Below are positions 1-64,000 of a stretch of DNA of 64,000 bases, piece after piece. Source of the stretch: Blastococcus litoris. Lineage in GTDB: Bacteria > Actinomycetota > Actinomycetes > Mycobacteriales > Geodermatophilaceae. Where the stretch lies: assembly GCF_003075095.1 (NCBI RefSeq), contig NZ_QCZF01000002.1:310001-374000 (forward strand), read 5' to 3'. The notes below the pieces were generated by a model. The model had not been told where the DNA came from. It ran no database searches and worked only from the letters and a program-made list of their open reading frames with translations. Made by a program: the position numbers and the translations under genes. The number at the start of each line of letters is the position of its first letter. Positions within the stretch are counted from its first letter, which is position 1.

Positions 1-221
1 GCCCTGGGCTTCCGCGTCTGACACCCTCATCGCATGCCGACTGCATGGATGAGGCGGGAGTCCACTCCGAGGCCGTGAGACCGGGAGTGCAGGACTGCCG
101 CACTCAGCCGGGTCACGGCAGGCGCGGTCACCGTCCGGAGCAGCCCGTCGAGCGATACGCACCGGTCAACGGACGCACGTCGACGGCTTTATGGTCGTCA
201 AGCGGGGTCTGAACCGCGGTC
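1..221. other. Left edge, no gene recognised
   Basis: I see no convincing gene here. An imperfect inverted repeat (26-53, CTCAT ... GATGAG) is present, but its function is unclear. Confidence 0.4.
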
Positions 222-794
222 GTGCTCGTCTCGGGGGTGTTGGTCGTGGATTGGGGCTCTGTGCCGGACTGGCTGGCCGGTGGAGGGACGATCACCGCGC
301 TCGTGGCTCTGGGGGCGGAAGTGCGGCGGAACCGCCGAGCGAACGAGCAGCGCGGCCGGGAGGAGCGAGCCGCGGAAGCCCGTCGTCTCCAGGACGCGCG
401 CGAACAGCAAGCGCGCGGAGTGACGGCCTGGGTGGAGGCGACCCAGACGGAGGAGCGCGTCCAGAACGTGCACGTGGTGGTCGCCAATGCGACGGCATTC
501 GCAGTTTTCGACGTACGAGCTCGGCCGGAAGATCTGGGGCCACTGGAGGAGGCCGTCCTCCCCGTCGTGTCGCCCGGTCAGACCATGAGGACCAAGTCCT
601 GGCTGGCCGTCGAGGTCCCGGAGGGGTACTTCTTCCGCGCGTCGGTCACGTTCTCCGACGCCCATGGTGTCCGCTGGATACGGCAGGGCGCCGACGTCTA
701 CGAACTCACGTCTTCGCGATCCGAGCCCGCCGGCGGACGGCTGCCGGCTCAGACCTGGCTGAGCCACGTCGACAGCGTCGACCGGACGAAGTGA
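222..794 (+). CDS. Small membrane-anchored hypothetical protein
   Basis: I do not recognise the family. The 190-residue product begins with a short hydrophobic stretch (around residues 12-30), followed by a charged Arg/Glu-rich helical segment (about 32-65). A C-terminal half with alternating hydrophobic residues looks like a beta-sandwich facing one side of the membrane. The start is uncertain: GTG codons at 222 and 246 are in frame, and the run of G before 246 could serve as a ribosome site, so the mature start may be 246. Its 3' end overlaps by 46 bp the convergent end of the giant TPR/ATPase gene on the other strand, so the two genes share their terminal region. Codon use is less GC-biased than in most of the window, which fits an accessory gene. 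Confidence 0.6.
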   Translation: MLVSGVLVVDWGSVPDWLAGGGTITALVALGAEVRRNRRANEQRGREERAAEARRLQDAREQQARGVTAWVEATQTEERVQNVHVVVANATAFAVFDVRARPEDLGPLEEAVLPVVSPGQTMRTKSWLAVEVPEGYFFRASVTFSDAHGVRWIRQGADVYELTSSRSEPAGGRLPAQTWLSHVDSVDRTK

Positions 795-3700
795 AGGGCC
801 GGACGTTCGTCCTCGTCGGGGGCCAGCATGCGCGACATCATGCGGCGCAGGTCGTTGTCGACGCCCAGTTGTACGAGTTGGCGTACAGGCGAGCTCGTGT
901 CCGCGCAGCCGGAAGCTGACAACGGGTAGGGGTGCTCTCCATGCGGGTCGAGGGCCGCATACATGATCGCACCGAGGGCGAATACGTCGTCGGCGTGCTT
1001 GTGCGTGCCACCTGCCAGCCAGCGCTCGGCCTGGGCTTGCGGCCGAAAGCCGTTGGGGCGGAACGCCGTCCAGGGAGTCCGTCGACCTCTGCTGCCGTAG
1101 ACCCAGTCGGCGAGGAACACGCCAGAGCTGCCGCGGTCGATCACGTTCTCCGGCGTGAGATTCCCGTGGACCCAGCCGTCGCGCTCCTCCGCCTCGACGA
1201 GTACCGACAGAGCCTGTTGCGCGAGACGGACCACGCGATGGGTGTCCCGTGCCTCCCACTCCTGCGCCCGGTGGGCAGCTCCCTCGGACAGCCGCCGTCC
1301 TGCGCAGTGCAGGACGATGGCCCAGCGGTCGACGCGCTCCACGAACATGCCGACGGACGACGTCTGCGGGTCGTGGCCGACGGGGACGGCGTCGGTCAGC
1401 CCTTCGTCCCCCGGTCCACCGCTGGGACGCAGGTTACGGGCCTGGTAGATGACGGAGTCGCGCTCGAGGCCGATGCTCTCGCCGAACTCGTCGACGTCGT
1501 TGCGGATGATGCGAAAGCCCCGGTCGCGCAGGGCGGCGAAGTCCCGGCGGTCTTCGAGAGCGGCTCGCCTCATCTCCAAGTGCAGGGAGTTCTCGACGAG
1601 CCACCGGCGGAGGAGGCCGTTCGCCACCGTGACCGCGCCGTCGGCGCTGGACTGCAGGAGCCCGAGGCGGACGAACCGGTTGATCCCCTCCTCGTAGTCC
1701 GTACCGACGAGGTCGATGAGCTCGCGCATCGTGAGCCCATCGCCGTCCTCGTCGTCGGAGCCGTACACCGAGGCCAGATTCGCGAGCACTCGCTCCTGGT
1801 ACTCGTGCTCGCGTTCCCGGCCGAGCAGATGCTCCACGACCGTGCGTCCGCGGCGCACCAGCGCGTCGGCCGCCTGCGCCACGATGTCGGAGGAGACGAG
1901 CCTCCGCCGTCGTTCGTTGAGGACGCGGGCGACCTCGGCTCCCAACAGGTGCACGTGGTTCGGGTATCCGGCGGTCAAGTCCCAGAAGGCTTGGTGCGCG
2001 CTGGCCAGTACATAAGCTCGGCCGCCCGGAGCCCCGAATCCGCGTGACACCAGTTCACGGGTATCGGCCTGGGAGAGGAAGCCGACGAGGTGCTCGGTGA
2101 TCTCCGCCGCGATATTGGTGTCCGCGAGACGGTCGCGCACGCTACGGAACGAGCAGGAACCGAGCAGCAGCAATCGCAGCGGATTGTCAGCATCCCCGTT
2201 GATGCTCCGCAAGGCACCTGCCACTGACGCCAGCGAGTCCACGGTGTCGGCATCGCTCTCGATCACCGCGTCGAGGAGGACCTGGACCTCATCGATGGCC
2301 AGGACGACCCCGGCCTCCCGCACCGCCTCGGGCAGCTGCCGCCTCACCCAGGAGGACAGAGCAGCCACCGATCGCCAGTCGTCCGGTCCCGGCCGCTGCA
2401 CACCCCATCCGCTGATCTCGCTCTCGAAGTACACCGCCTCGGCGATGTGCGCGAGCAGCCCGTGACTTCCGCGGAAGGTGTCGCCATCGAACACCACGAA
2501 CCGCGGTCCCGAGGGTTCGCCGCGGGAGAGATGGCGGCAGCGGTGGACGAGTGATGTCTTGCCAACCTGACGAGGGCCCCCGACGAACATGATCTGTGCC
2601 CGCTGGCCGTAGTGGTCGGTGATCGCGGAGATGTCGCGTTCGCGTCCGACGAACAGCCCCTCGGGGACGGGTTGCGTCGGAGCGAAGGGCACCACGAGCG
2701 TTTCGGGTTGACCGATCGACCGTCCCCGTGGCCGCTTGCGGCCGGCGCGCGCCCGAGCCATGCCGCGGCGCCCGTCCTTGTCGGTGTAGCGCACCATGAT
2801 CGTCGGAGAACGGAGATCGCCGCCCAAGTCCTGCGCTGCGAACTCGATGGGGACGAGCTCCTCCTCGCCTCCGGCCAGATCACGCACCGGGACCGTCTGC
2901 TTGCCGATGGAACAGACGATGCCGGTCAGCGGTCGACGGGCGGCCAAACGCAGGAGGACTTCGACAGAGCCGTCCTGGGTGAGCCCGACGTACACCTGTT
3001 CCGGCTGCATCAGCCCGAACTTCGCGGGCAAGGGATCGCGGTTGGCATTGAGCGCCGACAGGAAGTTGCGAGCTTCCTCGGAGTTCGGCGACAGGGCCAG
3101 CGCGTCTACGGCCCGCTGTGTCGCCTCCGGTAGGTGACCGAGGAGGTAGTGCAGCTTCGCCTGCGCCAGCACTACCTGCGCGTTCTCGCTGGAGGCGGTC
3201 AACATCTCGAGGGCCCGGGTCTCTCTCCCCGCCGCCGCAGCGACCGGGACCAGTCCAAGGGTCTCGGTCCCGTTGAAGGGCCGTTCGCGGACAAGTCGTT
3301 CCAGGACATCGAACGCCTCGTGAGCCTCGTCCGCGTCGGCGAGCAGCCTCGCGTGCATGAACCAGGAGGCCCGCCCCGCCGCCGGCAGGTTGTCGAGCGC
3401 CAGCCGGCTGTGCTGCACGGCCCGCTCAGGTGCGAGCTCGCCGTTCTCGACGGCATCTCTCAGCCGTTTGACGAGAGTGCCGTAGGACGCATGGTCGACG
3501 GGCAGCGCGTCGAGCGCCATGACGGCGGTGAGTTCACGGACGTCGCGTTGACCCGGGCGAGCGGGGGGGCGCAGGCCGACGTGACTGAGGACGCTGTTGC
3601 GCGCCTGTGCTTGCGCTTCTCCGAGTGCACTCGAGTTGACCCGTTCGGCGTAGAGGAACCACTCCGCAGCGGCGTCGTACTGGCCGATGTTGGTCAGTGC

Positions 3701-6700
3701 TGTAGCAACGTTCCACGCAATCGTGACGTGCGGGTACAGACCCTCCTCGTGCGCACGGTACAGCTGCAGTGCTTCTACTGGGCGCTTGTCCAGGACCAGC
3801 CAGCCCAAGGCGAGTCCGAAGACCACCGGGTTCCTTTCCTGCGCAACAGCCACGAGCGCGTCGGCGATGTCGCCAGGAGCTCCGTCCCGGGCGTTGCTGG
3901 AGAGGACCGCATCGGTGAGCGCCCGCGGCGCCGAGCGCGGGAGCGACATCCGGGCGATGAATGGCTCCGGAATCGTCACCGGAGCCAGCGGCCGCACGTC
4001 GATCGGGGGTGTGGTCGGGAACTCCTGCCGGCGCAGCGCGGACGCCTCGTCCGCGTCCCCACACTCGCGGAGGATGCGTTGCAGCTCGAAGACGACCCGA
4101 CCGCGGGTGTGCTCGGGCAGAGACGGTAGCGCCGCGCGGAGCAAGGCCCGGGCGTCTGGCTCGACCGGCACCGGCTGGCCGATCGACCGGTCGTGCAGGT
4201 ATGCGGCCAGCTGCACCAGGGCGACGGGATCGCCGGCGGCGACCATGACCTCGAAGATGCGACGGCGGCCGGCCGAGGACTCGAGCCGGTTCCTGCTGTC
4301 GACCAGCGCCTCCACGAATGCCCTGGCGACCCAGGACGCGTTGGGCTGCACCGTCGCCAACGTCTCGGCGAGCGTCAGCACCTCCCCGCGGTCCAGGTGC
4401 TGACGCACCGCGCGGATGAAGTCCTGGCGGTCGAGGTTGCCGCCGCTGAGCAAGCGGTTGACGACGTCGGGCTGGATGTTGGGTCCGCGAAGCAGGGTGG
4501 CCGCGCGCCGGTCCTGAGCCGCGAGTTCGCTCGCCTGGTCGTGCAGCCGGGCGAAGTCCGCGCTCGTGTCGGATGCACGGGAATCGAGCTCGTGGGCCCG
4601 GGTCAGGGCGTGCAGCGCGAGCCGCGGCTGAGCGCACGACACACCCACCCGAGCCGTCTCCAGATAGTGCTTCCACGTGGCGGCGCCGAGACGATCCAGC
4701 TCTCCCACGAGTGTCTCGGCGGCCCGCCAGTCACCCGTCGTGCGCAAGATGCGGAGCAGCAGGAACGCGCCGGGGGACTTCGGCTGGGTCTGGAGAAGAG
4801 CGCGGAGGCGAGTGATGGCTCCGGGGGCGTCCCCGGCTTCGAACTGCTGGCGGGCCAGCTGGACGACCTCCGGCGTACCCGGTCGCTGCGCTGCTACGAG
4901 CGTCCCTGTGGGAGGGCCGGCCGGCTCGACGGCCTGCGGGCTGTCCCTCACCAAGGCACGGCGTTCGAGGTACCGCCCGCACTCTTCGGCCTGCACCGGG
5001 CGCGGGGTGGGTTGCCTCTCCAGGAAGGCACGCAAGAGATCCTCGGCGCGCGCGTGGTCGCCGGTGCGCTCGCACGCGACAGCCCCGTTCCACAGCGCGA
5101 GGGGAGGCAGCGCGGCGATCGTCTCCGCCGGGAGGGAACCAACGATTTCGTGGACCCGCTGCCCGTGACCGGCGCGGAGCAGATACGCGAATGCCCAGGT
5201 GTGTCCTCCGGGCAGGCCTTCGCCCACCAGAGCCAGGCAGGCGTCTGCCGCTGCCAGCAGGTCCCCGTCGTTGGCAAGCTTCCGCGCGGCCGCGACCGCG
5301 TCCTTGAACCGCGGGGCGACCGGCGCGGTCGGCAGAAGTTCGTGCAGGCAGTAGCCGTCGTCGGACGGTGGGAGCAGAGCAGGCCGGCTGAGCTCGGCAC
5401 CCAGCTCCACCCCTATCTCCGCGCCCCGCGGGACTTCCGTCGCCGTGACCGGGCCGTCGGCCGATCGGACGAGATCGTCCAATTGGGGCACCTCGCGCCG
5501 AGCCTCGTCGATCTCCGACGGCGAACCGTTGGCGAGGATGCGGTCGGCGACGGCCTTACGGGCCACAGGGTCCGGTGACTCGCGGATGATGCCGAGCCAC
5601 AGGCGCCAGCGATCACGCCACGGTGTGGCGCTGTCGTCGGCATCGGCTGGGGGAGCTGCACGTGGGCCTGCTCCGGCCGGACCCGTGGCGCTGCCGCGGG
5701 CAGGCGCGGATGCGTTCCCCGACGGTTGCCGCTCGGCCTGCGGGGCGGAGCTCGCCCCCTCCGCGTCGAGCAGTTCGGACAGCGAACCCACGAGCAGGGT
5801 GGCGCCGTCGACGTCCTCGGCGTCGAGCCTGTCGTCGAGCGCGGCGAGCAGGCGCTGCACCCGTTCGTCCGTGCCGGAGTTCACCGCCCGCTCGCGCAGG
5901 GCTGTCGATTGCGTCCGGAGCGTCCGTACGGCGGCCCCCCGTTGGACGGTCATCTCCGCTTCCCGGAGCCAGTCCTCGGCCTCGGCGACCATGCCCCAGG
6001 CAGCACTCTCCTGGACTTCGCCGAGCATGTCTCGCACGGTGGTGTCAGCCAAAGGGGAGCTGAGGAGGTCAGCCGCCCGTTGGAGCAGGGCGCCGGTGGC
6101 GGGGGCATCGGCAGCGAGGCGTTCCCGAGCCCAGGCCGACAGCGGCGAGAGGACGGATGCGACCACCGCCAACGGGCCGCAGGTCCGCGTGTCCGGATTC
6201 CGGGCGTCGGCCAGGATCCTGGAGAGCAGCGCAGCATCGGGCAGGTCGTCGACGGCGTCGCTCGCGGCGGCCCCGACGACCGTCCGGAAGGTGGCGATCT
6301 CCGAGGCGGAGACACGCCGTGGCCGTGGCCCGTCGGGCAAGGCGCGCAAGGCCATGGCGGCGCGGGCGAGGGCGCGGGCGGACTCCTGGAGGTCAGCTGC
6401 ACGTCGCTCGATGGCCGGCCACCGGTTGCCGTTGCGCGGGACGGTCCGCTGCGGGTCGGCGCGCGCTGCGAGCGCGCCGGGATCCAGCTGCAGAAGGTCG
6501 TCCGCGTCCAGGTCCGCCCCGCTGTCGATCGCGCCCAGGAAGTGCTGCACGCTCTCGATGAGCAGCGCTTGATGCATGTCCGGTGATGCCGGGAGCGGTC
6601 GGTCGCCATGGCGCCGTAGTGCCTGCAGACGCGAGCTGTACTCCGCCTCGACCGCCAGCCGCGCCATGGTGCGGGGTTCAGCCTCACGCACGAGGCCGGT

Positions 6701-7078
6701 CAAGAAGGATTTCTCCTCGGCGGAGATCTGCTGCTGGACGAAGAAGTTGCCGGTCAGCGGGGCGCCGGTGTAGGCGAGGGCCCACCAGTCGACGGCCTGC
6801 TCGAGCCCAGGCACCTCTCTCGTCGAGCTCGACGTCGCCAGCAGCGCCGCCAGTTTGAGCTCGTCGACGGGCGCCGCGCCGTCGATCAGCCGATGGACGT
6901 GCAGGCCCCGCAGGCACAGGAGCAAGAAGGGTGCAGCGGACTCCAGGTCGGAGGCAGGCACAGTACGGCCGGCCACCAGGCCGTGGAGGACGTCAGCCAA
7001 CGTGGAAGCCAGACGCTCAGGGTCCGGCTCCCACTCCTGGTCCCCGACGAGTCGAGGGCCGTCCCCCTGGCGCGACAT
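749..7078 (-). CDS. Giant TPR - STAND-like ATPase - pseudokinase protein
   Basis: This 2109-residue cytoplasmic protein has three parts. Residues about 1-1400 are almost entirely helical, with TPR-like repeats clearest from about 580 to 1390. An AAA_16/STAND-type NTPase follows: an FVGRE entry motif at 1476-1480, Walker A GPRQVGKT at 1501-1508 and a Walker B Asp-Glu at 1596-1597. The C-terminus (about 1860-2109) is shaped like a Ser/Thr kinase. It keeps a PEN motif (1976-1978), a DFG-type Asp (ADW, D1991) and a DVFALG helix (D2031). The catalytic HRD loop reads HGN (1971-1973), the glycine loop near G1870 is degenerate and no VAIK lysine is seen, so it is probably catalytically dead. I chose the ATG at 7078 because the upstream GTG (7090) lies inside a TAGTGT -10 box. 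The architecture suggests a regulated scaffold or sensor ATPase, possibly in conflict or defence. That role is inference. Confidence 0.8.
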   Translation of the reverse strand: MSRQGDGPRLVGDQEWEPDPERLASTLADVLHGLVAGRTVPASDLESAAPFLLLCLRGLHVHRLIDGAAPVDELKLAALLATSSSTREVPGLEQAVDWWALAYTGAPLTGNFFVQQQISAEEKSFLTGLVREAEPRTMARLAVEAEYSSRLQALRRHGDRPLPASPDMHQALLIESVQHFLGAIDSGADLDADDLLQLDPGALAARADPQRTVPRNGNRWPAIERRAADLQESARALARAAMALRALPDGPRPRRVSASEIATFRTVVGAAASDAVDDLPDAALLSRILADARNPDTRTCGPLAVVASVLSPLSAWARERLAADAPATGALLQRAADLLSSPLADTTVRDMLGEVQESAAWGMVAEAEDWLREAEMTVQRGAAVRTLRTQSTALRERAVNSGTDERVQRLLAALDDRLDAEDVDGATLLVGSLSELLDAEGASSAPQAERQPSGNASAPARGSATGPAGAGPRAAPPADADDSATPWRDRWRLWLGIIRESPDPVARKAVADRILANGSPSEIDEARREVPQLDDLVRSADGPVTATEVPRGAEIGVELGAELSRPALLPPSDDGYCLHELLPTAPVAPRFKDAVAAARKLANDGDLLAAADACLALVGEGLPGGHTWAFAYLLRAGHGQRVHEIVGSLPAETIAALPPLALWNGAVACERTGDHARAEDLLRAFLERQPTPRPVQAEECGRYLERRALVRDSPQAVEPAGPPTGTLVAAQRPGTPEVVQLARQQFEAGDAPGAITRLRALLQTQPKSPGAFLLLRILRTTGDWRAAETLVGELDRLGAATWKHYLETARVGVSCAQPRLALHALTRAHELDSRASDTSADFARLHDQASELAAQDRRAATLLRGPNIQPDVVNRLLSGGNLDRQDFIRAVRQHLDRGEVLTLAETLATVQPNASWVARAFVEALVDSRNRLESSAGRRRIFEVMVAAGDPVALVQLAAYLHDRSIGQPVPVEPDARALLRAALPSLPEHTRGRVVFELQRILRECGDADEASALRRQEFPTTPPIDVRPLAPVTIPEPFIARMSLPRSAPRALTDAVLSSNARDGAPGDIADALVAVAQERNPVVFGLALGWLVLDKRPVEALQLYRAHEEGLYPHVTIAWNVATALTNIGQYDAAAEWFLYAERVNSSALGEAQAQARNSVLSHVGLRPPARPGQRDVRELTAVMALDALPVDHASYGTLVKRLRDAVENGELAPERAVQHSRLALDNLPAAGRASWFMHARLLADADEAHEAFDVLERLVRERPFNGTETLGLVPVAAAAGRETRALEMLTASSENAQVVLAQAKLHYLLGHLPEATQRAVDALALSPNSEEARNFLSALNANRDPLPAKFGLMQPEQVYVGLTQDGSVEVLLRLAARRPLTGIVCSIGKQTVPVRDLAGGEEELVPIEFAAQDLGGDLRSPTIMVRYTDKDGRRGMARARAGRKRPRGRSIGQPETLVVPFAPTQPVPEGLFVGRERDISAITDHYGQRAQIMFVGGPRQVGKTSLVHRCRHLSRGEPSGPRFVVFDGDTFRGSHGLLAHIAEAVYFESEISGWGVQRPGPDDWRSVAALSSWVRRQLPEAVREAGVVLAIDEVQVLLDAVIESDADTVDSLASVAGALRSINGDADNPLRLLLLGSCSFRSVRDRLADTNIAAEITEHLVGFLSQADTRELVSRGFGAPGGRAYVLASAHQAFWDLTAGYPNHVHLLGAEVARVLNERRRRLVSSDIVAQAADALVRRGRTVVEHLLGREREHEYQERVLANLASVYGSDDEDGDGLTMRELIDLVGTDYEEGINRFVRLGLLQSSADGAVTVANGLLRRWLVENSLHLEMRRAALEDRRDFAALRDRGFRIIRNDVDEFGESIGLERDSVIYQARNLRPSGGPGDEGLTDAVPVGHDPQTSSVGMFVERVDRWAIVLHCAGRRLSEGAAHRAQEWEARDTHRVVRLAQQALSVLVEAEERDGWVHGNLTPENVIDRGSSGVFLADWVYGSRGRRTPWTAFRPNGFRPQAQAERWLAGGTHKHADDVFALGAIMYAALDPHGEHPYPLSASGCADTSSPVRQLVQLGVDNDLRRMMSRMLAPDEDERPALHFVRSTLSTWLSQV

Positions 7079-7086
7079 CGCTGAGG

Positions 7087-7092
7087 ACACTA
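7087..7092 (-). promoter_or_regulatory. -10 box for a leaderless giant-gene transcript
   Basis: TAGTGT on the minus strand ends 8 nt before the ATG at 7078. This matches the TANNNT box of actinobacterial leaderless promoters and argues against the GTG at 7090 as the start. Confidence 0.45.
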
Positions 7093-7145
7093 GCCCGCTT
7101 CTGATGCCCCGGAACGCTCGTCGCGGCGAGTCGCGGCGGGGCGGC

Positions 7146-8954
7146 TCAACGCAGCTGCGCCACTTTCAGCCCGAACCCGGCGACCGGACGGCGCTCCCGC
7201 CGCATCCCGAGCGCCAGCAGCGCGCAGCCCACGACGAGCGCCGTGCCCAGCGGCCAGGGCAGCGCGCGCACGGTGAAGCCGAGCCCGAGGAAGAGCACCG
7301 TCCCGGCGCCGACCACCAGCGGCGCGCGCACGCCGGTGCGGGCCCCGGCCACCAGGACCGCCGCGGCGGCCAGCAGCACCCACACCGCCCGGTCGCCGTC
7401 CGACGTCGTCACGGCCAGGACGGCCGACGGCAGCGCGGCGGTGAGCAGGCCGGGTCCCCACGCGGGCCAGGACGGTCCGTCCAGGAGGCGCGGCCCGGCC
7501 GCGACCAGGAGCCCGATCGCCGCCGGCAGCGAGTACCACTCGACCGCGGCCAGGCCGGCGGCCGCGGCGAAGAACCATCCGGCGGCCACCAGTTGCACCG
7601 CCCCGCCCCGCCAGGCGGTCGCCGACGTCGGGTGCAGCGGATCGCCGGGGACGTGCGTGCGCCACGCCCAGGTGAGGGTGACGACGCCCTGGACGGCGAG
7701 CAGCACCGCCAGCGTCGTCCGGTGGTGCTCGACGCGCAGCAGCGTCGCCGCGGCCAGCGAGCAGAGCGCGGCCGCGCGCGCCGTCGCACTGCGGGACGAG
7801 GCGTCGAGGCCCGCGCCGACCGTCATCGCCACGCAGTAGAGGACCGTCAGCAGCACGCCAACGGCGACCGGGCCGAGCAGCCCGTCGGGCAGGGCCAGCA
7901 GAGCAGCGCCGGCCAGGCAGCCGATCGCCGTCGGCAGGGCCACGGGCCGGTCGGCGGGACGTCTCGCGGCGACCAGCACCGTGGGGAGCGCGGTGAGCAG
8001 GAGCAGCAGGCTCAGCTCCGACCACCGCTCGCGGCCGACCAGCTGCACGATGGAGAACAGCGCCATCACGGTGCCGGCCGACACGGCGACCGGGAGGATA
8101 AGCCCGCGTCGCCAGCCGGTGAGGACGGCCGCCGCCGTGTTCGCCAACAGGACACCGGCGTACCCGGTGAGGGTCATCGCGAGGGTCCCCAGCGACGAGA
8201 ACGCCCCGGTCACCGCAGCCCCCGCGACGAAGCCGGCGAGGACCGGGACGGCGACCGGTGGACCGGTGAGGGGTTCGAGCTCCGCGCGGAGCCGGGCGAC
8301 CAGGAGGCCCGCGGCAGCAGCGACCATCAGGACGGCGGACAGCCACCGCTCCGCGCCGACTCCGTTCCACGCCGTGGACGACCCCCCGACGACCCCGGCC
8401 GCCCACCACGGCGCCGTGGTCACGAGCGCGACCTGCGCGACGACCCGGCGTGCGAACAGGGCGATCCCCAACCCGGCCAGCGCGACAGCGAGCAGGACCG
8501 CGGTCTCCAGGGCCTCGGGGACCACGTCGAAGGCACGGAGGACGGCCAGCTGCCCAGCGGCCCACGATGCCAGCGGCCAGCTCGCGGTGGTGGGCGCCAC
8601 CCGGTGCAGGCCGAGGAAGCCCGCGGCCAGGAGGGCGGCCCAGCCGGGTGCGCCCCCGAGCACCGGTGCGCCCAGGTCGGAGCCGGCGAGAGCGAGGCCG
8701 GCGGTCGACGCGGCCAGCGTCTCCTCGGAGCTGCGCAGGCCCGTCCGCGCTGCCCGCACGGAGAACCAGGCGGTCGAGGCTGCCAGCGCCAGCAGCAGCA
8801 CGCGGACGGGACCACCGCCGTACGCGGAGGCGACCGCCGCACCCGCGCTGACCAGCAGCACGGCTCCCACGCCGAGCAGGACCTGGGGCGGCCGCGCGCG
8901 GTAGGGCAGGGGAGGCAGCGGCGCCGTCCCGACCGTCCGGTCCACGCTGGTCAC
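7146..8954 (-). CDS. Polytopic integral membrane protein, paralogue of the next gene upstream
   Basis: This 602-residue protein is almost wholly hydrophobic, with roughly 15-20 predicted membrane segments broken by short Arg/Pro loops. No transporter or enzyme motif is visible. Near its N-terminus a PPQVLLGVGAVLLV segment, followed by an Arg-rich turn and a GLRSSEETLA motif, aligns with PQEVLLGLGALLVV and GLRATEEALA in the neighbouring 696-residue protein. The two are therefore tandem paralogues. The GTG start is preceded by TACCGT 6 nt upstream, which suggests its own leaderless promoter rather than strict dependence on the upstream gene. The giant TPR gene follows 67 bp downstream on the same strand. 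The function is unknown; families of this look occur in actinomycetes as uncharacterised permease-like proteins. Confidence 0.75.
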   Translation of the reverse strand: MTSVDRTVGTAPLPPLPYRARPPQVLLGVGAVLLVSAGAAVASAYGGGPVRVLLLALAASTAWFSVRAARTGLRSSEETLAASTAGLALAGSDLGAPVLGGAPGWAALLAAGFLGLHRVAPTTASWPLASWAAGQLAVLRAFDVVPEALETAVLLAVALAGLGIALFARRVVAQVALVTTAPWWAAGVVGGSSTAWNGVGAERWLSAVLMVAAAAGLLVARLRAELEPLTGPPVAVPVLAGFVAGAAVTGAFSSLGTLAMTLTGYAGVLLANTAAAVLTGWRRGLILPVAVSAGTVMALFSIVQLVGRERWSELSLLLLLTALPTVLVAARRPADRPVALPTAIGCLAGAALLALPDGLLGPVAVGVLLTVLYCVAMTVGAGLDASSRSATARAAALCSLAAATLLRVEHHRTTLAVLLAVQGVVTLTWAWRTHVPGDPLHPTSATAWRGGAVQLVAAGWFFAAAAGLAAVEWYSLPAAIGLLVAAGPRLLDGPSWPAWGPGLLTAALPSAVLAVTTSDGDRAVWVLLAAAAVLVAGARTGVRAPLVVGAGTVLFLGLGFTVRALPWPLGTALVVGCALLALGMRRERRPVAGFGLKVAQLR

Positions 8955-8960
8955 CTGGTC

Positions 8961-8966
8961 ACGGTA
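8961..8966 (-). promoter_or_regulatory. -10 box, leaderless promoter of the 602-residue membrane protein
   Basis: TACCGT lies 6 nt before the GTG at 8954, the leaderless spacing seen repeatedly in this window. Confidence 0.4.
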
Positions 8967-8993
8967 GGGCGGGCGGCGCAGCGTGGCACCCGC

Positions 8994-11084
8994 TCAGCGC
9001 ATCTGCGCGACCCAGGCCACCGCTTCCCGCGCCTGCTGGCGCCGGCGCTCGTAGGTGGCGCCGACGACGAGCAGCAGCAGCCCCGCGGTGCCGAGCGTGA
9101 CCCAGCGCGGCAGCAGTGGCGCGTAGGGCCCGAGCCGGCCGACGGCGACGAGCAGCAGCACGCCGGCGCCGACCACGAACGGTGCCTGCCGGTGCAGGAC
9201 GGTGCCCGCGACCGTGAGCAGCGCCGCCGCCGCGATCACGAGGACCAGCCGGAGCGCCGACGGCTCGGCGACGACGACCAGCGCCGAGGGGACCAGCGCC
9301 ACCCCGGCCGCCGCCCCCTCGGAGGCCCAGGACGGCGCCCCCGCCCGCAGCTGCGGCAGGGCCACGACCAGCAGCCCGAGCGCGGCGGGCAGCGTGTAGG
9401 CCTCCACCGTCTCGACGCCCGCCCCGCCGACCGCGATCCACGCGGCGACGACGAGGTCGGCCACCGCCACGACCCCCACCCAGCGGCGGGAGGCGACGAT
9501 CGCGTAGGCGCCGGCCGCCACGCCCGCGATGCCGAGCTGGACCGCGACCTGGCCCCATGCCCCGACGGCGCCGCTCGTCGCGCCCGCCGCCAGGCCCGCC
9601 AGCGCGCCCGCGCCGGCCGCCGTCCACTCCTCGGGGTGCCCGGTGCGGAGGGTCGCGAGCGCGAACGCGGCCGCGGCCAGCAGCGCGAGGAGCAGTCCGG
9701 CGACGGGAGCGGTGAGGACGTCGTCCGCACGGGCGAGCAGCACCGCGCATCCCGGGGCCAGGATCGACGCGGCGGTCGCGGGCGGGCGCAGCAGGGGGAG
9801 CCGGACCGCGGCCAGGGCGGCGGGCGCCGTCGCGACCAGCGCGAGGACGGCCAGCTCCGCGTAGCGCCGGTCCTCGGCGAGCAGCAGCGCGTGCGCGCCG
9901 GCCAGGAGCCCGCCAGCGGCCACGAGGGCGGCCGTGGGAGCGGTCCGGGGCGCGGTGAGGACGGCGGCCGCGAGGGCGCCCAGGCCGACACCGGCTGCCA
10001 CCCACCAGCCCTGGTCACCGGCCGCCCTGAGCGAGCCGGCCAGCGCGAGGCCCACCACGGCGCCGACCGCGCCGGGCCGGAGCTCGGCGAAGCGGGGGAC
10101 GGGGCGCCGGCGGTCGGCCACCAGCGCCGCGGCTCCGGCGAGCACCAGGACGCCGGTCGCCGCCCAGGAGTCGCCGACGCCGCCGACCCACGCGGTCGCC
10201 AGACCGCCGAGCGTGCCGACCACGGCGAGGACCGCAGCGAGGACCGTGGCGACAGGCGCCAGCGGACGCCGCAGGCGGACGGCCGCCACCAGGTCCACGG
10301 CGGCCGTCCCGAGCGCGACGGCGACCCCGGCGGGGCCGGTGAGCAACGCGCCGGTGAGGAGCAGGAAGGGCAGCGGCTGGGCGGCGAGCAGCGCGGCCAG
10401 CGGCCAGGTCGCCGTCGTGCGGGTCAGCCGCCCCAGGGCGAGCGCGACCACCACGACGACGGCGGAGGAGACCGCCCACCAGACGCGCAGCGGGACCTCC
10501 TCCAGCCGGAAGAGGCCGAGCGCCCGGGCCGCGCCGAGGTCGATGGCCAGCAGTGCCGCGCCCGCCGCGGCGAGCGCCTCCTCGGTGGCGCGCAGGCCGC
10601 GCCGGGCGGTCACGGCCGAGGCGGCGCAGGCGGCCGCGGTGGCCGTGAGCATGACGCCCGCCTGGAACGCCAGCCCGAACCGGGTCCACGCGACGGCGAC
10701 GAAGGTGATGGCGGCCGCGACGACCAGCAGCGCCCCCAGCCCGAGCAGGACCTCCTGCGGGCTGAGCCGGCGCCGCGGTGTGGCCGGTGGTGCGGGCGCC
10801 GGCGGGCGCCACGGCGGAGGCGCGGCGGGCTGCGGCGGCACCCAGGTCGGGGGAGCGGCCGGGACGGGAGCCGCGGCACCCGGCGCGGTGGCGCGCAGCG
10901 TGGCCAGCAGCTGGTCCCGCTCGCGGGCCAGCTCGGCCATCGTCGTCCCGATCCGCGCCACGACCAGCGCGGACTGCAGCGCGGCCGGCAGACCGCAGGA
11001 GGGGCACGGACCGGGGCCGATGCCACCCACCGGCCGCCCGCAGACCGGGCAGGTCGGCACCCACGGGGCCCCGTGCGGGTTCAT
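8994..11084 (-). CDS. Zinc-ribbon polytopic membrane protein
   Basis: The 696-residue protein starts with a four-cysteine zinc ribbon (C12, C15, C27, C30). A helical stretch and a Pro-rich linker (about 70-110) lead to about 18-20 membrane segments. The membrane part is paralogous to the 602-residue product just downstream, which lacks the zinc ribbon. The ATG at 11084 was chosen because the ribbon begins immediately after it; an in-frame TTG at 11138 would only add a poorly conserved-looking extension. The two genes are 39 bp apart and probably co-expressed. The ribbon could bind a partner or nucleic acid at the cytoplasmic face, but nothing in the sequence fixes a substrate. Confidence 0.75.
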   Translation of the reverse strand: MNPHGAPWVPTCPVCGRPVGGIGPGPCPSCGLPAALQSALVVARIGTTMAELARERDQLLATLRATAPGAAAPVPAAPPTWVPPQPAAPPPWRPPAPAPPATPRRRLSPQEVLLGLGALLVVAAAITFVAVAWTRFGLAFQAGVMLTATAAACAASAVTARRGLRATEEALAAAGAALLAIDLGAARALGLFRLEEVPLRVWWAVSSAVVVVVALALGRLTRTTATWPLAALLAAQPLPFLLLTGALLTGPAGVAVALGTAAVDLVAAVRLRRPLAPVATVLAAVLAVVGTLGGLATAWVGGVGDSWAATGVLVLAGAAALVADRRRPVPRFAELRPGAVGAVVGLALAGSLRAAGDQGWWVAAGVGLGALAAAVLTAPRTAPTAALVAAGGLLAGAHALLLAEDRRYAELAVLALVATAPAALAAVRLPLLRPPATAASILAPGCAVLLARADDVLTAPVAGLLLALLAAAAFALATLRTGHPEEWTAAGAGALAGLAAGATSGAVGAWGQVAVQLGIAGVAAGAYAIVASRRWVGVVAVADLVVAAWIAVGGAGVETVEAYTLPAALGLLVVALPQLRAGAPSWASEGAAAGVALVPSALVVVAEPSALRLVLVIAAAALLTVAGTVLHRQAPFVVGAGVLLLVAVGRLGPYAPLLPRWVTLGTAGLLLLVVGATYERRRQQAREAVAWVAQMR

Positions 11085-11202
11085 GGGGGCATCCTGGCGT
11101 GCCACGAGACCGCGCGGTGCCGATGATCGCGGCAACACGCCCGCGCGGGTGATGCCGCCGATGTCACCACGAAAGCGTTCGGAACATCACCCGGTGAGCG
11201 CC

Positions 11203-11208
11203 TACCCT
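11203..11208 (+). promoter_or_regulatory. -10 box, leaderless promoter of the ABC-F gene
   Basis: TACCCT ends 7 nt before the GTG start at 11216, with no Shine-Dalgarno sequence between them. Confidence 0.5.
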
Positions 11209-11215
11209 GGGTTCA

Positions 11216-12817
<1,602 letters not shown>

Positions 12818-12933
12818 GGCCGGGTTCTCCTCGCGAGCCATGCGAACTCGTGGTCATCAGCCGCTGACGACCAGGACATCACATGGCTCGGCCTGGCTGC
12901 CGCCCATCGGCGGGGAGGAGCCGGCGCCGCTGG

Positions 12934-13584
12934 TCAGCCGGCGGGTGGGCTGTCTGCGGAGGCGATCACCGCGAGCAAGGAGGTGGTCGCGTCATCGCTC
13001 TGCACCGCTCCCACGCCGGGATGCCGCGAGTACTGATCGGGAGCGTCCATCAGGGCGAGGGCCTGTCTGGCGAGATCCGCAGCGGTGCGGTTCTCACCCC
13101 GGGCCGAGGCGATCCGGGCCGAGGCCGTGAGATAGCGGAAGCGGTTCGCGTAGAAGGCGCTGACCGAACTCTGGTCGGCCCCGGCCAGCGTCGCCGCCGC
13201 ATCGTCCGCCCGACCCCGGTCCAGCAGCACCTCGGCGAGCGACACCTCGGTCATGCCCATCGTGCCGTTGAGGGGTCGGAAGGTCAGGACGAGGCGGTAC
13301 CGACGCTCCGCCTCGTCGAGCCGGCCGCGCTTCCGGGCCACGCCGCCCAGGCATTCGTGCACGTAGCGCACGAAGAAGTCGCCCGGGTGCTCGCGCAGGA
13401 AGCGCTCGTACAGCCCCACTGCCTCATCGAGGAGGCCGGCGTCCTCGAGCGCCGCTGCCTTGATCTTCAGGTACTGCGATCGCGAACCCCGTGATCGACC
13501 GAGGCGCTGCTCGAAGTCGGCCCGCGCGGCAGCATCCCAGTCCCGAGTGCGGTACCACTGCTCCACGAGCGGCACCCTGGGCAA
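12934..13584 (-). CDS. TPR-repeat protein
   Basis: The 216-residue soluble protein consists of helical hairpins with TPR-like spacing (for example DEAVGLYERFLREHPGD and DEAERRYRLVL). It lacks a signal peptide and any catalytic motif, so it is most likely a protein-interaction module. The start is unsettled: the frame opens with TTG at 13584, and a GTG nine bases further in (13575) is equally possible. It is convergent with the ABC-F gene and has about 200 bp of uninformative DNA upstream, before the HTH gene on the other strand. No partner is identifiable from the neighbourhood. Confidence 0.65.
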   Translation of the reverse strand: MPRVPLVEQWYRTRDWDAAARADFEQRLGRSRGSRSQYLKIKAAALEDAGLLDEAVGLYERFLREHPGDFFVRYVHECLGGVARKRGRLDEAERRYRLVLTFRPLNGTMGMTEVSLAEVLLDRGRADDAAATLAGADQSSVSAFYANRFRYLTASARIASARGENRTAADLARQALALMDAPDQYSRHPGVGAVQSDDATTSLLAVIASADSPPAG

Positions 13585-13786
13585 CCGCGACGCCGGGTCC
13601 CTGCAGGCGGTTGCGCTCGTTCCCGTTCGCGTGGCCGCGCTCCGGCGCGTGGGTGATCATGGGGTCTCGGGATGCCGCGGTCAGCGGGACGGCGGCACCC
13701 GGTGGACGGACTGCCAACACCGGTGACCGGTACGGCCGGTCGAGCCCGGTGCTGACATGGGCCGGCGGCTGACACGGAGGGGAGTC

Positions 13787-14014
13787 ATGGCCGACTCGAG
13801 CACTGCGGATCTCGGCAAGGGCAAGCGGATCACCGGAGGGGACCGGTCGACGCTGGCCGATGATCTCCGCAAGCGCTACGACGGTGGGGAGAGCATCCGC
13901 TCCCTGGCGACGTCCACGAACCGGTCCTACGGCTTCGTCCACCGTCTCCTCTCGGAGTCCGGGGCGACACTGCGCAGCCGCGGTGGAGCCAACCGGAATA
14001 GTAAGAAGGCGTGA
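13787..14014 (+). CDS. Short helix-turn-helix protein, Rv1473A-like
   Basis: This 75-residue basic protein contains one helix-turn-helix (about 28-60: DLRKRYDGGESIRSL then RSYGFVHRLL) and an RGG-rich tail. The pattern recalls the small actinobacterial HTH family represented by Rv1473A next to Rv1473 and echA12 in M. tuberculosis, and the same neighbours occur here. The start at 13787 is favoured over an upstream ATG at 13757 by a GGAGGGGA ribosome site directly before it. Its stop overlaps the GTG start of the crotonase gene by 4 bp, so the two are translationally coupled. The DNA target is unknown. Confidence 0.75.
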   Translation: MADSSTADLGKGKRITGGDRSTLADDLRKRYDGGESIRSLATSTNRSYGFVHRLLSESGATLRSRGGANRNSKKA

Positions 14015-14793
14015 CCGCAGAAGACCTCGAGAACAACGGCTGGATCCGCACGAGCCGGGACGGCGCCGTCCTCACCGTCACCCTCGACCGCGCCGACCAG
14101 CTCAACGCCCAGACCCCGGCCACCTGGAACGCTCTGGCCGCCGTCGGCGACTCGCTCGACGACGACGTCCGCGTGGTGGTGGTGCGCGGTGAGGGGCGCT
14201 CCTTCTCCGCGGGCCTCGACCGCAGCCTGTTCAGCGCCGAGCGCTCGACCGACGGCGGGCTCGGCGAGCTCGGGCACATGTCCGCCGAGGACGCGCAGGA
14301 GCGGATCCGCACCTACCAGCGCGGGTTCCGGTGGCTCCGGTCGCCGTCCGTCGTGTCCGTCGCCGCGGTGCAGGGGCACGCGATCGGCGCCGGCGCGCAG
14401 CTGGCACTCGCCTGCGACCTGCGCGTCTTCGCCGACGACGCCCAGCTGCGCCTGCCCGAGGCCACGCTCGGCCTGGTGCCCGACCTGACCGGCACGAGCA
14501 CGCTCATGGAGCTGGTCGGCTACTCGCGCGCCATGGAGATCTGCCTGACCGGCCGCGCCGTCAAGGCCGCCGAGGCGCAGGCCATCGGGCTGGCCAACGC
14601 CGTCGTCCCGGCGGCGGACCTCGACGCGACGGTCGCCGACCTGGTCGCCGCGATCACCGCCGCGCCGGTCGCCGCCAGCCGGGCGACGGCCGCCCTCGTG
14701 CGCTCGGCCGTCCGCAACGACCCCGAGCAGCAGGACGCCGCCGAGCGCGCAGCCCAGGTGCGGCGACTGCACGAACTCGTCGGCAGGGGCTGA
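14011..14793 (+). CDS. Enoyl-CoA hydratase/isomerase family protein, EchA12-like
   Basis: A crotonase-fold enzyme of 260 residues, probably acting on acyl-CoA in fatty-acid degradation. The oxyanion-hole segments are visible: GEGRSFSAGLD (about 59-69) and GHAIGAGAQLALACDLR (about 122-138). The PEATLGLVPD segment (about 150) belongs to the active-site helix region. Its GTG start overlaps the stop of the HTH gene by 4 bp. Position next to Rv1473- and Rv1473A-like genes makes it the positional counterpart of M. tuberculosis echA12. The exact substrate and whether it is a hydratase or an isomerase cannot be read from the sequence. Confidence 0.88.
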   Translation: MTAEDLENNGWIRTSRDGAVLTVTLDRADQLNAQTPATWNALAAVGDSLDDDVRVVVVRGEGRSFSAGLDRSLFSAERSTDGGLGELGHMSAEDAQERIRTYQRGFRWLRSPSVVSVAAVQGHAIGAGAQLALACDLRVFADDAQLRLPEATLGLVPDLTGTSTLMELVGYSRAMEICLTGRAVKAAEAQAIGLANAVVPAADLDATVADLVAAITAAPVAASRATAALVRSAVRNDPEQQDAAERAAQVRRLHELVGRG

Positions 14794-14872
14794 CACACTC
14801 CGGCGGAAGAGCCCACCCCCGTCCGGCGTTGCCGGTGGGTGGCGGGACGTCCCCGCACGAGGAGGTTGTCGC

Positions 14873-16759
14873 GTGAGCACCCCGGCGATGGCCGCCATGC
14901 GTTCCTTGCGCAACGACCCGGGCGCGGCGTCCCGCGAGCTGCCGAAGGGCACCGTGCGGCGGGTCCTCGGCGTCGCCCGGCCCTACCGGCGGGAGCTGAC
15001 GTACTTCCTCCTGCTCGTGACCGGGTCGTCGGTGATCGGCGTCGTCACCCCGCTGCTCGCCGGCGACATCGTCAACCGCATCTCCCGGCTGGACGGGACG
15101 GCCGGAGACATCGTCCGCATCGCCCTGTTCATCGCCGGCCTGGCGGTGGTGGACGCCGCGATCTCCGTGGCGACGCGGTGGTTCTCCGCCCGCATCGGCG
15201 AGGGCGTCATCTACGACCTGCGCAGCAGGGTCTTCGAGCACGTCCAGCGGATGCCGCTCGCCTTCTTCACCCGCACCCAGACCGGCGCGCTGGTCAGCCG
15301 GCTGAACAACGACGTGATCGGGGCGCAGCGGGCGTTCACCTCCACCCTCTCCGGCGTGGTCTCGAACGTGATCGGCCTGGTCCTCACCGCCGGCGTGATG
15401 CTGACGCTGTCGTGGCAGATCACCCTGCTGTCGCTGGTGATGGTCCCGCTGTTCGTGCTCCCCGCGCGCCGCATCGGCAAGCGCCTGCAGGAGATCACGC
15501 GGGAGTCCTACGGGCTCAACGCGTCGATGAACGCGACCATGACCGAGCGGTTCAACGTCGCGGGCGCGCTGCTGGTCAAGCTGTTCGGTCGCCAGTCGTC
15601 GGAGGCCGAGGCGTTCCGCGGCCGCGCTGCCCGCGTCCGCGACATCGGCGTCCTCTCGGCGATGTACGGCCGCACCTTCTTCACCGCCCTGACCCTCGTC
15701 GCCGCACTGGCCACCGCGCTCGTCTACGGGCTCGGCGGCTGGCTGGCGTTCACCGGCTCGCTCAGCGCCGGTGACGTGGTGGCCCTGGCGCTGCTGCTGT
15801 CGCGGCTCTACGGCCCGCTCACCGCGCTGGCCAACGTCCGCGTCGACGTCATGAGCGCGATGGTCAGCTTCGACCGGGTCTTCGAGGTCCTCGACCTGCA
15901 GCCGATGATCCGCGAGGCGCCCGACGCCGTCCCGGTGCCCGCCGACGACCGGTCGATCGAGTTCGACTCGGTGTCCTTCAGCTACCCGTCGGCGCAGGAC
16001 GTCTCGCTGCCGTCACTGGAAGAGGTGTCCCTGCCCGAGCACGGGGGGCCGGTCGACGTCCTGCACGACGTCTCGTTCCGGGTGGAACCCGGCCAGCTGG
16101 TGGCCCTAGTCGGGCACTCCGGCGCCGGGAAGTCGACCATCGCCAACCTCGTGCCGCGCATCTACGACGTCACCGGCGGGTCGGTGCGGGTGGGGGGCAT
16201 CGACGTCCGGACGGCGACGCTCGACTCGCTGCGCGACTCGATCGGCGTGGTCAGCCAGGACGCCCACCTGTTCCACGACTCGATCCGGGCCAACCTGCTC
16301 TACGCCCGTCCCGATGCGGGCGAGACGGAGCTGTGGACGGCGCTGGAGGGTGCGCGGATCGCGGCACTCGTGCGGTCGCTGCCGGAGGGCCTGGACACCG
16401 TCGTCGGCGACCGCGGCTACCGCATGTCGGGCGGCGAGAAGCAGCGGCTGGCCATCGCCCGCGTCCTGCTCAAGGCGCCCGGGATCGTAATCCTCGACGA
16501 GGCGACCGCCCACCTGGACAGCGAGTCCGAGGTCGCCGTCCAGCACGCGCTGGACGCCGCGCTCAGCGGTCGCACGTCGCTGGTCATCGCGCACCGGCTG
16601 TCCACCATCCGGAGCGCCGACCAGATCCTCGTCATCGAGAACGGTCGCGTCGCGGAGTCCGGCACGCACGACGAGCTGCTGGCCCTGCGGGGGAGGTACG
16701 CCGACCTGTACCGGACGCAGTTCGCGGCGGGCGCCGACACCCAGCCGGCCGTCGCCTGA
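14873..16759 (+). CDS. ABC exporter, fused permease-ATPase half transporter
   Basis: The 628-residue protein carries an ABC_membrane domain of six helices (about 30-330) followed by an ATPase domain. The ATPase has Walker A GHSGAGKST near 413-421, signature MSGGEKQR near 517, Walker B ILDEAT near 540 and the H-loop SLVIAHRLSTI near 575. Half transporters like this dimerise and export lipids or drugs. An insertion of about 25 residues rich in Ser/Leu/Glu sits between the first strand of the ATPase and the Walker A region. The GTG start has a strong GAGGAGG ribosome site. No partner half transporter is adjacent, so a homodimer is likely. The substrate is unknown. Confidence 0.92.
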   Translation: MSTPAMAAMRSLRNDPGAASRELPKGTVRRVLGVARPYRRELTYFLLLVTGSSVIGVVTPLLAGDIVNRISRLDGTAGDIVRIALFIAGLAVVDAAISVATRWFSARIGEGVIYDLRSRVFEHVQRMPLAFFTRTQTGALVSRLNNDVIGAQRAFTSTLSGVVSNVIGLVLTAGVMLTLSWQITLLSLVMVPLFVLPARRIGKRLQEITRESYGLNASMNATMTERFNVAGALLVKLFGRQSSEAEAFRGRAARVRDIGVLSAMYGRTFFTALTLVAALATALVYGLGGWLAFTGSLSAGDVVALALLLSRLYGPLTALANVRVDVMSAMVSFDRVFEVLDLQPMIREAPDAVPVPADDRSIEFDSVSFSYPSAQDVSLPSLEEVSLPEHGGPVDVLHDVSFRVEPGQLVALVGHSGAGKSTIANLVPRIYDVTGGSVRVGGIDVRTATLDSLRDSIGVVSQDAHLFHDSIRANLLYARPDAGETELWTALEGARIAALVRSLPEGLDTVVGDRGYRMSGGEKQRLAIARVLLKAPGIVILDEATAHLDSESEVAVQHALDAALSGRTSLVIAHRLSTIRSADQILVIENGRVAESGTHDELLALRGRYADLYRTQFAAGADTQPAVA

Positions 16760-16792
16760 CGGCGGGCCGGGGTCGGCTCCGACGCGAGCCGG

Positions 16793-18268
16793 TCAGAGGA
16801 GGACGTCGTGCGCGTCCCAGCCCCAGCCCACGACCCGGTGCGGGGAGACCGGTCCGCGAGTGGCCCCTGTCGGGTACAACCACCGCTCCCAGGAGCTGCG
16901 GTTCCGGGCGAACAGGTCGGGGACGCCGTCACCGGTGACGTCGGCCGTCGCGGTCAGCAGGTCGTGGCCGCTCCAGCCGGAGCCGAGGAAGCGCGGGGCG
17001 GCCCAGCTGCTGTCCGGCGCACCGGGGTAGAGCAGCAGGGTGCCGTCGGTCCGGTTCCGGGCCCAGAGGTCCGCGTGGCCGTCGCCGGTCACGTCGCCGG
17101 GGGAGACCAGCTGGTCGAAGCCCTGCCACCCGAAGCCCACCGCCCGCGGTGCCTGCCAGGTGCCGCCAGGGCCTCCGGGGTAGAGCACCAGGGTGCCGTC
17201 GGCCCTGTTCCGGGCCCACAGGTCCGGCAGCCCGTCGGCTGTGACGTCACCGGGTGCCATCAGGGCATCCATGCCCTGCCAGCCGATGCCCACCTGCCGC
17301 GGGGCGCCGAAGCTGCCGGCGCCGTCGCCCGGGTACAGCCACAGCACTCCCGAGGCGTCGCGTGCCCACATGTCCGCCCGGCCGTCCGCGGTCACGTCGG
17401 GGGTGATGACCATCGCGGTCATCGACTGCCAGCCGACGCCGACGACACGGCTCCCCAGCGACCCGCCGCTGCCGTCACCGGGGTACAGGAACAGCTGACC
17501 GGTAGCCCGCTGGCGGCCGAGGCCGTCGGGGATCGCGTCGCCGTCGAGGTCGCGGGACGCCGACGAGGCGGCGTTCTCCGGCCTGGAGGCCAGCGGCGGG
17601 CACGCGGTGTACCGGGGGCCGGTGTAGGCCGGGGCGAGCTCGTCGGCGTAGACGCGGCACGGTCCCCGGTCCTGCTGGGTGATGGCGGTGCCGGTCCACC
17701 ACGAGGTGCGCCCCATCGCGCCGTCCCAGCTCAGGCTGAAGTGGATGTGGTCGGTGTGCGCGTTCGGCCCGCTGTAGGGCCGCCAGCCGGCCGCGGCGTT
17801 GTTCGCCGACCAGATCGAGCGGTTCCAGATCAGGTACATGACACCCAGACGGCGTGCGTTCCCGCCCATGTTGCCGCCCGCGTCGGGGCCGACGAGCCAC
17901 TGCAGGACGGCCTCGGCGTGCTGGCGCTCGACGGGGTCGTTGACGTTGAGCATCCAGTCCCAGGCGCGCCCCTCCTTGTGCTCGCTGGTCCCACCGATCG
18001 AGCAGGCGCGCGTGATGCCGCCGTCGCGGCCGACGCCGTACGTGCTCAGGATGAGCGACCGGAGTGCGGCGGTGCCGGGCTGGGCGACCGGGCTGCAGGA
18101 GTTCTGCTCGTGGTACTCGGCGTACGGGTCCGGAGCGGTCTGCGGGGCCACCGGCGGAACGGGCGGCCCGCCGGCGTGAGCGGGAGCCGCGGTGAGGAGG
18201 ACCGTAGCCGCGGTCACGCAGGCCACCAGGACGGTGTACGCGGATCGGGTCGCGCCGAGGGGGAGCAT
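16793..18268 (-). CDS. Secreted M15-like peptidoglycan hydrolase with FG-GAP repeats
   Basis: The 491-residue protein has a Sec signal peptide (about 1-32, cleavage after AHA). Residues about 60-200 carry the VanY-type zinc signature SxHxxGxAxD (H97, D104) and an HTDHIH motif (171-176), so a D,D- or L,D-carboxypeptidase-like fold is probable. Residues about 245-491 hold five FG-GAP/VCBS-type repeats with DVTADG or DVTGDG calcium loops, each ending in a WARN or FARN element, probably forming a propeller. It faces away from the SnoaL-like gene, and a perfect 22-bp palindrome at 18359 lies 90 bp upstream. The same palindrome precedes the RipA-like gene, which suggests shared control of wall enzymes. 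Catalysis is inferred from motifs only. Confidence 0.82.
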   Translation of the reverse strand: MLPLGATRSAYTVLVACVTAATVLLTAAPAHAGGPPVPPVAPQTAPDPYAEYHEQNSCSPVAQPGTAALRSLILSTYGVGRDGGITRACSIGGTSEHKEGRAWDWMLNVNDPVERQHAEAVLQWLVGPDAGGNMGGNARRLGVMYLIWNRSIWSANNAAAGWRPYSGPNAHTDHIHFSLSWDGAMGRTSWWTGTAITQQDRGPCRVYADELAPAYTGPRYTACPPLASRPENAASSASRDLDGDAIPDGLGRQRATGQLFLYPGDGSGGSLGSRVVGVGWQSMTAMVITPDVTADGRADMWARDASGVLWLYPGDGAGSFGAPRQVGIGWQGMDALMAPGDVTADGLPDLWARNRADGTLVLYPGGPGGTWQAPRAVGFGWQGFDQLVSPGDVTGDGHADLWARNRTDGTLLLYPGAPDSSWAAPRFLGSGWSGHDLLTATADVTGDGVPDLFARNRSSWERWLYPTGATRGPVSPHRVVGWGWDAHDVLL

Positions 18269-18358
18269 GTTCCATCGCTTCCGGGGAGGGGGATGACAGC
18301 TATGGCCTCGTCACCCGCCGGGGTGTCCCTTGAGCGGATCCGCGCAGGCCGCGGCGCC

Positions 18359-18380
18359 GTCTCACCCCGAGGGGTGAGAC
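18359..18380. promoter_or_regulatory. 22-bp palindromic operator candidate, copy 1
   Basis: Two perfect 10-bp arms (GTCTCACCCC and its complement) surround a GA centre; one more base pair on each side also matches. An identical 22-bp element stands at 28033. It lies in a divergent intergenic region, so it is not a terminator. A further CACCC-type half-site follows at about 18391. Confidence 0.6.
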
Positions 18381-18480
18381 GAGGCGTGCGTCACCCCTGG
18401 CTCCCGACGGCGAGCGTCGGACGACGCGCCGACGGCGACCACTACCGTCACTCCTGTCCCGAACCGCACGAGGAGACGAC

Positions 18481-18945
18481 GTGACCGCAGCACACCCGCA
18501 GGACGCCCAGATCCGCGCGCTCTACCACGCGTTCCTCGACGGGTGGAACCGCCGCAGCGGGGCGTCCGTGGCGGCCGGATTCGCCGACGACGGGGACATC
18601 ATCGGCTTCGACGGCACCCACCACCGTGGCCGCCTGTCCATCGCCGCCGACCTGCGGGCGATCTTCGGGAGCCACCAGACCGCCGCCTACGTCGGCGTCG
18701 TCCGATCGGTGCGGCCCATCGCGCCGGGTGTGGCGGTCCTGCTCGCCCACGCCGGGATGATCCCGCCAGGGGAGGCCGACCTCGACCCGGCGCTGCACAC
18801 CGTGCACACGCTGGTGGCGGTCGACGAGGGCGGCGGTCGCTGGCGCATCTCGCTGTTCCAGTCCACGCCCGCGCAGTTCCACGGCTTCCCCGAGGAGCGC
18901 GAGGCACTCACCCAGGAACTGCGTGGCCTCCTCGCCCCGCAGTGA
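18481..18945 (+). CDS. SnoaL-like / DUF4440-type protein
   Basis: The 154-residue protein has the NTF2-like pattern: a helix ending in FLDGWNRRSG, a DGDIIGFDG turn and a later HTVHTLVAVDEGGGRWRIS strand pair. Families of this fold (SgcJ/EcaC, ketosteroid isomerase-like) bind small hydrophobic ligands, and many members are not enzymes. The GTG start has a GAGGAGA ribosome site. The sulfurtransferase gene starts 7 bp after its stop, so the two form an operon. No catalytic Asp/His pair can be assigned with confidence. Confidence 0.75.
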   Translation: MTAAHPQDAQIRALYHAFLDGWNRRSGASVAAGFADDGDIIGFDGTHHRGRLSIAADLRAIFGSHQTAAYVGVVRSVRPIAPGVAVLLAHAGMIPPGEADLDPALHTVHTLVAVDEGGGRWRISLFQSTPAQFHGFPEEREALTQELRGLLAPQ

Positions 18946-18952
18946 GCCGGTC

Positions 18953-19774
18953 GTGAGCGGCGTCCTGATCTCTGCCGCCGAGCTGCGGCGGAGCGGTCGT
19001 GCCGTGCTGCTCGACGTGCGCTGGGCCCTCGGCGACCCGCACGGGCGCGAGCACCACCGGGACGGCCACCTGCCCGGTGCCGTCTTCGTCGACCTCGAGA
19101 CCGAGCTCGCCGATCCGCCGTCACCGCGGGCCGGCCGGCACCCACTGCCCTCGGTGCAGCGACTGCAAGCAGCCGCCCGGCGGTGGGGGATCCACACCGG
19201 GGACCGCGTCGTCGCCTACGACGCGACCGGTGGCCTCGCCGCGGCCCGTGCGTGGTGGCTGCTCCGCTGGGGCGGGCTGGAGGACGTCGTCCTCCTGGAC
19301 GGCGGGCTCGACGCCTGGGTCCGCTCCGGCGGCGCGCTGGAGAGCGGGGGCGTCGAGCCGGAGCCGGGCGACGTCACGCTGACCGGCGGAGGCATGCCGG
19401 TGCTGTCGATCGACGAGGCGGCCGCGCTCCCGTCGTCCGGCGTGCTGCTCGACGCCCGGGCGGGGGAGCGCTACCGCGGGGAGGTGGAGCCGATCGACCC
19501 CCGCGCCGGCCACGTGCCCGGTGCGCTGAGCGCCCCCACCACGGGGAATCTCGCGGAGGACGGCACGTTCCGCTCGCCGGCCGAGCTGCGCGAGCGGTTC
19601 GCCGCCCTGGGCGCCACGCCGGGGACGACCGTCGGTGTCTACTGCGGGTCCGGGGTCACCGCCGCCCACGAGGTCGCGGCGCTGGCAGCAGCCGGCATCG
19701 ACGCCGCCCTGTGGCCGGGCTCGTGGTCGCAGTGGTCGGCGGACCCGGCGCGCCCGGCGGCGACGGGGGCCTGA
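18953..19774 (+). CDS. Thiosulfate/3-mercaptopyruvate sulfurtransferase
   Basis: The 273-residue protein comprises two rhodanese domains. The N-terminal one is inactive, and the C-terminal one carries the active-site loop CGSGVT with C231. This loop is typical of 3-mercaptopyruvate sulfurtransferases; rhodaneses proper usually have CRxGx[RT]. The GTG at 18953 is chosen over 18923 because the earlier start would run into the preceding gene. The protein transfers sulfane sulfur to cyanide or a thiol in the cytoplasm. It shares an operon with the SnoaL-like gene and is followed by a small membrane protein 29 bp later. Confidence 0.9.
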   Translation: MSGVLISAAELRRSGRAVLLDVRWALGDPHGREHHRDGHLPGAVFVDLETELADPPSPRAGRHPLPSVQRLQAAARRWGIHTGDRVVAYDATGGLAAARAWWLLRWGGLEDVVLLDGGLDAWVRSGGALESGGVEPEPGDVTLTGGGMPVLSIDEAAALPSSGVLLDARAGERYRGEVEPIDPRAGHVPGALSAPTTGNLAEDGTFRSPAELRERFAALGATPGTTVGVYCGSGVTAAHEVAALAAAGIDAALWPGSWSQWSADPARPAATGA

Positions 19775-19803
19775 GCCGGTCGCGGTCCTGCCATGCTCCC
19801 GCC

Positions 19804-20082
19804 GTGCAGACCGACACCGCCCGCCCCACGGGGCCGATCGTCCTCGCGGTGCTGGCCGGGGTCGCCCACCTGGTCGTGGGGTACTTCTACCTGGCCGGCG
19901 GGCTGGTGGTCCCGGGGCCGGTGCTCGTCGTCCTGTGGCTGTTCTGGCTCGTCCTGGCCGCGGTGCTGATCCGGCTCGCGATGCGCAGGTCGTGGTGGAC
20001 GCCGGTGGTGCCGGCCGTCGCCGCTGTCGTCTTCGTCCTGGTGCTGGTGGTGGGGGAGCAGGCGCTGGGCTGGCAGGCCTGA
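19804..20082 (+). CDS. Small integral membrane protein
   Basis: The 92-residue protein has three hydrophobic segments (about 13-35, 40-62 and 68-86) and ends in a short polar tail. No family is recognised. The GTG start lies 6 nt after a CATGCT box, so it may be leaderless. Its stop is 1 bp from the end of the convergent chelatase gene. Confidence 0.6.
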   Translation: MQTDTARPTGPIVLAVLAGVAHLVVGYFYLAGGLVVPGPVLVVLWLFWLVLAAVLIRLAMRRSWWTPVVPAVAAVVFVLVLVVGEQALGWQA

Positions 20083-20083
20083 G

Positions 20084-20776
20084 TCACTCGAGCGCGGCGT
20101 CGTAGCGGTCGAGCAGGACGGCGGCGATCCGCTCGTCGGGCAGCAGGGGAGCGGTGACGAGGTCGGCGCCCGCCCCGGCCAGCTTGTCGTGGAAGTGCCC
20201 CGGCGCCAGCAGGTACGACGCGACGACGACCCGTTCGGCGCCGCCCCGCCGTGCGGCGGAGACCGCGTCGGGCACCGGTGGCCGGGCCGCCGAGCCGTAG
20301 CCGGTGGTCACCGGGCCGGCCCACGACCGCTGGAGGAGGTCGGCGGTGTCCTCGACGTCGGCGACCGATCGCGGGTCGCTGGAGCCGGCCGCCGCCAGCA
20401 CCACCGCGGTGAGCGGGTCGCGCGGATCGGCGCCGGCCTGCACCAGCCGGTCGCGCAGCACCTCCACCAGCCGCGGGTCGGGGCCGAGCGGGCGGGCAGC
20501 GACCGCGGACTGGGCGTCGGCGACGGCGCCCGCGATGTCGACGTGCACGTGGTACCCGCCCGAGAGCAGCAGCGGCACGACCACCGCGGGGCGCCCCTCG
20601 GCCGACAGCCCGGCGACGACGTCCACCACGGTCGGGGGCTGCACGTCGACGAACGCCGCCGTCGTCACCAGCCCGGGACGCCGGGCCCGGGCAGCCAGTG
20701 CCAGTTCGGCGATCAGCCGCCGCCCTGTGGGGTTGCGGGTGCCGTGCGCGCAGGCGACGAGGACCGGCTCGTTCAC
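20084..20776 (-). CDS. Sirohydrochlorin chelatase, CbiX/SirB type
   Basis: The 230-residue protein starts with the chelatase motif ACAHGTRN (His at about 10), and a second GYHVHVDI segment carries the conserved metal-site His residues (around 74-77). Duplicated halves give the class II chelatase fold that inserts Fe or Co into sirohydrochlorin for siroheme or cobalamin. Its ATG overlaps the stop of the upstream SDR gene by 4 bp, so the two are co-translated. No cobalamin or siroheme genes are visible next to it, so the metal is not decided. Family assignment is firm. Confidence 0.88.
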   Translation of the reverse strand: MNEPVLVACAHGTRNPTGRRLIAELALAARARRPGLVTTAAFVDVQPPTVVDVVAGLSAEGRPAVVVPLLLSGGYHVHVDIAGAVADAQSAVAARPLGPDPRLVEVLRDRLVQAGADPRDPLTAVVLAAAGSSDPRSVADVEDTADLLQRSWAGPVTTGYGSAARPPVPDAVSAARRGGAERVVVASYLLAPGHFHDKLAGAGADLVTAPLLPDERIAAVLLDRYDAALE

Positions 20777-21528
20777 GGGCTGCGCAGGCGGCCGCCGTCG
20801 ACGGCGACCATCGTGCCGGTCACGTAGGACGCGGCGGGGGAGAGCAGGAACGCCGCGACGCGGCCGAACTCCGCGGGTTCGCCGATCCGGCCGAGCGGGA
20901 TCCCCGCCTCGGTCCTCGCGTGGTAGGCGTCCGCATCCCCGGAGGCCGCCGCGATCTCGTCGATCCGCTCGGTGGCGATGGTGCCGGGCAGGATGCCGAC
21001 GACGCGGATGCCGCGCGGGCCCAGCTCGTCGGCCAGGCCCTTCGCGGTCATGGCGAGGCCGGGCCGGAGGCCGTTGGAGATCGCCAGCCCGTCCAGCGGC
21101 TGGCGCACGGACGTGGACAGCACGAAGCCGATGCAGGCGCCCTCGGCGAGGTGAGGGACCAGCGCCTTCACCAACCGCAGCGGGCCGAGCAGCACGCTGT
21201 CCACGCCGGCCCGCCAGTCCTCCTCGGGGGTGTCGAGCACGGAGCCCGGCTTCGGCCCGCCGACCGAGATCAGCGCGCCGTCGATCGTGGCGAGCCGGTC
21301 CAGCGCGGCGGTGACCAGGTCAGAGGCGGCCTCGGGGGTGGCGAGATCGGCCGGGACGCCGGACGCCGCCGTCCCCAGGGAGGAGACGGCGGCATCCACG
21401 GAGTCGGCGGAGCGGGCGCTGATCAGCACCCGCGCGCCGTCGTCCACCAGGGCGCGGGCGGTCGCGAGACCCAGTCCCCGGCTCGCGCCGGTGAGCAGGT
21501 ACCCGCGACCACCCAGGCCGAGGTCCAT
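20773..21528 (-). CDS. Atypical short-chain dehydrogenase/reductase
   Basis: The 251-residue Rossmann protein has the NAD(P) motif GASRGLGLA at about 10-18 and a PG turn near 182. The catalytic YxxxK is missing: the equivalent region reads SNGLR, so it belongs to the SDR subgroup in which the Tyr is replaced. Its reaction is therefore uncertain. The ATG at 21528 is chosen because the protein then begins immediately at the Rossmann strand; the longer frame upstream adds low-complexity sequence. It lies 13 bp downstream of aconitase on the same strand and overlaps the chelatase gene by 4 bp. Confidence 0.82.
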   Translation of the reverse strand: MDLGLGGRGYLLTGASRGLGLATARALVDDGARVLISARSADSVDAAVSSLGTAASGVPADLATPEAASDLVTAALDRLATIDGALISVGGPKPGSVLDTPEEDWRAGVDSVLLGPLRLVKALVPHLAEGACIGFVLSTSVRQPLDGLAISNGLRPGLAMTAKGLADELGPRGIRVVGILPGTIATERIDEIAAASGDADAYHARTEAGIPLGRIGEPAEFGRVAAFLLSPAASYVTGTMVAVDGGRLRSP

Positions 21529-21541
21529 CAGGCGGCCAGCA

Positions 21542-24394
<2,853 letters not shown>

Positions 24395-24612
24395 TTCTTC
24401 TGCGCCTACCCCTCGCTGGTTCGTCGCGCTCGGTTCCACCCCCGATCATCCCAGTTCAGCGCCAGGAGCACCGGGTCAGGCAACCCTTCCTTCACCCGGT
24501 GACGTCGGTCACGGGCCGGAACCCCGGTGTCCCAGCGGCCACAGTGACCCCGCCAGGTGCCGCCGCGGGGTGAACTCGCGCAGATTTCCTGGTGGCCGGG
24601 CGGTGCGGCGCC

Positions 24613-24618
24613 TAGCGT
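24613..24618 (+). promoter_or_regulatory. -10 box, leaderless promoter of the PAP2 gene
   Basis: TAGCGT ends 8 nt before the ATG at 24627, with no ribosome site between. Confidence 0.5.
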
Positions 24619-24626
24619 CCCCCGCC

Positions 24627-25649
24627 ATGACCGCGGTCGAGACGACTCCGCTCGCCGGGGCGATCCCGAGCCCGCGGACCCCCGTGCACGAGCTGCCTGC
24701 GCAGGTCCGCGCCGGGGCGCCCACGAGATCCCCGGCCCGCGCCCGCCGCCTGCTCCTGCGACGGCTGCTGTTCCTCGGGCTGGTCCTCGCCTTCGCGGGG
24801 ACGTGCGTCGTGCACGGGCTCCCCACCGACCGCGTCGTCCTGCTGGGCTGGGTGGTCGGTGGGCTGGCGGTCTACGCCGTCGCCGACGGCGTGCGCCGCC
24901 TGGGCCGGCTGCTGGCCGACTGGCTGCCCCTGGTCGCCCTGCTCCTGGCGTACGACGCGAGCCGCGGCTTCGCCGACCAGTTCGGTGCCCCGGTGCACGT
25001 GACCGAGCCGGCCGCCGCCGACCGGTTGCTCGGGTTCGGCGCCCTCCCGACCGTCGTGCTGCAGGAGCACTGGGACGCCGACTGGTGGCACGCCGTGGCG
25101 ACGCTCGTCTACGCCAGCCACTTCGTCGTCACCCCGCTGGTCCTCGGCATCCTCTGGGTGCGCGACCGGCAGCGCTGGGTGCACTACGCCCGGCTGGTCG
25201 TCGCTCTCTCGGCCGCGGGCCTGGCCACGTACGTGCTCTACCCGGCTGCCCCGCCGTGGCTCGCCGCGAAGGACGGCGTCATCGAGCCGGTGCGCCGGCT
25301 GAGCGGCACCGGCTGGGAGGTCCTGGGGCTCCCGCGCGCCGGCGCGCTCCTCGCCGACAGCCAGGGGCAGGTCAACCAGGTGGCCGCGGTGCCCTCGCTG
25401 CACACCGCCTTCGCCGTCCTCACCTGCCTGGCCCTCCTGCCGGTCGCGCGCCGCACCTGGCAGCGGGTCCTGCTGCTCGCCTACGGGCCCGCGATGGCGC
25501 TGGTCCTCGTGTGGGCGGGGGAGCACTACGTCGTCGACACCCTGCTGGGGGCGCTGTACGCCGTCGCGGTGGTGGCGGTCGCCGCCCGGGCGCGGACGCT
25601 GCTGCGCCGGCTCCGCGGACGCGTCGCTGCTCCTACCGTGGAGGCGTGA
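24627..25649 (+). CDS. PAP2/inositol-phosphorylceramide-synthase-like membrane protein
   Basis: The 340-residue protein has about six membrane helices after a polar N-terminal 45 residues. The phosphatase motifs are the divergent type: PSLHTAFA (for PSGH) near 255 and GEHYVVDTLLGALYA near 295, carrying the two catalytic His and the Asp. Such proteins hydrolyse or transfer lipid phosphates at the membrane face. A leaderless start is supported by the TAGCGT box. The sirtuin gene begins inside its last codons (4-bp overlap). The lipid substrate is unknown. Confidence 0.85.
   Translation: MTAVETTPLAGAIPSPRTPVHELPAQVRAGAPTRSPARARRLLLRRLLFLGLVLAFAGTCVVHGLPTDRVVLLGWVVGGLAVYAVADGVRRLGRLLADWLPLVALLLAYDASRGFADQFGAPVHVTEPAAADRLLGFGALPTVVLQEHWDADWWHAVATLVYASHFVVTPLVLGILWVRDRQRWVHYARLVVALSAAGLATYVLYPAAPPWLAAKDGVIEPVRRLSGTGWEVLGLPRAGALLADSQGQVNQVAAVPSLHTAFAVLTCLALLPVARRTWQRVLLLAYGPAMALVLVWAGEHYVVDTLLGALYAVAVVAVAARARTLLRRLRGRVAAPTVEA
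25634..25639 (+). promoter_or_regulatory. -10 box inside the PAP2 gene, before the sirtuin start
   Basis: TACCGT ends 6 nt before the sirtuin GTG at 25646. It may drive an additional leaderless transcript. GGAGG between box and start is too close to act as a normal ribosome site. Confidence 0.35.
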
Positions 25650-26404
25650 CCGGAGCCGTACCCGAGCCGCTGCCCGGCTGGCTGACCGGGGCCCGGCGGA
25701 TCGTCGTCCTCGCCGGCGCCGGCATCTCCACCGAGAGCGGCATCCCCGACTACCGGGGGCCGGACGGCGTCTGGACGAAGGACCCGCACGCCGAGAAGCT
25801 CGTGACGCTCTCGTACTACATGTCCGACCCGGAGATCCGCCGCCGCTCCTGGTTGCTGCGGCAGGCGATGCAGGACGCCGAACCGCAGCCCAACGCGGGG
25901 CACCGCGCGCTGGTCGACCTCGAGCGGCAGGGGCGGCTGCGTGCGCTGATCACCCAGAACATCGACGGCCTCCACCAGGCGGCGGGCTCCAGCCCCGACC
26001 TGGTGCACGAGATCCACGGCACGGTGCACGAGGTCGTGTGCACCGCCTGCGGGGAGCGGTCGGCGATCCGGGAGGCGCTCGACCGCGTCGCCGGCGGCGA
26101 ACCCGACCCGCCCTGCCGGCGCTGCGGGGGGATCCTCAAGACGGCGACGGTCTACTTCGGCCAGCTGCTGGACGAGCGCGTGGTGGAGGCGTGCACCGCG
26201 GCCGCGGGCGACTGCGACGTCCTGGTCGCCGTCGGCACCTCGCTGCAGGTGTGGCCGGCGGCGGGCCTCGCCGACGTCGCGGTCGGGTCGGGCGCCCGGC
26301 TGGTCGTGGTCAACGCCCAGGAGACGCCCTACGACTGGACGGCGGACCTCGTCGTCCGGGAGCCGATCGGCGTCGCCCTGCCACGGCTGGTGGCCCCCGG
26401 CTGA
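25646..26404 (+). CDS. NAD-dependent protein deacylase, Sir2 family
   Basis: The 252-residue protein carries the sirtuin signatures GAGISTESGIPDYRG (about 20-34), QNIDGLH (about 105) and the catalytic His in HEIHGTVHE (about 120). Four zinc cysteines occur as CTAC and CRRC pairs. It removes acyl groups from lysines using NAD, typically regulating acetyl-CoA synthetase-type enzymes. A fatty-acyl-CoA ligase follows 49 bp downstream on the same strand, so the two may be functionally linked. That link is inference. The GTG start overlaps the PAP2 stop by 4 bp. Confidence 0.92.
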   Translation: MTGAVPEPLPGWLTGARRIVVLAGAGISTESGIPDYRGPDGVWTKDPHAEKLVTLSYYMSDPEIRRRSWLLRQAMQDAEPQPNAGHRALVDLERQGRLRALITQNIDGLHQAAGSSPDLVHEIHGTVHEVVCTACGERSAIREALDRVAGGEPDPPCRRCGGILKTATVYFGQLLDERVVEACTAAAGDCDVLVAVGTSLQVWPAAGLADVAVGSGARLVVVNAQETPYDWTADLVVREPIGVALPRLVAPG

Positions 26405-26453
26405 TGCCCGTTAGCGTGGCGGGCACCACAGCCTGAGCACCCGGGAGCCGGCC

Positions 26454-27989
26454 ATGCGCGTGCCCTTGACCACTCGTGACTTCCTCGACCGGGCCGAGCT
26501 CGTCTACGGCGACCGCGTCGGGATCGTGGACGAGCCGACCCAGCCGGCGCCCTCGCTCGGGGACGTGACCTACCGCGAGGTCGCGCGGCGTGGCCGGGCG
26601 CTGCAGGCGGGGCTCGACGAGCTCGGCGTCGGGGAGGGCGAGCGGGTCGCAATCGTCAGCCACAACGCCGGCCGCCTGCTGGAGCTGCTGCTGTCGGTCC
26701 CGTCGTCCGGCCGGGTCGCGGTGCCGATCAACTTCCGGCTCTCGCCCGAGGAGGTCAACTACATCGTCGGGCACTCCGGCGCCCGCGTGCTGCTGGTCGA
26801 CCCGGAGCTGGAGTCCTCGCTCAAGGGTGTGGAGGCCGAGCACCGGTTCGGCACGGGGGAGGAGTACGAGCAGCTCCTGCGGTTCGACACCGAGCCCCGG
26901 CCGTGGTCGGCGCCCGACGAGGACGCGACCGCGACCATCAACTACACGAGCGGGACGACGGCCCGGCCCAAGGGCGTGCAGATGACGCACCGGAACCTGT
27001 GGGTCAACGCGGTCACGTTCGGCATGCACATGCAGGTCAGCGACCGCGACGTCTACCTGCACACGTTGCCGATGTTCCACTGCAACGGCTGGGGGCTGCC
27101 CTACACGATGGCCGGCCTCGGGGCCCGGCAGGTCGTGCTGCGCAAGGTCGACGGCGCCGAGATCCTCCGCCGCGTCGACCAGCACGGCGTGACGATGATG
27201 GCCGGCGCGCCCGCGGTCTGGAACGCCGTCCTGGAGGCCGCCGCCGACTGGGACGGCGAGATCCCGGGCCGTGACCGCGTGCGGATCGTGGTGGCCGGCG
27301 CGCCCCCGCCCTCGAAGACGATCGCCCGGGTCGAGCGCGAGCTCGGCTGGGAGTTCAACCAGATCTACGGCCTCACCGAGACCGCGCCGCTGCTGACGAT
27401 CAACCGCCCGCGCGCGGAGTACGACGAGCTGGAGCCCGAGGACCGGGCCAAGAAGCTGTCGCGGGCGGGCGTGCCCGCGCTGGGCATCCGGCTGCAGACC
27501 AGCGAGTCCGGGGAGGTCCTGGCGCAGGGCAACGTCGTCCTGCAGGGCTACTGGGAGAACCCGGACGCCTCGGCGGAAGCGCTCGAGGGCGGCTGGTTCC
27601 ACACCGGGGACGGCGGATCGATCGACGAGGGCGGCTACGTCACGATCTCCGACCGCAAGAAGGACGTGATCATCACCGGTGGCGAGAACGTCTCGTCGAT
27701 CGAGGTGGAGGACGCCGTCTTCAGCCACCCGGCGGTCGCGGAGGTCGCGGTGATCGGCGTCCCGGACGACAAGTGGGGCGAGATGGTCACCGCGATCGTC
27801 GTCGTGGGCGAGGGCGAGCAGGTCACCGAGGAGGAGATCATCGCCCACTGCCGCGGCAAGATCGCCGGCTACAAGATCCCCAAGCGCATCGAGTTCCGCG
27901 ACGAGCTGGCCCGGACCGCCACCGGCAAGGTGCAGAAGTTCAAGCTGCGCGAGTCGTTCTGGAAGGACTCCGAGCGCCAGGTGAACTGA
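26454..27989 (+). CDS. Fatty-acid--CoA ligase (acyl-CoA synthetase)
   Basis: The 511-residue ANL-superfamily enzyme has the AMP-binding motif YTSGTTARPKGV at about 164-175, the adenylation core QIYGLTETAP (about 302) and the hinge motif SDRKKDVI near 399. The last region has the conserved Lys in TGKVQKFKL (about 495). It activates a medium- or long-chain fatty acid to acyl-CoA through an acyl-adenylate. An ATG with a GGGAG ribosome site starts it. The nearby sirtuin may deacylate the catalytic Lys, as known for other acyl-CoA synthetases. The chain-length preference is not readable. Confidence 0.9.
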   Translation: MRVPLTTRDFLDRAELVYGDRVGIVDEPTQPAPSLGDVTYREVARRGRALQAGLDELGVGEGERVAIVSHNAGRLLELLLSVPSSGRVAVPINFRLSPEEVNYIVGHSGARVLLVDPELESSLKGVEAEHRFGTGEEYEQLLRFDTEPRPWSAPDEDATATINYTSGTTARPKGVQMTHRNLWVNAVTFGMHMQVSDRDVYLHTLPMFHCNGWGLPYTMAGLGARQVVLRKVDGAEILRRVDQHGVTMMAGAPAVWNAVLEAAADWDGEIPGRDRVRIVVAGAPPPSKTIARVERELGWEFNQIYGLTETAPLLTINRPRAEYDELEPEDRAKKLSRAGVPALGIRLQTSESGEVLAQGNVVLQGYWENPDASAEALEGGWFHTGDGGSIDEGGYVTISDRKKDVIITGGENVSSIEVEDAVFSHPAVAEVAVIGVPDDKWGEMVTAIVVVGEGEQVTEEEIIAHCRGKIAGYKIPKRIEFRDELARTATGKVQKFKLRESFWKDSERQVN

Positions 27990-28032
27990 CGGAGGGGCCG
28001 TTCCAGCACCTCACCCGTCACCCGGTGGTGGC

Positions 28033-28054
28033 GTCTCACCCCGAGGGGTGAGAC
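28033..28054. promoter_or_regulatory. 22-bp palindromic operator candidate, copy 2
   Basis: Identical to the element at 18359; here the arms extend to 12 bp (28031-28056). It lies 112 bp upstream of the RipA-like start at 28167 and 43 bp after the ligase stop. The 2-nt centre and the absence of a T run argue against a terminator. Confidence 0.6.
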
Positions 28055-28166
28055 GCCCTCAACGGCTGCCCGCCTGCTGTCGATCTCGACTGCACGACGC
28101 CCTGCCGGGCGCGCGTAGTCGATGGCGCAGACCTCCGGGTCGTCCGCGCCGGAAGAGGTTTCACCG

Positions 28167-29435
28167 GTGGACAGCGGTACGCGGAACTCGTCCGTGCGCA
28201 GCGCCCGTCGTCTGGCGGCCAGGGCCAGTGGCCTGGCCGTGGTCGCGGCCCTCGCGGTCGGCCTGACCCCGTCCGTGGCCGCCGCGGCCCCGCGCCGGCC
28301 CAGCGACACCCAGATCGCGAACGCGCAGGCGCAGGCCGACGCCGTCCAGGCCCGGATCGGCGAGCTGTCGGGGCAGCTGACGGCCGCCCAGGACGCCGTC
28401 GAGGGCGCCCGGGTGGATGCGCTGATCGCGCTCGACCAGTACCAGGCCACGGAGGCCTCCTACGTCGCCGCGCAGGCGGAGGCGGACGCCGCCGCGGCTG
28501 CGGCGGCCCAGGCGGCCGCCGAGCTCGACGTCGCCCGCACGCAGGTCGTCTCCTTCGCGCGGCGCAGCTACATGGAGGGCAGCACCTTCGCGGGCGCGGC
28601 CGCCCTCATCACCGCGGCCGACCCGGGGGAGTTCATCCAGCGGGCCGCCCTGCTGGAAGCCGCCGGATCGCACCGCTCCGACGTCCTGACCGAGGTCACC
28701 GTCCTCCAGGTCCAGGCCGCCGAGGCGGAGACCCTCGCCGCCAACACGCTGACCGCTGCCGCCGTCCTGAAGGACGAGGCCGCCACCAGCCTGGCCACGG
28801 CCGAGGCGGCGGAGGCCTCGGCGCGGCAGCAGGCCGCCGCGCTGGAGACACAGCAGGCGCAGCTGACCACCGACCTGGCCGCCGCACAGGCGGAGCTGAC
28901 CGCCCTGGTCGGCCAGCGGGCTGCCGCCGAGCGGGCCGCGCAGATCGTCCGGCCGGCTCCGGCGCCGCCGGCGAACGTCGCCCCGGCACCGTCGGGCAAC
29001 GGCAGCTCCGCCGGCGCCGGCAACGCGTCCAAGGCGCAGATCGCGATCGACGCGGCGATGGCCTACATCGGCACTCCGTACGCGTGGGGCGGTGGCGGTA
29101 CCCGCGGACCGGGCTACGGCCACAGCGGCGACGACGACGTGTTCGGCTTCGACTGCAGCGGCCTGACCCAGTACGCCTACGCGCAGGCGGGCATCTCCAT
29201 CCCGCGCAACAGCAGCTGGCAGTACGGCGCGCTGCCCAAGGTCTCGCGCAACGACCTCCGCCCCGGCGACCTCGTCTTCTGGGCCCGCAACACCTCCGAC
29301 CCGGGCACCATCCACCACGTGGCGATCTGGCTGGGTGGGGACCGGATCCTGGAGGCGCCGCAGAGCGGCTCGTTCATCCGGGTCACGGACATGCGCTGGG
29401 GCGGCTACATCGGCGCCGGGCGCCCCACGGGCTGA
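28167..29435 (+). CDS. Secreted NlpC/P60 peptidoglycan endopeptidase, RipA-like
   Basis: The 422-residue protein has a signal peptide (about 1-40), a long Ala-rich coiled coil (about 45-265), a Pro/Ala linker and a C-terminal NlpC/P60 cysteine-peptidase domain. The catalytic Cys is C330 in FDCSGL, and the His lies in HHVAIWLGG. It should cleave D-Glu-mDAP bonds in stem peptides at division or wall remodelling. The GTG at 28167 is preferred over an ATG at 28122 because a GGAAGAGG ribosome site precedes it. Its neighbours (moxR, DUF58, VWA) match the Rv1477-Rv1481 order, so it is RipA's counterpart. The palindrome at 28033 probably regulates it. Confidence 0.93.
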   Translation: MDSGTRNSSVRSARRLAARASGLAVVAALAVGLTPSVAAAAPRRPSDTQIANAQAQADAVQARIGELSGQLTAAQDAVEGARVDALIALDQYQATEASYVAAQAEADAAAAAAAQAAAELDVARTQVVSFARRSYMEGSTFAGAAALITAADPGEFIQRAALLEAAGSHRSDVLTEVTVLQVQAAEAETLAANTLTAAAVLKDEAATSLATAEAAEASARQQAAALETQQAQLTTDLAAAQAELTALVGQRAAAERAAQIVRPAPAPPANVAPAPSGNGSSAGAGNASKAQIAIDAAMAYIGTPYAWGGGGTRGPGYGHSGDDDVFGFDCSGLTQYAYAQAGISIPRNSSWQYGALPKVSRNDLRPGDLVFWARNTSDPGTIHHVAIWLGGDRILEAPQSGSFIRVTDMRWGGYIGAGRPTG

Positions 29436-29455
29436 ACCGGGCCAGACGCGAGAGG

Positions 29456-29489
29456 GCGTCGGGCAGCCACGGGGGGAGCTGCCCGACGC
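29456..29489 (+). terminator. Hairpin after the RipA-like gene
   Basis: Arms of 12 bp (29456-29467 and 29478-29489, GCGTCGGGCAGC and complement) with a 10-nt loop lie about 20 bp after the stop. No T run is present, as is common in GC-rich actinobacteria. Confidence 0.6.
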
Positions 29490-29663
29490 ATCGGCAAGGC
29501 TAGCAGTCGGAGGCCCTTCCGGGCAGGGGTGTGGACGGTGCGCCGGTGTCGCCACGGAGCGTCGGCCCGTCGTGCCCGGCGCGCGAACACCTGGCTGCGG
29601 AAGGTGTAGGACACTGGGCCGTGGAGGCGGGATGCGCCGCCTCGTCGACGACCAGGGAGCCCC

Positions 29664-30827
29664 GTGAGCAGCGCTGCCAGCACGCCGATCGAGACCTCGC
29701 CCGCACCGGTGCCACCGTCGGTCGACGCGCAGCGCCTCGAGCGGGTCCTCTTCGAGATCAAGCGGGTCATCGTCGGGCAGGACCGCCTCGTCGAGCGGAT
29801 GCTCGTGGCGCTCCTGGCTCGTGGGCACGTGCTCCTCGAGGGCGTGCCGGGCGTGGCGAAGACCCTCGCGGTCGAGACCCTGGCCACGGCGGTCGGCGGC
29901 AGGTTCGCCCGCCTGCAGTTCACCCCCGACCTCGTGCCGGCCGACATCATCGGCACCCGGATCTACAAGGCGGGGCAGGACGCGTTCGAGACGGAGCTGG
30001 GGCCGGTCTTCGCCAACTTCGTCCTCACCGACGAGATCAACCGCGCCCCGGCCAAGGTGCAGTCGGCGCTGCTCGAGGTCATGGCCGAGCGGCAGGTCTC
30101 CATCGGCGGCGTGACGCACCCGCTGCCCGACCCGTTCCTCGTCCTGGCCACGCAGAACCCGATCGAGTCCGAGGGCGTCTACCCGCTGCCCGAGGCCCAG
30201 CGCGACCGCTTCCTGATGAAGGTGCTCGTCGACTACCCGAGCCCCGAGGAGGAGCGCGAGATCGTCTACCGGATGGGCTCGGAGCCGCCCGTGGCCGAGA
30301 CGGTGCTCAGCCCCGGCGAGCTGCCGCGGCTGCAGAAGGCCGCCTCGCACGTCTTCGTGCACCACGCCCTGGTCGACTACGTCGTCCGGCTCGTCGTCGC
30401 CACCCGGACCCCGCGGGAGCACGGCATGGAGGACGTCGCGACGTGGGTGTCCTACGGCGCCAGCCCGCGTGCCTCCCTCGGCCTGATCGCCGCCAGCCGG
30501 GCCCTGGCGCTCGTGCGCGGCCGCGACTACGTGCTGCCCCAGGACGTCCTCGACGTCACCGCCGACGTGCTCCGCCACCGGCTCGTGCTGTCCTACGACG
30601 CGCTGGCCGACGGCGTGCCGGCCGACCACATCGTCAAGCGGATCGTCCAGACGGTGCCGCTGCCGCAGGTCGCCCCGCGGCAGAACGCCGGCGGCTTCGG
30701 TCCGGGGACGCCGGGCGGCCCGCACGTGCCGCACTTCGGCCCCCCGCAGGGCCCGCCGCAGCAGGCGCCGGAGCACCCGGCCGCGCCGTCGTCGAACGGG
30801 TACGCACAAGGGCCCCACCCGGCGTGA
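29664..30827 (+). CDS. moxR: MoxR-type AAA+ ATPase
   Basis: The 387-residue AAA+ protein shows Walker A GVPGVAKT (about 57-64), Walker B LTDEINRAP (about 120) and sensor motif LATQNPIE (about 160). A Pro/Gln-rich tail (about 335-387) follows the ATPase core. MoxR ATPases act as chaperones for VWA-domain partners, and the next two genes encode a DUF58 and a VWA protein, the canonical trio. The GTG start has an AGGGAG site. The order equals M. tuberculosis moxR1-Rv1480-Rv1481. The DUF58 gene starts within its stop by 4 bp. Confidence 0.94.
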   Translation: MSSAASTPIETSPAPVPPSVDAQRLERVLFEIKRVIVGQDRLVERMLVALLARGHVLLEGVPGVAKTLAVETLATAVGGRFARLQFTPDLVPADIIGTRIYKAGQDAFETELGPVFANFVLTDEINRAPAKVQSALLEVMAERQVSIGGVTHPLPDPFLVLATQNPIESEGVYPLPEAQRDRFLMKVLVDYPSPEEEREIVYRMGSEPPVAETVLSPGELPRLQKAASHVFVHHALVDYVVRLVVATRTPREHGMEDVATWVSYGASPRASLGLIAASRALALVRGRDYVLPQDVLDVTADVLRHRLVLSYDALADGVPADHIVKRIVQTVPLPQVAPRQNAGGFGPGTPGGPHVPHFGPPQGPPQQAPEHPAAPSSNGYAQGPHPA

Positions 30828-31870
30828 TCCTGCGTCGTCGGGCGAGCCAGCAGTCGCCGCCCGGACCCGAGCACCCCGGGCTGCTCCTGCACCCGGCGAC
30901 CCCGGGTTCCGGGATCGAGCCGGGCGGTGCGGACGGCGGTGCTGCCGGCCAGGGTGCGCCGCCGCGCTTCACCGACGGCCCGGCCGACGTGCTGCTGCGC
31001 CGGCTGGAGCTCACCGTGCGGCGGCGGCTCGACGGGCTGCTGCAGGGCGACCACCTCGGCCTGGTGCCCGGGTCGGGCTCGGAGGCCGGTGACTCCCGGA
31101 CCTACCACCCGGGCGACGACGTCCGGCGGATGGACTGGCCGGTCACCGCGCGCACGCAGGTGCCGCACGTCCGGGAGACGATCGCCGACCGCGAGCTCGA
31201 GACGTGGGCGGTCGTCGACCTGTCGGCGAGCCTCGACTTCGGCACGGCGAACTGCCAGAAGCGCGACCTCGCGATCGCCGGCCTCGCCGCGGTCGGCCAC
31301 CTCACCGTGCACGGCGGCAACCGCCTGGGCGCCGTCGTCACGACGGGGGAGCGGGTCGACCGCTACCCGGCGGTGCCGGGGCGGCTGGCCGCCGAGCGGC
31401 TGCTGCGGAACGTCGTCGCGACCCCCCGGGCGGGCAGCGGACGGCGCGGGGACCTGGCGGCCGCCCTCGAGACCCTGCGCCGGCCGCCGCGGCGCCGCGG
31501 CCTCGTCGTCGTCATCTCCGACTTCCTCGGCGACAGCGACTGGGAGCGGCCGCTGCGCGGGCTCGGCACCCGGCACGACCTGCTGGCCATCGAGGTGGTC
31601 GACCCGCGGGAGCTCGAGCTGCCCGACGTCGGCCTGCTGACAGTCGTCGACCCGGAGAGCGGCCAGACGCTCGAGGTGCCGACCGGCAACGCCGAGTTCC
31701 GCGCCCGGTTCGCCGAGGGCGCGGCCGCCCAGCGAGAAGAGGTCGCGGCGGCCCTGCGCCGGGCAGGTGCCGGTCACCTGCGGCTGCGGACCGACCGGGA
31801 CTGGCTGATGGACGTCGTCAGGTTCGTCGCCGAGCGCCGGCGCGCAGGCAGCGGAGGAGCGTCCCGATGA
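30824..31870 (+). CDS. DUF58 domain protein of the MoxR operon, Rv1480-like
   Basis: The 348-residue protein has a polar N-terminal extension (about 1-55) and then the DUF58 core. A region with YHPGDDVRRMDW (about 90) is the family signature, and a VWA-like part follows with DLSAS (about 130) and VVVISDFLGD (about 225). In known MoxR loci DUF58 proteins are recruited by the ATPase; they have no catalytic activity of their own. There is no membrane anchor here, unlike the VWA partner. The GTG and ATG of neighbouring genes overlap by 4 bp on both sides, so the three genes are translated together. Confidence 0.88.
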   Translation: MILRRRASQQSPPGPEHPGLLLHPATPGSGIEPGGADGGAAGQGAPPRFTDGPADVLLRRLELTVRRRLDGLLQGDHLGLVPGSGSEAGDSRTYHPGDDVRRMDWPVTARTQVPHVRETIADRELETWAVVDLSASLDFGTANCQKRDLAIAGLAAVGHLTVHGGNRLGAVVTTGERVDRYPAVPGRLAAERLLRNVVATPRAGSGRRGDLAAALETLRRPPRRRGLVVVISDFLGDSDWERPLRGLGTRHDLLAIEVVDPRELELPDVGLLTVVDPESGQTLEVPTGNAEFRARFAEGAAAQREEVAAALRRAGAGHLRLRTDRDWLMDVVRFVAERRRAGSGGASR

Positions 31871-32823
31871 CCTTCCAGTCCCCACTGTGGCTGCTGGCGC
31901 TGCTCGCCGTCGCCGCCCTGGTCGCCTTCTACGTGGTGCTGCAGCTGCGCCGGAAGGCCTACGCGGCGCGGTTCACCAACGTGGCGCTGCTCGGAACGCT
32001 GGTGCCGAAGCGGCCCGGCTGGAAGCGCCACCTCGCCTTCGGCGTCGTCGCCCTCGGCATCGCGACCCTGGTGGTGTCGCTGGCCGTGCCGAGCACGGAG
32101 GTGCGCGTGCCCCGCGAGCGGGCGACGGTCGTCATGGCCGTCGACGTGTCGCTGTCGATGCAGGCGACCGACATCGAGCCCGACCGCTTCCGGGCCATGC
32201 AGAGGGCGGCCAAGGAGTTCGTCGACGTGCTGCCCGAACGGATCAACCTCGGCCTGGTCTCCTTCGCGGGGACGGCCACCACCGTGGTCCCGCCCACCAC
32301 CGACCGGGTCCAGGTGACCGGGGCCATCGACAACCTCGACCTCGCCGAGGCGACCGCGATCGGCGAGGCGGTGTTCACCTCGCTGAGCGCGATCGAGAAC
32401 TTCCAGTCGACCCTGGATGCGGGCGAGGAGGAGGCGGCGCCGGCCCGGATCGTGCTGCTGTCCGACGGTTACAACACCGTCGGCCGTGAGGACACGCAGG
32501 CGATCGACGCCGCCCGCGCTGCCGGCGTCCCCGTCTCGACGATCGCCTTCGGCACCGACTACGGGACCCTCGACCTGGACGGCGAGACCGTGCCCGTGCC
32601 GGTCGACCGGGCGACCCTCGAGGAGATCGCCGACGCGACGGGCGGGAGCTACAGCGAGGCGGCCAGCGCGGCCGAGCTGGAGGAGGTGTACGCCGACCTG
32701 GGCAGCCAGATCGGCTACACGACCGAGCCCAAGGACGTCAGCTACTGGTTCGTCCGCGCCGGCGTGCTGCTGGCCCTGCTCGGCGCCGTGCTCAGCCTCT
32801 TCTGGACCAACCGCCTCGTCTGA
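31867..32823 (+). CDS. VWA-domain membrane protein of the MoxR operon, Rv1481-like
   Basis: The 318-residue protein has two N-terminal membrane helices (about 7-26 and 57-75), a von Willebrand A domain and a C-terminal helix (about 293-313). The metal-ion site is complete: DVSLSM (DxSxS, about 94-99), a Thr in the EATAIGEA loop and an Asp in LLSDGYN (about 200). VWA proteins of this type are chaperoned by MoxR and act at the envelope. Its ATG overlaps the DUF58 stop. A convergent quinone-reductase gene follows after a short hairpin. Confidence 0.9.
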   Translation: MTFQSPLWLLALLAVAALVAFYVVLQLRRKAYAARFTNVALLGTLVPKRPGWKRHLAFGVVALGIATLVVSLAVPSTEVRVPRERATVVMAVDVSLSMQATDIEPDRFRAMQRAAKEFVDVLPERINLGLVSFAGTATTVVPPTTDRVQVTGAIDNLDLAEATAIGEAVFTSLSAIENFQSTLDAGEEEAAPARIVLLSDGYNTVGREDTQAIDAARAAGVPVSTIAFGTDYGTLDLDGETVPVPVDRATLEEIADATGGSYSEAASAAELEEVYADLGSQIGYTTEPKDVSYWFVRAGVLLALLGAVLSLFWTNRLV

Positions 32824-32843
32824 GCTCTCCGTGCAGAGAGCTC
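32822..32843. terminator. Bidirectional hairpin between the VWA and quinone-reductase genes
   Basis: GAGCTCTC (32822-32829) pairs with GAGAGCTC (32836-32843) across a 6-nt loop, between two convergent stop codons. Confidence 0.5.
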
Positions 32844-32846
32844 GGA

Positions 32847-33818
32847 TCAGGCCTTCGGGTCGACGACGAGCTTGCCGGTGGAGCGGCGGGCCAGCAGGTC
32901 CTCGTGCGCCTTCCGCACGTCGGACAGCGGGTACCGCCCGCCGGCGACCGGCTTCAGCGTGCCGCCGTCCACGAGGGCGAGCAGGTCGTGCATCGCGGCG
33001 TCCATCATCTGCGGGCGGGCCATGCAGTGCGCCAGCCAGAAGCCGATGACGCCACGGCTGGTGCCCATCAGCGACGGCGCCTGCACCGGCTTCGGCGGCA
33101 CGCGCCCGGCCATGCCGTAGGCGGCGAGCCGGCCGAAGGGGGCGAGCGCGGACATGGCGCCGTCGAAGACCGCGCCCCCGGTCATCTCCAGGACGATGTC
33201 GACTCGTCTCCCCCCGTTGGCCTCGCGCAGCGCGGCGGTGAAGGCCTTCGGGTCGTCCTCGGCGAGCGCCGGGTCGACGGTGGCGTGGGCGCCGAGTTCC
33301 TCGCACAGCTCCCGCTTCTCCGGGCTGGAGGCGGTGGCGATGACCCGGCCGGCGCCCCAGTGCCTGGCCAGCTGGATGGCCAGGCTGCCGACACCCCCGG
33401 CTCCGGCGATGACGACGACGGACTCGCCCTCGGCCAGGTGCGTGCTGGTGCGCAGCAGGTGCCACGCGGTGGAGCCCTGGAGGACGACGGACAGCGCCTG
33501 CTCGTCGCTGACGCCGTCGGGCACCGCCCAGGTGAGCGCGTCGTGCGCCACGACCTTCTCGGCGTAGCCGCCGCCGTCGAGCAGCCCGACGACGCGCTGC
33601 CCACCGCCGACCGGCGTGCCGACGAACTCCGCGCCCGGGATCAGCGGCAGCTGCTGCTGGGCGAGGTAGGAGTTCTCGATCTGGTGGGTGTCGGCGTAGT
33701 TCACGCCGGCGGTCGAGACGTCGTAGAGCTTCTGACCGTCCCCCGCCTCCGGCTCGGCGATGTCGACGAGCTCGAGGACCTCGGGGCCGCCGAAGCGGGT
33801 GATCTGCACAGCACGCAT
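32847..33818 (-). CDS. NADPH:quinone oxidoreductase family, MDR type
   Basis: The 323-residue protein is a zinc-free medium-chain dehydrogenase/reductase. The N-terminus resembles QOR (MRAVQITRFGGPEVLEL), and the NADPH motif is AGAGGVGSLAIQLAR near 143. No Cys/His set for structural or catalytic zinc is apparent. It probably reduces quinones or enals in the cytoplasm. A TAGCCT box 6 nt before the ATG suggests a leaderless start. It is divergent from the diiron-oxygenase gene, with 238 bp between them. Confidence 0.88.
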   Translation of the reverse strand: MRAVQITRFGGPEVLELVDIAEPEAGDGQKLYDVSTAGVNYADTHQIENSYLAQQQLPLIPGAEFVGTPVGGGQRVVGLLDGGGYAEKVVAHDALTWAVPDGVSDEQALSVVLQGSTAWHLLRTSTHLAEGESVVVIAGAGGVGSLAIQLARHWGAGRVIATASSPEKRELCEELGAHATVDPALAEDDPKAFTAALREANGGRRVDIVLEMTGGAVFDGAMSALAPFGRLAAYGMAGRVPPKPVQAPSLMGTSRGVIGFWLAHCMARPQMMDAAMHDLLALVDGGTLKPVAGGRYPLSDVRKAHEDLLARRSTGKLVVDPKA

Positions 33819-33824
33819 GCAAGG

Positions 33825-33830
33825 AGGCTA
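33825..33830 (-). promoter_or_regulatory. -10 box, leaderless promoter of the quinone-reductase gene
   Basis: TAGCCT on the minus strand ends 6 nt before the ATG at 33818. Confidence 0.5.
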
Positions 33831-34056
33831 GGGCGTCGAAGCGACCGCAGGGACCTCGGCCGACGGTTCGCCGGCCCCTCTGATCCGCCGCCCCTGTGCT
33901 GACCGCGGTCGAAGCGCTGCTGCCGTCGACACGCCGAACGTGACATCCGCAGGTGTAACGATCGGTTCCCCCGGCTACATATGTCCTGGCGTCACGGATA
34001 TCTGGACGACGAGGTCGTGACGCGACCCGCGACATCGACAGACGGGGGAACCCGAG

Positions 34057-34962
34057 ATGACCGCCACGATCAACCCGACCCAGGCCGAGCGCGAGGGGTC
34101 GGTGGCCGAACGGCTGCTCGCATCCAGCGCCGAGCTGTCCTACGACCCGCTCGCCGAGGTCGACTGGGACGCCCCTCTCGACGCGTCCTTCCACGGCGCC
34201 AGCCCGGAGTGGTCGACGCTCTACGGCACGGCCTACTGGGACGAACTGAGCGAGAGCCAACGCGCGGAGCTCACCCGTCAGGAATCGGCCTCGGTCGCCT
34301 GCACCGGCATCTGGTTCGAGCTGATCCTCCAGCAGATGATGCTGCGGGAGATCTACGCGATGGACCGGTCGTCGGCCGAATTCCAGTGGGCACTCACCGA
34401 GATCGCCGACGAGTGCCGCCACTCGATCATGTTCGCCCGCGGGACGGCGAAGTTGAATGCGCCCGCGTACCGCCCGAGCCGCAAGGTGATGGAGCTGGGG
34501 CGGTTCTACAAGACGTTCGCATCAGGAGAGGCCGCCTATGCCGCCATCCTGGTGGCCGAGGAGGTCCTCGACGTCATGCAGCGTGACTGGATGCGCGACG
34601 AGCGGGTGGCGCCCTTCGTGCGCACGATCAACAACATCCACGTCGTCGAAGAGTCGCGGCACATGAAGTTCGCCCGCGACGAGGTGATCCGGGCGATGGC
34701 CGACGTCGGCCCCGTCCGTCGGCACGCGAGCGCGCTGCTCGTGGCGTCGTCCGCCTTCCACATCGTCACCAGCATGGTCAGCCCCCGCGCCTACGCCGAA
34801 GCCGGCCTCGACGTCGCGCGTGCCAAGCGCGAGGCGGCCGGGAACGAGCACTACAAGTCGATGCTGCGCTCCAGCTGCCGCGGGCTCATGGAGTTCCTGC
34901 ATTCGGCCGGGCTCCTGACCAAGCCGGCCATGGCCATCTACAAGCGGGCCAACCTGCTGTGA
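34057..34962 (+). CDS. AurF-like diiron oxygenase
   Basis: The 301-residue all-helical protein has the paired E...ExxxH iron-binding segments: ECRHS near 116-121 and EESRHMKF near 197-204, plus an earlier Glu in ESASVACTGIWFE (about 76-88). These match the ferritin-like AurF family of p-aminobenzoate N-oxygenases, which oxidise arylamines and need external electrons. The next gene encodes a ferredoxin-NADP reductase, 40 bp downstream. The two are thus likely an oxygenase and its electron supply. A GGGGGAA site precedes the ATG. The substrate is unknown, and no biosynthetic neighbours were found. Confidence 0.82.
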   Translation: MTATINPTQAEREGSVAERLLASSAELSYDPLAEVDWDAPLDASFHGASPEWSTLYGTAYWDELSESQRAELTRQESASVACTGIWFELILQQMMLREIYAMDRSSAEFQWALTEIADECRHSIMFARGTAKLNAPAYRPSRKVMELGRFYKTFASGEAAYAAILVAEEVLDVMQRDWMRDERVAPFVRTINNIHVVEESRHMKFARDEVIRAMADVGPVRRHASALLVASSAFHIVTSMVSPRAYAEAGLDVARAKREAAGNEHYKSMLRSSCRGLMEFLHSAGLLTKPAMAIYKRANLL

Positions 34963-35002
34963 CCGGCTCCTACGCACCTGGGCCGGAAGGGCCGGCAACC
35001 GC

Positions 35003-36631
35003 ATGACCTACGTCATCACCCAGAACTGCTGCAAGGACGCCACGTGCGTCTCGGCGTGCCCGGTGAACTGCATCTCCCCGGCACCCGGTACCCCCGAGTA
35101 CGCCGAATCGCCGATGCTCTACATCGATCCGAAGGTCTGCATCGACTGCGGCGCCTGCGCCGACGTCTGCCCGGTCGATGCCGCCGTGCCGGCAGACTCC
35201 CTCGGCCGGGCCGAGTTGGTGTACGCCGAACTGAACGACAGGCACCACCGGACGTCGAGCGAGCAGGGGACGCCGGAGCAGGTGGAGGGCCCGCTGTTCC
35301 ACCCCTGGGGGGCGCCGAGCTTCGACTGGACCCTGCCGAGCGACTTCCGCGGCGTCGACGTCGCCGTCGTCGGCACCGGCCCCGCTGGCCTGTACGCGGC
35401 CGAGCTGCTCCTGCTGCACACCGGCTCCGTCGTGACGCTGATCGACCGGCTGCCCGTGGCGGGCGGGCTGATCCGCTACGGGGTCGCGCCCGACCACCCG
35501 AGCACCAAGCGGATCGGCGAGACGCTGGGGCGTCTGTACAGCCATCCGCGGGTGCGGCTGCTGCTCGGCGTCGACGTGGGTGAGGACGTGACGGTCGAGC
35601 AGCTGTCCGAGAACTTCGACGCGGTCGTCTACGCGGTCGGCGCCGCCACGGGTCGGCAGCTGGAGGTGCCGGGCGAGGACCTCCCCGGCGTGCACTCCGG
35701 GCCCGAGTTCGTCGGCTGGTACAACGCCCACCCCGACGTCCCGGCAGGCGACGTCCAGCTGACGAGCGAGCGGGCGATCGTCATCGGCACCGGCAACGTG
35801 GCGCTGGACGTCGCCCGGATCCTCAGCACCGATCCCGACGAGCTCGCCCGCACCGACATCGCCGAGCACGCGCTGGAGGCACTGCGGAGGTCGCCGGTTC
35901 GGGAGGTCCTGCTCCTCGGCCGGCGCGGGCCGGAGGAGGCCGCCTACTCCGCTCCGGAGCTGCTCGCGTTGGAGCATCTTCCCGGCGTCGAGCTGGTCGT
36001 GGAGGGCTCCGCTCCCGGCGTCGCGAGCACCATCGACGAGGCGGAGCCCGGCAGTCACGCCGAGTTGCTGCAGGGCGCGTCCCGCGTCGCCGTGGAGACC
36101 TCGGCCGCCCCGGAGCCCGGACGGCGGATCGTGCTGCGGTTCGCCAGTGCGGTCGAGCGCATCCTCGGTGAGGACGCCGCCGAGGGCGTCTGCCTGACGG
36201 ACGGCACCGTCGTGCTCGGCAGCCCGGTCGTGAGCGCCATCGGTTACGGCGGGCGAGCGGTGATCGGGTTGCCGTTCGACGAGGAGAACGGCACCGTCCC
36301 GAACGAGGCGGGGCGGATAACCGGAACGCCGGGCAGTTACGCGGTCGGCTGGTTCAAGCGGGGGTCGTCCGGAGGTATCGGGGACAACCGTTCGGACGCG
36401 GCCGAGACCGTGCGGTCCCTGCTCGACGACGCCGTCGCCGGACGGTTGCCGAAGCCGGCGGGCAGTTCGCGTGCCTTCGTCAAGCAGGTCCGGCGAGATG
36501 TCCCCGACGTCCTCGGCGTCAAGGAGCTCGGCCGGATCCTGCGCGCGGAGAAGGGTCGCGCACGCCCGGAGGGCGGCGCGGTCAAGCTGGCGACGGCGGA
36601 GGAGCTGGTCCGCGCGGGTCGCGGCCGCTGA
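35003..36631 (+). CDS. Ferredoxin-NADP reductase with fused ferredoxin, FprB-like
   Basis: The 542-residue flavoprotein begins with a ferredoxin domain holding two clusters of cysteines (C9-C22 and a CxxCxxCxxxCP set near 47-57). An FAD-binding motif GTGPAGLYAAELL (about 122) and an NADP motif IGTGNVALDVARIL (about 261) follow. It is the adrenodoxin-reductase type known as FprB in M. tuberculosis. With its neighbour it forms a likely electron chain NADPH to FAD to Fe-S to the diiron protein. The start is supported by a GGAAGGG site. Cluster type (7Fe or 8Fe) cannot be decided by reading. Confidence 0.9.
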   Translation: MTYVITQNCCKDATCVSACPVNCISPAPGTPEYAESPMLYIDPKVCIDCGACADVCPVDAAVPADSLGRAELVYAELNDRHHRTSSEQGTPEQVEGPLFHPWGAPSFDWTLPSDFRGVDVAVVGTGPAGLYAAELLLLHTGSVVTLIDRLPVAGGLIRYGVAPDHPSTKRIGETLGRLYSHPRVRLLLGVDVGEDVTVEQLSENFDAVVYAVGAATGRQLEVPGEDLPGVHSGPEFVGWYNAHPDVPAGDVQLTSERAIVIGTGNVALDVARILSTDPDELARTDIAEHALEALRRSPVREVLLLGRRGPEEAAYSAPELLALEHLPGVELVVEGSAPGVASTIDEAEPGSHAELLQGASRVAVETSAAPEPGRRIVLRFASAVERILGEDAAEGVCLTDGTVVLGSPVVSAIGYGGRAVIGLPFDEENGTVPNEAGRITGTPGSYAVGWFKRGSSGGIGDNRSDAAETVRSLLDDAVAGRLPKPAGSSRAFVKQVRRDVPDVLGVKELGRILRAEKGRARPEGGAVKLATAEELVRAGRGR

Positions 36632-36680
36632 CGGCAGCCTCCGGACCGCCACCTGCCTCCGGCTCGGGGACGACGACCTG

Positions 36681-38417
36681 TCAGCCGCCGGCGAGCTTCT
36701 GCAGCCGGGTGGTCAGCGCGGTCCGCCGATCGGCGTTGCCGTGCAGGTCCACGTACCGCTGCCCGAAGCCGGCCAGCAGCGTGTCGTCCAGCCGGCGCAC
36801 GGCACCCGGGGGATAGCGGTAGTCCATCCGGGCGGAGATGTCGCTGTCGTCGACGCCGCGCAGCACCTCGCCGAGCTCCACCAGGCTGGTCACGCCCAGC
36901 TCGAGCAGCAGGCCGGAGATCCAGGTGTAGTGGTCCGGGCGCGACCAGCCGGCGTCGGCGTACTGCCCGGCCAGGAACGCAGCGAGCTCGCGGGGCGCGA
37001 TGCGGGGGTCGTCGGGGTCGGTGTCGTCGGCCCCGTCCCCGGGAGCTGGTGCCCGGAGGCGCTCGCGGATGGCGGTGAACTCTCGATCGGCCAGCTCCAG
37101 CAACCCGGCGGCCAGGGTGAACCGGCGGTCGAACTCGGAGGCGTGCTCGTCCGGCACCGTGCCCTTGTAGCGGATGTCGTGCTCGAACTCGGCCCACGCG
37201 TGCTGCAGCACCGTGCGCACCTGCACCTGCACCACGCGCCCGACCAGCTCCGGCAGCTCGGCCGCCCGACCGGGGTCCACGCCGATCAGCAGGTGCCGGC
37301 TGGAGTAGCCGAACCGGCCCTGCTGCGCGGTCCGCCGACCCATGTCGCGGTCGTCGAGGACCCGCACCTGCGCGGCCAGCAGCTCGGCGACCGCCTCCAC
37401 GTCGCTCTGCACGTAGGTGATCACCCGCACGCCGATCTGGTCGGTGATGTCCCGCGCCGGGTCCGGGTAGGCGGGCACGCCGTCGACCGTGCGGGCCGCC
37501 TTCTCCGCGAACGAGGCGATGGTCTTGGTCCGCCCGGTCACCGACAGGTAGTTGATCCCGGCGTCGTCGAGCAGCCCGGTGACGAGCGCGAGCGCCTGCC
37601 CCCCGGCGACCAGGGTCTCGGGCCGGCCGTCGGCGTACGCCTGGATGGCCTGCTGCACCGGGTCGGGCGGGGGTGCGGCGACCCCGGGGCCGGGCTGCAG
37701 GTCCGGCGGCAGGGTGGGGGTCACGATGGCACCGCCGGCCGCGTCGCCGTAGGTGGTCACCTCGTCCGGGCGCCGGACGGCGATCCATGCCACGTAGGCG
37801 CACACGACGGCGTCCACCTGGTCCTCCGCCACCCGCAGATCGCTCTTGCGGGCGGCGGCCTGCACCTGCTGGCGCAGCGCGGCGAACGGTGCACCGAGCT
37901 CGAGCTCGTCCACCGCGCCCAGCAGGTCGACGAGCAGGAGCAGCTCCGTACGCATCTGCTCGAGCACCCGGCCGGGCTTGTTCTTGTACTTCAGCGTGCG
38001 CCCCAGCCGGAACAGCGCCACCGTCGCCGCGTGCGGGTAGACCTCGATCGCCCGGCGGTCGCGGCCCGAGCGGGGGTCGAGGTCCAGCTTCAGGCGCCGG
38101 CCGATCCGCCCGCCGCGGGTGTCACCATCGGTGAACTCGGCCTTGCCGGTGTTCGTCGGGTGCGCCCCGGCCTGGAACCTCGCGAAGTCGGCGTTGAGCG
38201 CCCGCTCGGCGGCCCGGTTCCCGGTGGCGTTGGTGACCACCAGCGGGGCGTCGATCGCCACGATGCACGGGCCGGCGGTGAACGGGGCCAGCGCGGTCTC
38301 GATCTCCTCGTCGGTGCGCACCGCGCTGACGTGCACCAGCCGGCCGGCGTCGTCCAGCACGGCGAGGCCGGTGGGTTGCCTGAGCCCCCAGGCGAGGTCG
38401 ATCCCGATGTGCTGCAC
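36681..38417 (-). CDS. DUF429 - RelA/SpoT-type (p)ppGpp synthetase fusion
   Basis: The 578-residue protein begins with a DUF429 domain (about 1-230): an RNase H-like fold with IGIDLAWG at the start and IDAPLVV near 47. Linked by a Pro-rich spacer is an alarmone synthetase. Its motifs are intact: TGRTKTIASFAEK for substrate binding, DITDQIGVRV carrying the catalytic Asp, YSSRH, and VQVQVRTVLQHAW. A C-terminal helical extension follows (about 480-578). The synthetase lacks HD hydrolase, TGS and ACT domains, so it belongs to the small alarmone synthetases. The GTG at 38417 was chosen because the DUF429 core begins there; the frame upstream is low-complexity. No antitoxin-like neighbour is visible. 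Confidence 0.85.
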   Translation of the reverse strand: MQHIGIDLAWGLRQPTGLAVLDDAGRLVHVSAVRTDEEIETALAPFTAGPCIVAIDAPLVVTNATGNRAAERALNADFARFQAGAHPTNTGKAEFTDGDTRGGRIGRRLKLDLDPRSGRDRRAIEVYPHAATVALFRLGRTLKYKNKPGRVLEQMRTELLLLVDLLGAVDELELGAPFAALRQQVQAAARKSDLRVAEDQVDAVVCAYVAWIAVRRPDEVTTYGDAAGGAIVTPTLPPDLQPGPGVAAPPPDPVQQAIQAYADGRPETLVAGGQALALVTGLLDDAGINYLSVTGRTKTIASFAEKAARTVDGVPAYPDPARDITDQIGVRVITYVQSDVEAVAELLAAQVRVLDDRDMGRRTAQQGRFGYSSRHLLIGVDPGRAAELPELVGRVVQVQVRTVLQHAWAEFEHDIRYKGTVPDEHASEFDRRFTLAAGLLELADREFTAIRERLRAPAPGDGADDTDPDDPRIAPRELAAFLAGQYADAGWSRPDHYTWISGLLLELGVTSLVELGEVLRGVDDSDISARMDYRYPPGAVRRLDDTLLAGFGQRYVDLHGNADRRTALTTRLQKLAGG

Positions 38418-38683
38418 GGGGTCAGCTTGCCCTGCCCCCGCCTTCGCGTCGGGGCTCGCCCCGCGGGATCTGCCCCGCCTGCGCGTGCGACGGTCCGCCC
38501 GAGGTCGCTCGGATGAGCGCCGTTCCACCTGCCGGCCGCGGGTGCTCCTTGATCCCGGCGTCGTCCTCACCGGTGACCGCTCCGGCGGCACGCAGGAGGC
38601 CGTCCCGGACGCCCGCCCGCAAGCGTCGCGGTGCCGCCGGGGAGGATGGAGCAGCCCCGTCGCCCGAAGAGGATCGAGCGCAC

Positions 38684-39877
38684 ATGCCCAGAGCACTGCT
38701 GCTGGAGAACATCGACCCCATCGCCGGTGAGCTGCTCACCTCGGCCGGCTACGAGGTCGAGTCGCTCCGGGGGGCGCTGGACGAGGCCGACCTGGTCGCC
38801 GCGCTGGACGGCGTGCAACTGCTGGGCATCCGGTCGAAGACGCAGGTCACCGCCCAGGTGGTGGAGGCCCGCCCCGATCTGGCGGCCGTCGGCGCGTTCT
38901 GCATCGGCACCAACCAGATCGATCTGCGCGCGGCCGCGGCGGGGGGAGTCGCGGTGTTCAACGCGCCCTTCTCCAACACCCGCAGCGTCGTGGAGATGGC
39001 GCTGGCGGAGATCATCATCCTGGCCCGGCGGCTGGTCGACCGGGACCGCGCGCTGCACGCCGGCACCTGGGACAAGTCCGCGGCGGGCAGCCACGAGATC
39101 CGCGGGCGGACGCTGGGCATCGTCGGCTACGGCAACATCGGCAGCCAGCTCTCGGTGCTCGCCGAGGCGCTGGGCATGCGGGTCCTCTACTACGACCTCG
39201 AGGACAAGCTCGCCCTGGGCAACGCTGAGCGGTGCGGCAGCCTCGACGAGCTGCTCGAGCGCGCGGAGACCGTGACCCTGCACGTCGACGGCAGGGGAGG
39301 GAACGCCGGCCTGTTCGGTGCGGAGCAGTTCGCCCGCATGCGCCCGCGCAGCCTGTTCCTCAACCTCTCGCGCGGGTTCGTCGTCGACCACGAGGCGCTG
39401 CGCGAGCACATCCTGAGCGGCCACATCGCCGGCGCCGCCGTCGACGTGTTCCCGGAGGAGCCGCGCGAGCAGGGGGACGCCTTCGTCTCGGTGCTCCGCG
39501 GCCTGCCCAACGTCATCCTCACCCCGCACGTCGGCGGGTCGACGCAGGAGGCCCAGTACGACATCGGGCGCTTCGTCGCCGGCAAGCTCGTCGACTACGG
39601 TAGGGCCGGGACGACGACGCTGAGCGTCAACCTGCCTCCCGTGGTGCTGCACGGCTCGTCGGCCGCCCGGTTCGCCCTGCTGCACCGCAACGTGCCCGGC
39701 GTCCTGGCGCGGGCCGACGCGCTGGTGGGCGAGCACGGCCTGAACGTCGACGGGCAGGTGCTGGCCACGCGCGGAGAGCTCGGCTACGCCGTCACCGACG
39801 TGAGCGCGCCGCTGCCGCCCGAGCTGCTGACCGCGCTCCGGGCGCTCCCGGAGACCGTGCGACTCACCGCCTTCTGA
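38684..39877 (+). CDS. serA: D-3-phosphoglycerate dehydrogenase
   Basis: The 397-residue enzyme oxidises 3-phosphoglycerate to 3-phosphohydroxypyruvate, the first step of serine synthesis. The NAD motif GYGNIGSQ lies near 147. The catalytic Arg is in NLSRGFVVD (about 229), and PHVGGST (about 283) holds the His. A short ACT domain (about 325-397) closes the protein, so this is the E. coli-like short form without an ASB domain. The ATG at 38684 is supported by an AGAGGA site and removes a low-complexity upstream extension. Its end is 9 bp from the convergent HTH gene. Confidence 0.93.
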   Translation: MPRALLLENIDPIAGELLTSAGYEVESLRGALDEADLVAALDGVQLLGIRSKTQVTAQVVEARPDLAAVGAFCIGTNQIDLRAAAAGGVAVFNAPFSNTRSVVEMALAEIIILARRLVDRDRALHAGTWDKSAAGSHEIRGRTLGIVGYGNIGSQLSVLAEALGMRVLYYDLEDKLALGNAERCGSLDELLERAETVTLHVDGRGGNAGLFGAEQFARMRPRSLFLNLSRGFVVDHEALREHILSGHIAGAAVDVFPEEPREQGDAFVSVLRGLPNVILTPHVGGSTQEAQYDIGRFVAGKLVDYGRAGTTTLSVNLPPVVLHGSSAARFALLHRNVPGVLARADALVGEHGLNVDGQVLATRGELGYAVTDVSAPLPPELLTALRALPETVRLTAF

Positions 39878-39886
39878 GCGGTCCCG

Positions 39887-40258
39887 TCACGCGACGTCGG
39901 TGCGCGCCTCGGAGAGGTACTCGCGGACGGCGGGCTCCGGCACGCGGAAGGAACGGCCGACGCGGACGGCGGACAGCTCGCCGCCGTGGACCAGGCGGTA
40001 CACGGTCATCTTCGAGACGCGCATGATCGCGGCGACCTCGGCGACGGTGAGGAAGGTGACCACCGGACGCTGGACGGGCGCCTGCGGCCGCTGACCCATC
40101 GGCCGCTGACCGAGGGGGGCCATGCCGGGCTGCTGCGGTCGCATGCCCACCGGGGCACCGAGGCGGGCGCCGGGAACAGCGGGCCGGAGCACGGTGCGCT
40201 GGCCGGGGGCGGCCTGGCGGGGGAGGGTGGCGGCGGCGGAGCGCTGGGGGAAGGTCAT
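39887..40258 (-). CDS. Excisionase-family HTH DNA-binding protein, Rv0500A-like
   Basis: The 123-residue protein has a disordered Pro/Gln/Arg-rich N-terminus (about 1-68) and a MerR/excisionase-type winged helix (about 70-117: FLTVAEVAAIMRVSKMTVYRL then GRSFRVPEPAV). The C-terminal part is close in wording to mycobacterial Rv0500A. The N-terminal extension is unusual for the family, which is normally about 70 residues. The ATG at 40258 follows an AGAGGA site. The 202 bp upstream contain a possible TACTGT -10 box. The target genes are unknown. Confidence 0.8.
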   Translation of the reverse strand: MTFPQRSAAATLPRQAAPGQRTVLRPAVPGARLGAPVGMRPQQPGMAPLGQRPMGQRPQAPVQRPVVTFLTVAEVAAIMRVSKMTVYRLVHGGELSAVRVGRSFRVPEPAVREYLSEARTDVA

Positions 40259-40460
40259 GTCGGTCCTCTCGCTGGCGGTGGAGGACGCCGGCCCCGTTGC
40301 CCTTTGGCTACGCGTTGCGCCCCCGTTGGTACTGACAGTAAGCAGCGGGACCGGTGTGGCGAGACGGCGAGAAGAACGAGACGGACCGTTCCCGTTCGTC
40401 ACATGTTGACCGTGCGGCGCTCGCGACCGGTGTGGCGGCCGAGGGGCGCGGTGCGTGCGG

Positions 40461-41879
40461 TCAGGCTGCCGCGGGTTGCTCGGCCGCCGCGTCCGGGTGC
40501 CGTCGGCGCCCGCGGGCAGGCACCAGCCAGGCCAGCAGCGCCGTCAGCAGGCAGACCCCGAACCCGAGCGCCGCGATCGCCGTGTACCCGCCGTCCACGG
40601 GTGCCGGGGCGCCCCCGGGGGTGGCAGCGGCGAGGACGGCGGCGGCCAGCGCGCTGCCGATCGAGAAGCCTGCGTAGCGCAGCACCTGGTTGAGGCTCAT
40701 GGCGCTGCCGGTCTCCGACGGCGGCACGGCCGAGATGACGAGACCGGGGAAGGCGGCGAAGGCGGCCCCCACCCCGAGCCCGGCGACGCCCATGACGAGG
40801 AACAGCAGCCACAGCTCGCCCCGCCCGAAGGCGAACAGGACGAAGGAGCCGCTCTGCACGAGCGCCGCGACCGGGAGCACGACGTGCGGGCCGGCACGGT
40901 CGGCCAGGAGCCTGGTGAGCCGCCCGCCGAGCACGCTGGCGGCCGAGAACGGCAGCAGCGTCAGCGCCGCCACCACGATCGAGGTGCCGAACCCCGGCCC
41001 GTCGCCCCGTGGCGCCTGTGCGAGGACGGGCACCGCCAGCAGGAGCAGGTAGTTCGACAATCCGACGAGCAGCGCCGTCGCGTGCGCCGTGGCCGCGATC
41101 CGGCCTCGGGCCAGCCGGAGGTCGACGAGCGGGGACGGCGTCCGCAGCTCCCACAAGGCCCAGGCCGCCAGCACCACGGCGGAGCCTGCGATCAGGGCCC
41201 ACGGGCCCGGCGACGACCAGCCCCAGACCTCGCCCTCGGCGAGCGCCAGCAGGAGGCCGCCGAGCCCGGCACCCAGCAGGACGGCGCCCAGGACGTCGAT
41301 CGACCGCGATGCCGAGATGCGGGAGGCGGGCAGCGCCGCGGCGGCGGCCACCAGTGCGGCGGCGCTCACCCCGGCGCCGGCCCAGAAGGCCGCGTGCACG
41401 CCGCCGAGCTCGGCCACGAGCCCGGCGAGCGGGTAGCCGAGCCCCATCCCGGACACGACCGTGATCGACAGTGCGGCGACCGTGCGGTGCGAACGCTCGC
41501 CCGTCAGCGCCTCCCGGGCCGTGGCGATCGCCAGCGGTGTCAGGCCCAGCCCGAAGCCCTGCAGCGCGCGCCCGGCGATCAGCCATCCGAGCCCCAGCGG
41601 CAGGGCGGCCAGCAGGCCGCCCAGCGTGACCACGCCCAGGACGGACAGGACGACGGCGCGGCGGTGGGGACCGTCCCCGAGCCGGCCGATCACCGGGGTC
41701 GCCACCGCCCCGACCAGCAGCGTGACGGTGAGGGCCCACTGGGCGTCGGCCAGCGACGTCTCCATCGCCGCGGCGATCGCCGGGATCAGCGGCGCGCCCA
41801 GGCTGCTGATGACCGCGACAACCGTGCCGACGAACAGCAGCGCCGGGACGAGGGTGCGCGGGTGGTGCGAGGTGCTCAC
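40461..41879 (-). CDS. MFS transporter, DHA2-like
   Basis: The 472-residue protein has about 14 membrane helices. The MFS loop motif reads GRLGDGPHRRAVV (about 64-77), and the second-half loop includes GGRLTRLLADRAG. Fourteen helices fit the DHA2 drug:proton antiporters, but no drug-binding signature is assignable. A GACCCT box 7 nt before the GTG suggests a leaderless start. The ArsR-SRPBCC gene sits 45 bp upstream on the same strand, so it could be a co-transcribed regulator. Confidence 0.85.
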   Translation of the reverse strand: MSTSHHPRTLVPALLFVGTVVAVISSLGAPLIPAIAAAMETSLADAQWALTVTLLVGAVATPVIGRLGDGPHRRAVVLSVLGVVTLGGLLAALPLGLGWLIAGRALQGFGLGLTPLAIATAREALTGERSHRTVAALSITVVSGMGLGYPLAGLVAELGGVHAAFWAGAGVSAAALVAAAAALPASRISASRSIDVLGAVLLGAGLGGLLLALAEGEVWGWSSPGPWALIAGSAVVLAAWALWELRTPSPLVDLRLARGRIAATAHATALLVGLSNYLLLLAVPVLAQAPRGDGPGFGTSIVVAALTLLPFSAASVLGGRLTRLLADRAGPHVVLPVAALVQSGSFVLFAFGRGELWLLFLVMGVAGLGVGAAFAAFPGLVISAVPPSETGSAMSLNQVLRYAGFSIGSALAAAVLAAATPGGAPAPVDGGYTAIAALGFGVCLLTALLAWLVPARGRRRHPDAAAEQPAAA

Positions 41880-41924
41880 CCCACCCAGGGTCCCAGGTGG
41901 TTGGTCAGGGCAATCGACGAGGCC

Positions 41925-43927
<2,003 letters not shown>

Positions 43928-43952
43928 ACGTCCTCGGAGGTGCCGGCCGTCG

Positions 43953-45263
43953 TCAGGCCCGGGCGTCGAACCGGAGCTGGTAGATCGTCGGCAGGACGAA
44001 GCAGTCGCCGACGACCGTCAGCAGCGACCGGTCGGACGACACCTCGGGCCGGGTGAAGAAGCCGTCCGCGTAGTCGGTGCAGAGGCCGAAGTCGGCGACG
44101 ACCGCGCCGTCCCTGAGGTCCACGACGACCACCCCGAGGACGCCCGTCTCCTCCGAGAGGCCGGAGACGTACAACCAGCGACCCTCGCCGGTCCGCTCGT
44201 CGAGCGGCCCCAGTGCGGCGCCGTCGACGTAGAGGTAGTCGCGGATGCGCACCGGGTCGATGCCGGGCACCCCGCCGGGGGAGAGCCGGGTGATCGAGGC
44301 CCGAGCCGTCCCGTCGGCGTCGGGCTCGGGTCGGAGGACCTGCACCGCGCCCGAGTCGTCGATCGTCGCGTAGGTGGTCGAGGGGTCGCCGCCGGGGAAG
44401 CGGGTGGTGTACCGGACGGTGAGGTCGACGTCGACGGCGGCCACCACCGTGTCGCCGTCGTCGCCGTAGACGAGCACGGCGGAGCGCCCGTCCGGTGAGG
44501 CGACGAGGGCCCACGGCTGCGCGTCACGGGTGGCCGGCAGGTCGACCAGCGTCTGCTCGAGGACCTCGGCGCCACGGAGGGCGGTGAGCTCGACGGTCCG
44601 CCCACCGCCGAGGGCCCGCAGCACGTAGGTCCTCGAGCCCGCCGAGTCCGCGAGCAACACATCGGGGATGCCCAGCGCGTCGAGCGGGCCGGTCATCCGC
44701 AGGTCTCCCACGATCGACGGCTCTCCGTCGCCGGAGGTCCACAGCTGGACGATGCGCCCGGACCGAGCCCCGTCCGCGGGCCCGAGGACTGCCTGGACCA
44801 GGCCGTCGGACAGCACTCTCAGGTCCGCGACCCGCGCATCCGAGGACAGTCCGGCGACCCGTCGCTGCGGCGCTGTCATCTGGGCCTCGGAGTAGACCGG
44901 ACGGTCGGCGCGCAGCGCGACGTAGTCGTCGCCGGAGAAGTCGTGGGCGGCGAGCAAGAACGGGTCCGCCTCATCGACCGGGACAGCTGCCGGGAGACCT
45001 GCGACGGCGGGCAGCTCCGTCTGGCTCAGCAACTGCACCGGTCCCCGGCGGGGCAGCGGTCCCTGCCAGCCGTCCCCGCCGTGCCCGGTCGACGGCACCC
45101 AGCTGATCGGCGCCCGGTCGACCTCCGGGATCTCGTCGGTCGCGCCACCCGTGGTCAGCATGCCCACGCCGAAGATCACCGCGCAGGTCCCGGCGACCGC
45201 GAGGCGCGGAGCGGTGGTCGGACGCACGACACCACTCTGGGTGTTCCGGCCCCGCGGCAACAC
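43953..45263 (-). CDS. Secreted or membrane-anchored protein, probable beta-propeller
   Basis: No family is recognised. The 436-residue product has an N-terminal hydrophobic segment (about 19-40) that is either a signal peptide or an anchor, followed by a Pro-rich stretch. The rest is beta-rich, with repeated short strands ending in Asp/Gly turns, such as ALVASPDGRSAVLVYGDDG. This is propeller-like spacing. The GTG at 45263 is the earliest start; a GTG at 45227 gives a tighter signal-like N-terminus and may be the true one. It is convergent with the Rpf-like gene and divergent from fabG. Confidence 0.65.
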   Translation of the reverse strand: MLPRGRNTQSGVVRPTTAPRLAVAGTCAVIFGVGMLTTGGATDEIPEVDRAPISWVPSTGHGGDGWQGPLPRRGPVQLLSQTELPAVAGLPAAVPVDEADPFLLAAHDFSGDDYVALRADRPVYSEAQMTAPQRRVAGLSSDARVADLRVLSDGLVQAVLGPADGARSGRIVQLWTSGDGEPSIVGDLRMTGPLDALGIPDVLLADSAGSRTYVLRALGGGRTVELTALRGAEVLEQTLVDLPATRDAQPWALVASPDGRSAVLVYGDDGDTVVAAVDVDLTVRYTTRFPGGDPSTTYATIDDSGAVQVLRPEPDADGTARASITRLSPGGVPGIDPVRIRDYLYVDGAALGPLDERTGEGRWLYVSGLSEETGVLGVVVVDLRDGAVVADFGLCTDYADGFFTRPEVSSDRSLLTVVGDCFVLPTIYQLRFDARA

Positions 45264-45340
45264 TCACCTCCCCTCGACGGGGTGAGCACCGTCGCCGTTC
45301 CCGTACCGGCCGGTAGGGGGTGTGACCTGCGACCACCGAC

Positions 45341-46086
<746 letters not shown>

Positions 46087-46087
<1 letters not shown>

Positions 46088-46860
46088 TGAGCGGCATCCT
46101 CGAGGGCAAGAAGGTCCTCGTCACCGGCGTCCTGACGGAGGCGTCGATCGCGTTCGCCACGGCCCGGATCGCGCAGGAGCAGGGCGCCACCGTCGTCCTC
46201 TCCAACTTCGGGCGGGCGCTGTCGCTGTGCCAGCGGATCGCCAAGCGGCTGCCGCAGGAGGCCGCGGTGGTCGAGCTCGACGTCACGAACACCGAGCACC
46301 TCGGGTCGCTCGCCGACCGGCTGCGCGAGCAGGGCTTCGACACCCTCGACGGCGTCGTCCACTCCATCGGCTTCGCGCCGCAGGAGGCCATGGGGGAGGG
46401 CTTCCCGGAGGTCGCGTGGGAGCACGCCGCGACCGCGTTCCAGGTCTCGTCCTGGTCCTACGCCTCGCTCACCCAGGCCTGCCGGCCGCTGCTGGCCGAC
46501 CCGTCGTCGGTCGTCGGCCTCACCTTCGACGCGACCGTCGCCTGGCCGGTCTACGGCTGGATGGGGGCGGCGAAGGCGGCGCTCGAGTCGGTCAGCCGCT
46601 ACGTCGCCCGGGAGCTGGGCCCCGACGGCGTGCGGTCCAACATCGTCGCCGCCGGCCCGCTGCGGAGCATGGCGATGAAGTCCATCCCCGGCAGCGCCCA
46701 GTTCGAGGAGGCGTGGGAGGGCCGTGCCCCGCTCGGCTGGTCGGTCACCGACACCGAGCCCGCGGGCAAGGCCGTCGTCGCCCTGCTGTCGGACTGGTTC
46801 CCCGCCACCACCGGCGAGATCGTGCACGTCGACGGAGGCTTCCACGCCGTCGGCGTGTGA
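46087..46860 (+). CDS. inhA: Enoyl-ACP reductase, InhA type
   Basis: The 257-residue enzyme reduces trans-2-enoyl-ACP with NADH. The glycine-rich loop reads VTGVLTEASIAFATARIAQ (close to InhA). A Ser corresponding to InhA S94 is in VVHSIGF, and the catalytic Tyr/Lys are in VYGWMGAAKAALES (about 155-168). In M. tuberculosis InhA makes mycolate precursors. No mycolate genes are present here, so it is presumably the housekeeping FAS-II enzyme. It forms a tight operon with fabG and hemH. Confidence 0.95.
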
Positions 46861-46897
46861 GCGCATCCGCACGACCCCCTCAGGAAGAAGAACCTCT

Positions 46898-48022
46898 GTG
46901 CCACGCGCAACCGTCGACATCACCCCCGCGGGACAGCGTCCCGACGAGGACCCGTCGCTCGCCGTCCGCAACAACGGCGGTGCCGAGCCGTCCACCGAGC
47001 CGGCTCCGGCCGGGCGCCGCGAGGCGCTGCTGCTGCTGTCGTTCGGCGGCCCCGAGGGGCACGACGACGTCATGCCGTTCCTCGAGAACGTCACCCGCGG
47101 CCGGGGGATCCCGCGCGAGCGGCTGGAGGAGGTGGCCGAGCACTACCACCACTTCGGCGGCGTCAGCCCGATCAACGACCAGAACAAGGCGCTGATCGCG
47201 GCCCTCGAGAAGGACCTCGCCGACGCCGGTCTCGACCTCCCCGTCTACTGGGGCAACCGCAACTGGGCGCCCTACGTCGAGGACACCTGGGCGCAGATGG
47301 CCGCCGACGGCATCGAGCACGTGTACGTCCTGTCGACGTCGGCCTACGCCTCGTTCTCCGGCTGCCGGCAGTACCACGAGGACATCGCCCGGGCCCGTGT
47401 CTCCCTGTCGTCTCCCACCCGCCCAGGCGGCCCCACGGCGGAGAAGCTGCCGCACTACTACGACACCCCCGGCTTCGTGCAGGCCAACGCCGACGCCCTC
47501 GCCGCGGCGATCGCCACCCTGCCCGCCGAGCTGCGCGGCACCGCCCGCCTCGTGGCGACGGCGCACAGCATCCCGGACTCGATGGCCGCCGTCGCCGGGC
47601 CGGAGGGGCACGCCTACGAGGCGGAGCTGCTGGCCGCCGCCGAGCGCGTCGTCGCCGAGGCCGCGCCCGGCCGGGAGTTCGACCTGGTCTGGCAGAGCCG
47701 CAGCGGCCCGCCGTCGGTGCCGTGGCTGGAGCCCGACGTCAACGACCACCTGCGCGCGCTCGCCGCGTCCGGCGAGACCGCCGTCGTCCTGTTCCCGATC
47801 GGGTTCGTCAGCGACCACCTCGAGGTGATCTGGGACCTCGACAACGAGGCCAAGGAGACGGCGGAGGAGCTCGGGCTGGCCTTCGCCCGGGCGGCCACGG
47901 CGGGCACGCATCCCGCCTTCGTCGAGTCCCTGCGGATGCTCCTGGAGGAGCGTCGCGCCGGCGGCCTGCCCCGGCTGGGCACCAACTGCCCGGCGAGCTG
48001 CTGTTTCGTGCGGCGCCCGTGA
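46898..48022 (+). CDS. hemH: Ferrochelatase (coproporphyrin type expected)
   Basis: The 374-residue protein has the class I chelatase core: LLLSFGGPEG at the start, catalytic His in TAHSIPDS (about 227) and Glu in DHLEVIWD (about 307). A Cys-rich end (TNCPASCC) plus a Cys in SGCRQY (about 153) matches the [2Fe-2S] ligand pattern of actinobacterial enzymes. In this lineage the substrate is coproporphyrin III, giving coproheme. The GTG start has an AGGAAGAAG site and an N-terminal polar extension of about 40 residues. Confidence 0.93.
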   Translation: MPRATVDITPAGQRPDEDPSLAVRNNGGAEPSTEPAPAGRREALLLLSFGGPEGHDDVMPFLENVTRGRGIPRERLEEVAEHYHHFGGVSPINDQNKALIAALEKDLADAGLDLPVYWGNRNWAPYVEDTWAQMAADGIEHVYVLSTSAYASFSGCRQYHEDIARARVSLSSPTRPGGPTAEKLPHYYDTPGFVQANADALAAAIATLPAELRGTARLVATAHSIPDSMAAVAGPEGHAYEAELLAAAERVVAEAAPGREFDLVWQSRSGPPSVPWLEPDVNDHLRALAASGETAVVLFPIGFVSDHLEVIWDLDNEAKETAEELGLAFARAATAGTHPAFVESLRMLLEERRAGGLPRLGTNCPASCCFVRRP

Positions 48023-48025
48023 ACG

Positions 48026-48067
48026 GTCACGCCGAGTGGGGCCCGAAGGGCTCCGCGCAGGCGTGAC
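48026..48067. terminator. Possible hairpin between hemH and the hemerythrin gene
   Basis: GTCACGCC (48026-48033) pairs with GGCGTGAC (48060-48067). The 26-nt loop holds a smaller GCCC/GGGC stem. It lies between two convergent genes. Confidence 0.35.
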
Positions 48068-48130
48068 GCAGCGGCTCCGCGCAGCAGGGGGACGGCACGT
48101 GGACGCGGTGTCGTCCGGAGGACGACGGTG

Positions 48131-48769
48131 TCATCGCCAGGTCGGGGCGACGTCCTTGTAGTAGCGGCGGCCGAAGGTCCTGGCCAGCACGGTGACCACC
48201 GGCGTCGGCACGGTCTTCTTCAGGAAGGCACGGTGCTCGTCGCTCATCCCGTCGGTCAGCCACGCGAAGAACCGCCCGGCGACGCCGAGCGGCTGGCTGC
48301 GCAGCTCCTTCTCCACCGCCTTCCACTCCGGCGACCCGAGGTGCGCGTTCAGCTGCGGCTCGAGCTCCTCCTCCTCGTGCCGCAGGTGCCGCTCCACCAC
48401 CTCCCGGGTCCGGACGACGCTGGCCTGCGCGACGGCGGCGTCGCCGGACGACCCGGTGCGGGCGACGGTGCTCATCGCCCCGGCCGTCTTCGTCAGCGCG
48501 TCGGCCATCGCGTGGTGCTCGGACTCCATGGCGTCGAGCAGCCCCTGGTCGACACCGATCCGCTGGAGCATCGGGAAGATGTGGGTGTCCTCGCCCTCGT
48601 GGTGGTGCGTCAGCTCGGTGCGCAGGTTCGCGTAGGCCCGCTCGAGGGCCTGGGCGCGCGCGGTGTCGCCGTCACGCAGCTGCCCCAGGGCCGTCGACAG
48701 GCGGTCCAGGTCGCGACGCACGGCGCCGTGGATCACCCGGTTCATCGTCATCTCGGGCGCTGCTGTCAT
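48131..48769 (-). CDS. Hemerythrin HHE cation-binding protein
   Basis: The 212-residue protein has the four-helix hemerythrin pattern with iron ligands in HGAVRRDL, HHHEGEDTHIFPML, ESEHHAM and ERHLRHEEEEL. These domains bind O2 or NO or sense redox. The C-terminal 60 residues are extra, with an aromatic and basic stretch. It sits between hemH and the Rv1486c-like gene, a position not found in M. tuberculosis. The ATG at 48769 is preceded by a TACCGT box 8 nt upstream. Confidence 0.85.
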   Translation of the reverse strand: MTAAPEMTMNRVIHGAVRRDLDRLSTALGQLRDGDTARAQALERAYANLRTELTHHHEGEDTHIFPMLQRIGVDQGLLDAMESEHHAMADALTKTAGAMSTVARTGSSGDAAVAQASVVRTREVVERHLRHEEEELEPQLNAHLGSPEWKAVEKELRSQPLGVAGRFFAWLTDGMSDEHRAFLKKTVPTPVVTVLARTFGRRYYKDVAPTWR

Positions 48770-48777
48770 GCCGGACG

Positions 48778-48783
48778 ACGGTA
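48778..48783 (-). promoter_or_regulatory. -10 box, leaderless promoter of the hemerythrin gene
   Basis: TACCGT ends 8 nt before the ATG at 48769. Confidence 0.5.
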
Positions 48784-48795
48784 GCGACGCCCGGG

Positions 48796-49533
48796 CTACC
48801 GCGGAACAGCGTTGAACGCCGCCTCGACGGCCTCGCGCACCGACCGGGCCAGCGGGCGCAGCGCCTCGTCCCGGGCCGCGGCCTGCGAGTGGTTGACCGC
48901 GCCGCCGGGAGCGTCGGCCAGGGCGAGGTCGAGCACCCTCGCCAGCCGCTGCGCCCGCGCCAGCACCGAGAGCGCCACCGGGTCGTGGTCGTGCGGGAGC
49001 CCGGGAGCGGTCGTCGTCTTCGCCAGGCCGGCCAGCAGCGCCGGCACCTCGGGGTTCCACCGGGCGAGGTCCAGCCCGGCCAGTGCGCGGGCGGTGTCGC
49101 CCACGGCGAGGTCCAACGCCCCCGACACAGCGCGCAGGTTGCCCTCGGCCGGCGGTGCCACCGGTGGGAGGCCGGTCAGCGGGAACGCCGTCCACTGCAC
49201 GACCTCCGGACCGAGCGGCTCCGGGACGAGCGCGAGGTGCTCGCCGACGGCGGCCTGACCCGACTCGAGCGCCAGCGGCGCCAGCCCAGGGGCCCGCGGC
49301 AACCCCCGGACGTCGCCCGCCACGGGCAGCACCAGCCGGAACCGGCGCTCGCCCAGGCCGCGCAGCGCCGTCAGGGCCCAGCCGAGCGGCACCGCCTCGT
49401 CCGTGCCGGGCAGCCCGGAGACGCGGTGGGCGGTGGAGCCGGTGATGGCGTCGAGCGCCTCGTCGTAGGCGGCGCGGCCGGTGAGCCAGGCCGTCGCCCA
49501 GACGGCGAAGCGTCCGGCGGGGAAGTCGTGCAC
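48796..49533 (-). CDS. Conserved hypothetical, Rv1486c-like by position
   Basis: The 245-residue soluble protein has no recognisable domain. It starts with MHDFPAGRFAVWATAWL and is rich in Ala/Leu, with a helical second half (about 150-245). The position between hemH and the nfeD-like gene, on the opposite strand, equals that of Rv1486c in M. tuberculosis, so it is probably its orthologue. The GTG is preceded by a TAGCCT box at the leaderless distance. No function can be given. Confidence 0.75.
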   Translation of the reverse strand: MHDFPAGRFAVWATAWLTGRAAYDEALDAITGSTAHRVSGLPGTDEAVPLGWALTALRGLGERRFRLVLPVAGDVRGLPRAPGLAPLALESGQAAVGEHLALVPEPLGPEVVQWTAFPLTGLPPVAPPAEGNLRAVSGALDLAVGDTARALAGLDLARWNPEVPALLAGLAKTTTAPGLPHDHDPVALSVLARAQRLARVLDLALADAPGGAVNHSQAAARDEALRPLARSVREAVEAAFNAVPR

Positions 49534-49539
49534 CCGGCG

Positions 49540-49545
49540 AGGCTA
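49540..49545 (-). promoter_or_regulatory. -10 box, leaderless promoter of the Rv1486c-like gene
   Basis: TAGCCT ends 6 nt before the GTG at 49533. Confidence 0.5.
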
Positions 49546-49647
49546 CGACGGCCGCGCTCGTCCTCGCGGAGGGCACCGGTCACCCGCGTAGGCGCGACGC
49601 GGCGTATTCGGGGCCACGAGCAACGCCGGTTCTGCGACACTCCGGTC

Positions 49648-50085
49648 ATGGCTGCGTGGTTGCTCTGGCTCATCGCCGCGGGCCTCTTCGCGGCGGGCGA
49701 GGTGGTCAGCCTCGACCTCGTGCTGCTCATGTTCGCCGGCGGCGCGCTCGGCGGCATGACCGTGGCCCTGCTGGGGGGCGCGACGATCCTGCAGCTCGTG
49801 GCGTTCATCGCCGTCTCCGGGGTGCTGCTGGCCCTGGTCCGGCCCATCGCCCAGAAGCACCTGACCGAGCGGACCCCGCTGCAGCTCGACGGCGTCGACA
49901 CGCTCATCGGCCGCACCGCGAAGGTAACCCAGGAGATCGACTCCTCCGGCGGCCGGATCCGCATGGGCGCCGACGAGTGGACGGCCCGCAGCCAGCACAG
50001 CGGTGAGACCTTCGCCGTCGGCGACACCGTCCGGATCCTGCAGGTGGAGGGGGCCACGGCGGTCGTCGGGGACGCGCTGGAGTGA
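49648..50085 (+). CDS. NfeD-like membrane protein
   Basis: The 145-residue protein has two to three N-terminal membrane helices (about 4-26, 31-50 and 52-72) and a C-terminal OB-fold (about 85-145) with LIGRTAKVTQEID and VGDTVRILQVEGATAVV. Short NfeD proteins pair with SPFH proteins at membrane microdomains. The band-7 gene follows 77 bp downstream, as in Rv1487-Rv1488. Confidence 0.9.
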   Translation: MAAWLLWLIAAGLFAAGEVVSLDLVLLMFAGGALGGMTVALLGGATILQLVAFIAVSGVLLALVRPIAQKHLTERTPLQLDGVDTLIGRTAKVTQEIDSSGGRIRMGADEWTARSQHSGETFAVGDTVRILQVEGATAVVGDALE

Positions 50086-50162
50086 ACGCAACCGAGTCGT
50101 AGTGATCGCGGAGGCCGCCGCAGGGGAGGATCGCGGACGACCCCCGACGAAGGGAGCCCGCC

Positions 50163-51359
50163 GTGGAACCGGCACTCATCGCACTGGTCGTCGTCGCCCT
50201 GCTGGTGATCATCGTGATCGCCAAGAGCGTGACCATCGTGCCGCAGGCCCAGGCCAAGGTCGTGGAGCGGCTCGGCCGCTACAGCCGGACCCTCTCGCCC
50301 GGCCTCTCGATCCTGGTGCCGTTCATCGACCGCGTCCGGGCGACGATCGACCTGCGCGAGCAGGTCATCTCCTTCCCGCCGCAGCCGGTCATCACCTCCG
50401 ACAACCTGCAGGTCGGCATCGACACCGTCGTCTACTTCCAGGTGACCGACCCGCGCCTGGCCGTCTACGGCATCGCCAACTACATCACCGGCATGGAGCA
50501 GCTGACCACGACGATGCTGCGCAACGTCGTCGGTGGGCTCAACCTCGAGGGCGCGCTGACCGGCCGCGACGGCATCAACAGCCAGCTGCGGTCGGTCCTC
50601 GACGGGACGACCGGCCCCTGGGGCCTGCGGGTGGCCCGCGTGGAGATCAAGGCGATCGACCCGCCGCCCTCGATCCGCGACTCCATGGAGAAGCAGATGC
50701 GCGCCGACCGCGACAAGCGCGCGATCATCCTGCAGGCCGAGGGCGCGCGGCAGTCGGCCATCACCACCGCCGAGGGCCAGAAGGCCGCGGCGATCCTGTC
50801 GGCCGAGGGCAAGAAGCAGGCCGCGATCCTCGAGGCGGAGGCCGAGCGGCAGAGCCGGATCCTGCGCGCCGAGGGCGAGCGGGCGGCGCTGTTCCTGCAG
50901 GCGCAGGGCCAGGCGAAGTCGATCGAGACGGTCTTCCAGGCCATCCACGACGGCAAGCCGGACCAGGGCCTGCTGGCCTACCAGTACCTGCAGACGCTGC
51001 CGCAGATCGCGCAGGGCGACGCCAACAAGATGTGGATCGTCCCCAGCGAGTTCAGCAAGGCCCTGGAGGGCCTGGCCAACCTCGGCGGCGCCGAGGGCGG
51101 GAAGTCCTGGATGGACGTCGAGCCGCAGGGCAACGGGTCCGCCCCCAAGGACGGCGGCCTGGACACCAGCAGCTGGTTCGAGTCGCAGCTGCCCCGGGCG
51201 GCCGACCAGCCCGAGGCGAAGATCGAGCTGTCGAGCATCGCCGACTCGACGCCGGCCGTGCCGACGCCGCCCCCGCTGAGCCAGGTGACCGAGGAGATCC
51301 GCGAGATCGGCACCGGCCGCCAGCCCGACAAGAACGGGGTCTTGCCCGAGCGCGGCTGA
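50163..51359 (+). CDS. SPFH/band-7 family protein (stomatin-like)
   Basis: The 398-residue protein has one N-terminal membrane helix (about 2-20), an SPFH domain (about 25-190: IVPQAQAKVVERLGRY and onwards) and an Ala/Glu-rich coiled coil (about 190-270: ILQAEGARQSAI repeats). The last 100 residues are polar and probably disordered. Such proteins oligomerise into membrane scaffolds and recruit proteases. The partner NfeD gene is directly upstream. A long perfect hairpin terminator follows. Confidence 0.93.
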   Translation: MEPALIALVVVALLVIIVIAKSVTIVPQAQAKVVERLGRYSRTLSPGLSILVPFIDRVRATIDLREQVISFPPQPVITSDNLQVGIDTVVYFQVTDPRLAVYGIANYITGMEQLTTTMLRNVVGGLNLEGALTGRDGINSQLRSVLDGTTGPWGLRVARVEIKAIDPPPSIRDSMEKQMRADRDKRAIILQAEGARQSAITTAEGQKAAAILSAEGKKQAAILEAEAERQSRILRAEGERAALFLQAQGQAKSIETVFQAIHDGKPDQGLLAYQYLQTLPQIAQGDANKMWIVPSEFSKALEGLANLGGAEGGKSWMDVEPQGNGSAPKDGGLDTSSWFESQLPRAADQPEAKIELSSIADSTPAVPTPPPLSQVTEEIREIGTGRQPDKNGVLPERG

Positions 51360-51389
51360 GCGGCCTCCGTGGACCGGTCGCGGCGCCCG

Positions 51390-51440
51390 GTGCGACGACG
51401 TGGTGGCGATCAGCTCTCGATCGCCACCACGTCGTCGCAC
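51390..51440. terminator. Strong bidirectional terminator, 22-bp perfect stem
   Basis: Arms 51390-51411 and 51419-51440 are exact complements around a 7-nt loop. They lie between the convergent SPFH and sigF genes. Confidence 0.85.
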
Positions 51441-51477
51441 TCGCGCCGCGTCGGGAGCCGGCGCGGAGCGCAGCGTC

Positions 51478-52455
51478 CTAGTCCTTGAGCAGGCCCTCGC
51501 GGAGCTTGGCCAGCGTCTGGCTCAGCAGCCGGGAGACGTGCATCTGCGAGATGCCGATGTCGGCGGCGATCTGCGACTGGGTCATGTTCCCGAAGAACCG
51601 CAGGATCAGGATGCGGCGCTCGCGGGCCGGGATGGTGGCCAGCAGCGGCTGCAGCGACTCGCGGTACTCCACGCCCTCGAGCGCGGCGTCCTCCTCGCCG
51701 AGCGTCGCGGCCAGGGTGGGGGAGTCGTCCTCGCCGGAGAGCCGCTCGTCCAGCGAGCTGCTGCGGTAGGCGTTGGCCACGGCGAGGCCCTCGAGCACCT
51801 CTGCGCGCGGGATGCCCAGGTGCTCGGCCAGCTCCGACGGTGTCGGGGCCCGGCCGTTCTTCTGCGCCAGCTCGCCGACCGCCGCGTTGAGCGACAGGTG
51901 CAGCTCCTGCAGCCGGCGCGGGACGCGCACCGACCAGCCCTGGTCGCGGAAGTGCCGCTTGATCTCGCCGGTGATCGTCGGCACCGCGAACGACAGGAAC
52001 TCCACGCCGCGGGTCGGGTCGAACCGGTCGATCGCCGCGATCAGCCCCAGCGTGCCGACCTGCAGCAGGTCGTCGAACGGTTCACCGCGGTTGCTGAAGC
52101 GCCGGGCGAAGTGCCGGACCAGGGGGAGGTGCTCCTCGACCAGGATCTCCCGCAGCCGCTCGCGTCGCGGGTCGTCCTTGTCGAGCGTGGCCAGCTCGGC
52201 GAACAGCGGCGCGGTCCGTTCCGCGCGCCGCCGGTTGTCCGACACCGGGGCGGCGTCCGGGGTGCTCTCGGCTGCGGGGGCGTCGGCGTCCTCGGTGCGC
52301 GGGTCGGGCACCGCCTCCGGATCGGCCGGATCGGTCACTGCGATGTCGTCCTCCGCGGGAGCGGGGTCGGCCGCGGGGCGCGGCCCCTCGGACCTCTGGT
52401 CGGGCACCGGAGCGTCCACGACGGGGATCTCGTCGGTCGACGGCGACCGGCTCAC
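51478..52455 (-). CDS. sigF: RNA polymerase sigma factor, SigB/SigF family
   Basis: The 325-residue sigma factor has an acidic Ala/Pro/Asp-rich N-terminus (about 1-75). Region 2 reads DLLQVGTLGLIAAIDRF and then the SigB-type VPTITGEIKRHFRDQGW; region 3 includes VRVPRRLQELHLSL, and region 4 is an HTH (SQIAADIGISQMHVSRLL). The GTG at 52455 overlaps the anti-sigma stop by 4 bp, so the two are translationally coupled. An SigF-type promoter upstream of the pair suggests autoregulation. It controls general stress or stationary-phase genes in relatives. Confidence 0.92.
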   Translation of the reverse strand: MSRSPSTDEIPVVDAPVPDQRSEGPRPAADPAPAEDDIAVTDPADPEAVPDPRTEDADAPAAESTPDAAPVSDNRRRAERTAPLFAELATLDKDDPRRERLREILVEEHLPLVRHFARRFSNRGEPFDDLLQVGTLGLIAAIDRFDPTRGVEFLSFAVPTITGEIKRHFRDQGWSVRVPRRLQELHLSLNAAVGELAQKNGRAPTPSELAEHLGIPRAEVLEGLAVANAYRSSSLDERLSGEDDSPTLAATLGEEDAALEGVEYRESLQPLLATIPARERRILILRFFGNMTQSQIAADIGISQMHVSRLLSQTLAKLREGLLKD

Positions 52456-52949
52456 TGGGCGACCGAGAGATTCCGGCCGGCTCCGCTCCCGAGGTCGTTC
52501 GGGTGTTGGCCGGGCAGGTACTTGTCCATGGCGATCAGGCCGACCGGCGTCGGGCTGCCGTCGCCACCGGGGACGGCGTCCTGCGTGGAGCGCCGTGCGT
52601 CGACGTTGTCGACGAGGGTGGCGAGGATCGCCCAGCCGAAGCCGTCGCGGGGCACCTCGACCCCGTCGGCGGTGGGCACCCACGCTTCGATGTGCAGCCC
52701 GGCCCGGGTGGTCTCGAAGATGACCGTGAGCGGGGACTCGCCGGCCGCAATCTGGCTCAGCGTCGCGCAGGCCTCGTCGACGGCCAGGCGCAGGTCCTCG
52801 ACCGCGTCCAGGTCGTAGTCCATCCGGATCGCGAGGTCACCGGCCATGGCCCGCACCGCGGGCAGCTGGGTCGCGGTGGTGGGTACGCGCAGCTCCAGCC
52901 GCTCCGCGCGTCGTCCGTCCTGCGCGAGGGAACCCCTCGAGTCGACCAT
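52452..52949 (-). CDS. Anti-sigma factor, UsfX/RsbW type
   Basis: The 165-residue protein has the HATPase-like anti-sigma fold. Its DLRLAVDEACATL helix and pattern over about 20-130 are close to M. tuberculosis UsfX, which also lacks the usual N-box Asn. It should bind SigF and block RNA polymerase, and be displaced by a dephosphorylated STAS antagonist. Its ATG lies 127 bp downstream of the SigF-type promoter. Whether it still has kinase activity is uncertain because the N box is altered. Confidence 0.85.
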   Translation of the reverse strand: MVDSRGSLAQDGRRAERLELRVPTTATQLPAVRAMAGDLAIRMDYDLDAVEDLRLAVDEACATLSQIAAGESPLTVIFETTRAGLHIEAWVPTADGVEVPRDGFGWAILATLVDNVDARRSTQDAVPGGDGSPTPVGLIAMDKYLPGQHPNDLGSGAGRNLSVAQ

Positions 52950-53075
52950 CCGTCGTCCGCTCCTTCGTCGCCGGCGCCCGTGCATCGGGTCGCGGCCGTC
53001 CATCATCCAAGGGTCCCACCAGGACCCGACGGGCGGCGCCCCGGTGATTCCGGACGCCGCCCAACCGCACCCTTC

Positions 53076-53101
53076 TACCCCTGCGTGCGAGCTGCCGAAA
53101 C
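53076..53101 (-). promoter_or_regulatory. SigF-type promoter of the anti-sigma/sigF operon
   Basis: On the minus strand GTTT (53101-53098) and GGGTA (53080-53076) are separated by 17 nt, the exact consensus of mycobacterial and streptomycete SigF promoters. It lies 127 bp upstream of the anti-sigma ATG. Confidence 0.75.
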
Positions 53102-53177
53102 GTGGCGCTGCCCACCGCTGCACGGTCGGTCGCATCGCGGTTGCCGGACCCCTCAGCCTGGTATTGGCTGGCCCGAG

Positions 53178-55037
53178 ATGAGCCTCAGCCCTGGCAGCCC
53201 GCCACCCCTCCCTGGCCTCGCCGGGTCCGAGGGGGCGAGTGTGCTGGCCGCGGCCATGGAGACGGCGCCCGCCGCGATCTACGTCGTGAGGGCCGGAGCG
53301 GACTCGCCCGTCTGGGCCAACGCCCGGGCCCGGGAGCTCGGCACCGCGCGCGAGGACATGCCGGTGGTCGACGGGCGGCCGGTCGTCGAGGTGCTCGACG
53401 CGGCGCTGCGCACCGGGCGCCCGGAGACCGTCTGCGGTCCGCTCGGCGACGCCGGAGGGCCGGCGGCCACGCTGATGGTGCGCCCGATGCGGGTCCACGA
53501 CGGCCCCGGCGCCCTGCTGATCCTGGAGTCCGACGACGCGGCGACCGACACGTCGCTGTGGCCGAAGGTGCCCGACAGCGTGGAGCAGGCGCAGCTGTCG
53601 CTGCTGCCGCCGTCCCTGCCGCTGCTGCCCGACCTGCACCTGTCCGGCAGCTATCAACGAGCATCGGCCGTCGAGGCCGCCGGCGGGGACTGGTACGACA
53701 CCGTGGCGCTGGGCGCCGGTCGGGTGGCCCTGGTCGTCGGCGACGCCGTGGGGCACGGAGTGCCCGCGGCCGGGGCCATGAGCCGGCTGCGCGGTGCCAT
53801 GCGCTCGTCCGCGCTGCGCGACCCGTCGCCGGCCGCCGTCCTGGCCGCACTGGACGCGTTCGCCGCCCAGATGGACGACGTCGAGGGCGCCTCGGTGTTC
53901 TACGGCGTCCTGGACGCGGCCACCGGCGACCTCACCTACGCCGCCGCAGGGCACCCGCCGCCGCTGGTGGTCGGCTCGGACGGGGCGACGAGCTACCTGC
54001 GGGTGCCGCCGCGGGCGCCGCTGGGCAGCCTGCCGGACACGCCCACGGCGGTGTCCCGGCACGTGCTCGACCAGGGCGCGACCCTCGTCCTGTTCTCCAA
54101 CGGTGCCGTGTCGGGCCCCGCCCCGGAAGCGGCCGACGCGCTCGACCGGCTGTCGGCGATCGCCACGGCGGTGCTCACCGCCCCGGGCGCGCTGGAGACC
54201 GACCGCTCCGACGAGCTGGCCACGGCGATCGCCGAGGGCGTGCGCAGCCCCGAGGGCTGGCTGGACGACGTCGCCGTGCTGGTCGCGCACCGGCGCGAGG
54301 ACACCCAGGAGCCGCTGCACCTCGAGCTGGTCGCCGATCCCGCCGCGCTCCCGGGCGTCCGGCGCCGGCTCGGCAGCTGGCTGGCCGGTCTGGGGATGGG
54401 GGAGCAGGACCGGGTCGGCGTGATGGTCGCCGTGGGCGAGGCCTGCGCGAACGCCGCCGAGCACGCCTACCGCGGCTCCGAGCCCGGCCCCATGTCGGTG
54501 TCGGCCGGGGTGGACGTCGACGGCGTCCTCACCGTGACCGTCCGCGACGAGGGCACGTGGCGTCCGCCCAACCGCGATCCGGGTGACCGCGGCCGAGGGC
54601 TGCTGATCATGCGCCAGCTCGTCGACGGCGTCGTCCTCGAGGAGGAGGAGAAGGGCACCACGGTGGTCCTGACGCTGCGGCTGCGGCGCAGTCCCGAGGT
54701 CGACGAGGAGCGTCCGCCCGCGTCGAGCGCCGCCACGGTGTCCGTCGACAGGGAGGGCCCGCGCCCGGTGGTGCGGGTGTCCGGCGCGGTCGACGAGTTC
54801 GGCGCCGAGCAGATGCGGATCCGCCTCCTGGAGGCCAGCCACGGGGGCACCGGCAGGGTCGAGCTGGACCTCACCGGGGTGTCGCTGTTCAGCAGCGCCG
54901 CGGTCCGGGTGGTTCTGGCGATCGCCCGCATCGGGCGCGACGAGGGGTGGCGGCTGGTCGTCCACGCACCCGAGGGCGGCATCACCCGGCACGTCCTCGA
55001 GATCAGCGGGCTCGGCGGGCTGGTCGACCTGCGCTGA
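53178..55037 (+). CDS. PAS-like/PP2C phosphatase/HATPase/STAS regulator, Rv1364c-like
   Basis: The 619-residue protein stacks a full partner-switch into one chain: a PAS-like sensor (about 20-130), a PP2C-type SpoIIE phosphatase (about 150-380, with Asp in GGDWYD and GDAVGHG), an RsbW-like ATPase (about 385-525, EACANAAEHAY N box and GRGLLIMRQL) and a STAS domain (about 530-619). S572 or S573 in LFSSAAV is the likely phosphoacceptor. The order matches M. tuberculosis Rv1364c. It is divergent from the sigF operon and should set SigF release in response to a signal at the PAS domain. The ligand is unknown. Confidence 0.92.
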   Translation: MSLSPGSPPPLPGLAGSEGASVLAAAMETAPAAIYVVRAGADSPVWANARARELGTAREDMPVVDGRPVVEVLDAALRTGRPETVCGPLGDAGGPAATLMVRPMRVHDGPGALLILESDDAATDTSLWPKVPDSVEQAQLSLLPPSLPLLPDLHLSGSYQRASAVEAAGGDWYDTVALGAGRVALVVGDAVGHGVPAAGAMSRLRGAMRSSALRDPSPAAVLAALDAFAAQMDDVEGASVFYGVLDAATGDLTYAAAGHPPPLVVGSDGATSYLRVPPRAPLGSLPDTPTAVSRHVLDQGATLVLFSNGAVSGPAPEAADALDRLSAIATAVLTAPGALETDRSDELATAIAEGVRSPEGWLDDVAVLVAHRREDTQEPLHLELVADPAALPGVRRRLGSWLAGLGMGEQDRVGVMVAVGEACANAAEHAYRGSEPGPMSVSAGVDVDGVLTVTVRDEGTWRPPNRDPGDRGRGLLIMRQLVDGVVLEEEEKGTTVVLTLRLRRSPEVDEERPPASSAATVSVDREGPRPVVRVSGAVDEFGAEQMRIRLLEASHGGTGRVELDLTGVSLFSSAAVRVVLAIARIGRDEGWRLVVHAPEGGITRHVLEISGLGGLVDLR

Positions 55038-55101
55038 CCCCGGCGGGGGACCGACCCCACGGATCCGTTTGGGGAACGGTCCCGGTGCGCAACACGAGGA
55101 C

Positions 55102-56112
55102 GTGAGACTTCGGCGCAGCGACGTGAACGGTCCCGGATACCGGCGTCGCCGGGCCGGAAGGGGGTTCGCCTACTACGACCTCGACGGCGCGCTGATCCGG
55201 GACGACGAGCTGCTGGACCGCGTCCGTGGCCTGGCGATCCCGCCGGCGTGGAAGGACGTCTGGATCTGCCCGTGGCCCAACGGGCACATCCAGGCCACCG
55301 GTGTCGACGCCGCGGGTCGCCGCCAGTACCGATACCACGACCAGTGGCGGGCCCGGCGGGACGCCGAGAAGCACGAGCGCGTGCTCGAAATCGCCCGCGA
55401 GCTGCCCGACGTCCGGGACGCCGTCAAGGCCGGTCTGCGCACGCGCGGGCTCAACCGGGACCGCGTGCTGGCCTGCGCCATCCGCATGCTGGACCTCGGT
55501 GCCTTCCGCATCGGCAGCGAGCAGTACGAGGAGGAGAACGGCACCTACGGCCTGGCAACGCTCAAGCGCGCCCACGTCTCGGTGCGGGGCGAGCGGACGT
55601 TCTACAGCTACACCGCCAAGGGCGGCATCGAGCGGGAGGTGGAGATCACCGACCGGCCGACCGCCACGGTCGTGCGCCAGCTCCTCGAGCGGCCGGCCGA
55701 CGCCGGCGAGGACCTGCTCGCGTACCGGACCGAGGACGGCGAGTGGCGCGACGTGACCAGCGCCGAGATCAACGCCTACCTCAAGGAGATCAGCGGCGCG
55801 GAGATCACCGCGAAGGACTTCCGCACGTGGACGGCCACCGTGCTGATGGCCGCGGCGCTCGCGGAGGTCCCCCCGCCGGCCAGCAGGACGGCGCGCAAGA
55901 AGGTCGTCAGCGCGGCCTACAAGCAGGTCAGCGAGCAACTGGGCAACACGCCGGCGGTGTGCAAGGCGAGCTACGTCGACCCGCGGGTCGTGGACCGGTT
56001 CGAGCACGGCGAGACCGTGGCGCACGCGTTGCGGGAGGCCGACCAGGCCGAGGCCGACCGGGACACCCAGAAGGTCCTCGAGGCCGCCGTCTGCCAGCTG
56101 CTGTCCGCCTGA
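55102..56112 (+). CDS. DNA topoisomerase IB
   Basis: The 336-residue protein is a poxvirus-like bacterial TopIB that relaxes supercoils through a 3'-phosphotyrosine. The nucleophile is Y291 in KASYVDPRV; conserved basic residues occur in AKGGIEREVEI and in TAKDFRTWTAT. The N-terminal DNA-clamp part begins around residue 10 (YRRRRAGRG). The GTG at 55102 has an ACGAGGA site and is preferred over a TTG at 55069. It is placed after the Rv1364c-like regulator and before a long terminator. Confidence 0.93.
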   Translation: MRLRRSDVNGPGYRRRRAGRGFAYYDLDGALIRDDELLDRVRGLAIPPAWKDVWICPWPNGHIQATGVDAAGRRQYRYHDQWRARRDAEKHERVLEIARELPDVRDAVKAGLRTRGLNRDRVLACAIRMLDLGAFRIGSEQYEEENGTYGLATLKRAHVSVRGERTFYSYTAKGGIEREVEITDRPTATVVRQLLERPADAGEDLLAYRTEDGEWRDVTSAEINAYLKEISGAEITAKDFRTWTATVLMAAALAEVPPPASRTARKKVVSAAYKQVSEQLGNTPAVCKASYVDPRVVDRFEHGETVAHALREADQAEADRDTQKVLEAAVCQLLSA

Positions 56113-56113
56113 G

Positions 56114-56155
56114 ACGACGAAGGGCCCCGCCGATCCCGGCGGGGCCCTTCGTCGT
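56114..56155. terminator. Strong bidirectional terminator, 19-bp perfect stem
   Basis: Arms 56114-56132 and 56137-56155 are exact complements around a 4-nt loop. They lie between the convergent topoisomerase and STAS genes. Confidence 0.9.
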
Positions 56156-56164
56156 ACCGGACGA

Positions 56165-56563
56165 CTAGCGGGCGGTGCTGTCGGCGATCGTGAAGAGGTC
56201 GATCAGGCCGGTCACCTCGAGCGGGCGGGTGACGGCGCGGGTGGTGGCGATCAGGCGCAGGGCGACGTCGCGGGCCCGCGACGACTTCTGCGTCTCCACA
56301 AGCACGGCCAGGCCGGCCGACCCGAGGAACTGGACGCCGGACAGGTCGATGACGAGCTCGCGCGGCTGCTGCTCGAGCTGGCTGTCCAGGGTGGAACGGA
56401 GCACCGGTGCGGTGAACGTGTCCACCTCACCGACGACCGTCACCGTCACCACGCCGTCCTCGCTGGTGGAGGTGGAGAGCGTGATCACGTCGTCGAAGGG
56501 TGCCTCGGTGCCCTCGGTCGACACGTCGGGCTGCCCCTCGGCGGGCAGGTCGGAAGTGGTCAC
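56165..56563 (-). CDS. STAS-domain anti-sigma factor antagonist
   Basis: The 132-residue protein has an acidic N-terminal 30 residues and a STAS domain (about 35-128). The phospho-site loop is VIDLSGVQFLGSAGLAVL, with the Ser in GSAG as the likely phosphoacceptor. Proteins of this size release an anti-sigma factor when unphosphorylated; the adjacent SigF locus gives the probable target. The GTG has a GAGAGGAG site. An 18-bp palindrome (56595) sits in the leader. Confidence 0.88.
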   Translation of the reverse strand: MTTSDLPAEGQPDVSTEGTEAPFDDVITLSTSTSEDGVVTVTVVGEVDTFTAPVLRSTLDSQLEQQPRELVIDLSGVQFLGSAGLAVLVETQKSSRARDVALRLIATTRAVTRPLEVTGLIDLFTIADSTAR

Positions 56564-56594
56564 GGACAGTGGCTCCTCTCGGCGGCGTTCCCCG

Positions 56595-56612
56595 GGGCGG
56601 TGATCACCGCCC
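56595..56612. promoter_or_regulatory. 18-bp palindrome in the STAS gene leader
   Basis: GGGCGGTGA and its complement form a perfect 18-bp palindrome between a TAGATT -10 candidate (about 56620) and the ribosome site. It could be an operator or a leader hairpin. Confidence 0.35.
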
Positions 56613-56813
56613 GGACAATCTACCGCTGTGCGGTCCGGGCGCTCGTCGCGCCCGGTTCCCGCAGGTGGTGAACGTGTCGCGTGCCGGTGGTCTTCCCGGC
56701 CGGCACGTGCGGCTGCCTGCTGAACCGCGATGACAACGTAGACACAGCGGCGCGCACGCGCCAACCCCGCCCCCCGAGGCGGAGGACGGCGCCGGCACGG
56801 ACGGGTCCGGGAG

Positions 56814-57227
56814 TCAGTCCCCTGTGAGGTGCACGGCGCCCTCCTCGGGCCCCTCGCCCCCGACGGACGGGTCGGACGTCGCCTCGACGTCGTCGGACGT
56901 GCGGTTGGTGCCCGAGTCGCTCACGGGCGAGGTGGAGGTGTCCTGCTCCAGCTGGCCCACGGCGCGGTCGGGGTCCTCGGCCGGGCGGAGGTCGGCGGAG
57001 TCGTCGGGCACCTCCCGCTCGAGCCGCCCGGTCAGCGACTCGCCCTCCGACTGCTCGAAGGCGGTCGTGCCGAAGTCGACGGAGGCGTTCGCCTGCTCGC
57101 CGGGCATGGGCTCGAACTGGGGGTCCTCGGCCCGCTCCTGGGTGGGGGAGTCGTCCTGCGACACCTCGGGGAGGCCGTCGTCCTCCGGGAAGACGTCGCG
57201 GGCGGTCTGGCCCTCGGGCTGCGTCAT
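56814..57227 (-). CDS. Acidic disordered protein, DUF5709-like
   Basis: The 137-residue protein is very acidic and Ser/Thr/Pro-rich, with no helix or membrane segment. A motif of the form FEQSEGESLTGRLEREVPD (about 63-81) resembles the actinobacterial DUF5709 family. No function is known for that family. It starts at an ATG with a good GAGG site. Confidence 0.75.
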   Translation of the reverse strand: MTQPEGQTARDVFPEDDGLPEVSQDDSPTQERAEDPQFEPMPGEQANASVDFGTTAFEQSEGESLTGRLEREVPDDSADLRPAEDPDRAVGQLEQDTSTSPVSDSGTNRTSDDVEATSDPSVGGEGPEEGAVHLTGD

Positions 57228-57396
57228 GCCTGTGCCTCCTCTGTCGGGGGTCCGCGCCGGGCCGGCCGGCGGGACGGGGAGCCGGTCGGCGACCGGCGTC
57301 TGACCCGGCCCTACCCGTCACCCCTCCCGGCATGCGTGGCTGTGCGCCGCCCCGCCACGGGGCATGCGCCAGCAGCGAGGGGGGTAGCGCCGTCGC

Positions 57397-57972
57397 ATGG
57401 CGATCGCAGACGAGATCCAGCGGCTCGGGGCACCGGTCCGCCGGTGGGCCCGCACGCAGAAGCGGGAGTACACGAACGGCGAGGAGCGGCCGCTGGCCGG
57501 CGATCTCGGCGCGATGGGCGTGTACGTGGGTCTCGTGTCCGCCGCGGCCGCCGCCGTGCGCGCCTCGAACCGGGAGCTCCCGGAGCGGATCCCGCTCGGC
57601 GACGCCGCGCTGCTCACCGTGGCCACCTTCCGGCTGGCCCGCCGGATCGCGAAGGACCCGGTGACCGCCCCGGTCCGCGCCCCGTTCGTGCGCTTCGAGG
57701 GCCCGTCCGGGCACGCGGAGGTGGCCGAGGAGGTGCGCGAGCACGGGGGCGTGAAGCACGCGGTCGGGGAGCTGCTCACCTGCCCGTTCTGCCTGGCGCA
57801 GTGGGTGGGGACCGGCTTCGTGTTCGGCTACGTCACCGCCCCGAAGGCGACCCGGCTGGCGGCCCTGACGATGACGATGGTCGCCGGGTCCGACGTCCTG
57901 CAGTTCGTCTACGACGCCATCCAGAACGGCGGCCTGGCCCCGCAGACCGAGGGCGTCGACGCCGGCGCCTGA
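57397..57972 (+). CDS. DUF1360 membrane protein
   Basis: The 191-residue protein has three or four hydrophobic segments (about 48-65, 85-95, 130-150 and 155-175) and the DUF1360 motif [14 protein letters not shown] (about 127-140) with its CPFC pair. B. subtilis has a DUF1360 sporulation protein, and actinobacteria have uncharacterised ones. The ATG follows a TAGCGC box by 6 nt, an imperfect leaderless arrangement. Function is unknown. Confidence 0.82.
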
Positions 57973-58050
57973 GCCGGCCCCCCGGACGGGTGACCCCCGT
58001 GCGGGGGAGGAGGCGCGTCCGCCGACCTGCCGCGGGTACCCCGCCGGACC

Positions 58051-58080
58051 TATCCTGTGATCTTGACCTGGTCACAGGTC
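58051..58080. promoter_or_regulatory. Ku promoter region with inverted repeats
   Basis: A TATCCT -10 candidate (58051-58056) is overlapped by CCTGTGA/TCACAGG (58054-58060 and 58072-58078). A second nested repeat, GACCTG-4-CAGGTC, spans 58065-58080. Either could bind a repressor of the NHEJ operon. Confidence 0.4.
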
Positions 58081-58108
58081 CGTCAGCGGAGTTCGGGGAA
58101 GGTGCGGC

Positions 58109-59095
58109 ATGCGATCGATCTGGCGCGGGGCCGTGTCCTTCGGCCTCGTCAGCATCGGCGTGAAGCTGTACTCGGCGACCGAGGACAAGGACATCCGCTT
58201 CCACCAGGTGCACGCGGCCGACGGCGGGCGGGTCAAGTACAAGCGGGTCTGCTCGATCGACGGCGAAGAGGTCGAGTACAGCGACATCGCGAAGGGCTAC
58301 GAGCTGCCCGACGGCCAGGTCGTCATCCTGACCGACGAGGACTTCGACGAGCTGCCGCTCTCCACCCGCCGGGAGATCGAGGTCCTGGAGTTCGTCGCCC
58401 AGGACGAGATCGACCCGATCATGTTCGAGAAGACCTACTACCTCGAGCCGGACGGCCCCGCGGCGCGCCCCTACGTGCTGCTTCGCGACGCGCTCGAGAA
58501 CGCCGGCCAGGTCGCCATCACCAAGATCGCCATCCGGCAGCGCGAGTCGCTCGCGGTGCTGCGTGTCCGCGACGGCGTGCTGGTCATGCACACGATGCGG
58601 TGGCCCGACGAGATCCGCCGTCCTGACTTCGGCTTCCTGGACGAGGACATCAGCGTCCGGCCGCAGGAGTTGAAGATGGCCGAGGCGCTGATCGGCTCGA
58701 TGACGGGTGAGTTCGACCCCACCCAGTTCACCGACGACTACCGCGAGGCCATGACCGCGCTGCTGGAGGCCAAGCAGAGCGGTGGCGAGGTGCAGCAGGT
58801 GCCCGAGGTGGAGGACACCGGCGGCGCCGTCGTCGACCTGATGAGCGCGCTGCGCCGCAGCGTCGAGCGGGCCCGCGGCGGCGCCGACGACGACGCCACC
58901 GCCGACGACGCCACCGACAACGAGGCGCCGGCCAAGCGGGCACCGGCGAAGAAGGCCGCCCCCGCGAAGAAGGCGCCGGCCAAGAAGGCGGCCGCCGAGA
59001 AGCCTGCGGCGAAGAAGACGACGGCCGCGAAGTCGGGTGCCGCCAAGAAGACCGCGGACAAGCCGCCGGCCAAGCGCGCCCGCCGCAGCGCCTGA
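58109..59095 (+). CDS. ku: Ku protein, non-homologous end joining
   Basis: The 328-residue protein has the bacterial Ku core (about 1-255: [20 protein letters not shown] at the start), which forms a homodimeric ring on DNA ends. The last 60 residues are a Lys/Ala/Pro-rich tail with repeated AKKA units, which in other actinobacteria helps DNA binding and threading. A GGAAGG site precedes the ATG. The PE-ligase gene begins 1 bp after its stop, so the operon is tight. The promoter region carries inverted repeats. Confidence 0.95.
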
Positions 59096-59096
59096 C

Positions 59097-60554
59097 GTGC
59101 CCTCCCGGCGGGAGGACCCGCTCGCCGAGTACCGCCGCAAGCGGGACCCGGCGCGCACCGCCGAGCCCGTCCCGCCCGAGGGCGGCGTCCTTCCCCAGGG
59201 CGGCGACGACACCTTCGTCGTCCAGGAGCACCACACGCCCCGCGGCCGCACCGGGGAGCGGGTCCACTGGGACCTGCGCCTGGAGCGCGACGGCGTCCTG
59301 AAGAGCTGGGCGGTGCCCAAGGGCCCACCGACGGAGCAGGGCCCCAACCGGCTCGCCGTCCCGACCGAGGACCACCCGCTCGAGTACGCGTCGTTCAGCG
59401 GCACGATCGCGGCCGGCGAGTACGGCGGCGGGCACGTGACCATCTGGGACACCGGCCGGTACGCCACCGAGAAGTGGGACGACCGGCACGTGATCGTCAC
59501 CTTCGACGGCCGGAAGCTGGCCGGCCGCTACGCGCTCTTCCCGGTGGACGACGGGGCTTGGAACATCCGCAAGCTCGACGCCACCCAGCCCGCCGGCACC
59601 GCCGTGCCCCTGCCGATGCTGGCCACCGCCGGGGAGCTGCCCGCGGGGGACGAGGACGACCGCTGGGGCTACGAGTTCAAGTGGGACGGCGTCCGGGCGA
59701 TCGCCGCGGTCCGCGGCGGCGTGCTCGGGCTGACGTCGCGCAAGGGCACCGACATCACCGTCCGGTACCCCGAGGTGGCCCGGCTGCCGGCGGCTCTCGA
59801 CGGGCACGACGCCGTGGTCGACGGCGAGATCGTGATGATGGACGGTGCCGGGCGGCCGGACTTCGGCGCGCTGCAGGGCCGGATGCACCGGACCGGACCC
59901 GAGGTGCCGCGGATGGCGGCCGAGAAGCCGGTCACCTTCCTGGTGTTCGACCTGCTCTCGTGGGACGGCGAGGACCTGCTCGACCGGCCCTACGCCGAGC
60001 GGCGGCACCGCCTCGACGAGCTCGGGATCGCCGGGCACCGCTGGGTCGCCACGCCGTGGTTCGAGGGTGGCGGGGAGGGCGTGCTGGCCGCCAGCCTGGA
60101 GAACGGGCTGGAGGGCGTGGTCGCCAAGCGGCTGGCGTCGCCGTACCGGTCGGGTGCCCGCAGCCCGGACTGGCGCAAGATCAAGAACTTCCGGACGCAG
60201 GTGGTCGTCGTCGGTGGGTGGCGGCCGGGCCAGGGCCGGCGGTCGGGGACCATCGGCTCGCTGCTGGTCGGCGTCCCCGACGACGAGGGCAGGCTGGTCT
60301 ACGTCGGCCACGTCGGCACCGGCTTCAGCGACCAGGACCTGCGCGACCTCCAGCGGGTGCTGCACCCCCGGACCGCCTCGCCCTTCGACGGCACGCTGCC
60401 CCGGGAGATCACGCGTGACGCCCGCTGGGTGGAGCCCGACCTCGTCGGCGAGGTCGCCTACGCGGTGTGGACGGCGGACAACCGGCTGCGCCACCCGGCC
60501 TGGCGGGGCGTCCGGGACGACCTCGAGCCCGACGACGTGGTGGTCGAGCCGTGA
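59097..60554 (+). CDS. ligD: LigD PE-ligase: 3'-phosphoesterase and ATP-dependent DNA ligase
   Basis: The 485-residue protein starts with a 3'-phosphoesterase domain (about 35-160: [20 protein letters not shown], with the metal His/Asp residues). The ligase follows, with motif I KWDGVR near 198 and EIVMMD near 245. The C-terminal OB-fold completes it. It heals and seals breaks held by Ku. In M. tuberculosis these domains plus the polymerase are one chain (POL-PE-LIG); here the polymerase is a separate gene starting within the last codons (4-bp overlap). Confidence 0.94.
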
Positions 60555-61483
60555 GCCCGGCGAAGCAGCGGGTCGAGGTCGGCGGCCGGACCCTGCAGAT
60601 CTCCAACCTCGACAAGGTGCTCTTCCCCGAGGTGGGGTTCACCAAGGCTCAGGTCATCGACTACTACGTCCGGATCGCGCCGGTCCTGCTGCCGCACGTC
60701 GCCGGCCGGCCCGTGACGTTCACCCGCTGGCCCGACGGCGTCGAGGGGCAGACGTTCTTCGAGAAGAACAGCGCCCGGCACGCGCCCGAGTGGGTCCGGC
60801 GCGTCACGATCCCGAGCCCGGGCAGCTCCCGCGGCCGGGAGACCCTCGACATGGTCGTGCTCGAGTCCGTCGCGGACCTGGCCTGGGCGGCCAACCTCGC
60901 CGCGCTCGAGGTGCACGTCCCGCAGTGGCAGGTGGACGACGACGGGCGGCCGGCGCTGCCGGACCTGCTCGTGCTCGACCTGGACCCCGGCCCCGACACC
61001 GGCATCCACGAGTGCTGCGTCGTCGCCGAGCGGCTGGGCGAGCGGCTGGAGGCCGACGGCCTGGACCCGGTCGTGAAGACGTCGGGGTCCAAGGGCATGC
61101 AGGTGTACGCGCCGATCGCGACGCCGGCCGACCGGGAGCACCCCAGCCGCTACGCCAAGCAGCTGGCCCAGGAGCTGTCGGCCGAGACGCCCGACGACGT
61201 GGTCTGGCGGATGGAGAAGGTGCTGCGCCCGGGCAAGGTGCTCATCGACTGGAGCCAGAACAACCCGGCGAAGACGACGGTCGCGCCGTACTCGCTGCGG
61301 GCGCGCGCGGGGGCGACGGTCTCGACGCCGATCGGCTGGGACGAGGTCGACGCCGTCCGTGACGGGTCGCTGGACCCCGCGGAGCTGCGCTTCACGACCG
61401 ACGACGTCCTGGCCCGGGTGGAGGAGTACGGCGACCTGTTCGACGTCGCCGGCGCCCGCCGCGCACCACTCCCGGACGCCTGA
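60551..61483 (+). CDS. LigD-type NHEJ primase-polymerase (PolDom)
   Basis: The 310-residue protein is the stand-alone archaeo-eukaryotic primase domain of LigD. The DLDPG motif (about 143-147) carries the catalytic aspartates, and SGSKGMQVY (about 178-186) binds the nucleotide. It adds ribonucleotides at ends during gap filling. It overlaps the ligase stop by 4 bp, so the three NHEJ genes form one operon. Confidence 0.93.
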   Translation: MSPAKQRVEVGGRTLQISNLDKVLFPEVGFTKAQVIDYYVRIAPVLLPHVAGRPVTFTRWPDGVEGQTFFEKNSARHAPEWVRRVTIPSPGSSRGRETLDMVVLESVADLAWAANLAALEVHVPQWQVDDDGRPALPDLLVLDLDPGPDTGIHECCVVAERLGERLEADGLDPVVKTSGSKGMQVYAPIATPADREHPSRYAKQLAQELSAETPDDVVWRMEKVLRPGKVLIDWSQNNPAKTTVAPYSLRARAGATVSTPIGWDEVDAVRDGSLDPAELRFTTDDVLARVEEYGDLFDVAGARRAPLPDA

Positions 61484-61588
61484 CCGCCGAGCGCTTGCGC
61501 GCTGGTCCACGTCGTCCCGTCCCGATGAGGTGGATGGGCGCACAGCCGAGCACCGGGCCCGGGGAGGGGCTCTCGTCGGGGCGGGGCG

Positions 61589-62539
61589 TCAGTCGCGGGG
61601 TGGCTTGCGGTCCTGGTCGGCCAGGAAGCGCTCGAACTCCGCGCCGATCTCCTCGGCGCTGGGCACCTCGCCGCCCGACAGCAGGTCGGTGCCCTCCCGC
61701 GCCGCGGTGAACGCGTCGTACTGCTGCTCCAGGGCGGCGACGACGGCGGTGTTCTCCGTCGACCGGCCGATCTGCTCGTCGAGCTCGGTGCGGTGCACCT
61801 GGGCCGCGTCGCGGAGGGTCTCGGTCGGCAGGGCCAGTCCGGTGAGCGACTCGAGGTGCTCGATCAGGGTCAGCGAGGCAGCGGGATACGTGGCCTGCGC
61901 CAGGTAGTGCGGCACGTGCGCGGCGACGCCGAGCGCGTCGACCCCTGCCTCCCCGAGGCGGAGCTCCAGCAGCGCCGAGACGCTGCCGGGGATCCGCATC
62001 TCGCCCCAGTAGACCGGGTACTGCTCGATGAGCTGCCGGCGCGTGGCGTGCGCGGTGACCGTCACCGGGCGGGTGTGCGGCACCGGCATCGGGATGGCCT
62101 GCAGCGCGATGACGCTGGTGACCCCGAGCTTCTCGACGAGGCCCGCGACGGCGGCCACGAACCGCTCCCAGGCGTAGTCGGGCTCGGCGCCGTGCAGCAG
62201 CAGGAACGGTCGCCCGGCGTCGTCCTCCAGTGCGTGCAGCGCGATCTCGGGCGCCGCGAAGGACTCGTACCTGTCGCTGTTGAAGCTCATCCGCGGCCGG
62301 TGCGCCCGGTAGTCGACGAGGCTGTCGGCGTCGAAGCGCGCGATCACCTCCGAGGGCAGGCTCGCCAGCAGGTGGCCGCCGGCCAGGGTCGCGGCGTGCG
62401 CGGCGTCGAAGTCCCCGCCCAGGTCGTGCACCAGCACCAGCCCGCCGCGCTCGGCCGGGTCGTCGACCGCCGCCTCGCGGGTGAGGAAGGGCTCCGCCTC
62501 GGGGAGCAGCTCGACGAGCTCCTCCGGTCGCTGGGCCAC
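61589..62539 (-). CDS. PAC2 (proteasome-assembly-chaperone) family protein
   Basis: The 316-residue protein has the PAC2 pattern: GLVLVHDLGGDFDAAHAAT (about 33-51), SLVDYRAHRP (about 72) and LLLHGAEPDYAW (about 112). In eukaryotes and archaea PAC2 proteins assist proteasome assembly, and actinobacteria have homologues of unknown role. A GGAGG site precedes the GTG. It faces the NHEJ operon convergently and lies 113 bp from the transporter gene upstream. Confidence 0.85.
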   Translation of the reverse strand: MAQRPEELVELLPEAEPFLTREAAVDDPAERGGLVLVHDLGGDFDAAHAATLAGGHLLASLPSEVIARFDADSLVDYRAHRPRMSFNSDRYESFAAPEIALHALEDDAGRPFLLLHGAEPDYAWERFVAAVAGLVEKLGVTSVIALQAIPMPVPHTRPVTVTAHATRRQLIEQYPVYWGEMRIPGSVSALLELRLGEAGVDALGVAAHVPHYLAQATYPAASLTLIEHLESLTGLALPTETLRDAAQVHRTELDEQIGRSTENTAVVAALEQQYDAFTAAREGTDLLSGGEVPSAEEIGAEFERFLADQDRKPPRD

Positions 62540-62651
62540 GGTCGGACCTCCTGCAGTCGTTCGGGCGGCCGGTCGCCGGCCGCTGCTGGCCGGTGCAGCC
62601 CCGCTGGGGGCCCGAGCATTCCCACCCGGGACCCATCGTCCCCCCGGTGGG

Positions 62652-63929
62652 TCAGGACGCGGGCTGCCCCTCGGCCGGAGAGGCGACCTGCTCCTGCCGC
62701 ACCGTCGTCCCGGAGTCGTCGCCGGATATCTCCGTGCGGGTCCCGTCGTCGTGGATCTCCGGTTGCTTCCCGTCGAGCTGGTCGCGGGCGTAGCGGTAGA
62801 TGACCGCGATGATCGCGGCGATCGGGACGGAGAGGAAGGCGCCGATGATGCCGGCCAGGCTGCTGCCGGCGGTGACGGCGAGGATGACCACGGCGGCGTG
62901 CAGGTTGAAGCCGCGGCCCTGGATGATCGGCTGGAGGACGTTGCCCTCGATCTGCTGCACCAGCAGCACGATGCCGAAGATGATCAGGGCCACGGTGAAG
63001 CCCTCGTCGACCAGGGCGATCAGGACGGCGAAGGCGCCGGCGACGAACGCGCCGATGATCGGGATGAAGGCGCCGAAGAACGTCAGCACCGCCAGGGGCA
63101 GGACGAGCGGCACGTCGAAGATCCACAGACCGAGGCCGATGAAGAACGCGTCGATGAAGCCGACGAGCGCCTGCTGGCGGATGAACTCCGAGAGCGTGTC
63201 CCAGGTCTTGTACGACAGCGCCGCCACGTGAGGGGCCGCCTTCGGGCCGGTCTGCGCGGACAGCCACGGCACCCAGCGGGGCCCGTCCTTGAGGAAGAAG
63301 AAGACGAGGACCAGCGCCAGCACCAGGTTGATCAGGCTGTTGCCGACGGCGGTGGCGCCGGTGAGCGCGTAGCCCGCGATGTTCTGGGCGTTGCCCTGGA
63401 TCGAGTCGATCGTCGAGTCGACGGCGTCGTCGATCTGCCCCTCACGCAGGTTGAACGGCGGCCCGCTGAGCCACTCCTGCACGTTCTGCAGCCCGGCCGA
63501 AGCCTGGTCGGCGAGTTCGGTGACCTGGTTGGCGACGGACGGCGCGATCGCTGCGATGATGCCGCCGAAGGCGGCGAGGAACCCGAGCAGGACGACCGAG
63601 GCCGCCAGTGCCGGCGGCCACCGGTGGTTGCGGAGGAAGCGGGTGACCGGCCAGAGCACCGTCGCGATGAGCAGCCCCAGCACGATGGGCAGGAGGATCG
63701 ACCACAGCTTGCCGAGCACGTAGAACAGCACGACGACGGCCGCGGCGATCAGGAGGAACTGCCCCGAGGCGATGGCCAGGGTGCGGGCCGCGGCCTGCAT
63801 CTTCGGGCCCCGCCCCTGCGTCGGCGCCGGGGACGTGGTCACGGCGGCGTCGTCGGGAGCGGGCGCGTCCGGCTGCTGCGAGGCCGGATCCGGCTCGCCT
63901 GCGGGACGACCGGGGAGTCGGAGCCTCAT
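62652..63929 (-). CDS. AI-2E family (PerM-like) membrane transporter
   Basis: The 425-residue protein has a polar N-terminus (about 1-50), then eight membrane helices with the family's central GPP/NLREGQ region and a C-terminal QIEGNVLQPIIQGRGF motif (about 317). AI-2E/PerM proteins export or take up small molecules, and some are Na/H antiporters. The last 60 residues are acidic and Gln-rich. It is the last complete gene; 71 bp of upstream DNA remain. Confidence 0.92.
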   Translation of the reverse strand: MRLRLPGRPAGEPDPASQQPDAPAPDDAAVTTSPAPTQGRGPKMQAAARTLAIASGQFLLIAAAVVVLFYVLGKLWSILLPIVLGLLIATVLWPVTRFLRNHRWPPALAASVVLLGFLAAFGGIIAAIAPSVANQVTELADQASAGLQNVQEWLSGPPFNLREGQIDDAVDSTIDSIQGNAQNIAGYALTGATAVGNSLINLVLALVLVFFFLKDGPRWVPWLSAQTGPKAAPHVAALSYKTWDTLSEFIRQQALVGFIDAFFIGLGLWIFDVPLVLPLAVLTFFGAFIPIIGAFVAGAFAVLIALVDEGFTVALIIFGIVLLVQQIEGNVLQPIIQGRGFNLHAAVVILAVTAGSSLAGIIGAFLSVPIAAIIAVIYRYARDQLDGKQPEIHDDGTRTEISGDDSGTTVRQEQVASPAEGQPAS

Positions 63930-64000
63930 GCCCCGATCTCAGCACAGGTGGCGGACCGGGACCGCACCGGAACGATCATCGTGGCGAAGTCGTCGCTGTC

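Follow-up and report, generated by a model that had tools for sequence, protein, structure and literature searches.

Results

Two convergent genes beside a suf cluster

The window, by which we mean the whole stretch of 64,000 nucleotides of Blastococcus litoris DNA that was analysed, carries close to its start a giant gene and a small convergent gene, which lie between a SufT-like gene and a gene for a membrane protein. The features discussed here are the following, with positions in the window and residues of the giant protein.

22..7145, no strand: accessory insertion, flanked by the SufT-like gene (ends at ~21) and by the membrane-protein gene (stop at 7146)
222..794, plus strand: convergent small gene (190 aa), the last 46 bp of which overlap the 3' end of the giant gene
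749..7078, minus strand: giant gene, 2109 aa; open frame from an ATG at 7078
5321..7078, minus strand: residues 1-586, without a recognised family (nothing at E up to 1 when the piece was scanned with Pfam)
4487..5083, minus strand: residues 666-864, TPR repeats (as a piece, TPR_14 and TPR_6 exceed their cut-offs, whereas TPR_19 and the CcmH-type model do not)
3041..3430, minus strand: residues 1217-1346, weak similarity to TPRs (E 0.001 with the LapB model)
2747..2986, minus strand: residues 1365-1444, predicted all-beta domain (single-sequence AlphaFold2)
1598..2662, minus strand: residues 1473-1827, AAA_16/nSTAND1-type STAND NTPase plus the part behind it (Pfam scan of the piece)
2555..2578, minus strand: residues 1501-1508, Walker A, GPRQVGKT (sequence motif)
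2288..2305, minus strand: residues 1592-1597, Walker B, VLAIDE (sequence motif)
770..1303, minus strand: residues 1926-2103, pseudokinase C-lobe (kinase profile, hhalign, shuffle control)
1160..1168, minus strand: residues 1971-1973, HGN replacing HRD (alignment with kinases)
1106..1108, minus strand: Asp 1991, equivalent of the DFG Asp (alignment with kinases)

An uninterrupted protein of 2109 residues at 749-7078 had been proposed in a sequence-only reading of this DNA, and this proposal was borne out; we add that the gene lies on the minus strand, where its 2109 codons contain zero stops, whereas stops interrupt the plus strand there. With an alternative in-frame start, a GTG at 7090, the protein would gain four residues. 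The GC content by codon position is 0.76/0.51/0.84, and this composition is that of a real gene. A search of the organism's own genome (4.63 Mb, 87 contigs) with the giant protein returned a single match, and no sigma-70-type promoter was matched within positions 1-9000 of the window. A 1423-aa open frame at 6855-11126 on the plus strand, antisense to two membrane-protein genes, is most likely a high-GC artefact.

Together, the giant and the small gene make up ~7.1 kb beside sufT, and tblastn detected no trace of either in the syntenic loci of relatives (0/20; these loci were fetched from the sufT side, and some are cut by contig ends). In eight of the 20, only about 60-140 bp (59-138) separate the matches to the SufT-like and membrane-protein genes; on these counts, membership of the giant gene in a housekeeping operon was rejected. 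Among the 48 window ORFs left after a filter for GC3 above 0.78, the small gene has the lowest GC3 (0.82) and the giant gene the third-lowest (0.84), whereas values of 0.90-0.99 were obtained for 18 genes taken for comparison (15 of these picked by hand) and of 0.83-0.89 for other window ORFs. Because both genes are missing from the relatives' loci and both are low in GC3, they form one accessory insertion and were probably acquired together. The small protein has a DWGSVPDW-type N-terminal stretch, and its N-terminal half has relatives on six viral contigs (four of these were inspected), which gives a mild hint of a mobile origin; the plasmid and phage collections held no relatives of it.

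The surroundings of the insertion appear to be housekeeping in character. Downstream lies a suf cluster with SufR-like, SufB, D, C, S and SufT-like genes, the SufR-like and SufT-like matches being under their cut-offs, and with an IscU/SufU-type gene identified by reading the sequence; upstream lie two SCO7613-type membrane proteins and an ABC-F gene, followed by mostly metabolic or unknown genes. The two membrane proteins, the ABC-F gene, ten ORFs of window 12934-25649 and six suf-side ORFs were scanned, the remainder of the locus (L002) was read by eye, and PADLOC covered the giant protein and three neighbours. None of the neighbours examined was recognised as a defence, nuclease, protease or phage gene, and none of those scanned as a MoxR, vWA or VMAP gene; membership in a MoxR-vWA system was rejected on this gene context. 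At the corresponding site, relatives carry an acetyltransferase-like gene (two loci), an AI-2E-type transporter (one) and an M50-type protease (one), all named by reading; one relative has a 3-kb cargo of lower GC, and two have RND-type pumps, again named by reading, between the two membrane genes. A defence island is unsupported, the neighbours being of suf, SCO7613, ABC-F and metabolic types and the relatives' cargo metabolic or transport-like. As a separate observation, the stretch from sufT to the ABC-F gene is variable in loci L057, L058, L061, L063, L067 and L070, with differing insertions in conserved housekeeping surroundings.

Repeats, a STAND ATPase and a pseudokinase in one chain

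About 1400 residues of helical or TPR repeats had been proposed for the N-terminal part of the protein, and only a portion of this proposal was retained. When residues 560-1376 were scanned as a piece, TPR_14 (27.1 bits; cut-off 23.5) and TPR_6 (26.6; cut-off 26.3) passed their Pfam thresholds, whereas in a scan of the whole protein both fell below them (22.8 and 22.1). The support is strongest at residues 666-864, with weaker matches reaching ~1346, and residues 1-586 match no Pfam family. A crude TPR consensus was counted once in the giant protein, against a mean of 1.27 over 200 shuffles; because this is no better than the shuffles, TPRs over the full 1400 residues are unsupported. A single-sequence AlphaFold2 model of residues 1365-2109 is poor overall (mean pLDDT 39) but shows the stretch ~1365-1444 as all-beta, with a pLDDT of about 50-67. 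This stretch matched neither Pfam (E up to 1) nor the PDB (E below 0.5), and the prediction only suggests a beta domain ahead of the ATPase.

Of the STAND ATPase, described previously as a complete STAND/AAA_16 NTPase with intact Walker A and B, the intact nucleotide-binding part withstood our analysis. AAA_16 scored 33.8 bits in the isolated piece, above its cut-off of 32.6, and 29.6 bits, below it, in the whole protein; nSTAND1 reached 25.3 bits in the piece, under its cut-off of 27.1, with positions 13-345 of the 379 in the model covered. Since GPRQVGKT and VLAIDE are both present, the giant protein can be classified by its motifs as a P-loop NTPase with Walker A and Walker B.

At the C-terminus, profile and alignments agree on a kinase-shaped fold with HGN for HRD, no VAIK lysine and an intact DFG-type Asp, just as had been read from the letters alone. 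Residues 1926-2103 scored 70 bits against a home-made profile of 17 Ser/Thr kinases, whereas 200 shuffles of the same C-terminal piece gave at most 2.2 bits. This profile was built from 17 of 18 loci in genomes of the same phylum; the remaining locus (L005) was missed by a motif filter and left out. Against five of the profile's kinases, hhalign gave the C-terminus a probability of 98.9%, and the best solved matches of a profile of those five are PknA and PknB. At the four catalytic positions that read Asp, Lys, Asn and Asp in every one of the 17 kinases, the giant protein has Asn1973 (for the HRD Asp), Thr1975 (for the catalytic-loop Lys), Asn1978 (kept) and Asp1991 (kept, in a DWV that stands for DFG). 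The position of the VAIK Lys is occupied by Arg in one alignment and by Pro in another, the latter made of the giant sequence with 26 of 29 trimmed loci (28 of 41 viral kinase loci plus L101), and the position of the helix-C Glu is Gln in the 17-kinase alignment; the N-lobe of this kinase-like end is too divergent to align. Thus, a kinase fold appears to be present in its C-lobe only, and the residues of an active kinase are missing: there is no HRD Asp, no catalytic-loop Lys and no Lys aligned at VAIK.

Other searches with the C-terminus recovered little beyond the fold. Pfam Pkinase scored 11 bits, far under its cut-off, and phmmer of the kinase-like piece against the PDB gave nothing at E up to 0.01. 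PADLOC matched MkoA (1.2e-10) and PD-T4-6 (5.9e-6), both over the kinase part only, and NCBIfam gave matches to lanthionine synthetase and MAD6, all under cut-off. Membership in any of these four families was rejected, the matches reflecting the common kinase fold. Pfam scans of the whole protein and of its pieces found no recognisable effector domain.

The architecture was found once

No full-length relative of the giant protein was found in the genome_contigs, viral_contigs, plasmids and phages collections, and residues 1380-1880 and 1-586 had no match in viral_contigs. The kinase alignment matched three loci in viral_contigs among 33 matched stretches, all in the kinase part, and PHROGs gave one weak match at the P-loop (1.2e-4), to a family of unknown function. 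Whole genomes were searched in overlapping samples, each with a different part of the protein and with the own genome excluded from the counts; since scoring was limited to 2 to 12 candidates per genome, distant relatives may have escaped detection. The NTPase part had no match in 393 genomes of the class (E 1e-8), and residues 900-1880 had none in 111 other genomes of the family (E 1e-3). Five of 97 relatives' genomes were matched, with query spans within the kinase part; 10/395 phylum genomes were matched by the kinase part and 9/395 by residues 1365-2109, in the latter case within the kinase part except for one NTPase-part match. Kinase-part matches that were read were ordinary kinases with HRD-type motifs. 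ATPase-part matches were mostly short: in the order, 14/396 genomes were matched by the NTPase part, partially and over short spans with the exception of one of 318 residues at 27%. Six of these 14 were extended and four of the six match by blastp; the proteins measure 396-995 aa, and three of them are regulator-like STAND proteins by reading. Across these partial samples of genomes, viral contigs, plasmids and phages, nothing with the same order of repeats, STAND ATPase and pseudokinase was returned.

A DNA pattern for FVGRE...GxRQVGK was found in six stretches of genome_contigs, and a stricter form in none of viral_contigs. Five of the six gave no tblastn match to the giant protein at E up to 1 and belong, by reading, to another ATPase family. 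The sixth (L080, Myxococcota) encodes a giant whose match is confined to 52 residues at the P-loop (38%, E 1e-4); the P-loop region alone is common to the two proteins. The Myxococcota giant has 2304 aa and an AAA_16-type P-loop near its C-terminus, under the Pfam cut-off. It lies in a RADAR-like locus of a Myxococcota MAG (L108:2227-14682; JAKLJY010000125.1) and may be an undescribed accessory of that locus, which also encodes a protein of 339 aa, an RdrB-like adenosine deaminase of 787 aa (E 1.7e-21) and an ATPase of 700 aa that is weakly RdrA-like (E 8e-4). Since it adjoins the RdrB-like and weakly RdrA-like genes, at least one defence-like locus contains a giant in which a P-loop of this kind comes late in the chain; this parallel is suggestive and is not evidence of homology.

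Discussion

In this report, we describe a giant actinobacterial protein that is real and unusual, that has so far been found once in our searches and that is built from known parts. The giant is probably a one-protein sensor, perhaps directed against viruses. We tentatively propose, at a probability of roughly 0.4, that it is a lone and probably horizontally acquired STAND switch with a partner-binding pseudokinase, for which immunity or growth arrest is the most likely role. Several lines of evidence argue for such a switch: both Walker motifs are intact, the AAA_16 domain and the TPRs rise above their cut-offs as pieces, the kinase C-lobe scores far above shuffled sequence with its catalytic Asp and Lys lost, and the gene belongs to an accessory insertion and resembles parts of conflict systems (PMC7159879). 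The same reading is weakened by the lack of defence genes among the neighbours examined, of a homologue in our searches and of an effector domain, by the cargo of relatives at the site, which is not defence-like, and by PADLOC matches limited to the kinase part.

In our model, the N-terminal superhelix would hold the ATPase off and recognise a foreign or stress-derived protein; upon recognition, the ATPase would exchange its nucleotide and oligomerise. The C-terminal pseudokinase would act as a binding surface and not as an enzyme. It could be a scaffold, bringing in an unlinked host effector, or a decoy for whatever normally attacks the cell's PknB-type kinases, and the response would most likely be immunity to phage or other invaders, or an arrest of growth directed against them. 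The earlier suggestion that the pseudokinase may be a binding module signalling to the ATPase fits this model.

The strongest competing explanation, which we consider rather unlikely, is a STAND protein of cellular, non-antiviral signalling or regulation, whose pseudokinase would dock on host kinases or their substrates. The size of the proteins that hold the nearest ATPase sequences (396-995 aa), the regulator-like character of three of them and the absence of defence context among the neighbours are consistent with a cellular role; however, no DNA-binding Pfam domain occurs in the pieces scanned, and the gene was found in none of the 111 other family genomes or the 20 syntenic loci, which argues against core regulation. 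What makes us prefer immunity to cell regulation is the accessory nature of the gene and its likeness to parts of conflict systems, although its neighbours give no proof.

It is improbable that the gene is a recent acquisition that has no selected function in its host and is heading to decay: its presence in a single genome among those searched and a GC3 under that of nearly all window ORFs listed would be expected of such a gene, but an open frame of 2109 codons with its nucleotide-binding motifs intact would not. In kinases, the DFG Asp and the catalytic-loop Asn bind metal, and both are kept here (Asp 1991 and Asn 1978), yet a non-canonical enzyme that transfers AMP, glutamate or another group is quite improbable, given that two alignments place no Lys at the VAIK position, that one places no Glu in helix C and that the N-lobe region is too divergent for alignment.

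The STAND switch that we propose shares its parts, and not its organization, with several known systems. Kaur et al. (2020, PMC7159879) describe actinobacterial MoxR-vWA conflict systems in which S/T/Y kinase modules mostly have disrupted catalytic residues, list TPRs and STAND-family ATPases among the further modules, and draw a parallel between inactive enzymes in conflict systems and decoys; inactive kinase modules in such systems are therefore already described. The ternary (VMAP) systems resemble the giant in their degenerate actinobacterial kinase module, TPRs and STAND-family ATPases, but there the kinase belongs to a vWA protein whose gene accompanies those of MoxR and VMAP, whereas all modules of the giant are in one chain. 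The iSTAND ternary systems of the same paper also place a STAND-fold ATPase in a conflict system; unlike the giant, with its intact Walker A and B, iSTAND is catalytically inactive, occurs alongside MoxR and vWA, and is hardly ever found in actinobacteria (PMC7159879). For related systems, nSTAND1 and kinase effectors are named in PMC8195603.

Mokosh MkoA and PD-T4-6, as represented in PADLOC, have a similar kinase C-lobe, but their other parts are unmatched in the giant, and the best stretch on the long MkoA protein covers only positions 81-280 of 1112. Avs and other bacterial NLR-like STAND receptors have an N-terminal effector and a C-terminal repeat sensor. The giant does not follow this order: its TPR region stands before the NTPase and its pseudokinase after, and it has no recognisable effector. 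What the two have in common is a single large STAND ATPase with repeats. The order of repeats, STAND ATPase and pseudokinase was not found in the titles, abstract openings and passages surveyed (PMC12931631 among them), a literature in which few subscription journals are represented, so it may already have been published; PMC13174449 had no bearing on the protein. The nomination of this protein as the best candidate for a novel system is weakened by the fact that actinobacterial conflict systems with inactive kinase, TPR and STAND modules have been described before and that none of the neighbours examined was seen to be a partner, nuclease or phage gene. If the gene serves immunity, surveys of defence islands would miss it, since it stands alone among housekeeping genes.

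A functional parallel may come from plants. Integrated domains of plant NLRs include kinase decoys. A switch ATPase with a kinase-like bait would work alike in the two cases, although the giant is bacterial and TPR-based, and we claim no homology. By analogy with plant NLRs that carry integrated domains (PMC9528084, PMC6570958, PMC4246468), the giant could be a hitherto undescribed one-gene actinobacterial immune receptor with a PknB-like pseudokinase as a built-in decoy, in which an invader protein directed at the host's kinases would bind the bait and the STAND ATPase would trigger the response; we regard this specific version as a long shot. If the giant is an immune switch, it would mean that bacteria resemble plants in joining an inactive kinase, as bait or as scaffold, to a switch ATPase.
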